This document shows, piece after piece, positions 1 through 64,000 of a stretch of 64,000 nucleotides of DNA; within the stretch, counting starts at the first letter, position 1; each line of letters begins with the position of its first letter. Source of the DNA: Okeania sp. SIO2B3 (lineage in GTDB: Bacteria; Cyanobacteriota; Cyanobacteriia; Cyanobacteriales; Microcoleaceae); the NCBI RefSeq assembly GCF_010672525.1, contig NZ_JAAHGH010000030.1:1-64000 (forward strand), given 5' to 3'. Under the pieces are notes generated by a model. The model searched no databases, was not told the origin of the DNA, and saw only the letters and a list, made by a program, of their open reading frames with translations. A program made the translations under genes and the position numbers.

Positions 1-136
1 ACCAGAACGAAAAGTATACTCTTCTTCTAGGTTGATTAATAAGGTAGTAATAATCCCTTCTTTTAACTGTATCTCTTTGGCATTTTTATTCTCAAGCAAG
101 GTGACAACTCGATTCCCTTCATTCTCATCTTTTTTT
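1..136 (-). pseudogene. Unidentified open frame running off the left edge
   Basis: On the minus strand an uninterrupted frame reads about 43 residues (including VVTLLENKNAKEIQ, then KEGIITTLLINLEEEYTF) and leaves the window at position 1. Its upstream side abuts a repeated stretch (tgacaaaaatatcggctctc) also found at about 400, so the frame looks cut off there. The composition is protein-like, but I do not recognise the family, and it may be a broken gene or chance. Confidence 0.2.
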
Positions 137-560
137 GACAAAAATATCGGCTCTCAACCCCGACTTTTTCAGAGGATAAAAAATCAAATTATCCATCTTC
201 TCCTATCCCTATTCCAGGAACTACTGATAACTGAATTTACTCCTAATCCCAGTTAAATTTCATTCCTAAATACTCTTCTAGTCTTTGTTTATTAATTTGG
301 AAATAATCATTTAAGCTTCTACATATTTATGAATCAATAAATGTTGGAAATAATCTCATAATCTGATTGTAGCTCACCCAGATTTCAATCTCTATTTTTT
401 TGACAAAAATATCGGCTCTCAAAACTGACTTTTTCAGAGGATAAAAAATTAAATTATCCATCTTATCCTATCCCTATTCCAGGAACTACTGATAACTGTT
501 AATTGATAACTTATAAATGAATTAACTTCTAATCCCAGTTAAATTTCATTCCTAAATACT
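128..560. repeat. Direct duplication, about 268 bp period
   Basis: The stretch at about 130-345 recurs at about 398-615. Shared landmarks are tgacaaaaatatcggctctc, then tttttcagaggataaaaaat, then ccaggaactactgataact, then the minus-strand 3' end of a sulfotransferase gene. The second copy runs into the intact gene at 529. The first copy carries only the gene's last codons, so it is a leftover of a tandem duplication. Confidence 0.7.
238..345 (-). pseudogene. Remnant of a second sulfotransferase 3' end
   Basis: Minus-strand reading gives NDYFQINKQRLEEYLGMKFN before the stop. This matches the C-terminus of the intact TPR-sulfotransferase next door almost residue for residue. Upstream of roughly position 345 the similarity fades and stops appear. 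It shows that a paralogous copy once lay in tandem and has been lost except for its tail. Confidence 0.6.
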
Positions 561-2400
561 CTTCTAGTCTCTGGTTATGAATTTGGAAATAATCATTTAA
601 ACTCCTACGAATTGATGAATCAATAGAAGAATAATTTCCCATATTATAATTTTTGTACTCTGAGAGTTGATATTCTGGCAAATCTAAAAAATTTAAAACC
701 TCCCCCATCGTAACTTCTGGGTGAGCATAAAAATCTTCACTTTTCAAAATTAGGAATTGTTCCCGTGGAAATAAACTCATCCATTCCTTAAAAAACTCAA
801 CATATACTCCTCGCACTAAATAATTTAATTCCTTCATCCAGTAATTAACTTTTTCAGGAGTTTTTGTTAGCTGCTCTAAATCTAATTTAATTGCCTCCTC
901 AAAAGACCGATTTTCCCAGTTTAATCGTAGCCACTGATAATATTGAGATATGGCTCTATCTATAGGATTCCTTAATAGTATAATTAGCTTAACTTTAGGG
1001 AACACTTGAAAAATTCTTCTTGCAGCATTCGGATAATCAAAATAACTAGGACTAGCTTCCCCTGTCAGAAAATTTTTCCCTTCTGAAATTACTGGAAAAT
1101 GAGCTAAATACCAATTTATAGACTCATTAAATTTCCAAGACCAAAAATCCATTTCTTTTTTAATTGGAGGAACAATTTGTGGATGTTGAGTCAGATAACT
1201 ATAAAGGGAAGTAGTACCTCCTTTGTGAACTCCAATAATGATAAAATTCGGTCCTTGTACTTGTTCTAAATTCCATGGCTGGGATACTAATTCAGGGTAT
1301 AACTTCTGAGTTTGCTGATAACAAGCAGTTTGATAATAAGGTATAGCTTCTTCAATTTTATTCAAACGAGTTAAAGTCTCTCCTATATTTAAGTAAGACC
1401 AAAAAGAATCAGGATTAGACTTTTGAAATTTCTGGAAAAAAGTTAGTACTTCTAATAGTTTATCTTCTCTCAAAAAAGCTTCCCATATATTAGGATAAAA
1501 CCACCAATATAGGTCTGGATTAATTTCAATAGCTTGACGATAAGCTACAACTGCTTCATCCCATTTTTGTTGTCGAGTTAAGGCAATACCCAAATTATAA
1601 TAAGACTTACTATTTGGATTTAATTCTATTTTTCTTCGGAGTTCTAAAATTTCTTGGGATAACTGGTGTTTTTTATCTAAAACTTGCTGTAGCTTGTGGC
1701 AAATGTCTAAGTCATCTTGATTAATCTCTAGAGCTATTTTATAAAAAATAATCGCCCCATTATTCTTATCTGCCTTAGCTAAATTATTTGCCATTTCTAC
1801 AAATAAATTTGGATTATCCTGTAAAAATTCCAGTAATTTATCGTAAATAGGATATTGCCCTCGATGCTGAATAGCTTGATGATAATCCTGAATTGCTGCA
1901 TCTATATTTGAATGATATTTTTGCTCTATAGCATCTCCTAATTTACTATAAATTCCTGGCGCTCCTGGCTGTAACTTAATCACATAAATATAGTTATATA
2001 TCGCTTCATCCCATTGTTTTAACTCTACTAAAGCATTTCCTAAATTGTAGTAAGACCAAGGAAAATTTCTATCAAGTTGAATTGCCTTTTTATAAGCATT
2101 AACAGCATTTTCCCATCTTTGTAATTTGCTTAAAGCATCTCCTAAATTATAATGAGACCAAGAAAAATCATGGTTTAACTCTATAGCGCGATAGTAAAAA
2201 TTTATAGCTTCATCCCAATTTTCTTGCTGATGTAAAACTTGTGCTAAATGATAGTAATACCAAGAAAAATCAGGTTTTAGTATAATAGCTTCACGGTAGT
2301 TTTCAATTGCTAATTCCCATTTTTTCTGTTTAGCATATATAGTCGCAAGTTTGGCATACTCTTCAGGTGTATTCGGATTGAAATTATTGCTTGACGACAT
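529..2400 (-). CDS. TPR-repeat sulfotransferase
   Basis: The protein is 623 aa. The N-terminal two thirds are tetratricopeptide repeats with the cyanobacterial pattern W-(D/E)-x-A-(I/V)-x-x-(Y/F)-x-x-A-I-x-L. The C-terminal about 230 residues form a PAPS-dependent sulfotransferase: a 5'-phosphosulfate loop (IIGVHKGGTTSL) and a 3'-phosphate motif (VKLIILLRNPIDRAISQY). Such enzymes move sulfate from PAPS to a carbohydrate or small-molecule hydroxyl, with the TPR array binding a partner or substrate. The frame is open to 2442, but I prefer ATG at 2400 (MSSSNNFNPNTPEEYAKLA), where the TPR region begins. The substrate cannot be told from sequence. No operon partner is near; a decayed duplicate of its 3' end lies just downstream. 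Confidence 0.85.
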   Translation of the reverse strand: MSSSNNFNPNTPEEYAKLATIYAKQKKWELAIENYREAIILKPDFSWYYYHLAQVLHQQENWDEAINFYYRAIELNHDFSWSHYNLGDALSKLQRWENAVNAYKKAIQLDRNFPWSYYNLGNALVELKQWDEAIYNYIYVIKLQPGAPGIYSKLGDAIEQKYHSNIDAAIQDYHQAIQHRGQYPIYDKLLEFLQDNPNLFVEMANNLAKADKNNGAIIFYKIALEINQDDLDICHKLQQVLDKKHQLSQEILELRRKIELNPNSKSYYNLGIALTRQQKWDEAVVAYRQAIEINPDLYWWFYPNIWEAFLREDKLLEVLTFFQKFQKSNPDSFWSYLNIGETLTRLNKIEEAIPYYQTACYQQTQKLYPELVSQPWNLEQVQGPNFIIIGVHKGGTTSLYSYLTQHPQIVPPIKKEMDFWSWKFNESINWYLAHFPVISEGKNFLTGEASPSYFDYPNAARRIFQVFPKVKLIILLRNPIDRAISQYYQWLRLNWENRSFEEAIKLDLEQLTKTPEKVNYWMKELNYLVRGVYVEFFKEWMSLFPREQFLILKSEDFYAHPEVTMGEVLNFLDLPEYQLSEYKNYNMGNYSSIDSSIRRSLNDYFQIHNQRLEEYLGMKFNWD

Positions 2401-2442
2401 AAAAGTTGGTAATAGGTAATTGGCACATTTATATAGCAGCAC

Positions 2443-4263
2443 CTTCTTTGGTTAGGACAATAAATTTGAGTGAAAAGGGAGTAGGGAGTAGGCAGTAGAG
2501 AATAGGAAATAGAAGAATTTCCTAATATATTTGCGTAGTGCTATAGCAGTCGAAGTAAAGGTTAATACCAATTTGGAAAAATAATGTTACTAATAATTAA
2601 TAATAAGGGCAATTATAAAGACTTTATAGGTAATGTCCATTGGATGAAAAAGATAAATTATGACCTAATAAATGGTATTAAAGCTATTCATTTTGTACGT
2701 CGCTAATCCGACAGCTCCCCTACCTGTACGGGCAAATGGCCGTTTACCCCTAGCAATGACTGCCTAAGAAATAACCTAGTTATTTGTAGCAAATATTTAT
2801 CAAAATAATATGGGTCGCCCAACCCCGCCTTTTAAGGCGAAATATTTTTGGAGAGTTCCTCAAATCCCCTACTTCCCCTCCCCTCCTGGGAGGGGTTAGG
2901 GGTGGGTTGGGAGGGGTTAGGGGTGGGTTAACTTATGACTTGTGACTTATGACTGCTTAATTCTGACTTATGACTTCGTTAACACCCTTGGTATAAGACA
3001 TATCAAAAGCTTAAAACTCAGACAACGCAATATTTTTCCTTCTCTCCTAGATAACTAAACGCCTTCTTCCTTCTGCTATATCAAACAAGGTTTGTAGATT
3101 ATATGTCATATTCTAGATGAGAAAAGTTTACCGAAAAATTGTGGGTATGTGCCTCCCCTTTTAAGGGGATAATAAGCGGTCGAGGGATGGCGAGGTCTCG
3201 GAGCCATATCCAATCGACCAAGAGAAGAAAAATTTTCATCTCTTTGTCAATCCTCTTCTTTCAAGGAGAGGTAATTATTCATTATTCATTATTCATTATT
3301 CATTGTTGAACGCCTTACCTAATACCTACAGCAGATTTCATCTAATATCAAGTCCGGAAATTAGTTATGAAAAAACCTATCTTTTTACACAGGGCAAATA
3401 TCCCTATTATCCCTACTCCCTACTCTCTTAATTTATAAGTATTCAAGCGGATATGATATAAGTGATATCATCTCCGTTGGTATAGTCCCGTGTAAAAGTT
3501 GGGGAAATATCTACCGCCATATAAGTAAAATTTTTCCTTTTCTTAAAGCTTCTTTCTTCTTTCTTCTTCCTTCTTCCTTCTTCCTTCTTCCTTACCTTCT
3601 CTATACAAGACCGATGCTACCGGACATGATATGAGGTACATAAGTCGTGGACAAAATGCCCACACCACAAAAATTCAAACTCCGTCCTTAAGGGCGAGGT
3701 CTTAAATATTTGTACTTCATATACTTGCAATTTACAGTAATTTAAGAAATGGTAACTTTCTACATATATTCCAACAAAACTCTGACTAAAGCAATCTGAA
3801 TCATAACTGATTATACGAATATGATATTTTTTAAAGGAGAGAACAGGAAATAGAGAAAAATCATCAATCTGTTTGATAAACCGGACTTTGTATAATCTCT
3901 CTTTCTCATAACTATAAACAAGATTTTTTTACTGATAACGCACTTATTCAAACTTGATACAAATTCTAGGGTAGCAAGGTTAAAATAATTGAAAATTTTT
4001 ACCTTATATCAAATACAAAAAATAATACTACAATTATTTCACAAAACCTAAATAAATAAGTTGAGCGAAAGAATAAAAGATAAATTTCATCTGAAATACA
4101 AGTAATTATGCTATTTTCCCATTCCCCCATTTCCACATCTCTCTATCTCCCGATCAATTGCCTGTAGCAAACATTCACCTATTTCATATTATATAGTCAA
4201 AAATTTGCTCAATTCCGAGATAATGACATAATAGTTAATAACACAAAATATTCTAGGAATTCA
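2443..4263. repeat. Long intergenic region with R3 and R1 repeats
   Basis: No gene is visible in these 1.8 kb. An R3-like copy lies at about 2565-2812 (landmarks accaatttggaaaaataatg and tatttgtagcaaatatttat, shared with 42.7, 47.6 and 52.4 kb). Two copies of gggaggggttaggggtgggt lie at about 2888-2930. An R1 copy lies at about 3135-3305 (gggatggcgaggtctcggag, aatcgaccaagag, then an attcattattcatt tract). A polypyrimidine run of cttcttc units covers about 3545-3600. The stretch just before 4264 is plain AT-rich DNA and may hold the promoter of the next gene. Confidence 0.6.
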
Positions 4264-5082
4264 ATGGGTATATCTATAGAAGTTGACAACACAACCTTTG
4301 CCACCGAAGTCTTAAAAAATTCCCACAAAAGACCTGTTTTAGTAGACTTTTACGCTACTTGGTGTGGTCCGTGTAAAATGCTCAAACCAATCTTAGAAAA
4401 GTTGGTTCAAGAATATGACTTTATCTTAGCTAAAGTAGATGTCGATCAAAATCCAGAATTAGCTCAAACTTATGGTGTAGAGGGAGTACCAGATGTTAAA
4501 GTCGTAAATCTAGGAGAAGTAAAACCTGGTTTTGTAGGAGTTCTTTCAGAGCCAAAACTACGAAATTTTCTAGGTGAACTTAATCTTAAATCAGAATTAG
4601 AAACAGAACTAGCAACACTGCGGAACTTGACAAAATCTGGTGAATTAAAACAAGCAAAAAATCTTTTAGACCAGCTTTTTCAAAAATATCCTCGTAATAT
4701 TAGCTTAATCATAGAAGCTGCGAAATTTTTAGTAAGCTTAAATCGATTAGAAGAAGCTCAAAAACTAATAGAAACTATAGGAGAAAATAACCGAGAATTT
4801 TATCCCCAAGTACAAGCAGTAAAAGGATTAATTCACTTTAAACAAGAAGCAGAAAATCCTGGTGATACCGAACTAGATAAAATGTATGCTCAAGCTTGTA
4901 GCTTAACACTATCAGCTAACTATGAAGAAGCACTAAAATTATTTTTAGATATAGTCACCAGGAATCGTAAATATAAAAATGACGGCGCACGCAAAGCAAT
5001 GCTGGCAATATTTAATATCTTAGGAGATGATAACTCTACCAGTAAAGAATATCGCAAGCAGCTATTATTAAACCTGTACTAA
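4264..5082 (+). CDS. cnoX: Thioredoxin-TPR fusion, CnoX/YbbN-like
   Basis: The protein is 272 aa. Residues about 1-110 form a thioredoxin fold with the active-site sequence WCGPCK and a cis-proline region (VEGVPDVKV). Residues about 115-270 are helical TPR-like repeats (LEEAQKLIE, YEEALKLFLDI), which is the CnoX/YbbN architecture. In the E. coli family the protein acts as a cytosolic holdase that protects clients from oxidation and hands them to GroEL/DnaK. This copy keeps both redox cysteines, so thiol-disulfide activity is possible. It stands alone between two long gaps, and the symbol is assigned by architecture. Confidence 0.8.
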   Translation: MGISIEVDNTTFATEVLKNSHKRPVLVDFYATWCGPCKMLKPILEKLVQEYDFILAKVDVDQNPELAQTYGVEGVPDVKVVNLGEVKPGFVGVLSEPKLRNFLGELNLKSELETELATLRNLTKSGELKQAKNLLDQLFQKYPRNISLIIEAAKFLVSLNRLEEAQKLIETIGENNREFYPQVQAVKGLIHFKQEAENPGDTELDKMYAQACSLTLSANYEEALKLFLDIVTRNRKYKNDGARKAMLAIFNILGDDNSTSKEYRKQLLLNLY

Positions 5083-5200
5083 AAGTAGTTCTTCATTTGT
5101 AAGAAGCATTCAGCCGTCAGCTATCAGCAATCAGCTACTGCTTTTAGTTTTAGATAAAAACTTTACTAATTGAGGCAGAATTTATACTTAACTATAAAAC

Positions 5201-5450
5201 CCACATTCCGCACTTCAATTTGTAAAATTAAAAGTAGTATATAAATCCGTTGCTTGGTAAGTATTTATACTATGCAAATCATCTCAATTACTTTTTTCGT
5301 TCATCAAATTCCGAGTAAATAATTAAGCATAAATAATTGTTTGATTGATTACTCAATCACGGCAGTTATGATTTTCTCCTAAATTCTGTCTCCTGACTCC
5401 TGACTCCTGACTCCTTCTTCGGTTGCTACATTTTGTGGTGCGGAATGTGG
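5201..5450. mobile_element. MITE-B, 250 bp with 13-bp terminal inverted repeats
   Basis: CCACATTCCGCAC at 5201-5213 is matched by its exact reverse complement GTGCGGAATGTGG at 5438-5450. The interior has no long ORF and contains a tgactcc heptamer run. The right end stops 4 bp from the stop codon of the MBL gene. A left-half copy of the same element lies at 15850-15935. Confidence 0.75.
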
Positions 5451-5454
5451 ATCT

Positions 5455-6363
5455 TTAAACTCCCATTGGCAGGACTAAACCTTCGCGGGCCATAACTGCC
5501 TGGGGAAAAGCTGTTTTGACTTTTTTTGCTATTTCATCAAGAAAATCATCACTGTGAGTAGGTTCATGGTGAAAAATAACTACCCGCTTTACTCCTGCAG
5601 CTTTAGCTACTTTGATTGCTTCCTGCCAAGTCGAATGTCCCCAACCTACCTTAGAAGAGTTGGGATTATGATACTCATCATCAGTGTACATAGCATCATA
5701 GATTAATACATCAGCATTGCGGGCTAAATCTACCACACTTTCATCCAAACGGTCGGGAAAATGTTCTGTATCAGAACAATAAACTACTGTCCGTCCATTC
5801 CATGTCACTCTATATCCCATTGCTGTGTTAGGATGATTCAGGGAACCAGTCTCAATCTCAATATCATCCAGCATCATTTTTTCCCCATGCTGAAGCTCAT
5901 AAAAACGTAAGTCAGCCTGGATACCATTTAAAGGAATAGGAGAGTTATAATGTAGAACCCTTTGTATAAAATGCTTTCTCATGGACTCCCCTTCTGGAGG
6001 TATAGCTCCGTAGATATGAAAACTATTTCCTTGGGTAAAAGCAGGAGTAAATAAAGGGAAACCTTGAATATGATCCCAGTGATAATGAGTGAAAAACATA
6101 TAAGCTTCTACTGGCATTTCCTGCATCATTTCCTCGCCTAATTCTCGTAGACCAGTGCCACCATCAAATATCAGTCGCTTACCAGCTATTTGCATTTCTA
6201 TGCAGGAAGTATTTCCACCATATCTAATAGTATCTTTTCCTGGAGTAGGAACACTACCTCGTACACCCCAGAACTTCACTAAAAAATCTCCCATTTGTTC
6301 AGACATCTTCGAGAAATCAACATTATCTTTAGTTAGCACTTCAGAAGAAAGTTTAGTTTCCAT
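5455..6363 (-). CDS. MBL-fold metal-dependent hydrolase
   Basis: The protein is 302 aa of the metallo-beta-lactamase fold. The zinc motif reads FTHYHWDHIQG (HxHxDH). Further metal ligands are expected at SDTEH and in GWGHSTWQEA and IFHHEPTHSDD. It resembles the RNase Z / phosphodiesterase-like MBL group found widely in cyanobacteria, so phosphodiester hydrolysis is likely but the substrate is unknown. The ATG at 6363 is the only good start; a later in-frame ATG would still leave the core intact. It is transcribed toward a MITE-B placed 4 bp after its stop codon. Confidence 0.8.
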   Translation of the reverse strand: METKLSSEVLTKDNVDFSKMSEQMGDFLVKFWGVRGSVPTPGKDTIRYGGNTSCIEMQIAGKRLIFDGGTGLRELGEEMMQEMPVEAYMFFTHYHWDHIQGFPLFTPAFTQGNSFHIYGAIPPEGESMRKHFIQRVLHYNSPIPLNGIQADLRFYELQHGEKMMLDDIEIETGSLNHPNTAMGYRVTWNGRTVVYCSDTEHFPDRLDESVVDLARNADVLIYDAMYTDDEYHNPNSSKVGWGHSTWQEAIKVAKAAGVKRVVIFHHEPTHSDDFLDEIAKKVKTAFPQAVMAREGLVLPMGV

Positions 6364-6529
6364 ATGAATTTTTTTTTAGCAGTTTCCACTTTATGAATTT
6401 AAAGATTTCTGGATTTTTGGGAAATTGAACTAGAGACAGAAAATATAGCAGCTTGCTTTTCTATAAATTGTTAATTATTGCCAATTGAGAAAATTGTCCA
6501 ATTTTAATAATTAACCAATCTGCAAACCA

Positions 6530-7627
6530 CTAATTATATTTCAAACTCTCACATTGTCCATGATGGCGCAATAAATGATCGCATAGCACAATGGCTACCA
6601 TTGCTTCTACCATAGGCACAGCTCTAGGTAAAACGCAAGGGTCATGTCTTCCTTTCGCTGCTAACAATACCTCTTCACCTCTACGACTAACAGTACGCTG
6701 CTCTTTACGAATTGTAGCAGTTGGTTTAAATGCTGCCCGCAACACAATATTTTCTCCATTAGAAATTCCTCCCTGTACCCCTCCAGAACGATTAGTAACA
6801 GTCCGAATTTCCCCTTGCTCATCTGTATAAAATTCATCATTATGCTCGCTACCTGTCAGAGTAGTACCCGCAAAACCAGAACCAATTTCAAATCCTTTGC
6901 TCGCTGGCAAAGACATTACACCCTTAGCTAAATCTGCTTCCAATTTATCAAACACAGGAGAACCAAGACCTTTTGGCACATTCCTGGCCACACATTCAAC
7001 CACACCTCCCAGAGAATCTCCCACATCCCGTATTTGCTCTACTAATTCAATCATCCTGTCTGCACATTCAGTATCTGGACAACGGACAATATTACTTTCT
7101 ACTTGTTCTATAGTCACCGTTTCTAGGTCAACAATGGCCTCTAAATTTTTGATGCGCTTTACATAACCGACAATTTCCACACCAGAATATTGTTTAAGAA
7201 TTTTTTTAGCGATCGCCCCAGCAGCAACACGTCCAATTGTTTCTCTAGCTGAAGAGCGTCCCCCACCTTGCCAGTTCCTAATACCATACTTAGCATCATA
7301 AGTTGCATCGGCATGAGATGGACGATATTTACTAGCCATCTCCTGATAATCTTGTGAACGAGCATCCTTATTTCTCACCAACATCATAATTGGCGTACCC
7401 AAAGTTTTACCTTCAAATACTCCAGACAGTATTTCACAAATATCTGTTTCTTTGCGGGGTGTAGTAATTTTGCTTTGTCCTGGACGCCTACGGTCTAACT
7501 CATATTGAATTTCTGCAACATCTATTTTTAGTTTAGGAGGGCAACCATCAATTATAACTCCGACTCCTCCTCCGTGGGATTCACCAAATGTTGTGACCCG
7601 AAACAGATGTCCAAATGTGTTGCCCAT
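6530..7627 (-). CDS. aroC: Chorismate synthase
   Basis: The protein is 365 aa, the usual length. It converts EPSP to chorismate using reduced FMN, the last step of the shikimate pathway. Family signatures are visible: [19 protein letters not shown] at the N-terminus, [36 protein letters not shown] in the middle, and [17 protein letters not shown] near the end. The frame extends three codons upstream to another ATG (7636), but family members start at MGNTFGHLF, so 7627 is chosen. Its neighbour is an MBL hydrolase on the same strand 167 bp downstream; no other aro genes are present. Confidence 0.95.
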
Positions 7628-7636
7628 GAAATTCAA

Positions 7637-8050
7637 ACTACAATAAAGAATTAAGACCTTTATTTTAACCTGTTTTCTTTAAATAAAGCACTCAGCTATA
7701 GAAGTCAGAAATCAAAAGTCAGAAGTTATAATTTAAACTCTTGCTGTGACTAAATTTGAGAGGAGCGAGAATATCCTAATAATAATGGCGACTGCTATAT
7801 CAGCAAATACTTCGCTAGATCTAGGGTTTTTGAGGTTTAGGACTATGAGCGTGGAAAACCTTGACCGCGTTTGTTGAAGGAAAATTCGGTCTAGATACTG
7901 TCATTCAGGAAGATTGTAGCGTCAACCAAATAATTTCCTTAAAAATATTTTATCGGCCTACTTTCAAAGGCATAGCTAAGAGGCCAATTGAAATCCGTAA
8001 TAATCTCCCGCTAAATTTAGATAATAATAACGAGAGAGCATTAATCAGAC
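7637..8050. other. Intergenic region between aroC and psbN, no gene seen
   Basis: AT-rich DNA between the start of aroC and the stop of psbN. An open frame on the plus strand (7861-8091) has a TTG start and overlaps psbN antisense; its protein looks like nothing known and I treat it as chance. No repeat family of the window is found here. Confidence 0.4.
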
Positions 8051-8182
8051 TTAGTCTTCGTGTTCATCAAAAGGGTCTCTTAACTCCTTAGCGGGAGGTC
8101 CGAAGGCTGTGTAAATTGAAAAGCTAGTAATGGCCACAACCATTACGCCGATGGATATACTAAGAACTGTTGCCGGTTCCAT
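8051..8182 (-). CDS. psbN: Photosystem II protein PsbN
   Basis: A 43-aa single-span membrane protein beginning MEPATVLSISIGVMVVAITS and ending in the conserved GPPAKELRDPFDEHED. PsbN is an assembly factor needed for early PSII reaction-centre formation and repair, not a stable subunit. The open frame runs 82 codons further upstream into insertion-sequence debris, but the conserved protein starts at 8182. It lies opposite to psbH, as in the psbB-psbT-psbN-psbH arrangement, but psbB and psbT are not in this window and the psbN-psbH gap is enlarged to about 820 bp. Confidence 0.93.
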   Translation of the reverse strand: MEPATVLSISIGVMVVAITSFSIYTAFGPPAKELRDPFDEHED

Positions 8183-8214
8183 ATAATTCATTAAAATTAT
8201 GAGTGTTATAGTTC

Positions 8215-8430
8215 TTGACATCCTCCCGACGTTGCGCATGGCGCGACAACGCGGGATTCCTATACCTTGCGGTTTAGGACTTTCTGCTTCGTAGCACCTG
8301 CCTCCAAGGCCCTTCCCTCTTTCTGGTCTTACGGTCGCTCCACAGACTGACACTGCTAGCCCAGCAGCCTTATTTAAAGCTAACACACTATTGGTAAAAC
8401 CGCACGCACAATTGATTGGTTTTCCCATCT
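8215..8430 (-). pseudogene. TnpB (IS200/IS605 family) C-terminal remnant with element end
   Basis: Minus-strand translation gives NKAAGLAVSVCGATVRPERG and then a GIGIPRC-type tail, the typical extreme C-terminus of cyanobacterial TnpB proteins. Just past it lies ttgacatcctcccgacgttg...gggattccta, matching the right end next to the tnpB pseudogene at 55.4 kb (ttgacatcctccccggc...ggggattccta). The rest of tnpB is missing. The fragment has fused in frame with psbN upstream codons but is not expected to be translated with it. Confidence 0.65.
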
Positions 8431-8447
8431 CTTCGATCCCCTAATAG

Positions 8448-8773
8448 CTACCTCTAGGCTCTGCCAAAGGGATAGCGCGGGTCTTCAACCAAAGTTGAGA
8501 TAAAAATATAGTCAAATATGACATATCCTTATTTTGCAGGTGTTACCCTGACGCTCGTGTTAGCGCAGCTCCTCCGGAGGAGGCACTACAACACCACGCC
8601 AGTTGCTTTAAGTCGGGGGACCCGCAAGGGCGCACTGGCTCCCATATCCCATGGTCAAAGACATAAGGGAGTTGCTTTTTATTTTCCTCTTTGTTTGACG
8701 ATCTCCCTGATTCAATTTCTGCTTGGTCATAATACAGAGGCTTGGACGTAGGTTCTTATGTGTCTAGAGGTAG
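8448..8773. other. GC-richer segment bounded by 10-bp inverted repeats
   Basis: CTACCTCTAG at 8448-8457 is the reverse complement of CTAGAGGTAG at 8764-8773. The enclosed 300 bp is clearly richer in G+C than its surroundings and contains a small hairpin (TCAACcaaaGTTGA). Short open frames exist on both strands, but I recognise none of the products. It adjoins the TnpB remnant, so it is probably part of the same or another insertion. From 8774 to psbH the DNA is AT-rich and should contain the psbH promoter. Confidence 0.35.
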
Positions 8774-9003
8774 CGTGTCAGTCCAGGAATTTCACCCTAT
8801 TGAAATCAGATCGTTGACTCTTGAGGCTATTTTATTCTCTATTATTGCAGACATTGTTAAATTATCTCAATAGTCGCCCAAATTTCTGGAGACAAAAGAC
8901 TATATTTAACTACATAAGACTATATTTATGTACAACATTTATTATACAATATTATTACAAAAGATTAAAAAATTCTGCTGAATTATAGATTACATAGAAA
9001 CTT

Positions 9004-9207
9004 ATGGCACAAAGAACTGGATTAGGAGACCTGCTCAAACCTTTAAACTCTGAATATGGTAAAGTATCTCCCGGTTGGGGAACTACACCATTAATGGCCG
9101 TTTTTATGGGCTTATTCTTTGTCTTCTTGTTGATTATTCTCCAAATCTACAACTCTTCGTTGTTGTTAGAGAATGTTGATGTGGACTGGGCTAGTCTAAC
9201 TAAATAA
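9004..9207 (+). CDS. psbH: Photosystem II reaction centre protein H
   Basis: A 67-aa protein, the full cyanobacterial length. It begins [20 protein letters not shown], continues with [18 protein letters not shown] and has one membrane helix (about residues 28-48). PsbH is a low-molecular-weight PSII subunit that stabilises the CP47 side and quinone/bicarbonate binding. Upstream DNA separates it from psbN by insertion debris. A hairpin follows at 9222, then tatA. Confidence 0.96.
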
Positions 9208-9221
9208 GATAAATTAAAGAG

Positions 9222-9262
9222 TAGGGCTAAGAAATTCAATTAATTAAAATTTCTCCAGCCCT
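9222..9262 (+). terminator. Hairpin after psbH
   Basis: tagggct (9222-9228) pairs with agcccta (9256-9262), and inner bases gaaatt/aatttc extend the stem. No run of T follows, so a classical intrinsic terminator is not certain; it could instead stabilise the psbH mRNA 3' end. Confidence 0.5.
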
Positions 9263-9314
9263 AGCTATATCTTTCAATAGTAATTTCAGATAAGTTTTAG
9301 GAGTAAAAAACAAA

Positions 9315-9587
9315 ATGAATATTTTTGGTATTGGTCTGCCTGAAATGATTGTAATTTTAGTCGTAGCTCTTTTGATATTCGGTCCAAAGAAACTACCAGA
9401 AATTGGTCGTAGTTTAGGGCAAGCTATAAATAGTTTTAAAGCAGGAGCTAAAGAGTTTGAACATGAGTTGAAACGAGAGGCAAAACAGTTAGAAGAAGGG
9501 TCTCAAGTTAGTCAATATGCAACTGAATCTGAGTCAGAAAAAGTAGTAACTGTTTCTTCCCCTACAGATGCAAGTCAGAAAAGCTAG
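9315..9587 (+). CDS. tatA: Twin-arginine translocase subunit TatA/E
   Basis: A 90-aa protein with the TatA plan: an N-terminal membrane helix (MNIFGIGLPEMIVILVVALL), the hinge FGPKKLPEIGRSLGQAINSF, an amphipathic helix, then a charged and Ser/Thr-rich tail. TatA oligomers form the pore of the Tat pathway for folded proteins in thylakoid and plasma membranes. In cyanobacteria one TatA-like protein often also covers the TatB role. tatC is not in the window. Confidence 0.9.
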   Translation: MNIFGIGLPEMIVILVVALLIFGPKKLPEIGRSLGQAINSFKAGAKEFEHELKREAKQLEEGSQVSQYATESESEKVVTVSSPTDASQKS

Positions 9588-9594
9588 TTCACAA

Positions 9595-9720
9595 TTAATA
9601 ATTAATAACTAATAATTACCTCTATTTGAAAAGAAGAGGATTGACTAAAAAGAAATTGTTTTGTTGTTTCTCTTTTGAAGGAGAAGCTTTAAACCTTAAT
9701 TATTTGGTCAAACTAGAGAA
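9595..9720. repeat. R1 repeat, short form, inverted
   Basis: This stretch reads as the reverse of R1: an attaataattaataact tract, ttacctct, tgaaaagaagaggattgact, and at the far end aaggagaagctttaaacctt. The GC-rich central module present in the copies at 3.2, 34.6 and 44.6 kb is absent, as in the copy at 47.6 kb. Confidence 0.6.
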
Positions 9721-9896
9721 AAAAATCACCTGAGCCAATCCAAAAAATTAGGTACATCTCATATTTGCAAAAATACTTTTTTCCTGTTCCCTATTTCCTG
9801 TTCCCTAAAAGCGATAATTTTTTAGCTCTATTTAAAATTGAGATGTACCCAAAAAATTATTATATTTTTGACAATTTAATTTTAATTTTTAACGTA

Positions 9897-10541
9897 ATGA
9901 AAGAGGTGGCATCAGGGCAAAATTTAGTGATTCCTCAATTAATTGTAGGTTTGGGAAATCCAGAGCCAAAATACGAAAGAACTAGGCACAATATAGGATT
10001 TGCCGCAGTTGATACTATAGCTAATATGTGGCAGACTTCTCTATCTGAAAACCGGAAATTTAAAGCGGAATTTGGAGAAGGCAGAGGTATAAAATCTGAT
10101 AAAATCTATTTGCTTAAGCCCTTAACCTATATGAATAGGTCGGGACAAGCAGTGCGTGCAGTGTTAGATTGGTATAAATTGCCACCCCATTCAGTGCTAA
10201 TCATATATGATGATATGGATTTACCGATGGGACGACTGCGACTACGGTTATCTGGGTCAGCAGGTGGCCATAATGGGATGAAGTCAGCGATCGCTCATTT
10301 AGGGACTCAAGAATTTCCTCGTTTGCGAATAGGTATAGATAAGCCAAAGAATGGTGGTGTTGAAAGTAGAGATCCAAATACTATTGGTCATGTTTTAGGA
10401 AAGTTTAGCCCAACGGAAAGTCAATTAATGACTCAAGTGCTGAAGTTAGTTGTAGAAGCTGTAGAGCTTTCTTTGAGACAAGGAATAGAAAAAGCAATGA
10501 GTCTTTATAACAGTCGTAGTGTCAGCTTACCAGAAGATTAA
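9897..10541 (+). CDS. pth: Peptidyl-tRNA hydrolase
   Basis: The protein is 214 aa. It releases peptides from prematurely dropped peptidyl-tRNA and recycles the tRNA. Seen motifs: LIVGLGNPEPKYERTRHNIG with the catalytic His, LLKPLTYMNRSGQAV, VLIIYDDMDLPMG with the conserved Asp, SAGGHNGMKSA, and FPRLRIGIDKP. The open frame extends 44 codons upstream, but that part is low-complexity translation of intergenic repeats, so ATG at 9897 (MKEVASGQNLVIPQLIVG) is chosen. A DUF3146 gene follows 106 bp downstream on the same strand. Confidence 0.93.
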   Translation: MKEVASGQNLVIPQLIVGLGNPEPKYERTRHNIGFAAVDTIANMWQTSLSENRKFKAEFGEGRGIKSDKIYLLKPLTYMNRSGQAVRAVLDWYKLPPHSVLIIYDDMDLPMGRLRLRLSGSAGGHNGMKSAIAHLGTQEFPRLRIGIDKPKNGGVESRDPNTIGHVLGKFSPTESQLMTQVLKLVVEAVELSLRQGIEKAMSLYNSRSVSLPED

Positions 10542-10647
10542 TTGACTATTTAAGAAAGTATTTAAAAGTGCCTTGATTTGTATAAGTCAGGGTATTATTA
10601 TGAATTTAAAATTTTGACTTTCATCAAAGTGTGACTTTTAACTATTA

Positions 10648-10914
10648 ATGAGTTATAAAGGTTTACCAGAAACTACTGCTTATGTCAGAGTAACTCGTCA
10701 GTCTTGGCAAAAAGGCACTATTGAAGGAGAAGTAAGTGCTGGGTCTTTTAATTGGCATTTTAAATGGGGTTTTCGCCATAAAAAAAATCTTTCCATTCAA
10801 CCTTCTCAAGGACGTGCATTAATTCAAGAACCTTTAGGTAGGTTTCTAGAAAAATGGGATTATCAACTAGAAGCTGGTGGGGATTACTATTTTACAATTA
10901 AAGCAAAATTTTAA
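10648..10914 (+). CDS. DUF3146 family protein
   Basis: An 88-aa conserved cyanobacterial protein of unknown function. It matches the family pattern throughout: TAYVRVTRQSWQKGTIEGEV, SAGSFNWHFKW, SQGRALIQEPLGRFLE and YQLEAGGDYYFTIKA. It has no signal peptide or membrane segment, so it is probably cytosolic with a small beta-rich fold. It follows pth closely and may share its transcript. Confidence 0.85.
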   Translation: MSYKGLPETTAYVRVTRQSWQKGTIEGEVSAGSFNWHFKWGFRHKKNLSIQPSQGRALIQEPLGRFLEKWDYQLEAGGDYYFTIKAKF

Positions 10915-11063
10915 CAAAACATAAGATATTAATTAGGTAGGTGGGAAATTTTAGTTGAACTTTAGCTGAAACAGATTAAAAGTAATTGTAAGTATAAAAG
11001 TTAGTGATGATGTAGATTAACTGTCCAAAAGCAAATAATAAATTTAAATCTAAGTATTTATAA

Positions 11064-11316
11064 GTAGGTCTTGCTGATTAAATCTAAAAGCATTGACATA
11101 TAAAGGTTGAGCGAATTTTTTAGTAAAAAAAAGTCCAAGCTTAATGGTCTTAATGGTTCAAAAAAGAGCGCATATTAGGCGCATAGTTGAGCAGAATAAT
11201 CCCTTGATTATTCTTTCTCCTACCTCCTCTATAATGCCCTGTTCCTCCTGTCTCCTGTCTCCAGTATAGCTGTCTCCTACCCTTACCCATAAGACTAGTG
11301 AAGCGCAAACCCTAAG
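11064..11316. mobile_element. MITE-A copy
   Basis: The left end taggtcttgctgattaaatc and the right end gcaaaccctaa (11305-11315) are imperfect inverted repeats. The interior shares gacatataaaggtt, a ggcgcatagttg block and ctcctgtctcc heptamers with copies at 14.2, 35.3, 39.2, 44.4 and 49.5 kb. It has no coding capacity, so it is probably a non-autonomous transposon fed by a transposase elsewhere. Confidence 0.6.
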
Positions 11317-11419
11317 TATTTATTACCTAAAATCTACACAAAAATGCCAAAAATTATAACTATGGAAATGAGATTTTTCCAGCCTTTGACCTACTACCCA
11401 AAACCTTCTTCAAACCTAA

Positions 11420-13177
<1,758 letters not shown>

Positions 13178-13368
13178 GTTATTAGTTACTAAAAAAGTTT
13201 TTATTGTTCGTTATCTTATTTAATTGTTTTATCTTAGGTAATTACTAATAATCTTAAGTAGAGCATTAAAAATTGTTATATTTTCTAATATTAATCGCTG
13301 ATAGTTACCCAGGGCTATTCCAAACTTTTAGTAGTGGTGAACTTCTTGATTTAAAGAAAAAAAAATTT

Positions 13369-13513
13369 TCATTGAGTGAACCTATCCCAGTAATAATATT
13401 TTTACTAAAAACCCTAAATATTTTGAGAGTTAAAAACAAAAAATTAAACTTTTCAAACACATTTTACTTAAACAAATAAGCCTGTTAAAAATAGTGGGAT
13501 AGGTTCATTGAGT
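13369..13513. mobile_element. MITE-C, about 131 bp between inverted repeats
   Basis: TGAACCTATCCCA at 13377-13389 is the exact reverse complement of TGGGATAGGTTCA at 13495-13507. The flanks carry the direct repeat ttcattgagt at both ends, partly overlapping the element, which may be a target-site duplication. The inside is AT-rich and non-coding. The rest of the pyrG-13619 gap shows no gene. Confidence 0.55.
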
Positions 13514-13618
13514 AGTAATTTACCAGATCGAGGATAACTCAATAGTGTCTATCGGACTTTTAGGGTAACTTGCACTAATTTGGAGAAATGCAAGAAATCA
13601 AAGCTTTGAGGGGGTCAT

Positions 13619-14047
13619 GTGGCCTACTGGATTAAAATAGATTATGAAAGAAGTAAATACTTGATCGACCTTGATCGTATTACTGCTTTTTCTTGTCAGT
13701 CAAATAAGCGACTAACTTTCTGGTTGCCAAATAGCAGTCAGCCAATTACTTTAAATAAACAAAGTTGCGAATATGACTATCAGTTAGTACTAGGATATAT
13801 TAAAGACAAAATTGAGATCAACTATCCACCTAATGATGAATTTTGGGTGCAAATTATGTACGATCGCCATGAATGGTTTATAAATTTGAATTGTATTAGT
13901 ACATTTGTTTTTGAACCGAATGGTCGTATAACTTTTTGGCTACCAGATAGTACAAAAGATATTATTATTAGTCCTAATATCAATCCGGAAGCTTATGAAA
14001 AGGTTGTGGAATTTATCACAAAAGTAACAGGGTATTCTTTACCTTAA
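13619..14047 (+). CDS. Hypothetical protein with two tandem repeats of one domain
   Basis: A 142-aa protein of unknown function starting at GTG. It is an internal duplication: residues about 4-48 (WIKIDYERSKYLIDLDRITA ... LTFWLPNSSQPITL) align with about 77-120 (WVQIMYDRHEWFINLNCIST ... ITFWLPDSTKDIII). Each half looks like a small beta sheet with conserved W, Y, D, R, I and the FWLP block. There is no signal peptide. The upstream sequence has gaggggg near the start, which could act as a ribosome-binding site. Confidence 0.6.
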   Translation: MAYWIKIDYERSKYLIDLDRITAFSCQSNKRLTFWLPNSSQPITLNKQSCEYDYQLVLGYIKDKIEINYPPNDEFWVQIMYDRHEWFINLNCISTFVFEPNGRITFWLPDSTKDIIISPNINPEAYEKVVEFITKVTGYSLP

Positions 14048-14234
14048 AGAAGCAAGAAGGAAGAAAGAAGAAGGAAGAAAGACTGAAAAAGTTGATGGAG
14101 ATAGTCTTGAACCAGTCATTTAGTGTCTTATAAAAATTTGAAAAAAGAATGCTTAACTTAAACTGTACTTCAATTATTAAGTAATTAACACAGACTGAAT
14201 AACTTTTTTGATAATTAGCACGCTAGTTCTTGTT

Positions 14235-14462
14235 AATTAGGGTTTGCTGATTAAATCTCAAAGCATTAACTGATATTGGTTGTAGCATTTTTTGATCTAA
14301 AAAAGTGTTAGCTTTTCAGTGGAAAAAGCTCATGCATGCTAGTATTTTGGGAGGATTATGGCAGAAAAATTGAGAGGCAATTCTTACTCCTAACCTCCTC
14401 TAAATCCCCATTTCTCCTGTCTTCTCCCCCTACTAAAAGACTTTTTCAGCAAACCCCAATTA
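14235..14462. mobile_element. MITE-A copy whose right end forms the stop codon of the ROK gene
   Basis: The left end AATTAGGGTTTGCTGATTAA (14235 on) and the right end CAGCAAACCCCAATTA (to 14462) are inverted repeats. The interior matches the copies at 35.3 and 39.2 kb (ttttgggaggattatggcag, aaaaattgagaggca). The TTA at 14460-14462 is the stop codon, on the minus strand, of the ROK kinase gene. Between 14048 and 14235 there are only purine-rich agaagga repeats and AT-rich DNA. Confidence 0.65.
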
Positions 14463-15446
14463 GTTATTATGCAAACTTGCCCAAGCTAATTTAGCAGCTC
14501 CTACAATACCAGCATGATTACCTAATTTAGCCGTTAATAATTGTAAGCCCAAACGAGAACTCAACAAAACTCGTCGCTCAATTTCAGCTTTAGCTACAGG
14601 CAAAAAAAGTTCTGCACCAGCACTCACTCCCCCCCCAATAATCACAGCTTCTGGTGTCAAGATATAAATCAAACTTGCCAAACCTGCACCCAAAAGTTTC
14701 CCATAATAATCCCAGAATTCTAGGGCAAATTGGTCTCCAGTTTGAGCCAAATTTGCTAATTCCAAGGGTTCTTTACCAGTAGCTCGACGAATTGCTTGAA
14801 CAGAAACATATTGTTCTAGAGACCCACTATTACCACTGTTACACTCTGGCCCATCAGGATTTAAAGTAATTAACCCTAACTCTCCACCAGCACCTTGATG
14901 ACCCACAAAAAGTTGGCCGTCCAAAATAATTGCTCCTCCGACACCAGTACCCAGGGTAAGCATAATCATATTTTTAAACGGACGACCCGCACCTAGCCAA
15001 GCTTCTCCTAAACCAGCACAATTAGCATCATTAGCTATAACTACTGGTAAACCAGTCTTTTCCTCCAAACACTCAGCCAAGGGAACATTTTGCCAATCTG
15101 TCAAATTAATTGCTACTTTAGATATTCTACCTTGGACATCAGTAGGGCCAGGTACTCCAATACCTATGGCTTGAATAACTGCTGAGTTACCTGGTTGAGA
15201 TTTAGCTACAGATAAATCCGGTGGATTAACACTATAATTGTTGAGTGAAGAATTACATCTTAAACCAGAGTTTGCAGAGCGCTGCAATGACAAAATCGCT
15301 TCTATCACCACATCAATTACTGCTTTTGGGGTTGCAGGTTGAGGAGTCGGCACATTCAAAAATTGATGACAAACTCCATTTTTGTCAAAACGCCCCAGTT
15401 TAATTGCTGTCCCCCCTATATCAATACCTATTACCTGAACATCCAT
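14460..15446 (-). CDS. ROK family sugar kinase (glucokinase-like)
   Basis: The protein is 328 aa. It has the ATP-phosphate motif GIDIGGTAIKLGRFD at the N-terminus, VPGPTDVQGRIS, the sugar-binding VIANDANCAGLGEAWLGAG, LTLGTGVGGAIILDG, and the ROK segment GHQGAGGELGLITLNPDGPE with CNSGNSGSLEQYVS. Glucose or a related hexose is the likely substrate, entering glycolysis as the 6-phosphate. The frame is open to 15500, but family members begin about MDVQVIGIDIGGT, so ATG at 15446 is preferred. Residues about 90-120 carry a low-similarity insert (SANSGLRCNSSLNNYS) not usual in the family. The stop codon is supplied by the terminal repeat of a MITE-A. Confidence 0.87.
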   Translation of the reverse strand: MDVQVIGIDIGGTAIKLGRFDKNGVCHQFLNVPTPQPATPKAVIDVVIEAILSLQRSANSGLRCNSSLNNYSVNPPDLSVAKSQPGNSAVIQAIGIGVPGPTDVQGRISKVAINLTDWQNVPLAECLEEKTGLPVVIANDANCAGLGEAWLGAGRPFKNMIMLTLGTGVGGAIILDGQLFVGHQGAGGELGLITLNPDGPECNSGNSGSLEQYVSVQAIRRATGKEPLELANLAQTGDQFALEFWDYYGKLLGAGLASLIYILTPEAVIIGGGVSAGAELFLPVAKAEIERRVLLSSRLGLQLLTAKLGNHAGIVGAAKLAWASLHNN

Positions 15447-15639
15447 ATTAGTCAGCCTGTGTTTAGTTGTCGCACAACGCACGTTAACGCTTCGCGACAT
15501 ATAAAGTGTAGCATTGCCTCAACAAAACAAGAAACTTCAGAAGGAAATTGGGTACAGTTATCCTTGTGTTGAAGTTCCCGTTATCATCTCAGATTTAACG
15601 GTTGCAGTGCGATCGCTACTTTCATGCAACAAAGCCTTT

Positions 15640-16052
15640 CTAAGGGTAAATTTTGGGAATTTGGTAAATTGAAAGGAGATATTTTCACGAGAAATATCAT
15701 CAGCTATAACACTGGAGATTTAGATAGATTATTTGCCATAGTAAATTCTGTATTTCAGCAATGTTGATTGCAGTTAGAGAATAGTGAAAAAAATCTCTAA
15801 AATCTAGTATTTTATGGTGAGCGATCGCTTTTTGGTATAACATTTTATCCCACATTCCGCACTTCAATTTATCAGATTAAAAGTAGTATCAAAATCCGTA
15901 GCTTGGTAGATATTTATACTATTATCTACTTGTATACGAATGATGTTTTTACAAGAAATATTATTAGTTATAGTATCGGGGATTTGGAGAAATTATTTGC
16001 CATTGTAAATTATGTGTTTCCAGAATGCTTGCTGCAGTTAGATAATAGTTAA
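15640..16052 (+). pseudogene. Two decayed copies of an unidentified protein C-terminus plus MITE-B half
   Basis: At about 15675-15775 the plus strand reads FTRNIISYNTGDLDRLFAIV and at about 15942-16050 FTRNIISYSIGDLEKLFAIV, continuing NYVFPECLLQLDNS before a stop. The two tails are clearly homologous and neither has an N-terminus. A left part of MITE-B (CCACATTCCGCAC at 15850) lies between them. I do not recognise the parent family. The gap ends at the methyltransferase gene. Confidence 0.4.
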
Positions 16053-16116
16053 ATAAGTTTGATATAATATCAGACTACAATCATACCATAAAATTTAAAC
16101 TCAAATTTAATTATTA

Positions 16117-18906
16117 ATGAATATTGACTTAAATCCTAACTGGAAAAAACTCACAGAAATTGATTGGAATTTCTCCCAAGCTCAAACCAATTATCTAACC
16201 CATAGACTTCATCCCTATCCGGCAAAATTTATTCCTCAAATTCCCCACCAACTCATTCAAGAACTTTCTCAACCAGGGGAAATAGTTGCTGATATATTTT
16301 GCGGTAGTGGTACAACATTAGTCGAAGCACTAACCCAGAAACGTCATACTATTGGTATTGATGCTAACCCCATTGCTTGTTTAATCAGTGAGGCCAAAAC
16401 AACTTGCTTCAATACAGAAGATAAAGCATTATTAAATTCTCTTGTAAAACGCACAGAAAATTTATCTCAGTCAATCTATATTAATACTAAATCTCCCCTG
16501 TTAAACACAGAAAAATTTACCTCATATGCTGCTCGTCCCAATCATAAAGCAATATCCTTTTGGTTTGAACCATTTGTCGTTGAAGAATTAGCAGAAATAC
16601 TAAATTGGTGTCAGCAACTCTCCACAAAATCTAGTAGAAAAATTGCCTTGACAGCATTTTCTTCTATTGTAGTTACTGTTTCCAAACAAGATTCAGATAC
16701 TCGATATGTTCGTAGGCAAAAAAAGATTTTCCCAGGGGATACCTGCAAACGTTTTACTAAAGCTTTAAAAGAAGCGATCGTCTCTGTTTCTGAGTTTACA
16801 AACCAAGTCGAAGCTAACCTAAATTGCCAAGTAAATTGTGCCAACTTACTGACAAAACCTGATATTGGTGATGTAGATTTAGTAGTCTGTTCTCCCCCTT
16901 ATCCCAATGCTTATAGCTATCACCTTTATCACATGACTCGGATGATCTGGTTAGGTATGAATCAACCTAAATTTAAACAAGAAGAAATTGGTAGTCATCG
17001 CAAATATAGTAGTAAAAGTTCTAAAGGTGCAACAATAGAAACATTCCGTTCAGAAATGGAAACTATTTTTGAGTGGTTAGGAGAACATTTAAAATTTAAC
17101 AGATATGCCTGTTTTGTTGTGGGAGATTCTTTAATTAAAGGTAAAAAAATCAGTAATGTCGATCTAATTTCTGAGGTAGCTAAAGATTATGGTTTCTCCG
17201 AAATAAAACGTATTCATAGACAAATGCAAGATAGAAAAAAATATTTTAATCCAGCTATTGGCAGAATTAAAACTGAACAAATTCTTATTCTGCAAAATTC
17301 TGGAAAACCATTGCTCAAGTGTAAAATAAAACCATATATTCAACCCTTTGAACGAAAATTAGCATTATCTGAATTAACCACACTTACAGGTTCAGAACCT
17401 TATGCTTTAACTACAGAAAAAGAAGTATTAAATTTTCAAGTTTTTTCTAATTTACCAGCTAACATTTTAGCCAGTAAATTATCTTACTGGGAATCAGTTA
17501 CTCAGGAAGATAAAACATACATTACCACCCAAGTAAAACGAGAAGCTACTGTTAATACTACTCATCAAGAATTAGCAGAAATTTCCAAAAATGTACCGTT
17601 TTATCAATCAATACTTTTCCCAAAACGGCGCTGTTTAAGATACGGAACTCATGGCATACATGAATACCGAGGTAAGTTTTTTCCCCAACTTGTTCGGAGT
17701 TTAATTAATATTGCTAAAGTACCAGAAAAAGCAATTATTGCTGACCCAATGAGTGGTAGTGGTACGACTTTAGTAGAAGCAGTTTTAGGAAGTTATCATG
17801 GAGTGGGGTTAGATATGAATCCTCTATCAGTATTAATAGGAAAAACAAAGTGCGATTTATTGTCAGTTCCACCGGATAAACTTTTAGAAAATTATCAGCA
17901 AGTTGCTGATACCATCGGTAATTTAAAACTTACAAAATTTTCAGCTAAACTACATTACTTTTCTACTTTACCAAGAGAGAATCAAGTCTATCTGAATCGT
18001 TGGTTTGCTAAGGATGTTTTAGCAGAACTTGACAAAATTATGATTTTGATAAAATCGGTGGAAAATAATACTATGCAAAATTTCATGCAGCTTTCTCTGA
18101 GTAATATTATTCGGAAAGTTTCTTGGCAAAAAGAAAGCGATCTGAGAGTCCGAAAAGAAATAATTAATACTGCAAATATTCAGCCAAAACAGGAGTTTTT
18201 AAACGAGCTAGAAAATTCAGTTAAAACTGTTCTATCTTTCCTCTATCAAAATCAAGATTCACAGTTAGGAACTTTTGATATTCAAGGTGGCGATGCTAGA
18301 AAACTAACCACTACTTGGCAAGATTTAATAGGTAAGGTAGATGTGGTAATTACCTCTCCCCCCTATGCGACAGCGTTGCCTTATTTAGATACCGATCGCT
18401 TGAGTTTATGTTATTTGAATTTGTTGTCGCGATCGCAACACCGCAAACAAGATTTAAAAATGATTGGCAACCGAGAAATAACAGGAAAACAACGGCGAGA
18501 TTATTGGGAATATTTTCAGCAGAAAAAAGCACTTTTACCTCAATCTGTAATTTCGTTAATTGAAAAAATAGACAGATTAAATACTGAGTCAAATGCTGGT
18601 TTTAGAAGACGAAATTTAGCTGCTTTATTGGCAAAGTATTTTTTTGATATGCGAGAAGTGTTCCAGGAGATATTACAACTTTTAAAACCAGGAGCTTTTG
18701 CTTATATTGTGATTGGTAATAATCATACAATTGCTGGTGGGGAAAGAGTTAAAATTGAAACAGCAAAATTATTAGTAGATATTGGAGAAATGGTAGGTTT
18801 GGAAATAGTAGAACAAATTGAGATGGAGATGTTAGCTTCGCGGAATATTTTTAAGAAAAATGCAATTGCTTCTGAACTGATTTTGTCGTTTAAGCGTTTA
18901 ATTTAA
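16117..18906 (+). CDS. DNA methyltransferase with two catalytic modules
   Basis: The protein is 929 aa and holds two amino-methyltransferase domains in one chain. Module 1: SAM motif I at 60-67 (DIFCGSGTT) and catalytic motif IV SPPY at 259-262. Module 2: HEYRGKFFPQL, motif I at 543-551 (DPMSGSGTT) and TSPPY at 746-750. SPPY is typical of enzymes that methylate exocyclic amino groups, often N4-cytosine. Both modules look intact. It is convergent with, and overlaps by 4 bp, a PLD-type nuclease gene, so together they look like a restriction-modification system. Two modules would suit an asymmetric recognition site, one per strand. Specificity cannot be read from sequence. Confidence 0.85.
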   Translation: MNIDLNPNWKKLTEIDWNFSQAQTNYLTHRLHPYPAKFIPQIPHQLIQELSQPGEIVADIFCGSGTTLVEALTQKRHTIGIDANPIACLISEAKTTCFNTEDKALLNSLVKRTENLSQSIYINTKSPLLNTEKFTSYAARPNHKAISFWFEPFVVEELAEILNWCQQLSTKSSRKIALTAFSSIVVTVSKQDSDTRYVRRQKKIFPGDTCKRFTKALKEAIVSVSEFTNQVEANLNCQVNCANLLTKPDIGDVDLVVCSPPYPNAYSYHLYHMTRMIWLGMNQPKFKQEEIGSHRKYSSKSSKGATIETFRSEMETIFEWLGEHLKFNRYACFVVGDSLIKGKKISNVDLISEVAKDYGFSEIKRIHRQMQDRKKYFNPAIGRIKTEQILILQNSGKPLLKCKIKPYIQPFERKLALSELTTLTGSEPYALTTEKEVLNFQVFSNLPANILASKLSYWESVTQEDKTYITTQVKREATVNTTHQELAEISKNVPFYQSILFPKRRCLRYGTHGIHEYRGKFFPQLVRSLINIAKVPEKAIIADPMSGSGTTLVEAVLGSYHGVGLDMNPLSVLIGKTKCDLLSVPPDKLLENYQQVADTIGNLKLTKFSAKLHYFSTLPRENQVYLNRWFAKDVLAELDKIMILIKSVENNTMQNFMQLSLSNIIRKVSWQKESDLRVRKEIINTANIQPKQEFLNELENSVKTVLSFLYQNQDSQLGTFDIQGGDARKLTTTWQDLIGKVDVVITSPPYATALPYLDTDRLSLCYLNLLSRSQHRKQDLKMIGNREITGKQRRDYWEYFQQKKALLPQSVISLIEKIDRLNTESNAGFRRRNLAALLAKYFFDMREVFQEILQLLKPGAFAYIVIGNNHTIAGGERVKIETAKLLVDIGEMVGLEIVEQIEMEMLASRNIFKKNAIASELILSFKRLI

Positions 18907-20093
18907 TAATAACCCCATCTTTTCTTTGAGTTGCGGACTGAATTTACACATAAAGCTAAAAATTGTGAATATTGTAGAGTCCCTTGAGGGATAATCTCTA
19001 CATAGTAGGCAAATCCACTTTGTCCATCTGTTCGTTCAACTCTGAGAATATCTCCCACATTCCCTGCACTCCGAAGTGCTTCACTACGGAGCCGAAAATC
19101 ATGCTTGTCTGGCCAAGTCATCATATTAACATCCACAGTAGTGATACCAACTCGCATCTTTACATTCCTTCGATCCATTTTTCTAGGCTTTTTTGGATCG
19201 GGTGTAAAATCACCAGGCCAACCCCAAAATTCAGGGTCGTAATCTCGTGCTGAGAGGGGGATAAAAATTTCTGGCGATCGCGCTGATGTTCCAGCAGTCG
19301 TTTGGCCACGACCAACATCTGTTCTTTGAAGTGTCATTGCAAAACCTGTAAAGTTTCCTCCAGGTGCAGCTACAGGTTCAGGAATCTCTACCTCAAAATC
19401 TTCTTCTGATAAATCTTCTGGTTCATCTGGGGTTTGTCTTGGAGGTACAGGAGCTCTTGGAACTTGAATATTAGCAAATAAAGAAGTCCTATTTCTTGAA
19501 GAAGCCAATTCTTGAGTTGCTCGTACTTGTGCTTCACCCTTTACATATTTATTCCTTACTAACTGATTAAGTAACTCTGATGTTAGAAGTTGAGCTGTAT
19601 CTTGCTCTCGATCCGACCATAAGTCAAGAATTGCTTCAATTTTTCGTAAAAGAATCAGATTGACATCTATTTTTAGGTTCAGTAAAACACAAAAGGATGC
19701 TTCATAATTTGTAAATAGTCCACCTTCTGTTAAATTACCCGAACCGACTAAAATGTTTGCCTCGATATCATTTTTAAATAGGTATAGTTTGGGGTGAAAG
19801 GTAGAATAATTATTGTCATTGTGGTAAACCCAAATTTCTCCTCTATTTTCAACACTATTCAGTAGTTCACTTAACCCTTCCATTGAAGTACCATCATGAT
19901 CGATACCGACAGAAATTTTCACAAAAGCATTATATGAAAACTCATTTAAAAGTTTGGAAATGTGTCGTACTCCTGAATATTTCACAAAAGCAACTGCTGC
20001 TCTAAATTGAGTCCATTGACGCTGCTGGAGTTGAAACTGTAAATAATTGCCAAGACGAACTTCACTGTCTGGCTGATGAATAAAATCAAGCAT
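18903..20093 (-). CDS. PLD-family nuclease, probable restriction endonuclease
   Basis: The protein is 396 aa. Residues about 10-190 form a phospholipase D-like domain with a single half-site: H100-P-K102 (TFHPKLYLFKND), N120 in VGSGNLTEGGL and E131 in NYEASFC. A single HxK motif implies a dimer sharing one active site, as in BfiI. Residues about 195-260 are a Pro/Glu-rich linker. Residues about 270-396 (FIPLSARDYDPEFWGWPGDF ... WPDKHDFRLRSEALRSAGN) are a separate domain, probably the DNA-binding part. PLD nucleases need no metal ion. The gene is tail-to-tail with the double methyltransferase, supporting a role as its restriction partner. It could also be a related helicase-free NgoFVII-type nuclease. 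Confidence 0.75.
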   Translation of the reverse strand: MLDFIHQPDSEVRLGNYLQFQLQQRQWTQFRAAVAFVKYSGVRHISKLLNEFSYNAFVKISVGIDHDGTSMEGLSELLNSVENRGEIWVYHNDNNYSTFHPKLYLFKNDIEANILVGSGNLTEGGLFTNYEASFCVLLNLKIDVNLILLRKIEAILDLWSDREQDTAQLLTSELLNQLVRNKYVKGEAQVRATQELASSRNRTSLFANIQVPRAPVPPRQTPDEPEDLSEEDFEVEIPEPVAAPGGNFTGFAMTLQRTDVGRGQTTAGTSARSPEIFIPLSARDYDPEFWGWPGDFTPDPKKPRKMDRRNVKMRVGITTVDVNMMTWPDKHDFRLRSEALRSAGNVGDILRVERTDGQSGFAYYVEIIPQGTLQYSQFLALCVNSVRNSKKRWGYY

Positions 20094-20186
20094 AAATTAT
20101 TATATATAGAGTAAGTTTAAAATTTAATCTAAACTAGAATACCATATAACTATTATCTAGTAAAATCTTAATCAAAAATCTTAAAC

Positions 20187-20401
20187 ATGATAAATTTCAT
20201 CACTGATTTAAAGCCACTCTACAAAACTGAATACGATCGCTAGTTATAAGAAACTATCAAACTGCTCAAAAACCGTCAACTAAAAAACTAGATTATGAAA
20301 ACTTAATTGAGGAATTAGAAGCCTTGGGCAGAAATGGAAAAAACGCGATAGAAAGTTTCTTCCAACAAATAATCCGACCTCTACTTATGTATAAAGATTA
20401 G
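20187..20401 (+). pseudogene. DUF29 family remnant
   Basis: The plus strand reads LKPLYKTEYDR, then stops, then ETIKLLKNRQL, and after a frame change KLDYENLIEELEALGRNGKN and a final PLLMYK. This is the DUF29 pattern (LYETDY...W, LDxENLIEELExLGR). Two in-frame stops and one frameshift make it dead, and only the N-terminal half survives. The remaining gap to 20661 is AT-rich and shows nothing. Confidence 0.6.
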
Positions 20402-20661
20402 CAAACTTAACTTACCGAAAATGCCAACTATTGAGAGGCATAAATTGTTCATTTTAAAATTAATTAAAACGCCGTTTGATTAATAATTTGCTCAATTATT
20501 TAACTGCATAATTATTATTTATCGATCGAGACATCCTCAAGTTTATTAAAGCTAAGAATAAACTTAATTATTTTCCAACAAAATGCCCCTAGACCTTAGA
20601 ATAATAGCTCGATCAAAATTGATTAAATCTCAAATAATAGTCAAGTCTACCCTATTTCCCC

Positions 20662-21231
20662 CTATTCAAACTCTACATTTTCATAGATATCTGACAAAGA
20701 GATTTGAAACTCCACCGAACTCAAAGATAAAACGCTTTCATCACCTTCATATTCTGACAGCAACCATTTACCATCCTCAATTTTGCTAAATTGTTCGATA
20801 TAATATCTGTATTGGTCAATGAGAATATATTCCTGGAAACTATTTACTCTGCGATAATACTCAAATTTTTGCCCCCGGTCATAATTTTCTGTCGATCGCG
20901 ACAATACTTCCACAATTATCTGAGGGTTAGTAATAGTATCTCGGCGACCTTCGACATAAACTACTGGAGTAGCAATAACCATCAAATCTGGATAGGTGTA
21001 AATATTTTTTGTTGGTATTGACAAGCGCAAGTCGCTCATAAAAGTTTCGTAAGGTCGCCCTTTGATGCCATACTTTAATGTTGCGTAAAAGTTACCAACA
21101 ATTCGATTGTGGTTTACTGTTCCTCCAGTCATAGGTATTATTTCTCCATCACGATATTCACTTCTAAATTCAGCGGTAGTTTCTTGCTCTAGATACTCTT
21201 CGACAGAATAACGGGTTTGAGTTGCCTGCAT
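20662..21231 (-). CDS. Uma2 family endonuclease-like protein
   Basis: A 189-aa protein of the Uma2/DUF820 family, highly expanded in cyanobacteria and built on a PD-(D/E)xK nuclease-like fold. Visible markers: YSVEEYLEQE, YRDGEIIPMTGGTVNHNRIV, the core YPDLMVIATP, PQIIVEVLSRSTENYDRG with the E-V-L-S motif, and FQEYILIDQ with Tyr and Asp. The role of the family is unknown. Stand-alone gene, no partner seen. Confidence 0.85.
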   Translation of the reverse strand: MQATQTRYSVEEYLEQETTAEFRSEYRDGEIIPMTGGTVNHNRIVGNFYATLKYGIKGRPYETFMSDLRLSIPTKNIYTYPDLMVIATPVVYVEGRRDTITNPQIIVEVLSRSTENYDRGQKFEYYRRVNSFQEYILIDQYRYYIEQFSKIEDGKWLLSEYEGDESVLSLSSVEFQISLSDIYENVEFE

Positions 21232-21418
21232 TAAATTCTCTCCTGTTGGATTATATAAGATTATATAATACTAAAATTTATCCTTTGATTCTAAAAGTTT
21301 TTTTGGGTTAAGCGCAGCGCAACCCAACCTATAATCACAAATTTTACTCCTAATTTTCATAATTGTTGAACGATAAATAATATTCGCTACATAATGAAGC
21401 CCAAATTTACATAATGCC

Positions 21419-22216
21419 TCACTTTAATCCTAATAATATAGGCAATATAGCTGTTTCATTAAAATTCAATTCTGGATGGGTTTGAGAATACAATGCCACC
21501 GAAGATCCTCCATCTAAATTAACAATATGTAAGGTCTTACCTGAAAACACAGAAAGCTTTAACAAATAGTCTGCCAGCTCATCTAATTTGACATTCTCTT
21601 TAGTAATAATAAAATATTTTCTTCGGTCTTCTTCTGTATAGGCTAATAATGTTCTTTCAAATAGCAAAAGACCATTAAGAGATTGGTTAATATATTTTGT
21701 TGTTACTTGATTACTATCTATAATTAACGGACCGGACTGAAATTCAATATTAGTTTTCTCAGTTGAAGGTTCAAATAGTTTAGTTTCAATAAAATTCAAC
21801 TCTTCTGTATTTGGATTAAAGCTAATAATATGGGAAAGTTGTTTATCTTCTTTGACCGGAGTTTTTACTTTACCTAATACAGAAAGCCATCCAGCGTGTT
21901 CTTTCGATTCTTCAAAAAATGAGCCATTAATTATATATTTATAGTTTGATTTGGTCGCAACAGTTTTGATGGATTCAGTCTGGTATGGTTTGTATAGAAA
22001 ATCAAAATTTCCAACAAAAGAAACAATAGTCATGTCATAATTATTGAATTTATATGCCATAAAATCACCATCTTGAAAACTCGAATCAGGATAGATAGTT
22101 TGCTGATAAATGCTTTTTTGGTATGATTTTTTTGCCCCTTGGAAAATAGTAATTCCTATCCCTCCTAAACAAAGCAATACAATCATACACAGACCTATTT
22201 TGATTTTTTTGTTCAT
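21419..22216 (-). CDS. Phosphodiester glycosidase (NAGPA domain) protein, membrane-anchored
   Basis: The protein is 265 aa. An N-terminal hydrophobic segment (KIGLCMIVLLCLGGIGITIF) acts as signal anchor, and the rest is a NAGPA/DUF2233 domain. Markers are YIINGSFF, FQSGPLII and VNLDGGSSVALY, which line the active site in the uncovering-enzyme family. In bacteria the family is thought to cleave phosphodiester-linked sugars at the cell surface. An ATG 5 codons further up (22231) is possible, but 22216 follows a gagagg ribosome-binding site, so it is chosen. The substrate is unknown. Confidence 0.75.
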   Translation of the reverse strand: MNKKIKIGLCMIVLLCLGGIGITIFQGAKKSYQKSIYQQTIYPDSSFQDGDFMAYKFNNYDMTIVSFVGNFDFLYKPYQTESIKTVATKSNYKYIINGSFFEESKEHAGWLSVLGKVKTPVKEDKQLSHIISFNPNTEELNFIETKLFEPSTEKTNIEFQSGPLIIDSNQVTTKYINQSLNGLLLFERTLLAYTEEDRRKYFIITKENVKLDELADYLLKLSVFSGKTLHIVNLDGGSSVALYSQTHPELNFNETAILPILLGLK

Positions 22217-22646
22217 CACATAACCTCTCAAAGTAAACTACATTTCCACATAAAAATTGCTTCAACGAGATATATTTTGCCAACATTATTCATGGCTCTC
22301 ATTAAATTAACTCGTCCGATATTATCAATGGTAATTTCTTCAAAGCATCTGTTTTTTTACTGTTAGAATTTTGAAAATATATAATATCATGTTCCCCCGG
22401 AGGGGGAGCTACGCTAACGGATAATCAGTTATAAAAAACTCTCTGTCTTCTAACCTTGCTCTTTCCCTTCAGCATAGCTGCCCTCAGCATAGCTGCCTTC
22501 GGTCCACAGATATTATAAGTATTCAACCGAACATGATATAAGAAGTAATTGAATATTTAGTGAAATAAGTAAGTATGCAAATTTATTGTATTTATAATCT
22601 CTCTAAACTTTGTCTTAAAGGCAATTAATTAAACGCTTTTTTGTAA
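22217..22646. other. Intergenic region, no gene
   Basis: AT-rich DNA holding a perfect small inverted repeat (ccccggagggg) near 22400, a doubled cagcatagctgcc near 22480 and the phrase ataagtattcaaccg, which also occurs in similar form near 3440. No coding frame or MITE termini seen. Confidence 0.4.
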
Positions 22647-23195
22647 TTAATTTTCTGCGAAAAAAGAACTAACTGAAACAGAAATATCTGGAAATGCTAG
22701 AGGGTTAATTTTTCCTTGCCGGAAAATAACTTCCGATTGATAATTATCTGCTTGAGGATGTTGAAAAACATAAATTTGTCGATTTTCCACATCTACTACC
22801 CAATATTCTAAAATTTTCGCTTTTGCATAAGCTTGCTTTTTTTCCCCTAAGTCATAACCTAGAGTAGTATTAGCAATTTCTATCAGCAAAAAAATATCTT
22901 CAGGATAAGGATGACGTTGATAGTAATTATTTCTGGGTGGGCGTGCGATCGCAATGTCAGGTTGAGGTTCAGAATTAGACAGAGTAATAGGATGTGCTTC
23001 CCGAACATAAGCCAACTCTTTGAGCAGAGAGCGTAGATATTCAACGCTAGTTTCTGTAATTTGAGTATGTATTGGACTTTCCGGTGACATTTCTACAATT
23101 TCCCCATGCAAAAGTTCCAGATGACGGTTAACAAATATTCCAGTATTAATTAGATGATGATATTCTTTAATTGTCCATTTTAATAAAGTTTTCAT
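22647..23195 (-). CDS. Uma2 family endonuclease-like protein
   Basis: A 182-aa second Uma2/DUF820 member, only distantly similar to the one at 20.7 kb. Features: WTIKEYHHLINTGIFVNRHL, LLHGEIVEMSPESPIHTQI, the acidic PQPDIAIARPP, IFLLIEIANTTLGYDLGEKK and ILEYWVVDVENRQIYVFQHP. The arrangement D..E-I-A fits the nuclease-like core. Function unknown. Confidence 0.85.
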   Translation of the reverse strand: MKTLLKWTIKEYHHLINTGIFVNRHLELLHGEIVEMSPESPIHTQITETSVEYLRSLLKELAYVREAHPITLSNSEPQPDIAIARPPRNNYYQRHPYPEDIFLLIEIANTTLGYDLGEKKQAYAKAKILEYWVVDVENRQIYVFQHPQADNYQSEVIFRQGKINPLAFPDISVSVSSFFAEN

Positions 23196-23261
23196 TTGAC
23201 CACAACTTTAGTAAGATTTTGTACAGACATAATAAAATTTGATAAGGTTTATATTTATTAT

Positions 23262-23546
23262 ACTGCTCCTGATACTAACGTCATAAACCATATCTTTACA
23301 AGCTCTAGCAATTTCTGTTTTGTATAGAAGATGTTGCCATGTTTCTGCACCAGAAATAAATCCATCTTTCTTCTGATGAACAAAATGCTTGGTTCCCCGT
23401 GTTGAGGTCCTTAAATATCCTTTTGCTTTACAACAAGGTAAAATAACTTTAGCTTTTTTAAGTTTTAATTATTCCCATTCCTCATCAGATATGAATGGAG
23501 CTAATAATTCTTGATTATCTAATTCTAATAAAGCTCTTAATGGCAT
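23262..23546 (-). pseudogene. CoiA-like competence/nuclease protein, truncated
   Basis: From ATG at 23546 the minus strand reads MPLRALLELDNQELLAPFIS, then DEEWE, an in-frame TAA, then KKAKVILPCCKAKGYLRTST, RGTKHFVHQKKDGF and ETWQHLLYKTEIARACKDM. This is the N-terminal region of cyanobacterial CoiA-like proteins (Cys pair, TKHFVH, ETWQHL). The nuclease part is missing and the frame dissolves near 23262. The gene is dead. Confidence 0.6.
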
Positions 23547-23756
23547 AACTTTTTAATTAAATAAATTGAAAAATTCAACAAATTTAACTACTTTTTTCTA
23601 AGAATCTTTTCTACTTTCAAATGTAGGAACGTTCCATGGAACGTCCCTACGGGGTTGACTGTTTTTTTAGATAACGCTGTAAAATTAAAACCTCAGTACT
23701 TGTCATTTTAGCTGAAACAGTCCACTACAACTACTACTTGTGGGGTGGGCAAATTT

Positions 23757-24749
23757 TCAATCACCACCACCACCATCACCACCGCCATCACCACCTCCAC
23801 CATCACCAAAACTGCCACCTCCACCATCACCAAAACTGCCACCTCCACTAAAACTGCCACCAAAACTGCCACCTCCACCATCACCAAAACTGCCACCTCC
23901 ACCAAAACTACCACTATCGCTTCCATAGCTACCGCTACTATCACCACTGTAAATGCTACTACTTCTGTTAGTCGATCTACTGGCAGTAGTTCTATAATTG
24001 TTACTGCGAATAATATAGGTGCTTTGCGGACCCATCTGGACTCTCTCAATAATTTTGAGGATACCCCAGAATATCAATATCAGTAAGATACCCATGAAAA
24101 TACCTATAACTATGAAAATACAAGTAACGAGACCTGCATTAGAAGTTGTAGCTGACTGATATTTCTCTGTTTTCGGGGATGTTACTAAACCTGCGGTAGA
24201 AGTTGTAGCTAACTGATATTTCTCTGTTTTCAGGGATGTTACTAATTCTTTTGTACCTGCAACTACACCACTTTCAAAGTTTCCTAACTTAAATTCAGGA
24301 ATAATTTTACTGTCGATAATATTACTAACCTTACCATTTGGTAAAGATCGCTGTATTCCCCTACCTGTTTGAATTTCCACACGGCGATCGCCTACAGAAA
24401 CTAAAAACAACACACCATTATTTCGACCTTTTTTACCAACTCCCCAATAATTAAACAACTTAGTAGTAAATTCTTTGGGAGTTGCTGCGGGTTGAGTTTC
24501 TGGTACAGTCACAACAGAAATTTCTGAGCCATTTTTTGCTTCTAAATTGGAAATCATTTGGTTAAGTTGAGTTTCTGTACTTTGACTGAGAATTTCAGCC
24601 ATATCTGTCACCCAACCATGATAGTAATGTCGTGGGTTTGGTACTTCTTGTATAGTTAGGGCAAAACTAGGCAAAGGATGTATTAACCAAATTTGGACTA
24701 CAAAAATTATTGACAAAACACATCTCAAGATAACTAAAAGGAAATTCAT
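23757..24749 (-). CDS. TPM-domain membrane protein with Gly-rich tail
   Basis: The protein is 330 aa. It has a signal peptide (MNFLLVILRCVLSIIFVVQI), then a TPM domain (YYHGWVTDMAEILSQSTETQ, GSEISVVTVPETQP, NYWGVGKKGRNNGVLFLVS, GRGIQRSLPNGKVSNIID). A short degenerate tandem follows (VTSLKTEKYQLATTSTAGL and VTSPKTEKYQSATTSNAGL), then a membrane helix (IFIVIGIFMGILLILIFWGI) and a tail of about 65 residues made of Gly, Ser, Asp and Phe. TPM proteins include Psb32, linked to PSII protection, but many members are uncharacterised. ATG at 24749 follows aaaagg; an in-frame TTG at 24773 is less likely. Confidence 0.8.
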   Translation of the reverse strand: MNFLLVILRCVLSIIFVVQIWLIHPLPSFALTIQEVPNPRHYYHGWVTDMAEILSQSTETQLNQMISNLEAKNGSEISVVTVPETQPAATPKEFTTKLFNYWGVGKKGRNNGVLFLVSVGDRRVEIQTGRGIQRSLPNGKVSNIIDSKIIPEFKLGNFESGVVAGTKELVTSLKTEKYQLATTSTAGLVTSPKTEKYQSATTSNAGLVTCIFIVIGIFMGILLILIFWGILKIIERVQMGPQSTYIIRSNNYRTTASRSTNRSSSIYSGDSSGSYGSDSGSFGGGGSFGDGGGGSFGGSFSGGGSFGDGGGGSFGDGGGGDGGGDGGGGD

Positions 24750-24997
24750 AATTTTTACCTTTTGGAAAAACAATAAAATGTTCCCTATTAATTATAGCAA
24801 TTTAATAAAATGGCGTTGCTGAAGCGCGTGTATGATATTAATCTTAATTCTTTAGGAGTCAACCCACCCCTCACCCCTCCCAGGAGGGGAAGTCAGAAGT
24901 CAGGAGTCAGGAGGGAAGAAATAAGAAGAAAGAGTAGTATAGCACTACAAGAATTGGGCGCGGACATTTTTCAATCCTAAAACCCTTTTACAGTTTT

Positions 24998-25086
24998 AGG
25001 ACTTACGTAGAGACTCTACATATAGCGAGGGCGAATGCCATTCGCCCCTACAAATGGTGCTTTAAAAGTTAATTTGCGTAAGTCCT
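24998..25086. mobile_element. MITE-D, 89 bp
   Basis: AGGACTTACG at 24998-25007 is the reverse complement of CGTAAGTCCT at 25077-25086. Inside is the palindrome gggcgaatgccattcgccc. Sister copies: 54678-54767 with intact ends, and decayed ones at about 35124-35217 and 35527-35610. The remainder of the 24750-25126 gap holds a small agaag run and one ggggtgggt-type repeat. Confidence 0.65.
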
Positions 25087-25126
25087 GAGTTTGCTATTCC
25101 CTCTACAACTTCTTCCCTCTTCCTTC

Positions 25127-28100
25127 TTAATAATAATCCTGCATCGCTTTCACCTCCAACACTCCAGACTTCAACGCTCGAATCGCCGCCGCCGTTGCTT
25201 TCGCACCTGCAATAGTCGTAATTAACGGCACTTTATAATCTAACGAACTCCGCCGAATTTTAATCCCATCAGCACGCGCTTCCTCCCCAGAAGGAGTCGT
25301 AATAATCAACTGAATTTCTCCATTTTTAATCCCATCCAAAACATTTGGTCGCCCTTCATGCAACTTCAACATCAACGCCACATCCAAACCATGCAAACAC
25401 AATACCTTCCGAGTTCCCTCAGTCGCTATCACTTTCAAACCCAACTCAATCAGATCCTTAACCACTGGCACAACTGCTTCTTTATGCCGATCGCTCATAG
25501 ACACAAACACTGTTCCCTCCAAAGGTAATTTTTGCCCTGCGGATAACTGCGCCTTCGCAAAAGCTTTACCAAAGTCAACATCAATACCCATCGCTTCACC
25601 AGTAGAGCGCATTTCCGGTCCTAATATTGTGTCTGTACCGGGGAATTTCGCAAACGGTAACACCGCCTCTTTCACAGAAACATGATCGGGAATTTGTTCC
25701 TCTACAAAACCTAATTCCTCTAATTTTTTCCCAGACATCACCCGCGATGCCATTTTTGCCAAAGGCGTTCCTATTGCTTTAGAAACAAAAGGTACTGTGC
25801 GTGATGCACGGGGGTTAGCTTCTAAAATGAATACATTTTCCCCTTGCACCGCAAACTGAATATTCATTAACCCGATAACATTCAACGCTTTTGCCAGAGC
25901 AACAGTCCATTGGCGAATTGTTTCCACCGCAGCAGGAGCTAAAGTTTGATAAGGAATAGAACAAGCAGAGTCACCAGAGTGAATACCTGCCTCCTCAATA
26001 TGTTCCATTATCCCACCAATAACTACCTGACCTGTAGCATCAGCAATAGCATCCACATCTACCTCAATAGCATTTTCCAAGAATTTGTCAATCAAAATAG
26101 GATGTTCCGGTTCCACCTGTACTGCAAACTTCATATAACGTTCTAACTCTTGGTCGGAATAAACAATTTCCATTGCCCTTCCTCCCAAAACATAGGAAGG
26201 TCTTACCACCACTGGATAACCTATTTTCTGCGCCACCTCCAACGCATCCTCAAAACTACGAGCGAGACCGTTTGCTGCTTGGCGAATATCTAAATCTCGC
26301 AAAATCTTCTCAAACCGTTCCCGGTCTTCTGCGGTATCAATAGAGTCTGGGGAAGTTCCCCAAATTTTAGTTTGTGAAGGAGTTTCTGTTTGCTCTAAAT
26401 ATTTTTGCAGGGGAACTGCTAACTTCAGGGGTGTTTGTCCGCCAAACTGAACTATAATTCCTTCCGGGTTTTCCGCCTCAATAATATTTAGTACGTCTTC
26501 TTTAGTTAAAGGTTCAAAATAAAGACGATCGCTCGTATCATAGTCAGTCGAAACAGTTTCTGGGTTAGAATTCACCATAATTGTTTCAAACCCATCCTCT
26601 CCCAGAGCATAACTAGCATGACAACAACAATAGTCAAATTCTATTCCCTGACCAATACGGTTAGGTCCGCCTCCCAGAATCATTACTTTCCGTTTTTCAG
26701 AAGGCAAAACTTCTGACTCTTCTTCATAAGTAGAATAATAGTAAGGTGTCAGCGCCTCAAATTCTGCTGCACAAGTATCCACCGTTTTATAAGCAGGTTT
26801 AACTCCCAAACTCAACCGATAACTTCTGACTTCATCCTCAGTAGTCTTACTGCAATAAGCAATTTGGCGATCGCTAAAACCTTGCCGTTTAATATCCCAC
26901 ATCTGCTCTTTTGTTAATTCGTTGAGCGGAGTGCGCTTAATCAATTTTTCTGTATCGGTTAACTCCCGCATCTTATCCAGAAACCAAATATCAATTCCGG
27001 TCAGCTCATAGACTTCCTCTACTGTCATCCCCAACAACAAAGCATGACGTACTGTAAATACTCTCTCTGGGTTAGGTGTGCGTAACCCGGAGCGTACTTG
27101 TTCTAAACTGGGTAACTTTTCCCAGCGATCGCTACCGAAACCACCCCTACCTGTTTCTAGAGAACGCAAAGCTTTCTGGAACGACTCCTGAAATGTCCGA
27201 CCTATTGCCATTGCCTCACCCACCGACTTCATTTGAGTAGTCAGCACTGCTTGGGAACCAGGAAATTTCTCAAAAGCAAATCTAGGAATTTTCGTGACAA
27301 CATAATCAATAGTAGGTTCAAAACTAGCTGGTGTCTTTTTAGTAATATCATTAGGAATTTCATCTAAACTGTAACCCACTGCTAATTTTGCTGCCATTTT
27401 AGCAATAGGAAAACCAGTAGCTTTTGATGCCAAAGCAGAAGAGCGACTCACCCGAGGGTTCATTTCAATCACAATCACATCTCCATTCACCGGGTTGACA
27501 GCAAACTGAATATTAGAACCCCCAGTTTCCACCCCTATTTCCCGGATAATTTTAATCGAAGCATCTCGCAGTCGTTGATATTCCTTATCCGTTAATGTTT
27601 GAGCTGGAGCAACAGTGATCGAGTCTCCAGTATGTACACCCATCGGGTCAATGTTTTCAATCGAACAGATAATTACTACATTATCTGCTAAGTCTCGCAT
27701 TACCTCAAGTTCATATTCTTTCCAACCAATCAACGATTTCTCCACCAGGATTTGAGATACTGGACTAGCATCTATCCCTGCTTGTGCCATTACTTCGTAT
27801 TCTTCCTGATTGTAAGCAATACCTCCTCCTGTCCCCCCCAGTGTGAAAGCAGGGCGAATAATTAGGGGATAAGTGCCAATTTGTTGAGCGATCGCCTTTG
27901 CCTCTGCCCAACTACTAGCGATACCCGATGGACAAACCGGAATGCCAATTCGAGCCATTGCTTCTTTAAATAGCAGTCGGTCTTCGGCCATTTCAATTGC
28001 TGGTAGTTTAGCCCCGATTAACTCAACACCATACTTAGCTAAAGTACCATTTTTGGCCAAGGATACTGCTATATTTAAAGCGGTCTGACCCCCCATTGTG

Positions 28101-28363
28101 GGTAGGAGAGCATCTGGTCGTTCTTTGGCAATGACTTTTTCTACAAGTTCAGGGGTCAGGGGTTCGATGTAAGTACATTCGGCAATTTCTGGGTCTGTCA
28201 TAATTGTAGCTGGATTGGAGTTGACCAGCACAACCTCAAATCCTTCTTCCCTAAGAGCTTTACAAGCTTGTGTTCCACTATAATCAAATTCACAGGCTTG
28301 GCCAATAACAATCGGACCAGAACCAACAAGTAGAATTTTGCGTATATCTTGGCGTCGCGGCAT
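25127..28363 (-). CDS. carB: Carbamoyl-phosphate synthase large subunit
   Basis: The protein is 1078 aa, full length. It makes carbamoyl phosphate for arginine and pyrimidines from bicarbonate, ATP and the ammonia delivered by CarA. The two homologous halves are visible: [20 protein letters not shown] with an ATP-grasp ([19 protein letters not shown]), then [20 protein letters not shown] with the second ATP-grasp ([20 protein letters not shown]). The C-terminal MGS-like regulatory domain ends [12 protein letters not shown]. carA is not in the window. No frameshift. Confidence 0.97.
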
Positions 28364-28678
28364 AGATTTATATTTATTTGTTTGACAATTAAGGGTTAAT
28401 CCACAGTATTTTAAGGGTTAGTATAGTTGTAGTGTTATGATATACAGAGCAATTTTATATTTGGGCATTTAAAGCAATTAGCCCTGAGTCGTCAGCAAGA
28501 ATACTATACTGAAAATTAAGGGTTCAAAAGCTATTAGCCTTTAGCTTAAGTTAATACTTTTGAAATTTAATCTTGATTAATGGTTAATTATTTTAGCGAA
28601 ACGACCCATTGACAAAATACTCAAAGCTTTATTAATTAATACTTTTGAATTTTAAATTTTGACTGAAAATTTTTAGAT
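28364..28678. other. Divergent promoter region between carB and a small gene
   Basis: 315 bp of AT-rich DNA between two divergently transcribed genes. It must hold both promoters. No inverted repeat, riboswitch-like fold or MITE end was recognised here. Confidence 0.4.
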
Positions 28679-28930
28679 ATGCCTAGAAACCCTGATGAAT
28701 TTGCCATACACCTGATATTGCAAGGTGGCGCTCGCGAAGAAGTACGTTTTCCAACTCTTAAAGACTTTCAAACTTGGTATAGTGGCGTTTTAGTTCCAAA
28801 GCATGATTCTCCAGAGTTTGTCAATGTGCCAATTAAGACTATTCAAGGAGAATATATGGTTGTTCGTCCCTCTGCTATAATTGCTATCCGGGTTGAACCT
28901 ATATTTAATTCTAGTGTGGAAAGATTTTAA
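28679..28930 (+). CDS. Small conserved cyanobacterial hypothetical protein
   Basis: An 83-aa soluble protein (MPRNPDEFAIHLILQGGARE ... VNVPIKTIQGEYMVVRPSAI). The composition is normal, and I remember similar short proteins in cyanobacteria, but no function is known to me. Probably a beta-rich single domain. A TnpB fragment with its element end begins right after the stop codon, so an insertion landed at the 3' end of this gene without breaking it. Confidence 0.6.
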   Translation: MPRNPDEFAIHLILQGGAREEVRFPTLKDFQTWYSGVLVPKHDSPEFVNVPIKTIQGEYMVVRPSAIIAIRVEPIFNSSVERF

Positions 28931-28934
28931 GTAA

Positions 28935-29225
28935 ATGACCCGACACCAAGCTAGGCTATGGTGCGGGCTTTTGGTAGCCCTAGAACTATTGCACAAGACA
29001 ACAATTCTGAACCTCTAGACTGGTTGACATAGCAGCCCCACAATTCAATCATTTTTGACCCATTAACATCAGCGTCGCATTGATGGCCACAATTCCCACA
29101 TTTAAAGTTTTTTCCACTTCGATATGACTTACCTGAAACTGGGTGAATATGAAGGCATTGATGACAAGTTTGACTTGTATACCCGGGCGGAACTGCAATT
29201 ACATTCACACCTCTTTTATGCCTTT
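28935..29225 (-). pseudogene. TnpB C-terminal fragment (IS200/IS605 family)
   Basis: Minus-strand translation GVNVIAVPPGYTSQTCHQCL followed by KNFKCGNCGHQCDADVNGSK is the RuvC-III and CxxC zinc-ribbon end of TnpB. The N-terminal three quarters are gone. Beyond the protein end, 28937-28980 (gacccgacaccaagctaggc...gtgcgggctttt) looks like the right end of the element with a hairpin, where TnpB elements encode their guide RNA scaffold. Confidence 0.7.
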
Positions 29226-29460
29226 ATAGAACCCCTGAGTGGTATCTTTGCACAAGGAAAACAAAACTATATTTGTGCCCATTGTGGCCGACAATTCATA
29301 GAATTTTATGAACCTGGTAGAGGTTACTCTCACTCTTACTAAACAAGAATGTCTAAAAATGTATGTCAATGGTATGGGATTTAGGGTATTGAAAGAGTTA
29401 AGAAAGTATATCATACCACAATTATTAATTGGGTAAAACAAGTAGGAAAACTCTTACCAA
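29217..29460 (+). pseudogene. IS1-family transposase fragment
   Basis: The plus strand reads GKQNYICAHCGRQFIEFYEP, then GYSHSY and a stop, and after frame changes ERVKKVYHTTIINWVKQVGK. This is the zinc-finger and HTH part of cyanobacterial IS1 transposases (CxxCGRQF, HTTxINWVKQVG). The catalytic DDE part is absent. It abuts the TnpB fragment, so one insertion or deletion joined them. Confidence 0.6.
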
Positions 29461-29469
29461 AAAATTCAG

Positions 29470-29745
29470 GTATAAAGTCTCTCCATTCATGGAGAAAAGC
29501 GGTCGAGGGATGGCGTTTTGCTCCGCAACATGAAAAGCGTTAGCGTTAGCGTTAGCGTTAGCGAAGCTCCTCAGAAAGAGGCAGCTCCTCAGAAAGAGGC
29601 AGCTCCTCAGAAAGAGGCAACGGCTCTGTCACTCTTCGGGTCTCCTCGCTGGCCGACCATCGACCAAGAGAAAAGAAAAAAATCATTCTAGTCAATCTTC
29701 TTATTTATAAGAAGAGGTAATTATTAATAATTAATAATTAATTAT
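29470..29745. repeat. R1 repeat, long form with internal tandem expansions
   Basis: R1 landmarks: a hairpin around ctccattcatggag, gcggtcgagggatggcg, atcgaccaagag, tagtcaatcttctt and the taattattaataattaat tail. The GC-rich centre is expanded: gttagc repeated four times (about 29545-29570), and the 18-mer agctcctcagaaagaggc repeated three times (about 29566-29620). Confidence 0.65.
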
Positions 29746-29867
29746 AGAATTTATTCCTCACTACTTAGTATTTCTTTTCTACCACCTCCTGCTTTGATTA
29801 ACCTTTTTTCACAAACAGGTTTTCTGTATCTTATACCAAGCGTGATAAATGTTTGTTACAAATGGTA

Positions 29868-30699
29868 GGGACGTTGCATAGTCCGTACGAAAGAAGGAAG
29901 AGGAAAGGTGGTCTGAGGTGGGCATTTACAGTTGCCATGTTGACCTATTACTGCATTTTTCCTGGGTGGAATAGTTGCTTTTGCTCCTGGTTGCCTAGCT
30001 TTCTGATAACACTTATACTTATCATAGGCTCCGTCTCCTGATACTTGGGCTATTTCCCCATCTACTCCATCTAATAGGTCAGAAAATACGCCCGTCACAC
30101 TCACATCATTGGTACTCACTACCCCACTGACGATCTCCCCAGTCGCCTCATTTACTCCCAGATGTAATTTACGCCATGTACGCCGTTTACCAATACCATG
30201 AACTGTTGTTTTCCATTCACCTTCTCCATAAATTTTCACCCCTGTAGAGTCTACTACCAGATGAATAGCTTCAGAGCATTGGTATCAATGGCAGTTGAAC
30301 ATTCAGTTTTTGTAAGCGACGGGATACGGTGCTATGGAAAGGTAGCTGGTAAATCTAAGTCCATCAATTCAAATATAGATTCCACAAAACATAAGCGTCT
30401 GTCGTCCGGCCAGACTAAACAAGGATTGTATAGTCACCATAAATTCAATGGCCGTTTCACTGTAGTTATTAGATGCTCCCCTACGTCCAGTTTTTTTCTG
30501 ATTAAGCCACTCCTGAATCACCTCCGGAGTCAGCCAAAAAGTCAAACTCCCTCGCTGTTTTAAGGATGTATCATACTCAGACCAGTTTTTGAGCCGATAC
30601 AAGGACTTAGATTTACTCATACCTACTGACTGTATTTTGTGTACCATCTTAACTTCTTTATTTTTACCCTAAACATCATCTTTTGTGCAACAAAGCCAT
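29868..30699 (-). mobile_element. IS5/IS903-type insertion sequence, dead
   Basis: The ends are imperfect inverted repeats: ggctttgttgcacaaaag on the minus strand at 30699, and gggacgttgcatagtcc at 29868. The transposase is broken into a first part 30369-30647 (KNWSEYDTSLKQRGSLTFWL, RRGASNNYSETAIEFMVTIQ, FSLAGRQT) and a second part 29856-30239 (GKRRTWRKLHLGVNEATGEI, VSGDGAYDKYKCYQKARQ with the second catalytic Asp). The middle is frameshifted and shortened, and the C-terminal Glu region is lost in changed frames near 29900. An AT-only tract of taattattaat units separates it from mfd. Confidence 0.7.
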
Positions 30700-30729
30700 T
30701 ATTAATAATTAATAATTAATAATTAATTA

Positions 30730-33700
30730 TTAATTATTAATTATTAACGCACCCTCCATTTTACTCAACCATTCGATTAAATTTTCTAACTGTTTATCTG
30801 CACTTAAAACACCTAAACCACGAACCGTTACTTTAGCTTTACTAAACACAAAACGAGACTTCAAATGACCTGGTAATTTCTCCTTTAATAAATTCCAAGC
30901 TGGTTCCTCCATTGGTGTTTCTAAAACAACGTGTTGTTTGCCTTCTACTTTAATTCGAGAAAAGCCTAATTTTTTAGCAATTTGTTTTAATTCCATCATC
31001 CTTAATAACTGTAAACCAGCTTTCGGAATACTACCGTAGCGATCGCTCCAATCAATTTCTATTTGAGTCAATTCTTCCCGACTATTAGCAGCAGCAACTA
31101 ACCGATATGCACTCATTTTTTGATCTAAGTCTGGAATATAGTCTGCGGGAATGAATGCAGTCAAACTCAAGTCAATTTGCGTATCATCCACCTGGGGAAT
31201 TTCTTGACCTTTAACCTCGCTAATTGCTTCTTGCAGCATTTCCGTATACAGATCGAACCCAATAGTATTCACCTGACCAGACTGCTCTGCACCCAAAATA
31301 TCCCCTGCACCCCGAATCTCTAAATCTCGCATTGCCAACTGATATCCAGACCCCAACTGGGTAAATTCCTGAATAGCTCGCAACCGTTTTTGAGCATCAT
31401 CTGTCAGCGCTACCCCACCGGAAGCAGTAGTCGGATAAAACAACCACGCATGAGCTTGCACTCCCGCACGACCTACCCTTCCCCGCAACTGATACAACTG
31501 AGACAAACCAAACTTTTGAGCATCTTCTATTAATATCGTGTTGACGCGGGGAATATCCAAACCAGACTCAATAATTGTGGTACAAACCAAAATATCAGCT
31601 TCACCAGCACTAAACGTGAGCATTATTGACTCCAATTCGTTAGCATCCATCTGACCGTGACCGATATTAATTCTAGCTCCGGGAATCATTTCTCGTAACT
31701 TTCCCGCCAACTCTTCAATACCCTCAACCCGTGGCACAACATAAAATACTTGCCCTCCTCTATTCAATTCTTGGCGAATTGCAGTGCGAGCAGTTTCCAG
31801 ATCGTAAGGTGCAAGATGAGTTTTGATCGGACGACGCAATGGGGGTGGAGTCGCAATTAAACTCATTTCGCGAATTCCCGAAAGCGCCATATATAAAGTC
31901 CGGGGAATTGGCGTTGCAGTCAATGTCAGCACATCTACTTGAGCTTTGAGCGCCTTAATTTTTTCCTTCTGGTTAACGCCAAACCGTTGTTCCTCATCCA
32001 CCACCAACAAACCTAACTCCCGAAAGTTGATCGTTTTGCTTAAAATGGAATGGGTGCCAACAATAATATCTAACTCCCCAGTCGCCAACCTCCGCTGAAT
32101 TTCTTTCTTTTCATTATTAGTACGGAAGCGGTTGAGTAAACCTATTTCTATAGGATAAGGTGCGAAACGTTCCTTGAGAGTATGATAATGTTGCTGAGTT
32201 AAAACTGTAGTCGGGGCGAGAAATGCTACTTGTTTGTTGGCAGTGACTGCTTTGAAAATTGCCCGAATAGCAACTTCTGTTTTACCAAAACCCACATCAC
32301 CACAAACCAGGCGATCCATTGCTCGCTCACTTTCCATATCTCGTTTCACATCTTGAGTTGCTTTTAACTGGTCGGGAGTAGGTTGATACGGGAACGAATC
32401 TTCCATTTCTTCTTGCCATGGGGAGTCAGCAGGAAAACTATAACCTGTTTGTTTGGCGCGTTGAGCATAAAGTTTCAGCAGGTCAACGGCTAATTTTTTG
32501 ATTGACTTACGGACTTTATTTTTGGTGCTTTCCCAAGTTTTACCCGTAAGTTTGTTGAGCTGGGGTTTTTTCTTATCGGTACTTCTGAGTCGCGACAGAG
32601 AATTGAGTTGGTCGGCGGCAACTCTGAGCAAACCGTCAGCATATTGAATTGCCAGATAGTCGCGGGTTTCATTATTCAGAGTCAGGCTTTCTAATTTGAT
32701 AAATTTGCCGATACCATGTTGACGGTGAACCACATAATCTCCGGGACGTAGTTTGTTCGGGTCTACTTGTTTGGAAGCTGCTTGACGACGTTTGCGAATA
32801 TAGGTGGGAGTTGCGAGGGTGTGTTGTCCGTAAAATTCTCGGTCGCTGATGACAACTAACCGGAATGTAGGCAAAATAAATCCTTCTAATTCTGCTAAAC
32901 CACTATATTTGAGAGCAACGGGGGTGTGTTGAGTTTGCAGTCTGTCAATGGCAGGGTAGTCGCGGGGGTTGGGGATAAACTGGGCAGGACAGTCGTGTTC
33001 CTGGAGTAGGGAAACGGAGCGCGATGGTTGAGCAGAAATGAGGAATACGGAAAATTTCCGTTCCCTTTCCTGGCGCAGGTTTTCTGCCAGTTTTGCGTAT
33101 TGGTGCGGCATAACTGGTAAGGGACGACTGGCGAGGTTGAGGGTGTATTCTACTGAGCTGGTAATACTGCTATTGCTTTCTTTGACAAGTTCGGATAAAT
33201 ATAGTCTGGGAAATAATTCTACTTCTGCGAGGGAGTCGGCAAAAGTACGATGAATTTTTGGTAATGGTTGGGATGTTTCGTCAGCGTTGAGTTGTTGCCA
33301 ATTTTCTTCTACCAGTTCAAACCAGCGATCGCCATGAGCAGCACATTGGTCAGCTTCGTCTATGGCGACTAGGGTATTTTCTGGCAAATAGTCTAGAAGG
33401 GAGACAAATTTTGAGTCGGTTATTGACTCTAAGTTTCCCCACCCCCACTGACTAAAATTTGTGGGAGTCACTACTATTTTGGCAATTTTGTCAAGGGAGC
33501 GTTGAGTCGAGGGGTCAAATTCCCGAATTTTTTCGAGTTCGTCGCCAAACCATTCTAGGCGTACTGGTAATTCTGATGCGACAGGAAATATATCTATAAT
33601 ATCGCCCCTGCGACTCCACTGACCCTCGGTTTCTACTAACGGCACTCGCTCGTATCCCATCTGAGCAAGTTTTTCATCTAAAGATATACACTCTAAACCA

Positions 33701-34221
33701 TCAGATATCTGTGTCGTGCTGAAGGTTTTGGAGTTGCTGGTAATGCCTGGGTTGAGTGTTAGGCAGTATGGTTGAAATTGTTTAATTGTGGGTAGGTGGG
33801 GTTGGAGCGATCGCTCTGTTGCCACTACGGCCATTTTTGCTTTATTGTTATTGTTGCCGTTGTTAGTTGCATTTTCTGGGGCGTTCTCACTCAACAAGTC
33901 TGCCAATACCTGCATTTGTCCCCAAATCATTTCTTCTGAGTGGGAGGTTTCATAAGGTGATGCTTCTGAGGTGGGATAAAAGTGGACTGTCGGCCATCCT
34001 ATTGCTTCTAATTGTGCCGCCCACCGTCCCGCTTCTTCTAAAGTGGCAGTGACAATGAACAAATTTTGCTGTTGTTGTTGGGCCAGGGTAGATGCAACTA
34101 AGCCTTTGGGTAAACGCGGAGCGCCGTTGAGTTGTAGGCATTGGTATTGTTGGAGTTTGTTTAGGAGTTCGGTTGTTAACGGCGATCGCCCGAGTAGTTT
34201 AATAATAGAAGATAGTGTCAT
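30730..34221 (-). CDS. mfd: Transcription-repair coupling factor
   Basis: The protein is 1163 aa. Mfd removes RNA polymerase stalled at DNA lesions and recruits UvrA. Domains in order: UvrB-like N-terminus (about 1-330), the RNAP-interacting domain ([20 protein letters not shown]), the SF2 translocase with Walker [21 protein letters not shown] box [25 protein letters not shown], and the C-terminal TRCF domain ([14 protein letters not shown]). Full length, all motifs intact. ATG at 34221 ([15 protein letters not shown]) fits. A ttatcagttatcag repeat lies directly upstream. Confidence 0.97.
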
Positions 34222-34760
34222 TTCAGTTATCAGTTATCAGTTATCAGTTATCAGTACCTCCGACTAAAGCCAAAGGCTTGAAATACTTAAGTTTACTTTT
34301 TCTTGGTCTGATGGATATGGCGAGGAAACCCGCTCTTGACAGAGCTGCTCCGAATGCCGCCATCCCACCCTTCGGGAAGCTACGAAGATCGACTGCTTTT
34401 CATCCCCTTGTAGAGCGGCAGCTCGCAGCGCAGCCAAGGGGAGAATATTGACCCTCTTTTTTGGTTATGAGATTTTTATAGGACTACAAGAATTGGTTAG
34501 GACATTTTTCAATCCTAAAACCCTTTACCGAATAATTAAGGTTTAAAGCCTCTCCTTTCAAGGAGAAACAAGCGGTCATTTCGCTGCGCAACATGTTTGC
34601 GGAGCATTCCGTCAGGAAAAAGCGCAGCTTCCCGAAGGGTGGGATGGCGAGGTCTCGGAGCCATATCCAATCGACCAAGAGAGAAAAAATTTTCCTTTTA
34701 TTCAATCCTATCCGTTTTAGGGAAAGGTAATTATCAATTATCAATTATCAATTATTGAAA
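34222..34760. repeat. Intergenic repeats with an R1 copy
   Basis: The stretch 34226-34252 is agttatc repeated in tandem. R1 follows at about 34525-34755: aaggtttaaagcctctcc, gcggtcatttcgctgcgcaa, gtgggatggcgaggtctcgg, atcgaccaagag, and the ttatcaattatcaattattg tail. The 34300-34450 stretch is GC-richer and shares ccgccatcccacccttcggg as the inverse of the R1 centre. No gene is seen. Confidence 0.6.
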
Positions 34761-35840
34761 GTTTGCTATTCCCTGTTCCCTATTCCCTAGCGCTACACGC
34801 TATAAGTTGATTTTCCAAGCCGGAAGTCAAGAGTCAGCGATGCTGAAGTCAGGAGTCAGGATGGCCAAATTTAACAATTTATTATCCTAGTATATTTTAG
34901 ATATATGGTGCTACGAGACAATGGGGAGTAGAGGAGCGGAAAAAACTGTCAGTAGGAAATAAACCGAAATATAGCAATGAGCGCTGGTATATTTACAAAT
35001 TGCAGGAAAGGCCAAATAGCTAAAAGTCTTATATTATCGCCAATTTATTTCCCCAGATGAGCTGTTGCTTTCCGGAGCTGTTGCCTGCGCACAGCGCTAT
35101 ACATCCTCTTTCTTTGACAAGAATTACGCAAAGGCACTATATCTATTGTATATAGTAGATAAAAACTATAGCACTATGGTACATATAGTGTTTTTTTCGG
35201 AAAAATCCTTAAGTCCTATTTTAATTGAAACCGAAATATAGCGTTTTTATTTGACAATAATTAGGGCTTGCTGAATAAATCTGAAAGTATTAACTGATAT
35301 TGGTTTTAGCATTTTAGAATTGAAAAAAGTACCAGCTTTGGAATGGAAAAATTTCAAAAAGCTAGTATTTTGGGATGATTATGGCAGAAAAATTGAGAGA
35401 CAAAACGCCCGCTCCTACTTCCCCTCTCATTCCCCGTTCCTCCTGTCTTCCCCTCCTGGGAGGGGCGAGGGGTGGGTTGTCTCCTGTCTCCTGTCTCCTG
35501 TCTCCTATTTATTTGACAAGAATTAGACAAAGGCACTATATATAGTAGATAAAAACTATAGCACTATGGTACATATAGTGTTTTTGTCGAAAAAATCCTT
35601 AAGTCCTGTTTTAATTGGAACCGAAATACATCCTCTTTTTTTGAGAATAATTAGGCAAAGGCGCTATATCCACTTTTTTTTCCTTCCTTATTCTTTATCA
35701 TTTTCTTTATGGGTTTAATACCCCACTGTCAACTGGAGTGTTCAAAATTACTTGGGGGAGCGTAGACGCGGAGCGGCTTGTCGAAGACTATCCCCATGTA
35801 ATTTCCCTCCTGTCTCCTGTCTCCTGTCTCCTTCTTCAAT
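34761..35840. repeat. Composite of MITE-D, MITE-A, MITE-D remnants
   Basis: Two decayed MITE-D copies (about 35124-35217 and 35527-35610, sharing gtagataaaaactatagcac and atatagtgttttt) flank a MITE-A copy that starts ttagggcttgctgaataaat at 35264 and runs to about 35505 without a clear right end. Heptamer runs of tcctgtc lie at 35473-35515 and 35808-35832. No coding region seen. C1 begins at 35841. Confidence 0.55.
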
Positions 35841-37046
35841 ATGTTATCAAAATTCCTCAAATTGATTAACTGGAAAAATTTTAATACATTTTTATTATTA
35901 ACATTTACCTGGATAGTTATACCTCTATTTTTGGTAGAAATTGTGATGATTGTTTTGGAGCCTTATCTATTTAAAGGTCTCTATCAGTATGATTCAGATT
36001 TAGGATTTAGAGTGCGACCTTATATTAATGGAAACAATCAATTTGGTTTTAACGATAGAGATTATCTTTTACAAAAAGACCAGAATAAATTTCGCTTGTT
36101 AGTAGTTAGTGATTCGTTTAATTGGGCTGGTGGAAAGGAGGGAAATTATACGGCTTTGTTGGAGAAAAAATTTGAGAATTATTATGGTCAAAATCAGGTT
36201 GATGTGATTAATGTTGGCTATCCAGGAACTCATACTGGGGAGCAATTAGCTATGTTGAAAAAGTACGGGTTACAATATAATCCAGATTTGGTAGTATTGG
36301 GTTTTTTTGTTGGTAATGATTTTCGGGATGCTGACCCGGAAAGAAAACGAATTATTGTCAATGGTATCTATATAGATATAGATAAGAAAGATGAATTAAT
36401 TCTTTTTGGTTATCCGATTATTGGTAGGTCTAGATTGTTGATGTTTTTACAGCAAAAATATCAAGTTTACCAAGAATTACAAAGGGCTAAACAGGATTCT
36501 GCCCAGTTATCTAGTAGTTCTCTAGTCGCTAGTTTTAATTTGGCATCAGCTCCAATTATTGAACGGGAAAAATCACCGGGAATTTTATCTGAAAAAGCTT
36601 TTCTGCGGGTAGAAAAAAGTAGGCTAAAGTTCTGTAAGATTAGAGATTTACTTGAGGGTAAGCGAGACGATAATATTAACTATATTTTTCAGAGTATTTC
36701 AGAAATGCAAGCCTTATTAGAGTCTCGAAATATTCAGTTTGTTGTGGCAATTTATCCCGATGAATATCAAGTTAATGATGAATTATTGAATGATATTTTT
36801 GCCGAATATGATGATTTGAAGCGAGAGTCTTATAATACGACTTGTCAGCAAGAGATTTTGAGGAAATATTTGGAGGCGAATGGTATTCCTTATATAGATA
36901 TGTTAGATATATTCAGAAGAGAACAAAAAAATCGTCCTTTATACTTACTGAGGGAACCCCATTGGAATAGTGCTGGAAATTTATTAGCTGCTGAGATTTT
37001 GTTCGATTATTTAGTTAAAGATATAGATAAATTTTTTAGGAAATAG
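35841..37046 (+). CDS. SGNH-hydrolase-like membrane protein, subfamily C (C1)
   Basis: The protein is 401 aa. An N-terminal membrane anchor (about 16-40, LLLTFTWIVIPLFLVEIVMI) is followed by an exported SGNH/GDSL domain: block I VVSDSFNW (Ser kept, the Gly of GDS replaced by Ser), block II NVGYPGTHTGEQ, block III GFFVGNDFRD, block V LREPHWNSAGNLLAAEIL. The HWN-x-x-G end resembles AlgJ/AlgX-type enzymes that acetylate or deacetylate exported polysaccharides. The middle (about 190-260) is an insert absent from C2. It is the first of seven SGNH-like genes up to 58.3 kb. The function in glycan modification is inferred. Confidence 0.75.
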   Translation: MLSKFLKLINWKNFNTFLLLTFTWIVIPLFLVEIVMIVLEPYLFKGLYQYDSDLGFRVRPYINGNNQFGFNDRDYLLQKDQNKFRLLVVSDSFNWAGGKEGNYTALLEKKFENYYGQNQVDVINVGYPGTHTGEQLAMLKKYGLQYNPDLVVLGFFVGNDFRDADPERKRIIVNGIYIDIDKKDELILFGYPIIGRSRLLMFLQQKYQVYQELQRAKQDSAQLSSSSLVASFNLASAPIIEREKSPGILSEKAFLRVEKSRLKFCKIRDLLEGKRDDNINYIFQSISEMQALLESRNIQFVVAIYPDEYQVNDELLNDIFAEYDDLKRESYNTTCQQEILRKYLEANGIPYIDMLDIFRREQKNRPLYLLREPHWNSAGNLLAAEILFDYLVKDIDKFFRK

Positions 37047-37195
37047 GGAGTAGGGAGTAGGGGAAAATAATTAATGATTTATCTATGATAATTGATTTTA
37101 TTTTTGATTATTGGAAATGTATAATATAGTAGGGTGTTGGTAACCAAAACCTAAAATTTAGGTCAGGAATCATTTTTAGGTTTAATTGTCATCTT

Positions 37196-38143
37196 TTAAT
37201 TGTTAATTTTGTTAATTATTGAATTATTGTCTAATACCTTATCTGATTTAGCCAAATAAATTCCCGATAATACTAATACAAACGTCAACCCATTTAAGAA
37301 ACTCAATTCTTCTGCAAAAATTGCCCAGGCCAAGAATGCAGCAATAATCGGTTCCAGCAACAGAATCAGAGAAATAAACCCAGATGAAAATTGTTTTAAA
37401 CTATAAAATAATATACCCCATCCAATTAAGCTACACAAAATCCCTAGACCAATAACAGCCAACCATCCAGAAAGAGAAATTGGTAATAGTCTATCTTCAA
37501 ATAGCAATGCAAATGGTAACAATAATAGGCAGCTCAAACAGCTATCCCATATTAAAATTGTAGTTGTTTTAAATTTAAGTCGGAGATACTCTGCTACCAA
37601 AATTCCTCCAGCGTAGAAAATGGCAGATACTAATGCAATGCTGTCTCCTATCAATGTATCTTCAGCCAGGTGAAAATCTTGAAAAGCAATTATAAAACTT
37701 CCTCCTAGAGCTAGAATTGTACCAATTAAAAAGCGACTACCAAAACATTGACTTAACAATAACCACCCACCTAAAACAGCAAATATAGGAGTTGTATTGT
37801 GGAGGAGATTAGAGTTAGCAACGGTTGTTTTTGTCAAAGACCAAGCCCAAATTACTAAACAAGCTGTACCTAGAATCGTATTAAGAAATAAGTAGAAAAA
37901 ATCTTTGAAAGTATAGGTCTCTTGAACATTAGTAGATAAGCGATCGCTCTGCTTATCCCAAAGTATTTTAATACCATTCCCCAGGATTAAAGCTAGACTT
38001 GTAATCCAAAAACGATTAAATATTGTTGCATAAGGACCTAACTCATTTTCACTAATACGAGTCAGAATTGGAGAAAAAGATAGGATAATAACAGCAATTC
38101 CTAAGAAAGTCATTGACAAAATTGGAGATTCTTTAGTTAACAC
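37196..38143 (-). CDS. EamA/DMT family transporter
   Basis: A 315-aa protein with ten predicted membrane helices in two EamA repeats. Markers: PILTRISENELGPYATIFNR, ANSNLLHNTTPIFAVLGGWL and its second-half counterpart SSGFISLILLLEPIIAAFLA, IFAEELSFLNGLTFVLVLSG. It is likely an exporter of metabolites or amino acids in the plasma membrane. It is convergent with the SGNH gene C1 (149 bp apart). Confidence 0.85.
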   Translation of the reverse strand: MLTKESPILSMTFLGIAVIILSFSPILTRISENELGPYATIFNRFWITSLALILGNGIKILWDKQSDRLSTNVQETYTFKDFFYLFLNTILGTACLVIWAWSLTKTTVANSNLLHNTTPIFAVLGGWLLLSQCFGSRFLIGTILALGGSFIIAFQDFHLAEDTLIGDSIALVSAIFYAGGILVAEYLRLKFKTTTILIWDSCLSCLLLLPFALLFEDRLLPISLSGWLAVIGLGILCSLIGWGILFYSLKQFSSGFISLILLLEPIIAAFLAWAIFAEELSFLNGLTFVLVLSGIYLAKSDKVLDNNSIINKINN

Positions 38144-38359
38144 TATAAACTTCCTTAATAACTATATCTAATTCTATTAATCGACTCTCATTTTAACAGA
38201 CAATAAACAAAATTGATAGTCATAATTTTCTTGGGAAAACCCCTCTCCATATCCATATAAGGAGAGAGGTATAATTAACTCAGACTAATAAGTTTATTTT
38301 AAAATATAAGGTAAGGTAAATCACTACTTTCCCTTTGAAAAATTATTAATTTCTTAAAA

Positions 38360-38761
38360 ATGGATATATCAATAAGAATGTCTGTCGATGTAAAATTCAA
38401 AACACTTAGAGAACTATGGAGGAAAGAAATAGATAGTATATATTTAGACAAAAAAACTTCTTGCATTAAAGAGTTTTATGATATTTTTTCCGCTGAAATA
38501 CAAGAAGCTATATCTTAGAAATTATTTATCACAATAGAAACCGACCCTAAAGACAAAAACATTTTTTGTAGAATCTACGGACATATTGACTTTGATTTCT
38601 CTTTTGATGACGAATTTATAGATAAAGAATTTAAAGATGAAGAAGATGAATTAAATTTCTATATTGAAGAGTGTTTTTGTCAGGAAGTTCTAGAAAACAA
38701 TTACCACACCTACCAAAACGAAAATCTTAGATATGAAATTAAGAATAGGAAGGTTCATTAA
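38360..38761 (+). pseudogene. Hypothetical acidic protein with one in-frame TAG
   Basis: A 133-residue frame (MDISIRMSVDVKFKTLRELW ... NFYIEECFCQEVLENNYHTY) that is open except for a TAG at 38516-38518. The part after the TAG is as protein-like as the part before and is strongly acidic (FDDEFIDKEFKDEEDELNF). One base change from CAG explains it. I do not recognise the family. It may be a recent pseudogene or a sequence error. Confidence 0.4.
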
Positions 38762-38965
38762 TGGATAATTGATAATGGATAATTGATAATTACCTCTGGT
38801 TAAAACCGTTACGGAATTGAATATAAGGAAATATTATTTCTTTTCTCTTGGTCGATGGTCGGACAGCGAGGAGACCTCGCCATCCCATCCTACGGAATGC
38901 TCCGCAAACGACCGCTTTTTCCCCTTAAAAGGGGGAGACTTTAAACCAGAATTATTTAATTATTA
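38762..38965. repeat. R1 repeat, long form, inverted
   Basis: Reading in reverse orientation: ggataattgataattacctc, ctcttggtcgatggtcgg, the GC-rich centre gaggagacctcgccatccc, ctccgcaaacgaccgctttt, then ccccttaaaagggggagact. It starts directly at the stop codon of the acidic frame at 38761. The next 200 bp are AT-rich, then MITE-A. Confidence 0.6.
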
Positions 38966-39176
38966 ATTAGTTAATTATTCGGTAAAGTATTAGCACGTTT
39001 TAGCTACGCTGTTTAAGATTAGGAATCTATCAATTAGACTCATTTTGCAGAATTAGGAAAAATCAAGTGTATATGAAAAAGAAATTGAAGACATTCCAGC
39101 AGCAACATGGGCAATGGAGTACGACCAAGACCCAAACCCGCCTTCCGCTTTCCGCCTTCTTCCCTCTTCCTTCTTT

Positions 39177-39457
39177 AATTAGGGCTTGCTGATTAATTCT
39201 AAAAGTATTGACATATAAAGGTTTTAGCGTTTTAGAGTTAAAAAAAGTACCAGCTTTTCGGTAGAAAAAGCTCAAAAAGCTAGTATCTTAGGATGATTAT
39301 GGCAGAAAAATTGAGAGACAAAACGCCCGCTCCTACCTCTTCACTCATTCCCCGTTCCTCCCCTCCTGGGAGGGGTTAGGGGTGGGTTGTCTCCTGTCTC
39401 CAGTATAGCTGTCTCCTACAAAGAGCAAAAAGACTTTCCATACGCAAACCCTAATTA
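39177..39457. mobile_element. MITE-A copy, 281 bp, ends in a gene stop codon
   Basis: The left end AATTAGGGCTTGCTGATTAA (39177 on) and the right end GCAAACCCTAATTA (39444-39457) are inverted repeats. The interior is close to the copies at 14.2 and 35.3 kb (ctaggatgattatggcag-like block, gcccgctcctacc). The stop codon (TAG, minus strand, 39451-39453) of the adjacent membrane-protein gene lies in the terminal repeat. Confidence 0.7.
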
Positions 39458-41250
39458 CCTGATAAAACACTAAGATTTTGACCATTCTTATTAACTATAT
39501 GAACACCAGGAATTTGATAAAATTTAGCAGTATCTGTATCTAATGCCCAAGCTTTAACATTAATATTTCCTTGGGGAAATTTATGGGTAGATAATACCTT
39601 TTGCCATCCTGACTTAAAGTATTTTTGACTCTTAAATTCTTTCACCAGATAAGGTCTTGATATTGTCATATCTGCCACAGCAGAAACAATAGATTCACCT
39701 TGAGAATTGTCATAACTCAAAACAATGGCATCTACAGGTAAACCCGTATCAGTAAATATTGCCCAACCAGTCGCTAGTAAATTATTACCACCAATGAATT
39801 CTAACTTCTCAAAAATACCTTTTACTTCTCTCTCATTATTAGTATCTACAAGGTCTTGAATACGATTAGTTTGAATTAAACCAGGATGTAAAAAACCCAT
39901 TTCTGTTAAGTAACGCGCCCGCTGTCTGTGAGATTCAAAATAGTAAGAATCAATCAAATTTTGGCAGTTATCGTGAGTAAAATTAATGAGTAATAAACAT
40001 CCTTTATATTTCAAATAATTTTGTCGCCATGATTGCATCTTTTCTATACTGTAGGTAAAATTGTGTATTTGCAGAACAGTTATTATCCCAAGAAACCAGC
40101 AAATTATTTTTGAGAATAGGCTTCTATTAATTAACAAGTATTCTTTTTTTCTCCAATCCTCCCCCACAATTATCATTAAATGAATTATGGAGATAATTAG
40201 ATAAGTGGAAAAGGTTGTATATCTTGAGGAAAGTGCTTGTTCTATACCAAATGAAACTCTACCAAAGGATGTAACTAAGGCACTAATAATTGTATATGAA
40301 CCAAGCATAATCCAACCAATGGTTTGAGACCGAATTTGATGGTCTTTAATCTGCCATAGTACATAAGAACATAAACAAATAAATAGAGTAATAGTTATTG
40401 AGCCAAGAATAATTGAATTATTGAGAGGTTGTATACTACTACCTATACCAAGAGCAGTACCTATAAATGCTAGAAAATATTGAAATATTTGATCTGGATA
40501 TTGAATAGATTCTACTGGATTAGGGTGAGATAATGGCTTTTGATAATCATAAAAATATAAGGCTATATTTGCGATAAATCCAATTATCCAGAGGATATAT
40601 AATTTGATATTTTTTAGTATATCTGACCAAGATTTGAGTTTGGCTAAAGCTAAAACTGGTAAAACAATTACCCAGGCTAATAAACCATTAGCATAAGAGA
40701 AAGTGCTGATGGTTGCCAATAACATACAAATTAAAAATTTCGCTGTATTATTCAGTCGAGAATAAGCAATTAATATACAGGTAGTAATACAAGCGATGGG
40801 AATAAAAACAACTATTTGGATACCCCATAACCAATTTTCATATTGCACGGCAGAAAATATAAAAATATTAGATACTAATGCTATAGTCAGACTTTTGATA
40901 GAGGAGGTATTAATTGTTAATCGATTTAAAAGATAAATATTTATAGCAACTATACAGGCAAGTAAAAATATGACTAACATTTCATATCTAATATTCCATT
41001 TTGTCAGAAATGCTAGGGCAATAAAAATTAGTCTGGGGAAAAATTTTCTGCTTTCATTATGCTGTGCCATTAAATCGTTGAAAGACAAAGTTCTCATATT
41101 AACTTTTTCAAAGACAGCAGCAATTTGCCATTGGTCTTGAATAGGTACATTCAAACTATACTTAAGAATAAGAATTCCTAGAACTATAGCTGGAATTATC
41201 GCTAAACATAAATTTATTCCTAAAACTAATTTAGAATGAGTACGTTGCAT
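39451..41250 (-). CDS. Polytopic membrane protein, glycosyltransferase-like
   Basis: The protein is 599 aa. About ten or more hydrophobic helices fill residues 10-400, then a soluble C-terminal region of about 190 residues (NFTHDNCQNLIDSYYFESHR ... AWALDTDTAKFYQIPGVH). The N-terminal pattern (NVPIQDQWQIAAVFEKV, MAQHNESRKFFPRLI) with acidic and His residues after the first helix resembles large lipid-linked-sugar glycosyltransferase-like membrane proteins, but I cannot name the family firmly. Its place among SGNH genes suggests work on an exported glycan. Its last codons are overlapped by a MITE-A. Confidence 0.55.
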   Translation of the reverse strand: MQRTHSKLVLGINLCLAIIPAIVLGILILKYSLNVPIQDQWQIAAVFEKVNMRTLSFNDLMAQHNESRKFFPRLIFIALAFLTKWNIRYEMLVIFLLACIVAINIYLLNRLTINTSSIKSLTIALVSNIFIFSAVQYENWLWGIQIVVFIPIACITTCILIAYSRLNNTAKFLICMLLATISTFSYANGLLAWVIVLPVLALAKLKSWSDILKNIKLYILWIIGFIANIALYFYDYQKPLSHPNPVESIQYPDQIFQYFLAFIGTALGIGSSIQPLNNSIILGSITITLFICLCSYVLWQIKDHQIRSQTIGWIMLGSYTIISALVTSFGRVSFGIEQALSSRYTTFSTYLIISIIHLMIIVGEDWRKKEYLLINRSLFSKIICWFLGIITVLQIHNFTYSIEKMQSWRQNYLKYKGCLLLINFTHDNCQNLIDSYYFESHRQRARYLTEMGFLHPGLIQTNRIQDLVDTNNEREVKGIFEKLEFIGGNNLLATGWAIFTDTGLPVDAIVLSYDNSQGESIVSAVADMTISRPYLVKEFKSQKYFKSGWQKVLSTHKFPQGNINVKAWALDTDTAKFYQIPGVHIVNKNGQNLSVLSGN

Positions 41251-41744
41251 ATTTATAAAAAAAGGGAATAGGGAATAGAGAACAGGGAATAGGGAATGGG
41301 GAATAGGGAAAAATTATACTCAAATTTAATTTTCCAGATTGCCAAATCTAAACCTCCCCTATAGCGCTTATCTGCTTATCTATATAGATATAAAAAGTTA
41401 ATTTAGAGTTTTTTTGAAACTGGTGTTATATTAACTTATTGGCGATCGCTAATCTAGATTAACTGTACTTAATCCAGTCAAAACATCTCATATTTATCAA
41501 AAAAGCGAATAGCTAACGGGGAATAGCTAATGCGGAATGGGTAATGGGGAATGGGGAAATTTTATACTCAAATTTAATTTTCCAGATTGTTAAACCCAAA
41601 CCTCCCTTATGGCGATTTTTTATCTAGAAAAAGTTAATTTAGAGGTATTTTTTTGAAATGGTGTTATATTAAAATTTTAGCCTCCACTAATCTAGATTAA
41701 CTGTACTTAATTCAGTCGAAACATTCATCCTTTAACATTTAATA

Positions 41745-41861
41745 ATGAAAAGATTTTTTTCGTTCCTCCGTCAAACAGCAATTATATCTTTAATAACTTT
41801 TGGTTTAACAGAACTCACATTCAGAATTTATCATAAAATTCACCCAGAGAACAGGGAATAA
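41745..41861 (+). pseudogene. Mini-ORF, truncated copy 1 of the C2 N-terminus
   Basis: 38 codons: MKRFFSFLRQTAIISLITFG then LTELTFRIYHKIHPENRE and a stop. The first 34 residues match C2; the last four come from the junction with the next repeat unit (ccagagaacagggaata). It has a full membrane anchor but no catalytic domain. Upstream sequence is the same as for C2, so it could be expressed. Confidence 0.5.
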
Positions 41862-42069
41862 TTAATGGAGAATAGAGAAAAATTATACTCAAATTTAATT
41901 TTCCAGATTGCCAAATCTAAACCTCCCCTATAGCACCTCTCTATATAGATATAAAAAGTTAATTTAGAGGTATTTTTTGAAACTGGTGTTATCTTAACAT
42001 TTTAGCCTTCACTAATCTAGATTAACTGTACTTAATCCAATCAAAACATTCATCCTTTAACATTTAATA

Positions 42070-42138
42070 ATGAAAAGATTTTTTTCGTTCCTCCGTCAAA
42101 CAAAAATTATATCTTTAATAACTTTTTACTTAACATAA
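42070..42138 (+). pseudogene. Mini-ORF, truncated copy 2 of the C2 N-terminus
   Basis: 22 codons: MKRFFSFLRQTKIISLITFY then LT and TAA. It is the shortest of the three and has an R2-like hairpin (aagcatttcctccggaatgctt) inserted shortly after, with the rest of the leader (cagaatttatcataaaattc) resuming beyond it. Confidence 0.45.
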
Positions 42139-42959
42139 GTCTCATTCATAATTTGTAAGCATTTCCTCCGGAATGCTTACCAGAATTTATCATAAAATTC
42201 ACTCAGATAACAGGAAATAGTTAATGGGGAATCGGGAAAATTCATACTCAAATTTAATTTTCCAGATTGCCAAATCTAAACCTCCCCTATAGCACCTCTC
42301 TACATAGATATAAAAAGTTAAAAAACAAGGAATAGGGAATAGTGAATGGGGAATAGAGAAAAATTATACTCAAATTTAATTTTCCGGATTGCCAAATCTA
42401 AACCTCCCCTATAGCACCTCTCTATATAGATATAAAAAGTTAATTTAGAGGTATTTTTTGAAACTGGTGTTATATTAACACCTTAGCGATCGCTAATCTA
42501 GATTAGCTGTACTTCATCCAGTCAAAACATTTCATATTTATAAAAAAAGGGAATAGGGAATAGGGAATGGGGAAAAATTATACTCAGATTTAATTTTCCA
42601 GATTGTTAAATCTAAACCTCCCATATCGCGCTTCTCCATCTAGAAAAAGTTAACTTATAGGTATTTTTTTTACTGATTTTATACCATACATGAAAAAAGA
42701 ATGTGTTTGAATAATAAGTACGGTCGAAAGACTTTGCAGGAGATATCCCTTTGACAAAAAAGAAAATTTCCTATCTAAAAGCTGGTATTAAAGCCATTCA
42801 TTCTGAGGACTGAGGACTGAGGACTGACTCCTCATAAAAAGTCTAGTCATTTGTAGCAAACATTTATCACGCTTGGTGTTATATTAACATTTTAGCCTTC
42901 ACTAATCTAGATTAACTGTACTTAATTCAGTCAAAAAATTCATCCTTTAACATTTAATA

Positions 42960-43076
42960 ATGAAAAGATTTTTTTCGATCCTCCGTCAAACAACAATTAT
43001 ATCTTTAATAACTTTTGACTTAACAGAAGTCACATTCAGAATTTATCATAAAATTAATCCAGAGAACAGGGAATAG
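42960..43076 (+). pseudogene. Mini-ORF, truncated copy 3 of the C2 N-terminus
   Basis: 38 codons: MKRFFSILRQTTIISLITFD then LTEVTFRIYHKINPENRE and TAG. It is the closest relative of the intact C2 (same Ile-7 and INP) and ends at exactly the same junction as copy 1, so the truncated form was itself duplicated. Confidence 0.5.
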
Positions 43077-43284
43077 TTAATGGGGAATAGGGAAAAATTA
43101 TACTCAAATTTAATTTTCCAGATTACCAAATCTAAACCTCCCCTATAGCATCTCTCTATATAGATATAAAAAGTTAATTTAGAGGTATTTTTTGAAACTG
43201 GTGTTATATTAACATTTTAGCGACCGCTAATCTAGGTTAACTGTACTTAATCCAATCAAAAAATTCATCCTTTAACATTTAATA

Positions 43285-44349
43285 ATGAAAAGATTTTTTT
43301 CGATCCTCCGTCAAACAGCAATTATTTCTTTAATAACTTTTGGCTTAACAGAAGTCACATTCAGAATTTATCACAAAATTAATCCATCTTTTATGTTTTA
43401 CGACCCCTCATCTTATAATCGTTGGCGTGGGAAACCATTATCTACAGATTATGATTTCCAATTAAATTCTCGAGGATTTAAAGATGTAGAATTTAGCAAA
43501 CAAAAAGCAGAAGGTACATATAGAATTCTAGGTATAGGTGATTCTTTTGCTTATGGAGGTATTCCCTACAAACATAATTTTCTAACTCTATTGGAGTCAA
43601 AACTTAATCAAGATAGTCAGCAACCAATAGAATTAATTAATATGGGAATAATTGCTATTGGGCCAAAAGATTATTTATCCCTATTAGTGAATGAAGGATT
43701 AGAATTAAATCCTGATATGGTGTTGTTATCTTTTTATATCGGAAATGATTTTTCTGATAACTATAAATCACAACAAGACCGAAGATTACTTAAAGTTCAA
43801 GATTCTTATGTTTTCTCATTTTTTGATTTTCTAATTAAGGTGAATAGTAAGTTTGAAGGTAATCTTTATCATCATAATATTGAGTATCGAGAAGATTTAC
43901 CTACTTCACCGGATGACTTTCATCTGGAAGAGGCAAAAAAGAGGAGTTATATTTTTCTTAAAAATCCTGAAGAAACTGAATTTAAAGAACATTTTAATGA
44001 TGCTTTGGGCGACTTATTAAAAATTAAAGAAATCTGCGATCGCAGAAATATTACTTTAGTGGTAGTTTTAATGCCTGACGAAGTACAAGTTATCAAAGAA
44101 TTAAGAGATAAAGTAGTTGCTAGTTACAATTTTACTCCAGATAAATTTGATTTTCGACAACCTAATAAATTATTATCTCAAGCACTTATCAAAAATAATA
44201 TATATTATCTTGATATTGTTGAAGAATTTGTGACTGCGGGTACTCAAACTTCTCTCTACAAACCTAATGATATTCATTGGAATATTGCTGGTAATAGATT
44301 AGCTGCTGAAGTAATAGATAAGTATCTCTCTGAAGATTTTTTTCAGTAG
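43285..44349 (+). CDS. SGNH-hydrolase-like membrane protein, subfamily C (C2)
   Basis: The protein is 354 aa. Residues about 8-28 form the anchor; then come block I GIGDSFAYGG, block II NMGIIAIGPKDYL, block III SFYIGNDFSDN and block V KPNDIHWNIAGNRLAAEVI, with the D-x-H-W-N arrangement known from AlgX-like acetyltransferases/esterases. All catalytic positions are present, so it should be active on an exported substrate. It shares the subfamily with C1, but is shorter. Its promoter-leader and first 34 codons have been copied three times upstream. Confidence 0.78.
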   Translation: MKRFFSILRQTAIISLITFGLTEVTFRIYHKINPSFMFYDPSSYNRWRGKPLSTDYDFQLNSRGFKDVEFSKQKAEGTYRILGIGDSFAYGGIPYKHNFLTLLESKLNQDSQQPIELINMGIIAIGPKDYLSLLVNEGLELNPDMVLLSFYIGNDFSDNYKSQQDRRLLKVQDSYVFSFFDFLIKVNSKFEGNLYHHNIEYREDLPTSPDDFHLEEAKKRSYIFLKNPEETEFKEHFNDALGDLLKIKEICDRRNITLVVVLMPDEVQVIKELRDKVVASYNFTPDKFDFRQPNKLLSQALIKNNIYYLDIVEEFVTAGTQTSLYKPNDIHWNIAGNRLAAEVIDKYLSEDFFQ

Positions 44350-44800
44350 ATATAGCAACAATTAATAATTAATAATTAATAATTAATGATTAATAATTAA
44401 TCATTAATCATTAATCATTAGGACTTGCTGATTAAATATAAAATAATTTGCCTTGACATATAAAGACAAGTTAGGAACCTTTAAAAAGTGCAAATTTTTC
44501 AGCTCTTTATGCTCAAAAAGGAGCGTATTTTAGGCGCATAGTTGGGCATAACAATCTTGGGACAATTCTTACCGAGAAATTGTGGGTATGCGCCTCCCCT
44601 TTTAAGGGGAAAAAAGCGGTCGTTTTGCTACGCAACATGTAAAGCGCAGCTTCCCGTAGGGTGGGATGGCGAGGAGACCTCGCCATATCCAATCGACCAA
44701 GAGAAGAAAAAATTTTTCATGATTAGTCAATCCTCTTCTTTTCAAGGAGAGGTAATTATTAATAATTAATAATTAATAATTAATTGTTGAATCCTACCTT
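44350..44800. repeat. Partial MITE-A followed by R1 (long form)
   Basis: aataattaataattaat tracts (44366-44418) lead into a MITE-A left part (ttaggacttgctgattaaat at 44419, gacatataaagac, ggcgcatagttggg). From about 44565 this turns into R1: accgagaaattgtgggtatg, cctccccttttaagggg, gcggtcgttttgctacgcaa, gtgggatggcgaggagacct, atcgaccaagag, tcaatcctcttcttttcaag and the attaataatt tail. So R1 is inserted into, or joined to, MITE-A here. Confidence 0.6.
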
Positions 44801-44805
44801 TTCGC

Positions 44806-46263
44806 TCATTCCCCGTTCTTCCTGTCTCCTGTATCCTGTCTCCTGTCTCCTAACTCTACTGATTGATTTTGATTTGGAGCAAGTATATTAAAGATTGAAT
44901 TAGCTATATATTCAGACAAAATATTTTCTCCAGCTTTCGTGTAATGGCAACAACTATCAATATAAACTATCTCTTTAGCATTATCTAAAATATTCACACC
45001 ATTGAAAATATTCACACTATTCTGTTTTAAATCATCTATCTTACTAAAAAGCACTGGATACCCCAATTCTGTTGCTTCTTTAAAAGGAGTATCAGAGTCA
45101 AAAGCAATTTTCTTTTCTGCTTCACTGTAAATTCTATTAGTGGGATAATATTGATTTGGCTGTAGAACATGAAAATATAAAATATTATTATTAGCAGCAA
45201 TTTGCTTCATCATTATAGATGCTTTTTTCCAATGTTCTGCCATAGTCTCATATAATTCTGATTTTTCTAGTTGAGGAGATTGTGCATAGAAATAAACGAT
45301 ACTAGCTTCAGTTTCTCCCGCAGCTTGTTGAGCTGCTTTTTTCCTTTCTTTATCAAATATTTTGACATTTTTACGATAGGTAGTTGCTAGATTTTGTACA
45401 TAAATTGATGTTAAAGCATAACAGTAAGCTACTTGACACTTATCTAAAGTTTCTAAAGCATCTTTCAATTTACTTTTACTGTCGTTAATTTTTAACATTG
45501 CTCTAATAGATTTTGTCGAGAGACTATTATTCGCTATGTTGGTTAACGGCACAACATGATTGGTACTTGGCATCATAATATCAATATTATTTTTATTGTT
45601 TGCTTTTGCCAAAATTACCTCATTAAACCCATCTATATTGATGAGCATATCAAATTCTTGACCGATGGAGAGAAAGTAGTTTAATAGTATTAATTGTTGC
45701 GGTTGTTTATAGCCCCCTGTGGCAAAAGATAAGATAATAAATTCCTTATCTTGAAGTTCTGGAACTTGCTTTAATTTATTGACCAAAATTTGATTCTGAA
45801 TTTCATATATTGAATAATTAGAGGCAACTGAACCACCAAAAACTCCGATTATATATTGATTATCACTCTTTTTTTGATAGGGATAATCATAAGGAGAAAT
45901 AAAACCAGCAGCATTGTATTTAAACCCTTCTCGAAAATCTGGTCCTGGTTTTTGAACATAGCCAAAGTAAGGATGCAGTCTTTCTATTACAGAATCTTCT
46001 AACCTAATTCCTGCTAAATTTATTCCCATCATATTGGTATTGACATTAGCATTATTATTTTCATTTTCTGCTTGATTTTCTTGTTCTTCCTCTTGATTGG
46101 TTTCTGCCACCTTTTCTCTAGTGTAGAAAAATTGCTTATACCTGATAAAATACCAAGCCAAAGAACCTAATTCCAAAAAGATAAATAGCAAAATTATGTT
46201 AATCAAAATAATTTTCCATAGTTCTTTGGAATCTTTGAACATACCTAGTTTTTTCATAGTCAT
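44806..46263 (-). CDS. SGNH-hydrolase-like membrane protein, subfamily B (B1)
   Basis: The protein is 485 aa. The anchor is at about 16-36 (IILINIILLFIFLELGSLAW), then an Asn/Glu-rich stretch (QEEEQENQAENENNNANVNT). SGNH blocks: IIGVFGGSVASN (GGS instead of GDS, Ser kept), SFATGGYKQPQQ, INIDGFNEV with the block III Asn, and IDSCCHYTKAGENILSEYI with the Asp and His of block V. It resembles B2 at 50.9 kb over its length. The last about 14 residues (GDRRQDTGDRKNGE) are encoded by the ctcctgt repeats that begin here, so the original stop was lost. ATG two codons on (46257) is equally possible. Confidence 0.72.
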   Translation of the reverse strand: MTMKKLGMFKDSKELWKIILINIILLFIFLELGSLAWYFIRYKQFFYTREKVAETNQEEEQENQAENENNNANVNTNMMGINLAGIRLEDSVIERLHPYFGYVQKPGPDFREGFKYNAAGFISPYDYPYQKKSDNQYIIGVFGGSVASNYSIYEIQNQILVNKLKQVPELQDKEFIILSFATGGYKQPQQLILLNYFLSIGQEFDMLINIDGFNEVILAKANNKNNIDIMMPSTNHVVPLTNIANNSLSTKSIRAMLKINDSKSKLKDALETLDKCQVAYCYALTSIYVQNLATTYRKNVKIFDKERKKAAQQAAGETEASIVYFYAQSPQLEKSELYETMAEHWKKASIMMKQIAANNNILYFHVLQPNQYYPTNRIYSEAEKKIAFDSDTPFKEATELGYPVLFSKIDDLKQNSVNIFNGVNILDNAKEIVYIDSCCHYTKAGENILSEYIANSIFNILAPNQNQSVELGDRRQDTGDRKNGE

Positions 46264-47540
46264 TTTATAGAAGATATATTTATAGATTAATACAGTTCAG
46301 TTAAAGATTTTTTGGAGAAGGAAGAAGGAAGAGGGAAAAAGGAAGAAAGAAAGTAGATAAGTAGTAAGCATTCAGCAGTCAGCTATCAGCTTTATTACCT
46401 TTATATCAAATTGAAATGAGGCTACATAGAATAATATTTCAAGCATAATTGACTACAGAAAGGAGTAAATAGAAATAGATCGATTTAATGAATTTCATAA
46501 TTATATGTAACCTCATATAAAACTGGTATTAGTGGACAATTAGAGCTGCGTTATTTTTGTCCTTCAATTCTTTGTTTAAAATGTAGTAGAAGTTAAGCAA
46601 ATGCTTGTTTCATTCATTAAAAAGCTGTTTGCGTAGCATTCCGCAGGAAATGCTTACGATAAGTCTATAGATAGATACAGTTCAGTTAAGGATTTTTTTT
46701 GGCAATTCTGTAATCTCAAAAGCTTATCTAATGGTTCCATATCTTATGAATTTTGGTCTTATAGCATTTCTCAAAAACTTTTCTACATTTTCTTGAGTAG
46801 GAGACCCACCCCTACTGCTCGCAGGAGGAGGAGTAGTAGTTGTATGCAACGTCCATATTATAGGGAGAATTAAACACAAGAATAATTAACATTAACTTGG
46901 CTAAAATTAGCAAAAAAGTGATTCAGCTCTTTATTAATTACTTAATAACTGAAATTTTACCTAAGTATAGCATTACTTTTCATATTAATTTATAGATAGA
47001 TTTTTTTCGGTATCAGGTATCATTTTAATTTAACACCAGTCATTCCCTCGACCACTTTTTATGTCAGCATTCAGCCGTCAGCTATTAGCTAGGCTCCTAG
47101 GTCGGAACTGCGCAATTCAGCTATTAATTTTGGGGAAGATAAAAGCAACCTTTGAAATTGAGTTTTAATAAAAAGTTACTGCCAAAGTTTCCTGACTAAA
47201 CCTTAGAAGTAATTATTAGACATCTCCAGCAAAATAGGGAGTAGTGAGTAGGAAGTAGAAAGAAAGAATTGATAAATAAGAATGCGATAATTGATTTTAT
47301 TTTTGATTATCTCCAGATGTCTATTCATTACTAATTGCTGTTTGCGTAGCATCCCGTAGGGAAGCGCTGAATACTAATAGCTGTTTGCGCAGCATGACCT
47401 AGGAAATGCTTACCTTTTTATCTCCTTCAAAGGGGAGGTTATTGACCATAATTTTTCGGTCAAAATATCAAGTTTTATTGTTGAGAAAATCATGATCTAA
47501 CTAATGTTTCAGTTACTCAATAAATTCTCTGATGGTTAAT
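46264..47540. repeat. Intergenic region with R2 and R6 repeats
   Basis: An R2 copy lies at about 46622-46660 (tgtttgcgtagcattccgca) and two more at 47339-47415. R6 occupies 47217-47323, bounded by agacatct and agatgtct, with ggagtag runs and ataattgattttatttttga inside. A purine-rich aggaagaagg run is at 46315-46350. ORFs here are short and unlike proteins. Confidence 0.5.
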
Positions 47541-47547
47541 TTTAATT

Positions 47548-47895
47548 ATTATACCATTTTGAAAAAAGAATGTTACGAATAATAAGTGTGATTAAAAGGC
47601 TTTACCGAAAATTGTGGTTTAAAGCCTCCCCTTTTAAGGGGATAATAAATAAAAATTTTTATAATTAGTCAATCCTCTTCTTTTCAAGAAGAGGTAATTA
47701 TTAATTATTAATTATTAATTATTAATTTTTGAAAGGAGATGTCCCTTTGACAGAAAAGAGAATTTATGAGCTAAAAACTGGTATTGAAACCATTCATTCT
47801 GACCCCTGACTTCCCCTCCAGGGAGTGGTTAGAGGTAGGTTGACTTCTAATAAAGACCCTAGCTATTTGTAGCAAATATTTATCAATTTGGTATT
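47548..47895. repeat. R3 repeat with an R1 short form nested inside
   Basis: R3 ends: ttataccattttgaaaaaag at 47550 and atcaatttggtattatacat at 47891. The inside follows the other R3 copies (gaataataagtgtgattaaa ... gaaaggagatgtccctttga) but is interrupted from about 47607 to 47735 by R1 without its centre (taaagcctccccttttaagg, tcaatcctcttcttttcaag, ttattaattattaatt). The R3 copy at 42.7 kb lacks the insertion and shows the empty site. Confidence 0.6.
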
Positions 47896-48234
47896 ATACA
47901 TTTTAATTTTGGTGTTGCTTATTTGATGTATGAAATTCAACTATAGCAATTTCCAAGAAGCGTGAGGTACGCGAATTCGTTGGTTTTACGGAACAGAAAA
48001 CAGAAAACAAATAAAGATAGGTATATCTCATTAAGCTAAGAAACGCTATAAGTAGGTAGACAAAATTATTTGTATATAAATTTATTTGGCATCCTTTTAT
48101 GACTCTACGACATAGCAATCAAAAATGTACAATTAATTCTGTCCAGGTATTTAGTGGTAAATTTTCACCCAAAACATATAGTGGCGAATTATACCTATTT
48201 TTAACTCTAAAGTCACTGAAAAACTCCTTTCTAC

Positions 48235-49464
48235 CTACTGACTCCTGACTCCTGTGAAATCATACATTTTGCACAAATAATTTGACATTATTTCCCCCAC
48301 AAATTTATGACCTTCTATATTCCAATGACCTCCACAAGGTTCTGCATTATCAAATCCATATAAACACTTACCTGTTTTTTGCGCTTCATCTGCTAATGGT
48401 CCAGATAAAATATAAACTGGAATATTTTCTTGTTTACCAAACGCTTCTATTCTCCGGTCTGGATAATATAAATCTGACAAATTATGAGAATTTTTAAATT
48501 TTTCACGGTGTTCCAAACTGGGATGCACCTGATGAGAATCACTAACTGCAATTAACATAAAATCTCCATTCTTTTCATAGACTTCATCCCTCATTAACCG
48601 AATTAAATCTTCCGTTACTTTCCAAGCTTGATCCCAGTCAGAATTTGATTCAGGTTTTCGATAAAAAGAAACAATAGTTTTGCCATAATCATTTAAAAAT
48701 TGACGTGGTTTAGCATCCATATCAACCTTTCTAATTAGCTGTAAAATTCGGGAATTTTTGACTAACCAAATTGGTAATATATCAACCATTGAAAAAACAT
48801 AACGACCTCTTGACCAAGGTTTCATTGTCCGGAATGACATATCTAATTCTAACTGACCATTTTTATAGACAAAATAAGGTCTGAGATGGTCGTGGTCAAG
48901 AGGACGATAATTATTCCGGAGGTCGTTACCGGCATAAAAAGCTAATATTACTAAATCTGGTGAATAATCCCAAACATGATGCCTTAAAGTCATCAATTCT
49001 TGAGCTGTTCCATAACCCTGTACGCCAAAATTCATTACCTCAACTTTTCGGTCTTTCAAGACAGGACATTGTTGTAATTTTTGCTCCATAATTGCACCAT
49101 AAGTATCCTCCAATTTGACATGAAATGCTTCTGTAAAAGAATCTCCTAATAAAGCAATTCTTAATCCATTTTCAGGTTGAGTTTTACTACGTTCATAATC
49201 ACGAAACCCTCCACTATTCATTTTTAATTCTGAAGGTATACCTTCTCCTTTCCAAAATGCTGTAGCATTAGGATTTCCTGCCCAACCTCTATTTGGATCT
49301 TTAGTAGTATATAGAGATTTATTTTCTGATTTTTCATCTGTTCTGGGTGGTGGGGGATATGCAATTCCTAATATTCTTAATCCTACTTCTACCACTATCA
49401 CAGCAAATATAAATGTAACTATTGTTATTCCTATATTTACTGCTAAATTTTGTCGCTTTTTCAT
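48235..49464 (-). CDS. SGNH-hydrolase-like membrane protein, subfamily A (A1)
   Basis: The protein is 409 aa. The anchor is at about 8-30 (VNIGITIVTFIFAVIVVEVG), then a Pro-rich turn (YPPPPRTDEK). Block I is IALLGDSFTEA, block II MNFGVQGYGTAQEL, block III LAFYAGNDLRNN and block V PCGGHWNIEGHKFVGEI. The His is kept but the usual Asp two or three residues before it is missing (C-G-G-H). Large GDSL-type members of this plan include SxtL of saxitoxin clusters. Residues about 72-183 are nearly identical to A2, while the rest is far more different. Substrate unknown; an exported glycan or lipid ester is likely. Confidence 0.75.
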   Translation of the reverse strand: MKKRQNLAVNIGITIVTFIFAVIVVEVGLRILGIAYPPPPRTDEKSENKSLYTTKDPNRGWAGNPNATAFWKGEGIPSELKMNSGGFRDYERSKTQPENGLRIALLGDSFTEAFHVKLEDTYGAIMEQKLQQCPVLKDRKVEVMNFGVQGYGTAQELMTLRHHVWDYSPDLVILAFYAGNDLRNNYRPLDHDHLRPYFVYKNGQLELDMSFRTMKPWSRGRYVFSMVDILPIWLVKNSRILQLIRKVDMDAKPRQFLNDYGKTIVSFYRKPESNSDWDQAWKVTEDLIRLMRDEVYEKNGDFMLIAVSDSHQVHPSLEHREKFKNSHNLSDLYYPDRRIEAFGKQENIPVYILSGPLADEAQKTGKCLYGFDNAEPCGGHWNIEGHKFVGEIMSNYLCKMYDFTGVRSQ

Positions 49465-49506
49465 TTTCTCTACTTATATGAAATACTAAAATTTTTGCTA
49501 CAAATA

Positions 49507-49985
49507 CTTAGGGTTTGCGTATGGAAAGTCTTTTTGCTCTTTGTAGGAGACAGGAGACAACCCACCCCTCGCCCCTCCCCCTCCCAGGAGGGGAGAAATG
49601 GCTTGGGAGCGAGGAGGTAGGAGTAAGAATTGTAATACCAAATTCAAAAAAGGCAGTTACATCTTAATTTGTGATTTATTCATAAAAGAAAAAATTATAA
49701 ATTCCATAAATTCTAAAATTTCCACCTTTTTTCCTCTTTAATATTTATGTTTTTCTTTCACTAGCCACAGTTCAGGTGTTCCCTGTTCCCTGTGTCGTCA
49801 CGCTTTGCAATATTTTATGAAATTGGTATAAGAGTGATTTTTCTGCCCAACTATGCGCCTAAAATACGCTCCATGCATGAGCGTTTTAGACATGATACCA
49901 TGCACTTTTTAAAGGCCCCAAAAAGGCACTTGTCTGTTATATGTCAATGCTTTTAGATTTAATCAGCAGAGCAATAATTAGACTG
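49507..49985. mobile_element. MITE-A copy, inverted and interrupted
   Basis: It begins cttagggtttgcgtatggaa (the reverse of the 39.4 kb right end, aaagactttccatacgcaaa) and finishes tgcttttagatttaatcagc at 49970. Between about 49635 and 49830 it contains unrelated AT-rich DNA (ataccaaattc ... aattggtata), itself bounded by an imperfect inverted repeat, so a second small element seems to be nested. Confidence 0.5.
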
Positions 49986-50004
49986 TTTCCAGGAGGACCG
50001 AGTC

Positions 50005-50216
50005 ATACCATTTCTCTATGAAGTTGCACTTAATATAAAGATGAGAATAGTCAGCTTAATAAGGTCTGAGCAACAATTATTAAGTCCATTGTTACAGAGA
50101 AATGGTATCAGTAGACATCTCCTCCACAAGAGGGAGTAGAAAGCAGGGACCAGGGAGAAAGAATTGATGAATAAGAGTGGGATAATTGATTTGATTTTTG
50201 ATTATTGGAGATGTTT
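50005..50216. mobile_element. R5 and R6 miniature elements side by side
   Basis: R5 is 50005-50108 (104 bp): ATACCATTTCTC at the left and GAGAAATGGTAT at the right are perfect inverted repeats. A relative is interrupted by an IS at 55382-56903. R6 is 50113-50216: agacatct at the left, agatgttt at the right, interior as at 47.2 kb. Together they show an intact R5 empty site. The region 50217-50891 contains three more R2 copies (about 50270-50305, 50420-50460, 50848-50885) and no gene. Confidence 0.6.
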
Positions 50217-50891
50217 AGTAGGAATAGTCTATATATCATTTAGTGTCAGCATTCAGCTATTAGCGGTCAGCTCTTCCTACGGAATGCTACGCAAACAGCT
50301 TTTTAATGAATGAAGTAAAAATTCGTTTAACTTATACTACATTTTCCACCCATAAATTGAAGCACAAGAAAGACTTGTTTTGAGTTTTTAACCCATACAA
50401 TTCAAGCTAATGAAGCTGATAGCTGTTTGCGCAGCATTCCGCAGGAAATGCTTACCATTTAGTTAGAGTCAAATCCTGTTTTTATTCAAATCGACATTTC
50501 TCGGTAAAGTCTTTTAAGCAGGGAAATTATTCATAGCATTCTTTTTGATATTTCATATTAACTAACTTTCAATTTTAAGCTAGATAATGTAGCAGAAGGA
50601 AAAAGGAATAAGAAAGAAAGACTGAAGTTGGAAAAATCTGACGTTGTCTGAGCTTTAATCTTTTAGTATCTCAGTTTCCTTTCCTTCAAAGTAAGCATTC
50701 ACCTATTAGCAGTTAGCTCTGATATCTTTCATAAATGAAGCAAGCATTCGCTTAAGCTCTACTACATTTTCAATCCATAAATTGAAGCACAAGAACAACG
50801 AGCTTAAATTCCCACTAAAGGTAATAAAGCTAATAGCTGACCGCTGACCACTGTTTGCGCAGCATGACAAACGGAAATGCTTCCTATTATT

Positions 50892-52244
50892 CTAATTTTT
50901 CTCTTGATTCTCCATTACATTTTTGATGGAATTAGCAACAAAATTTTCTAAAATTGTATCTCCAAGAAAATTATAGTGGCAGCAAGCATCTCGATAAACT
51001 ACTTCTTTTTCTTCATCAAAAATATTCACACCATTAAATATATTGACCTTCGCTTCTCGTAACCCACTAATCTTAGAAAATAACATGGGATAACCTTTTT
51101 TTACTCCTGTTGAATAAGGATGTCCTTCAATAATTAGAACCTTTTCTTCCGGGCTAAAAACTCTTTCAGTAGGATAATATTGATTGGGTTGAATAAAGTG
51201 AAAATACCATTTATTTCTCTCGGCTAAAATATGACTCATTGTTAGTGATGATTCATACCAATTTTCTGCTATCTTCTCAAAAGCCACCTCATCTTCTAAT
51301 ACTTCAGGCATCTTATTCAAATGTACTAGACTGTTACTATCAAGAGTTTGAGAATTTCGAGCTATCTGTCGATCGTATTTAATAATCTCTTTTTGATAGC
51401 TTTCTAATAATCCTTTTACTTGCAAACTTCTCAAACTATGACACGAAGCTAGTTTACAACTTTCTAATTTATTAATAGCAGTTGATAAACTCTGTTTCAA
51501 TTCGCTAATTTGAACAATTGCCTTCATTACAGACAAATCATCACTAGCTAACCTTGTTAAAGGTAAAATATGTTGTATGCTTGGCAGAGTTAATTTTATT
51601 TTTGCTTGATTATTTTGATGAGATAGAGCTACTTCATTAAAACCATCTATATTGATAACCATATCAAATTCTTGGCCGATAGAAAGAAAATAATTTAAAA
51701 TCAATAATTGCTGTGGTTGTTTATAACCTCCCCCCGAAAAACATAGGATGATTATTTCTTTATCTGCTAACTCAGGTATCGTTTTTAAGTTATTGATAAA
51801 TTCTTCATTACCTCTGGATTGATTAATATTCAGACCGACGGCAAAATTATTCGCAACTGAACCGCCAAATATACCAATAATAAATTGATTCTTATTGTTT
51901 TTAATAAAAGGATAATTGTACTGAGAGACAAAACCATAATTATTAATTCTTATTCCCGATTCTTCATGGGTAAAACTTCCTGCTTTTAGTACATAGCCAA
52001 AAAACGGATGTATTCGCTCTAGTATTGATTCATTATTTAAATCTGCACCCAGTCTGGTTCCAGTTTTTTCCAAGTCTTCTCTTACTTTGGAAATAGTATT
52101 TTCTCTCGTATAAAATAGTCTATTTTCCTGAGAATAATAAAAACCTAATGATACAATCTCTAACCCTATAAATCCTAAAACTAAGTTAATAGTAACTAGA
52201 CTGAATCCTGTTTTGATTCCTTGTATCCATTTAAAATTTTTCAT
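50892..52244 (-). CDS. SGNH-hydrolase-like membrane protein, subfamily B (B2)
   Basis: The protein is 450 aa. The anchor is at about 12-34 (TGFSLVTINLVLGFIGLEIV). SGNH blocks: IIGIFGGSVANN, LCFSGGGYKQPQQ, INIDGFNEVAL, and DACCHYNFLGDTILENFVAN. The Asp-x3-His and the GGS nucleophile region match B1. It lacks the Asn-rich segment and the repeat-derived tail of B1 and ends at NSIKNVMENQEKN, which is probably the original end of the subfamily. It lies upstream of A1 on the same strand, as A2 lies upstream of B2. Confidence 0.72.
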   Translation of the reverse strand: MKNFKWIQGIKTGFSLVTINLVLGFIGLEIVSLGFYYSQENRLFYTRENTISKVREDLEKTGTRLGADLNNESILERIHPFFGYVLKAGSFTHEESGIRINNYGFVSQYNYPFIKNNKNQFIIGIFGGSVANNFAVGLNINQSRGNEEFINNLKTIPELADKEIIILCFSGGGYKQPQQLLILNYFLSIGQEFDMVINIDGFNEVALSHQNNQAKIKLTLPSIQHILPLTRLASDDLSVMKAIVQISELKQSLSTAINKLESCKLASCHSLRSLQVKGLLESYQKEIIKYDRQIARNSQTLDSNSLVHLNKMPEVLEDEVAFEKIAENWYESSLTMSHILAERNKWYFHFIQPNQYYPTERVFSPEEKVLIIEGHPYSTGVKKGYPMLFSKISGLREAKVNIFNGVNIFDEEKEVVYRDACCHYNFLGDTILENFVANSIKNVMENQEKN

Positions 52245-52980
52245 GGCATTGCTAAGTTTTTATTTACCGAATAATTAAGGTTTATATCAGAAGGAAGAAG
52301 GAAGAAGGAAAGATATTGCCTTGTCTGAGTTTTACAGTGGTTTTCATTTAGGTAGACCACAGTAGGGGCGTTTTGCTACCGCATAACTCCGTTAACGCCT
52401 CTACTTTATAGGAGATATCTCTTAAACTAAAAAGATAAATTCAGACATAAAAACTCCTATTAAAGCCATTCATTCTAACTCCTGACTCCTAAGAAATATT
52501 CTAGCTATTCGTAACAAATATTTATCAATTTAGTATAAATTTTTGATATGTCTTCAACTTTCCTTCCACTACTATAAATCTTCTTACTTTAAAGAAGAAA
52601 TAAAGACAAAAAATTCTATTCCCTAATCCCATGCATTTTCAAGAGAGATAAAAAGATAATTTTTAATTATTAATTACAGCATATTCCGCGGTCTATGTGG
52701 TATGGCCAACGGGGTAAATATTTTTTTGTTTGTTTCCTATTCTGCCTCCCCATCTTTCCTGCTACCTATTCCCTAAAACCATAAACATAAGTACTTCGTG
52801 TCTGTAGAAAAATGCTGTATTAATTTTTCAACCTACTGAAACTTTTTTCGATTACCAATAAAAAAAGTGTTTCCAGCAAGTATTTTAATTTATGAAAAGC
52901 AAAAAAAAGAATTATTTTGAGAAACAAAGTGATTTGGTATAAAGCATCCTTAACAAATTCCATAAATAAATTTAGTGGGT
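52245..52980. repeat. Intergenic region with a partial R3
   Basis: After the B2 start comes a gaaggaagaaggaagaa run (about 52290-52310), then a partial R3 at about 52400-52540 (ggagatatctcttaaactaa, ttaaagccattcattctaac, taacaaatatttatcaattt). From 52541 to 52980 the DNA is AT-rich with nothing recognised. Confidence 0.45.
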
Positions 52981-54201
52981 TTACCTTTTGCTTAATTGAG
53001 TAGTATATCGTTCACACAAATAATTTGTCATTATTTCTCCTACAAATTTATGACCTTCTATATTCCAATGACCTCCACAAGGAACCGCATTATCAAAACC
53101 ATGCAAACATTTACCCGTTTTTTTTGCTTCATCCCAATAGGTCCTTCTAAAAGTATAAACTGGTATATTTTCCTGTTTACCAAACTTTTTTAATCGGATA
53201 TCTGGATAGAATAAATTTGGTACATTCAAAGATTTTCTAAATCCATCACGCTTTTGAATATCCGGTAAAACTTGATAAGAATCACTGGTTGTTATTACCA
53301 TAAAATCTGCCCCTTGATCATATACTTCATCCCTCATTAGTTTGATTAAACCTTCAGTGACTTTCCAGGTTTCTTCCCAATCTGAATTTGGTTGTGGTTC
53401 TTTGTAAAAAGCTAGATTAATGTCACTATAATCTTTTTCAAACTGACGGCGTTTAGCATCAATATCTACCTTTCTAATTAGTTGTAAAATCCGAGAATTT
53501 TGCACAGACCAAAATGGTAAAAAATCTACTAGAGAAAAATTATAACGGTCTCTATCCCAAAATTTTAAATCGCGGAATGACATATCTTCAACAAGTTGAC
53601 CATCTTGGTAAACAAAATAAGGTCTGAGATGATCGTGTTCTAAAGCGCGATAATTATTACGGAGGTCATTACCAGCATAAAAAGCTAATATTACTAAATC
53701 TGGTGAATAATCCCAAACATGATGCCTTAAAGTCATCAATTCTTGAGCTGTTCCATAACCCTGTACGCCAAAATTCATTACCTCAACTTTCCGGTCTTTC
53801 AAGACAGGACATTGTTGTAATTTTTGCTCCATAATTGCACCATAACTATCCTCCAATTTGACATGAATTGCTTCTGTAAAAGAATCTCCTAATAAAGCAA
53901 TTCTTAATCCATTTTTAGGTTGAGTTTTACTACGTTCATAATCACGAAATCCTCCACTATTCATTTTCAGCTCAGAAGGTATGCCTTCTCCTGTCCAAAA
54001 TGATGTTTGATTCGGATTTCCTGCCCAACCTCTATTCGGATCTTTTGCTGTATATAAAAGTTCTTGATTAGATTCTTCTCTTGGTGGTGGAGGTGTTTCT
54101 ATTTTTGCTATTCTTAAACCTATTTCTGCCACTGTTACAGCAAATATTAATGTGCTGACTGTTAATCCTAAATTGATGGCTAAATTCTTAAATTTTTTCA
54201 T
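52981..54201 (-). CDS. SGNH-hydrolase-like membrane protein, subfamily A (A2)
   Basis: The protein is 406 aa. The anchor is at about 8-30 (INLGLTVSTLIFAVTVAEIG). Blocks: IALLGDSFTEA, MNFGVQGYGTAQEL, LAFYAGNDLRNN, PCGGHWNIEGHKFVGEI. As in A1, the Asp before the block V His is absent. The frame reaches 54252, but the ATG at 54201 (MKKFKNLAINLG) aligns with A1 (MKKRQNLAVNIG) and is chosen. The central region is almost identical to A1 at DNA level, but the C-terminal half is only moderately similar. Confidence 0.75.
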   Translation of the reverse strand: MKKFKNLAINLGLTVSTLIFAVTVAEIGLRIAKIETPPPPREESNQELLYTAKDPNRGWAGNPNQTSFWTGEGIPSELKMNSGGFRDYERSKTQPKNGLRIALLGDSFTEAIHVKLEDSYGAIMEQKLQQCPVLKDRKVEVMNFGVQGYGTAQELMTLRHHVWDYSPDLVILAFYAGNDLRNNYRALEHDHLRPYFVYQDGQLVEDMSFRDLKFWDRDRYNFSLVDFLPFWSVQNSRILQLIRKVDIDAKRRQFEKDYSDINLAFYKEPQPNSDWEETWKVTEGLIKLMRDEVYDQGADFMVITTSDSYQVLPDIQKRDGFRKSLNVPNLFYPDIRLKKFGKQENIPVYTFRRTYWDEAKKTGKCLHGFDNAVPCGGHWNIEGHKFVGEIMTNYLCERYTTQLSKR

Positions 54202-54252
54202 TATATAAAGGTTAGTTGAGCAAGAAATTATTCTTAGTTTTAGTATTGACAA

Positions 54253-55381
54253 TAAGTTAAGTTAAAAACTAAGTTACATATAGTACCTGAAAGTATCAAC
54301 AATTGGGGTAATTTTCTAATTTCTGGAGATACAGTAGAGAAACTTTTTTCAGTCATATCAAATTCTAATAATTACAGGACTTACGCATAAGGTACGAAAA
54401 ACTAGGATTTGAGATTGCGACCCATAGGGAAGCAATGACGAAAATACGTTGTAGGTGCGTAACGTCCTAAATTAGTTATTGTAGGTCATTGCGACTAGAA
54501 CGGAGTGGAACGAAGCAATCTTGAAAATCCCTGAGATTGCCTCCTATCCTCGCAATGACCACTTTTTAGCCGGATTATATCTACATATATATAGAAGCCA
54601 TTTGGTATCTTCGCCCGCGTAAAAATTTTTGAGTTACAAGTTGGGAGTGGAATAGAGGCAATACAGGAAAAAGATTTAGGACTTACGCAAAGGCGCTACA
54701 TATAGTAGATAAAAACTATAGTACTATGGTATATATAGTGTTTTTGTTGGAAAAATGCGTAAGTTCTGAGATAGAAAAATGCTCCCTTACTCCCCTACTT
54801 TTAAGATTAGAATCAGATTTTTCCCATCATTAAATCTTTCCATCTATCTCTCCTAGGTTGGAAAACCACAATTTTTTTCATTTTATTAAGCTCCTGAAAA
54901 AAATCGGCGACTCAAAGGATTTTCGGTTCCACCCTCACAATTTTTGTGATATGATAAATGTTATTGGGTGTTGTTCGCCCCCTACACATGACTTTTTATT
55001 CAACTAAATTTCCTGACTGAGACACAATTAAATATTCAGGCATTTTTCCCAGGATAAATACTAGAAATATCGTCATTTTGTGAAGCTTGAAGACATATCT
55101 GTTTTTCCCATCATCAAATCTTTCCATCTATCTCTCCTAGGGTGGAAAACCACAATTTTTTTCATTTTATTAAGCTCCTAAAAAAACGGCGGCTCAAAGG
55201 ATTTTCGGTTCCACCCTCACAATTTTTGTGATATGATAAATGTTATTGGGGGTTGCTCGCCCCTACGCATGACTTTTTATTCAACTAAAAATAGTATATT
55301 TGTCTGAGCGATCGCGACTTTTGTACAAAAGTCGTCATTGCGACAATAGGAAGCAATCTCGCACAACCCCTGAGATTACTT
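54253..55381. repeat. Intergenic region with MITE-D and a 190-bp direct repeat
   Basis: MITE-D lies at 54678-54767 (ends aggacttacgca / tgcgtaagttct). Another MITE-D-like left end is at 54375. A block of about 190 bp at 54813-55003 (cccatcattaaatctttcca, ggaaaaccacaatttttttc, attttcggttccaccctcac, aatttttgtgatatgataaa) is repeated almost unchanged at 55100-55287. Each copy holds the palindrome tcacaatttttgtga. No coding region was seen. Confidence 0.6.
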
Positions 55382-56903
55382 ATACCATTTCTTTTTGACA
55401 TCCTCCCCGGCTGTTAGGCACGGGGATTCCTACCGAGCCGTAACTCCTCGGCGGGTTGACGTCTCACAGGCTGCTGCACCCACCCCTTTTGCTCCCCTCC
55501 CGGGAGGGGATGGGGGTGGGTTACACTTGCCTCCACGTCCGTTTCTTGCTCCGCGTTCCCTTGCGCCTTTCGGCGGCGCGGGTTCGGTGCGCTTTTTTGT
55601 CTCGGACTGCCCGCCCGCGACTAATATATTTATTGCTGCATTCTCGTCTAAGAACATGTTTTGCACCGCAGTTGAGACACTCCCATTCTCGCACCTTCAG
55701 GTCTAACTTTCCACCTTTGAATCCACAGCTAGAGCAAGTTTGAGATGTGGGTTCAAGGGCGATTAATTACTCTAAAATCACGACCATATTTTTCTGCTTT
55801 CCCTTCTAAGAATGTCCGTATGGGTTCTCCAACCTAAATCAGAAATTGCTCTGGATAATTTACGGTTTTTCACCATACCAGAAACGTTGTTATACTTCTA
55901 AAACAACTGTTTGGTTTTCACGAATTATTTCAGTAGATAATTTATGTAGAAAATCTGTTCTTGTATCTTTCAGTTTGCCATTGAATTTAGCTACTCTAAT
56001 CCTGGCTTTTTCATACCTCTTAGAGCCTTTAGTTTTATGAGATAATGACTTACTTAACTTTCTTAACTTCTTAATTCGTTTCTTTAGTGGCTTAGGATCA
56101 TCAACCTTTGTACCGTCACTAAATGTAGCAAAGGTTTTAATACCTAAATCTATACCTACTGAGTTATCAGTTTTAGGTAAAATTTCTGGTTGTATTTCTA
56201 CTACAAAACTCAAGAAATATCTATGAGCTGAATCTTTAATTACTGTTACTGATGATGGAGGAGCAGGTAACTCTCTTGACCATACTATTTTCAGCTTTCC
56301 AATCTTAGCTAAATAAACTTTGTGTTGACCAACTTTAAATCCTCACGAGTGTAAACCTCGCAGTTTGCTTTGACTTTCTACTTTTAAATTTAGGAGGTTT
56401 AATAGGTCTACCTTTTCTTTGACCTTTAGTCGATCTAAAAAAGTTTTGATAAGCCTGGTTTAAATCATTCAATGATTGCTGCAATGGTATAGCAGAAACC
56501 TCTGATAACCACTCTCTATTTTCAGTTTTTTTAGCAGATGTGATCAACTGTTTTTCTAGTTCAGAATTAGTGGGTTTATTTTCTTCTAGTTTATACTTTT
56601 CTTGGCAGGAAGCTAGACTATCATTCCAAACCACACTGACACAACCAAATAGCTTGGCTAATTGGTGTTTTTGCCCCGTTGTTGGATAAATACGATACCT
56701 AAATCTAGCTTTCATAATTCCTATCTGAACTAGCACTATGATAACATATTTATTAAAAAAAACAACCAAAAAGTCGCCCGCTTATGGGCGAGGCTTTAAA
56801 CCCAATTTTTTGGTAACAATGCGCTTAATAATTGTTGCTCAGACCTTATTACACTAACTATTCTCATCTTTATATTAAGTGCAACTTCATGGAGAAATGG
56901 TAT
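55382..56903. mobile_element. R5 element split by an IS200/IS605-type insertion
   Basis: R5 begins ATACCATTTCT at 55382-55392 and resumes at about 56812 (ggtaacaatgcgcttaataa, ttgctcagacctta, ttctcatctttatattaagt, ggagaaatggtat), exactly as the reverse complement of the intact R5 at 50005. The inserted DNA is about 55393-56811. Its left end here (ttttgacatcctccccggct...cacggggattccta) is the tnpB 3' end side; the other end has the hairpin tcgcccgcttatgggcga at about 56773-56790. Confidence 0.7.
55430..56715 (-). pseudogene. tnpB, IS200/IS605 family, frameshifted
   Basis: The N-terminal part (56335-56715) starts MKARFRYRIYPTTGQKHQLA and runs through PLQQSLNDLNQAYQNFFRST. The next part (55890-56334) carries the RuvC-I motif DNSVGIDLGIKTFATFSDGT and the bridge-helix-like KKRIKKLRKLSKSLSHKTKG. 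After a shift near 55890 the frame decays: NRKLSRAISDLGWRTH, NPHLKLALAVDSKVE with stops, then VQNMFLDENAAINI, which keeps the last acidic motif (DENAAIN). At least three lesions. The ribosome-binding and hairpin end sequences are still recognisable. Confidence 0.75.
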
Positions 56904-57127
56904 TACTTTCACTCCGTTCCAGTTGCAATGACCTAAAATAACTAATCATCCGTAGAAGATGTCTCTTGATTTTTCTGTCCAACTCTTGCCCAAAATACTA
57001 ACTTTTTTGTAGCTCTAGAGACCGAAAACCTTGCACTATTTTCCACATAAAAAGGCTAAAGTCTTTATAGGTCAATACTTTGAGAGTTAATTAGCTGTTT
57101 ACTATTCCCCACACTCCCCATACTCCC

Positions 57128-58330
57128 CTATAACCCCTGACATAACTTTTCAGCAATAATTTCACCTGCCAACTTATGTCCTATAGCATTCCAATGTCCC
57201 GTACACATTGTCGTATTTTTAAACCCATGAAAACAAACAGGATTTTCCCGAACATAATTATCAAAAGGTTCCACTAAATCAATCACAGAAAAATTATGAG
57301 TTTCTCCTAAACTTTTCAGTCTTTTTATTGGATATGACCAGTCTTTAATATTCATAATTTTCATATATCCTTCTCGCCATTCTTGATTTGGATGAACTTG
57401 CATCGGAGTCATCACTGTAGCTATTCTAAATTCTGCACCTTTTTCTTGTACTTCTTTTGCCATAGTTCCGATTAGTTCATCAGTAATTTTCCAAGCTTCT
57501 TGCCAAGCAGAATTTGGCGGTTCTCTAAAATTATTTGCTTGTAAATTTTCAAAGTGTCTAGCAGCATTTCTCTTCTTTTGGTCTGCCTCTACTTTTTTGA
57601 TAATTTGTAAAATTCTGACATTATTTACTAGCCAAGTTGGTAATTTATCGACTGTAGTAATCATGTAGCGGTTTGCTTGACTAATAGTTAGCTGTCTAAA
57701 AGATAAATCTAATTCTAACTTCCCATTTTCATAAACAAAAAAAGGTCGATAATGATTATTTTCTAACTTTCGAGAATTATCTGTAACATCATTGCCAATA
57801 AAAAAAGCTAAAAGCACAATATCAGGCTGAAAATCCCAGACTTTTTCTCGGAGAGTTAATAATTGTTGGGCTGTACCATAACCATCCACTCCAAAATTAA
57901 TTACCTCTACTTTTTGACTTTTTAAATCGGTACATTTTCCCAATTCTTTCTCCATGACTGCTACAAAAGTTTGCTGATAAGAAACCTGCACTGCTGAAGT
58001 AAAAGAATCTCCAAGTACAGCAATTCTTAGAGTATTTTCTGGTTTTGCCTTAGTAATTTCCGGTCCTCTAAGACCATGACTATTAAACTCTAAATAAGCC
58101 TTCCCTTCACTCGTCCACCAACCAGAAACATTTCCTCTATATTCCCAACCTCTAACAGGATGAGGAATAGTATGAAACGTAGGATAAAATTCTGCGTGGG
58201 TACTTTCAGGCATTTTTTTTAAACCCTCCAAACCAGCAATTCTTGCTCCTACTTCAGCGATCGCTACCCCAACAAATAAACTGGCGAAAATCATACCTAA
58301 ATTTACCGCCAAAGTTTTTAGTTTAATCAT
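57128..58330 (-). CDS. SGNH-hydrolase-like membrane protein, subfamily A (A3), SxtL-like position
   Basis: The protein is 400 aa. The anchor is at about 6-28 (LAVNLGMIFASLFVGVAIAE). Blocks: IAVLGDSFTSA, INFGVDGYGTAQQL, LAFFIGNDVTDN, MCTGHWNAIGHKLAGEI. The block V Asp is again missing (C-T-G-H). It is the most divergent A member. Upstream on the same strand, beyond a minisatellite, are sxtK-like and sxtJ-like genes, so this gene holds the place that sxtL (GDSL lipase) has in saxitoxin clusters. The three may form one transcript. There is no sign of toxin genes. An acyl-transfer or deacylation role is inferred. Confidence 0.75.
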   Translation of the reverse strand: MIKLKTLAVNLGMIFASLFVGVAIAEVGARIAGLEGLKKMPESTHAEFYPTFHTIPHPVRGWEYRGNVSGWWTSEGKAYLEFNSHGLRGPEITKAKPENTLRIAVLGDSFTSAVQVSYQQTFVAVMEKELGKCTDLKSQKVEVINFGVDGYGTAQQLLTLREKVWDFQPDIVLLAFFIGNDVTDNSRKLENNHYRPFFVYENGKLELDLSFRQLTISQANRYMITTVDKLPTWLVNNVRILQIIKKVEADQKKRNAARHFENLQANNFREPPNSAWQEAWKITDELIGTMAKEVQEKGAEFRIATVMTPMQVHPNQEWREGYMKIMNIKDWSYPIKRLKSLGETHNFSVIDLVEPFDNYVRENPVCFHGFKNTTMCTGHWNAIGHKLAGEIIAEKLCQGL

Positions 58331-58429
58331 CCTCTCAGCTATAATTTTTTTGTATTTTGATCGTGTAGATTGGGTTGAGGAAAATTAGCGGAGTTTATCC
58401 GCAGGATAAACCCAACTTTTCAGTTAACA

Positions 58430-59572
58430 GTTATCAGTTAACAGTTATCAGTACCTCTAGCTGAAATCTTCTGCTGGAAATGCTGATAGCTGAATGCTTA
58501 CCTGAAAAACATATTTTTTATCCTCTCAAAAGCAGAGAGTATTTACCCAAAATTTTCGGTAATTTCAGTTATCACTACCTCTAGCTAAAACCTTCTGCTA
58601 GAAATGGAAATATAGAATATTCTCTTTTTTTTATCCCCTCAAAAGCAGAGACTATTTACCCAAAATTTTCCGTAACTTCAGTTATCAGTACCTCTAGCTA
58701 AAACCTTCTGCTAAAAATGGAAATTCAGTTATCAGTACCTCTAGCTAAAATCTTCTGCTAGAAATGGAAATATAGAATATTCTCTTTTTTTTATCCTCTC
58801 AAAAGCAGAGAGTATTTACCCAAAATTTTCGGTAATTTCAGTTATCACTACCTCTAGCTAAAATCTTCTGCTAGAAATGGAAATATAGAATATTCTCTTT
58901 TTTTTATCCCCTCAAAAGCAGAGACTATTTACCCAAAATTTTCCGTAACTTCAGTCATCAGTACCTTTAGCTAAAACCTTCTGCTAAAAATGGAAATTCA
59001 GTTATCAGTACCTCTAGCTAAAACCTTCTACTAGAAATGAAAATATAGAATATTCTCTTTTTTTCTCCTCTCAAAAGCAGAGACTATTTACCCAAAATTT
59101 TCCGTAACTTCAGTCATCAGTACCTTTAGCTAAAACCTTCTGCTAGAAATGGAAATAAAGCAGAGACTATTTACCCAAAATTTTCCGTAACTTCAGTCAT
59201 CAGTACCTTTAGATAAAACCTTCTGCTAGAAATGGAAATATAGAATATTCTCTTTTTTTCTCCCCTCAAAAGCAGAGACTATTTACCCAAAATTTTCCGT
59301 AACTTCAGTCATCAGTACCTCTAGCTAAAACCTTCTGCTAAAAATGGAAATTCAGTTATCAGTACCTCTAGCTAAAACCTTCTGCTAGAAATGGAAATAT
59401 AGAATATTCTCTTTTTTTCTCCTCTCAAAAGCAGAAGCTATTTACCCAAAATTTTCCGTAACTTCAGTTATCAGTACCTTGAGCTAAAACCTTCTACTAG
59501 AAAGATAGAATATTCTCTTTTTTTTATCCCCTCAAAAGCAGAAGCTATTTACCCAAAATTTTCCGTCAAGGA
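58430..59572. repeat. Minisatellite with 112-bp and 46-bp units
   Basis: The phrase tttacccaaaattttc occurs nine times, starting at 58542, 58655, 58815, 58928, 59087, 59170, 59282, 59441 and 59548, giving spacings of 113, 160, 113, 159, 83, 112, 159 and 107. A long unit (about 112 bp) alternates with long plus short (about 160 bp). The unit holds tcagttatcagtacctctag, ctaaaaccttctgctagaaa and tatagaatattctcttttt. tctagc...gctaga inside each unit can form a stem with an 11-nt loop. It lies between the sxtK-like gene and A3. Confidence 0.9.
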
Positions 59573-59635
59573 AGAAATAGGTAAAGTTCAAAAAAAAAAC
59601 TTTTTCCTTTCTTCTTTACTGCCAGCATAGCCAGA

Positions 59636-59800
59636 TTAAAACAAAGTATAAATAAACGGAGCAATTACAGAAGACTGACTCAGAACAATCAAAGCTCCTA
59701 ACAAAACTAAAGTAATAATCAAAGGCAATAACCAATACTTTTTCCTCTCTCCCATAAAACCCCAAAGGTCTTTGAGAAAGTCTAATATTCCTTCAAACAT
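59636..59800 (-). CDS. sxtK: DUF5989 small membrane protein, SxtK-like
   Basis: A 54-aa protein too short for most gene calls. It starts MFEGILDFLKDLWGFMGERK, has one membrane helix (KYWLLPLIITLVLLGALIVL) and ends SQSSVIAPFIYTLF. This is the plan of DUF5989/SxtK proteins: an amphipathic start, GERKKYWL, one helix, and the S-S-x-I-APFIYTLF end. The ATG follows directly on the stop codon of the sxtJ-like gene (TAAATG), so translation is probably coupled. SxtJ and SxtK often accompany carbamoyltransferase genes; their role is unknown. The symbol reflects resemblance only. Confidence 0.85.
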   Translation of the reverse strand: MFEGILDFLKDLWGFMGERKKYWLLPLIITLVLLGALIVLSQSSVIAPFIYTLF

Positions 59801-60214
59801 TTAAAAAGGTCGCTCCATACTTTCTCTAGTTTTTAATTGACTCATCACCCGATAAGTTGAAGTTTCAGTATTCAATTGTCGCTCCATAGGGTCTTTTTTA
59901 AACATTCGCATAATCAAACCCATTGGCATAACTACAAGATAAAACACTAACCCCATCCACAGAGGAGTCATTATTTTACTCAGGAAAATTCCTACCCGCA
60001 TCCAAAACTTATAAACAGGTCCCAAAGTAGGGGGTGAAACAATTGCCAATACCAATAGAGGAGTAGCAATTATCCAAGGCCATGCAGGAGGAGGCCAATG
60101 TCTGTGGAGTAACGGTAGTAATAGACCGAATAAACCACCAAAAACACCACCCACTATTAGACCAAACTCCCTGAGACCCTTCTTATCAATTTTCGGTATC
60201 TCGCGATCGCTCAT
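59801..60214 (-). CDS. sxtJ: SxtJ family membrane protein
   Basis: A 137-aa protein with three to four hydrophobic segments: LREFGLIVGGVFGGLFGLLL, WPWIIATPLLVLAIVSPPTL and PLWMGLVFYLVVMPMGLIMR. The phrase GPVYKFWMRVGIFLSKIMTP and the end FKKDPMERQ are typical of SxtJ. It is the first gene of an apparent J-K-SGNH operon on the minus strand. In saxitoxin clusters sxtI (O-carbamoyltransferase) comes directly before; here about 0.8 kb of gene-poor DNA and an insertion sequence lie upstream instead. The family's biochemical job is not known. Confidence 0.85.
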   Translation of the reverse strand: MSDREIPKIDKKGLREFGLIVGGVFGGLFGLLLPLLHRHWPPPAWPWIIATPLLVLAIVSPPTLGPVYKFWMRVGIFLSKIMTPLWMGLVFYLVVMPMGLIMRMFKKDPMERQLNTETSTYRVMSQLKTRESMERPF

Positions 60215-61080
60215 TAGTTATCCATAAATCAATATTTTATTAACTTTTAACTCGTAGCAGAAAAGTTATGAAAAGTCAATGTAAGTTGGGTAGAACGGTA
60301 GTGATTCCCAGCAAATATTTGTCAATGTTGGGTATTCTCCCTTGGAGATGCTCGGCCAACTGGCCATTCCTCAACCCTCTCTACAGAAACTAATCGGCCT
60401 TATGCTTATTCTTTCCGCATACCACAAAATTGTCAATTTATCAAACTGCCGAAAAGTTAGGAGAGAAAAATTTGTCATTCTTGTTGAAGAACTTAAGACT
60501 ATTTTCCTTTGAAAAAAACGAAATAATCGGTATTTCAAGCTTCAAAATTCTCTTAAGCAATACTTACCCTTGGATTATTCTACGATTTATAGTATCACAC
60601 AACCGAGCAAAAGAGCTAAAAATATTGAAAACTCGTTAGCTGAATCAGACAAATTTTCTGCTGTTTTGTCAGGGTTTGATGACAAAATTAAAAATTTTCA
60701 AACTAAGAGACTAAAAAATATAAGTAAAGCTTAAGATAATAAATCATTTTGAGATATAGAAGTTTTTGAAGCGTTGGCGGAGTAAGTGCGGCAGCTATAT
60801 CGCTTTATGGGAATGAAAGATATTAGTAGGAGCGATCGCTCATCCCTCTGCTGCACTGAATTGTGAGACTGGATCAAGGCAGATAAAATTGCCGACAAAC
60901 CCTTGACCTCAATATCACCGAGAGTCATTTTTGCTTGCCAGATGTGGTAATGGGTTTGCTGGTTGAGCCAAATTTCGGTAAATATACCAAAAGCCTTAAA
61001 AAATTGTCACCCTGTAAGCTTTTTGAGCATTCTAGACTCAAACAGACGCACTTTTTTTCACCCTAAGATGGAAATAAACT
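60215..61080. other. Gene-poor region upstream of sxtJ
   Basis: There is no convincing gene. A minus-strand frame from about 61000 to 60731 reads IWLNQQTHYHIWQAKMTLGD and IEVKGLSAILSALIQSHNSV before becoming repeat-like. It looks like a short conserved segment without a good start, perhaps the remains of a gene cut by the insertion at 61.1 kb. A plus-strand frame at 60430-60639 (IYQTAEKLGEKNLSFLLKNL) looks like part of a transposase or resolvase tail but cannot be placed. Confidence 0.3.
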
Positions 61081-61150
61081 ATGCGTAGATTTTTGATGTC
61101 TCCAGGGGTTAAAACACCCTGGATTCTAAGCGGATGTGCTGATACGGGCG
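61080..61150 (-). ncRNA. Candidate TnpB guide-RNA scaffold / element end
   Basis: Directly downstream of tnpB lies a stem ccaggg (61102-61107) / ccctgg (61117-61122) with loop gttaaaaca. In the IS200/IS605 family the tnpB 3' end and the following end sequence are transcribed as the omega RNA that guides TnpB. Position and hairpin fit; the sequence itself was not matched to a known family. Confidence 0.3.
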
Positions 61151-62437
61151 CTATTGCCACGCAACGCACTGTTTACGATATTTTTTAGTTAGATTCTCTA
61201 ACTTGTATCGTTGTGGAAGCATCAAAACTTCCCTACTAACCTTGGCTAAGTCAATACTTAGCTGTGTTGCTACTTTTTTGATAATATTAGCTGCACCGTT
61301 AGCATCTGCATTAATCAATTTACCTGTTGCCGAACGGTACAAGCCACGGTTAACACGCTTTCCTGATGCTTCCCACCTTTCGGGTTTTTCACCAAATTTC
61401 GGCAGAAAATCATCATCTAAAAAACTAGCTTTACTCGTATAGCTTTCCTCAGTCTCAACGAACTTAATCCCATACTGCTCAGATAATTCAGTTATCCTGG
61501 CTTTTAACTTGGCTGTTGGTATTTGAACAAACTGTTGGTTATTTTTCTTACCTATGTTAATACTGTCTTTTTGGCGTTGATTCCACCCAAAAACTATTGT
61601 ACCTATTTGATGCTCAATACACCAGTTGATAACAAATCTGGCTGCTTTGTTCACATTATCCCGCATCTGACGATTGCGCTTTTCAGTGATAGCGGCTAAT
61701 TTATTATCCCAATAGTCACCAGGCTTACCTGCTTTGATTTTTGCTACTTGTTTGTTGTACCATTGATTTTGAGATTTAACCTTTCTTCCATCAACTATAA
61801 AAGCCTTCCCCACATTACTCACACAAGTTAACCAGTTATTTAATCCTGGGTCAATACCCAAAACATTTTCTGCTATTGGCTGACCTTTTTCTGGCTGTGG
61901 TTGCTCATAAGCAAATTCTAGATAGAAACAGTTATTTCTAGGGACGAACCTAAATTCTTTGATCTGATTAAAGTCTAAGTTACCAGGCATTGGTAGCAAG
62001 AAATGGTCAATGCCAAACCACGCTTTTACTTGCTTACCTAGAGGAAACTTAAGCATCCCATTAACTAACTTAACCCATCGTGCCGGGTAACTAACAACTG
62101 CTAAACCATCCTTTTTACGATATTTTGGTGGTTTTGGCTTCTGTACTAGCTCTCCCGATTTGAACATTTTAGCTAGTTTGGCATAGGAGTTAAAGGACTC
62201 AATTACAGAGTGCAGTGTTTGTTGGGCACAGGCTGAACGCATTGCCTTAAAATGCGGATTACTTTTTAATTCAAAATCTAGTTCGGTTTTAGATAGAAAG
62301 CGTCCTGCTTTAAACAGCATTTGACGACAATAGTAAAGCCCACAATTTGTCAACTTATTTGCTTCTGTGCATAAATACTCAAGCACAGCCATTACTTCTG
62401 AGTTACTCTTGACTAGGTGTTGTTGACATCCATACAT
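61151..62437 (-). CDS. TnpB-like RNA-guided nuclease without zinc ribbon
   Basis: The protein is 428 aa with an uninterrupted frame. RuvC-I is LGIDPGLNNWL (Asp196), the RuvC-II region FVETEESYTSKASFLD (Glu about 330), and RuvC-III INADANGAANI (Asp378), so the nuclease triad looks intact. The usual Cys4 zinc ribbon between II and III is missing and replaced by LPKFGEKPERWEASGKRVNR. A basic N-terminal half (PKPPKYRKKDGLAVVSYPAR) would bind RNA/DNA. A perfect aggagg ribosome-binding site lies at 62447-62452, nine bases before ATG. It diverges from a tnpA pseudogene, as in IS605-type elements. Probably active as guide-dependent nuclease that favours keeping the element. Confidence 0.8.
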   Translation of the reverse strand: MYGCQQHLVKSNSEVMAVLEYLCTEANKLTNCGLYYCRQMLFKAGRFLSKTELDFELKSNPHFKAMRSACAQQTLHSVIESFNSYAKLAKMFKSGELVQKPKPPKYRKKDGLAVVSYPARWVKLVNGMLKFPLGKQVKAWFGIDHFLLPMPGNLDFNQIKEFRFVPRNNCFYLEFAYEQPQPEKGQPIAENVLGIDPGLNNWLTCVSNVGKAFIVDGRKVKSQNQWYNKQVAKIKAGKPGDYWDNKLAAITEKRNRQMRDNVNKAARFVINWCIEHQIGTIVFGWNQRQKDSINIGKKNNQQFVQIPTAKLKARITELSEQYGIKFVETEESYTSKASFLDDDFLPKFGEKPERWEASGKRVNRGLYRSATGKLINADANGAANIIKKVATQLSIDLAKVSREVLMLPQRYKLENLTKKYRKQCVAWQ

Positions 62438-62495
62438 TGATTGCTACCTCCTGTAGATATAATAGCACTATTAAACATAATATGTCTACAGATTA

Positions 62496-62923
62496 ATGTT
62501 TGCGCAGCATGACCTAGGAAAGAAAAAACCAGATGAATATAGAAAAAATCCTCACTCAGTAACACTGATTAATTACCCTGCATGTATTTTGTCCCAAGCG
62601 TAGAAAGTTTCTCTTAGTAGGAGATGTCAAGCAAAGGCTACAAGAGATTATTTTTGAGCTATGTACTGAGCATGATTGGAGACTAATAGCATTAGAAATA
62701 ATGCCAGACCATGTACATTTATTTTTAGAAGTTGACCCCACTTTTGCTCCATCAGTAATAATTAAGCGCCTCAAAGGTAGAGCTTCACATCATTTGAGGA
62801 AAGAATTTCCGCTTATTACTAAAATTACCTACGCTTTGGACTCCTAGCTTTTTTTGTGCAACAACAGGAAACGCTTCAACGGAGACTCTCAGGAAGTACA
62901 TTGAAAGCCAAACCGGAAAGTAA
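62496..62923 (+). pseudogene. tnpA, HUH (Y1) transposase of IS605, frameshifted
   Basis: Three frames together give a full TnpA: DEYRKNPHSVTLINY, then FCPKRRKFLLVGDVKQRLQE and ALEIMPDHVHLFLEV with the HUH pair (H-V-H), and after a second shift PTLWTPSFFCATTGNAS and LRKYIESQTGK with the catalytic Tyr. Lesions lie near 62575 and 62825. The nearest in-frame ATG (62496) lies inside a copy of the dispersed repeat R2 (tgtttgcgcagcatgaccta), so the original 5' end has been replaced. The element cannot move by itself. Confidence 0.75.
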
Positions 62924-62931
62924 CTCCGGTT
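62911..62931. other. Terminal hairpin of the IS605-type element
   Basis: aaccgga (62911-62917) pairs perfectly with tccggtt (62925-62931) around a 7-nt loop, overlapping the tnpA stop codon. Subterminal hairpins of this sort are bound by Y1 transposases. The interrupted vapC-like gene resumes right after it, so the element boundary is probably within about 20 bp. Confidence 0.5.
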
Positions 62932-62939
62932 CTTTGCCA

Positions 62940-63211
62940 ACAGATTTTCTTGCAAAAATGCCAAAAAAACAGGAATCATCAAATGGCAAAGATACAAACT
63001 GCCGTAAAAATAATAGTTGTATATTTAAACTCTTTTGAGGATTATTACTGCGTCTTGAGCCATAAAATAATTCGGCTTTGACCACGGAAAAAACAGCAAT
63101 TTTATCTGATTCTAGTCTATGAAAATAATTATTAACGCTAGAGTTTTTGTTTTTCAGATATACAATGCAAACATTCGGATCTAGTAAATAGATTAGAGAA
63201 TTATTACTCAT
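62940..63211 (-). pseudogene. VapC-like PIN-domain toxin, cut by the IS element
   Basis: From ATG at 63211 the frame reads MSNNSLIYLLDPNVCIVYLK, then AVFSVVKAELFYGSRRSNNP and FVSLPFDDSCFFGIFA. This matches the N-terminal two thirds of VapC (Asp in the LLD motif, Glu in VKAELFYG). The T of the usual LLDTN is P here. After about 62940 the frame runs into the IS end, so the C-terminal Asp pair is lost. The start overlaps the stop of the preceding frame by 8 bp (ATGAGTAA), the way antitoxin-toxin genes are coupled. Confidence 0.65.
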
Positions 63212-63497
63212 TTAGAGCACCAATTAAATCATTATCCATTTCATCAGAAGCATCAACGCCATTAAATTTGAACGTGATACGCCAATTACCAGATACTTTG
63301 ACTGACCAAGTTCCTTTACGTTGGCCAGCCAATTAATGAAGTACCAATCCAGGCAAATTCATGTCTTGCGGGGAAGTTGCTGCATTCAAACTTGCCAAAA
63401 TCAGTCGGATGCGATTAACATCTTCAGCTTGTATACCGCGAGTTGTTCCCGATTCAAAAAATCGTTCTAAACCACGATGCTTGAAGCTAACTATCAT
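63204..63497 (-). pseudogene. HigB-like toxin with in-frame stop
   Basis: 97 codons from ATG at 63497: MIVSFKHRGLERFFESGTTR, GIQAEDVNRIRLILASLNAA, PQDMNLPGLVLH, a TAA, then LAGQRKGTWSVKVSGNWRIT and FKFNG. That is HigB (RelE superfamily) with Lys/Arg residues and SGNWRITF conserved. The TAA replaces what is normally Pro or Gln before L. The final 18 residues (VDASDEMDNDLIGALNE) differ from HigB and look like an antitoxin tail leading into vapC. So it may be a higB-antitoxin hybrid formed by deletion. Confidence 0.6.
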
Positions 63498-63573
63498 TAT
63501 TATACTTAACCTTATATGAAAAATAGGAATTGTAAGTAACTCCTATCTATATTTAAACTGAAAACTTCAACCT

Positions 63574-63990
63574 TCAGAAGGCAGGAATATAAATCTTACT
63601 GCCAGAGGAAAACTGGAAGTAAAATTCATCGCCAGATCGTCTCCACGAACCATACGTTCTATCCAGATACGAAGAGCGACTTCCGCTGTCAGAGAAACGT
63701 GTTTCTGCCATTGCATCACCACTTTTACCCCTATAAATGGTCGTTAAATGGCCTGTGTGTGGAATACCAATTTCGTAAATAGCCCCATGCTGATTGTACT
63801 TTGTACTGATCAAACAGTATCTACTCCGATTTCCGTAAGTTATTAGATCAACCGTTCGATAGTTGTGTCTTTTGCAATTTCCAGGATGAGACAAACTTTG
63901 CTCTGCCGTCGTTAACAATGAGCAAAAGATCAGTATTTGAAAAATCTTTATCCCATAACATTGAATAACTTTATGAATAAAAGGCTTCAT
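63574..63990 (-). CDS. Hypothetical secreted protein
   Basis: A 138-aa protein with an N-terminal signal peptide (KIFQILIFCSLLTTAEQSLS, cleaved near SLSHPG) and a small exported domain with Cys pairs (GNCKRHNYRT, SRYCLIST), IYRGKSGDAMAETRFSDSGS and FYFQFSSGSKIYIPAF at the end. I do not know the family. The ATG at 63990 gives a normal signal peptide. Confidence 0.55.
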   Translation of the reverse strand: MKPFIHKVIQCYGIKIFQILIFCSLLTTAEQSLSHPGNCKRHNYRTVDLITYGNRSRYCLISTKYNQHGAIYEIGIPHTGHLTTIYRGKSGDAMAETRFSDSGSRSSYLDRTYGSWRRSGDEFYFQFSSGSKIYIPAF

Positions 63991-64000
63991 AATAATCTTG

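What the first reader, a model, noticed from the sequence alone, without database searches (positions are those of the whole stretch)
57128..60214. sxtJ-sxtK-SGNH module without carbamoyltransferase or toxin genes
The order SxtJ, DUF5989/SxtK (54 aa, TAAATG coupling) and an SGNH protein matches sxtJ-sxtK-sxtL of saxitoxin clusters, where sxtI (carbamoyltransferase) precedes. Here no carbamoyltransferase or other toxin gene is in the window, and an IS element lies upstream. J-K-SGNH may thus be a general tailoring or transport unit that the toxin clusters borrowed, and the nearby A1/A2 genes could be its relatives.
Basis: partly seen in the sequence, partly recalled or inferred. Interest (0 to 1): 0.75.

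Follow-up and report, generated by a model that had tools for sequence, protein, structure and literature searches.

The report
Widespread membrane-linked carbamoyltransferase gene trio
Two small membrane-protein genes thought to stand alone here sit near their usual enzyme partner just past the edge of the stretch examined, and this three-gene set, best known from a shellfish-toxin pathway, turns up in many unrelated bacteria, which suggests a general way of adding a small chemical group at the cell membrane.

Summary
The genes are real: SxtJ (59801-60214), DUF5989/SxtK (59636-59800) and an SGNH protein (57128-58330), minus strand. The missing carbamoyltransferase is a window-edge artefact: an intact SxtI-type gene lies at 64319-66301 of the same contig, starting 319 bases past the window, 4.1 kb from SxtJ with a TnpB gene and a VapC fragment between.

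I, J and K travel together. Of 292 genomes of the window's phylum, all 41 with an SxtI-type enzyme have K; of 299 genomes of a second phylum, 52 of 54. Of the best 80 of 566 K matches, from about a dozen phyla, 76 loci hold I, J and K, in varying order. I and J are fused in three genomes. An SGNH gene lies within 3 kb in 63 of 106 judgeable loci: a frequent, not constant, partner.

Most likely J and K dock the carbamoyltransferase at the membrane to modify an exported or membrane-bound molecule, and SGNH acts outside; complex, side and substrate are inferred. That sxtI, J, K and L are shared with Oscillatoriales was published in 2009. The breadth, tight coupling and fusions were not found in the open papers searched.

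The parts
59801..60214 (-). SxtJ, 137 aa, three hydrophobic helices (its enzyme partner SxtI lies beyond the window, at contig 64319-66301, minus strand)
   Evidence: PF19588 E 1.3e-13; AlphaFold helices 11-37, 45-59, 61-104, pLDDT 85.6, pTM 0.58; hydropathy; SxtI: PF02543 E 2.2e-126, ORF, solved relatives
59636..59800 (-). SxtK / DUF5989, 54 aa, one clear hydrophobic helix after a basic stretch, conserved end APFIYTLF
   Evidence: PF19451 E 6.8e-26; alignment of 19; 4.3 K/R before the helix and none after it, mean of 123 matched domains
57128..58330 (-). A3, SGNH protein with a long N-terminal helix that looks like a membrane anchor; Ser109, Asn180 and His379 kept, the Asp before His replaced (C376-T-G-H379)
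52981..54252 (-). A2, SGNH, 44% identical to A3
50892..52244 (-). A1, GGS-type SGNH relative, groups with the second SGNH behind K in relatives of the same family
48235..49464 (-). SGNH, 74% identical to A2 (duplicate)
44806..46263 (-). GGS-type SGNH relative, groups with the third SGNH behind K in relatives of the same family
43285..44349 (+). SGNH of another group (with SGNHs found beside SxtI in family f4)
35841..37046 (+). SGNH of the same other group
58442..59566 (.). tandem array of a roughly 113-bp unit between K and A3, local expansion of a dispersed repeat
61151..62437 (-). TnpB-type RNA-guided nuclease gene inside the I-J gap
   Evidence: NF040570 E 6.9e-48
62876..63211 (-). VapC N-terminal fragment inside the I-J gap
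   Evidence: NF047863 E 1.8e-15 over residues 8-80 only, below its cut-off
55400..56805 (-). split TnpB remnant between A3 and A2, absent from the Okeania SIO1I7 locus

Best explanation
The feature is the J-K-SGNH part of a module whose core is SxtI-SxtJ-SxtK: a cytosolic O-carbamoyltransferase plus two small membrane proteins. SxtI is expected to activate carbamoyl phosphate with ATP and put the carbamoyl group on a hydroxyl, as its solved relatives do (family knowledge, recalled, not shown here). J and K most likely hold SxtI at the inner membrane, where it modifies a membrane-bound or exported molecule such as a lipid-linked sugar. The SGNH proteins, apparently anchored by an N-terminal helix and facing outwards, would act on the same product outside, trimming or transferring groups. 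Shown here: presence, order, co-occurrence, fusion and SGNH fold. Inferred: complex, membrane docking, sidedness and substrate. In this genome inserted DNA and repeats have spread the module out, but the frames of I, J, K and A3 are open.
For: Co-occurrence: 41 of 41 genomes of the window's phylum with an SxtI-type enzyme have K; 52 of 54 in a second phylum, with I within 4 kb of K in 50 of 53 K genomes. 76 of 80 K loci hold I, J and K, in orders IJK 32, JKI 28, IKJ 14, KJI 1, KIJ 1; in the first phylum 37 of 44. I and J in one frame in L044 (1 of 124 loci) and in L165 and L166. Seventeen other carbamoyltransferases have no J or K beside them and score 725 bits or less with a model of the module's enzymes, against 862 or more for the SxtI type (the model was built on the module's enzymes); module enzymes fall in a 50-row clade, support 99/96. 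J has three hydrophobic helices, K one after a basic stretch. SGNH genes lie near 50 of 93 SxtI-type genes against 2 of 17 others. The Lyngbya wollei toxin cluster with a truncated sxtI lacks sxtL, and the text of its paper does not name sxtJ or sxtK (PMC3037375, passages).
Against: No interaction, localisation or substrate data. I lies away from J-K in five of the 41 genomes, so one operon is not needed. Exceptions: G400 has I and J but no K was found, G428 has I and no K match, G459 has K without an SxtI-type score; L106 shows J-K without I and L109 a lone K. A survey of neighbours named no pathway (capped lists, no background control). On which side of the membrane the J tail lies is unsettled. 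A3 lacks the usual Asp before the His. The counts are not corrected for common descent, and many loci come from MAGs.
Confidence: 0.6

Rival explanations
1. Transmembrane relay: SxtI makes the activated carbamoyl group, J-K pass it across the membrane and the SGNH protein puts it on an outer polymer, as MBOAT and SGNH pairs do for acetyl groups (recalled).
For: SGNH has an anchor-like N-terminal helix, is enriched at SxtI-type enzymes, and sits between J and K in L068, L070, L071, L139 and L141. An A3-family profile also matches AlgJ and AlgX. An MBOAT gene runs into the start of I in L057.
Against: 43 of 106 loci show no SGNH match within 3 kb. The conserved residues of J and K do not look catalytic, apart from one Asp in J. 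With the L057 query MBOAT was found in that locus only.
Confidence: 0.1
2. J and K are exporters or flippase helpers for the carbamoylated product and not docking proteins for SxtI.
For: Both look like membrane proteins and nearly always travel with the enzyme.
Against: The I-J fusions argue for direct contact with the enzyme; one to three short helices per chain make a transporter less likely. A PDB search with the J model gave no match at E 0.001 or better, which decides nothing.
Confidence: 0.15
3. SGNH removes the carbamoyl group again (decarbamoylase), as proposed for SxtL.
For: Published proposal for SxtL (PMC2679770, PMC2885083, passages); SGNH is enriched at SxtI-type enzymes.
Against: The closest solved fold listed is CgnD, which cuts off a leader peptide in the carbamoylated crocagin pathway. 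If SGNH faces outwards it and SxtI act on opposite sides. The Asp before His is missing in A3.
Confidence: 0.15

Closest known systems
sxtI-sxtJ-sxtK-sxtL part of saxitoxin clusters
   Same: The same four kinds of gene; J and K listed as unknown, decarbamoylation proposed for SxtL (PMC2679770, PMC2684587, passages; gene order as in the finding and in the table of PMC2679770)
   Different: No toxin gene recognised among the window ORFs; several SGNH genes of different groups; inserted DNA between I and J and repeats between K and SGNH. The toxin cluster's own proteins were not compared here
Solved O-carbamoyltransferases: TobZ (3ven), GdmN (7vyj), decarbamoylnovobiocin carbamoyltransferase (9s2t)
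   Same: Two stretches covering both enzyme domains align with the printed chains 9s2t, 7xb6 and 7vyj; TobZ in the table
   Different: Here the enzyme is tied to J and K by co-occurrence; whether those enzymes have such partners was not tested
CgnD, hydrolase of crocagin biosynthesis (8a2n)
   Different: 11% identity; CgnD has Asp325-His328-Ser79, A3 lacks the Asp; whether that cluster holds J or K was not tested
AlgJ and AlgX of alginate acetylation
   Same: A3-family profile matches them (E 7e-8 and 3.5e-7)
   Different: MBOAT partner seen in L057 only

Membership tests
sxtIJK carbamoylation module | SxtI-type carbamoyltransferase in the genome together with J and K | tested here: met
   I at contig 64319-66301; enzyme in the module clade
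sxtIJK carbamoylation module | I, J and K on one strand within 6 kb | tested here: met
   I and J are 4.1 kb apart because of inserted DNA, not directly adjacent
Saxitoxin gene cluster | Core toxin biosynthesis genes around the module | not tested
   None recognised by eye among the window ORFs; no search was made
Saxitoxin gene cluster | A3 and SxtL form one clade | not tested
   Toxin cluster proteins not fetched (referred step)
NodU/TobZ-type carbamoyltransferases | N-terminal Kae1-like domain and C-terminal YrdC-like domain with the conserved motifs | tested here: met
   Alignments with 9s2t, 7xb6 and 7vyj over both parts, motifs such as hh.aha, eyk.mgla, gpralg and ntsfn kept; domain names recalled
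SGNH hydrolases | Catalytic Ser, Asn and His, SGNH fold | tested here: met
   S109, N180, H379 invariant in the seven window SGNHs; SGNH structures match A3
SGNH hydrolases | Asp two or three residues before the His | tested here: not met
   A3 C376-T-G-H379, A2 C-G-G-H; lowers the claim of a classical triad only

The most novel reading that the evidence does not exclude
I-J-K with SGNH is a transmembrane carbamoylation machine found in about a dozen bacterial phyla, in which J-K hand a carbamoyl group or a carbamoylated carrier across the membrane to outward-facing SGNH enzymes: a carbamoyl counterpart of MBOAT/SGNH acetylation that the toxin pathway, and perhaps the crocagin pathway, took over.
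Probability: 0.1. Interest if true: 0.85.

Novelty: new member of a known kind. Interest (0 to 1): 0.5.

Why it matters
SxtJ and SxtK are called unknown in the saxitoxin papers seen here. The present counts make them near-constant partners of one kind of carbamoyltransferase across bacteria, including SAR11, Prochlorococcus and Nitrospira records, and they occur in Sinorhizobium meliloti, as J-K-I with an SGNH gene on pSymB. What J and K do can thus be tested in a harmless laboratory organism without any toxin pathway. It also warns that a small conserved pair near a window edge should not be read as partnerless.

Tried and rejected
Neighbour families: I scanned 74 of 80 and 69 of 156 cluster representatives of same-strand, non-SGNH neighbours (choice; alignments). 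Only the first 25 of 194 and of 112 families are shown; the commonest (GT2, GT4, DegT, hexapeptide, epimerase and others) had 2-3 members each, so no pathway could be named. MBOAT as a regular partner: not shown; one locus with the L057 query, but the family lists were capped and the upstream membrane protein of L054 was not resolved. J fold: no PDB match at E 0.001 or better. K in phages: no match in 50,697 records with the phage-like K of L161 as query; L161 is one of two IMG/VR loci found. One origin for the module's SGNH genes: not supported; they fall in several deep groups, many on long, unsure branches. PF02543 score alone as the mark of an SxtI-type enzyme: G333 and G498 scored high but 149-155 bits with the SxtI model, and were dropped before counting 54; most of the other 54 were classed by PF02543 score alone (276 bits or more), only those fetched were checked with the model. 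S. meliloti locus tags guessed from memory found no paper. Print searches for the generality: (0, 0 and 3 papers; listings of 25 of 4,031, 15 of 18 and 12 of 145 papers), open PMC only; I saw no paper on the trio outside toxin clusters in them.

Full report
1. What is there. On the minus strand the window holds SxtJ (60214-59801), DUF5989/SxtK (59800-59636, joined to J by TAAATG) and an SGNH protein, A3 (58330-57128). J, K and the carbamoyltransferase were each found once in the 10-Mb genome.

2. The missing enzyme. The contig is 69,115 bases long. The one PF02543 match of the genome, E 2.2e-126, lies at 65210-66247 in a 660-aa frame at 64319-66301, same strand, starting 319 bases past the window end. 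Two stretches covering both of its domains align with decarbamoylnovobiocin carbamoyltransferase, another carbamoyltransferase (7xb6) and GdmN; TobZ is also matched. So the central claim of the finding, a module without carbamoyltransferase, comes from the window's edge. The frames of I, J, K and A3 are open.

3. Why the genes look scattered. The locus of Okeania sp. SIO1I7 (L081) matches at 94-98% in the blocks of I, J-K, A3 and A2-A1. Its I-J gap is about 5.4 kb of mostly other DNA (WD40, solute-binding and GTPase frames; two short matches near J), against 4.1 kb here with TnpB and a VapC fragment. L081 also lacks the TnpB remnant at 55400-56805, and its K-A3 gap shows no match to the window's repeat array (for the proteins). 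In other genomes of the family the order is compact, I-J-K followed by three SGNH genes. The array between K and A3 is a local expansion of a dispersed repeat: 9 of 51 matches in the genome lie in it.

5. How general the trio is. The window's phylum is Cyanobacteriota, judged by the near-identical Okeania locus. K is over the Pfam cut-off in 44 of 292 genomes of it. PF02543 matches split by score: 41 genomes at 331 bits or more, then a gap to 266. All 41 have K. The three K genomes without a full enzyme (G221, G223, G225; L062-L064) show no I, a fragment, or a broken I. In five of the 41 (G014, G076, G080, G093, G106) I lies elsewhere in the genome, yet belongs to the same clade. A second set is 299 genomes of the phylum of L156, a Herbaspirillum record (Pseudomonadota by my knowledge; the tool names no group). 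There 53 have K and 54 an SxtI-type enzyme, 52 both, and I lies within 4 kb of K in 50 of the 53. The 54 are those at 276 bits or more with PF02543, without G333 and G498, which failed the SxtI model; most were classed by score alone, and G374 is a partial frame at a contig edge. Exceptions: G459 has K and PF02543 matches below that limit (best E 4.4e-30); G400 has I and J with no K found; G428 has I and no K match; G552, counted as having both, has a K broken by a stop and I on another contig. These counts treat related genomes as independent.

6. Loci. By models built here, within 6 kb on one strand, J lies near K in 78, I in 77, both in 76. Of the four others, in L102 the contig ends 91 bases behind K, in L151 it starts at K, L106 has J-K without I, and L109 has K alone. 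Orders were IJK 32, JKI 28, IKJ 14, KJI 1 and KIJ 1. In the 44 loci of the first phylum J was near in 41, I in 37, both in 37, IJK 31 and KJI 6. Conservation of the set with varying order speaks for joint function. One frame holds both I and J in L044, 1 of 124 loci, and in L165 and L166, which were fetched because their frames were unusually long; the genomes of these two (G411, G419) each have a second, unfused pair of K and enzyme. A 69-row tree puts the module enzymes in a 50-row clade (99/96). Two rows labelled as module-linked outside it, L103_9684 and L158_12147, are second enzymes beside a full trio. Ten rows inside it have no J or K in the fetched locus: for L171 and L185-L189 J-K lies elsewhere in the genome, L167's genome has K beside another enzyme, L204's has the broken K, and for L190 and L203 none was found.

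7. SGNH as a partner. By an A3-derived model, SGNH matches lie in the block or within 3 kb of it in 63 of 106 judgeable loci (24 of 43 and 39 of 63; 18 of 124 had too little flank). There were 84 hits near against 32 further off, over 669 kb and 1,098 kb of flank; the near hits include those inside the block, whose length is not in the 669 kb. Measured from the enzyme gene within 2.2 kb, 50 of 93 SxtI-type genes have one against 2 of 17 other carbamoyltransferases; these 17 were picked by me, 12 of them had slightly less than 2.2 kb on one side, and one of the two with SGNH, L190, falls inside the module clade on a long branch. SGNH is thus a favoured, dispensable partner.

8. How it may work. 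Family knowledge (recalled): these enzymes activate carbamoyl phosphate with ATP and carbamoylate a hydroxyl. J has three hydrophobic helices; the model leaves the side of its tail open. K has one clear helix, with 4.3 basic residues before it and none after it on average in 123 matched domains, which places its N-terminus inside by the positive-inside rule. With the I-J fusions, docking of the enzyme to the membrane is the simplest reading. The acceptor is not known; a lipid-linked or exported glycan is a guess that the neighbour survey neither shows nor excludes.

9. What is in print. Saxitoxin papers call J and K unknown; one writes that SxtI acts 'in conjunction with' them, and decarbamoylation is proposed for SxtL (PMC2679770, PMC2885083, passages). 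A 2009 study already put sxtI, J, K and L among genes shared with Lyngbya and/or Trichodesmium (PMC2684587, passages). The L. wollei cluster has a truncated sxtI and no sxtL (PMC3037375, passages). DUF5989 found no paper. So the shared origin is known; the three-gene coupling, its breadth and the fusions were not seen in the searches, three of which gave capped listings.

10. Verdict. The locus is an ordinary, insertion-stretched member of the I-J-K-SGNH module. The module itself is more general and more tightly coupled than the finding supposed, and S. meliloti pSymB offers a clean place to test it.

Noticed in passing
L163 (S. meliloti pSymB, CP073680.1 483075-487277): SGNH gene divergent from J-K-I on the megaplasmid; of 39 plasmid records with a K match 37 are Sinorhizobium or Ensifer.
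   Followed up: partly
window 58442-59566: Array of a roughly 113-bp unit between K and A3; the unit is a dispersed repeat with 51 matches in the genome.
   Followed up: yes
window 55400-56805: TnpB-only element, split frame, absent from the syntenic Okeania locus L081, which reads across at 12790-12803.
   Followed up: partly
L161 5007-5159: Lone 50-aa DUF5989 protein among small frames on an IMG/VR contig; no match in the named phage records.
   Followed up: partly
L062, L063, L064: Apparently decaying modules in small cyanobacterial genomes: K cut short with no I or J, I reduced to a fragment, or I broken into frames.
   Followed up: no
L175 5429-5867: Two DUF5989 genes in tandem beside one I and one J.
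   Followed up: no
window 39451-41250 and L050 2926-5208: Large membrane proteins with weakly similar C-terminal parts (blastp E 2e-6); the L050 one lies directly upstream of SxtI.
   Followed up: no
window 62701-63211: Fragment that reads like a transposase (62701-62847, by eye only) and a VapC N-terminal fragment in the I-J gap.
   Followed up: no
L164 (Leisingera plasmid): J-K at the very end of a circular record, with flippase, GT4 and sulfotransferase genes within 12 kb.
   Followed up: no
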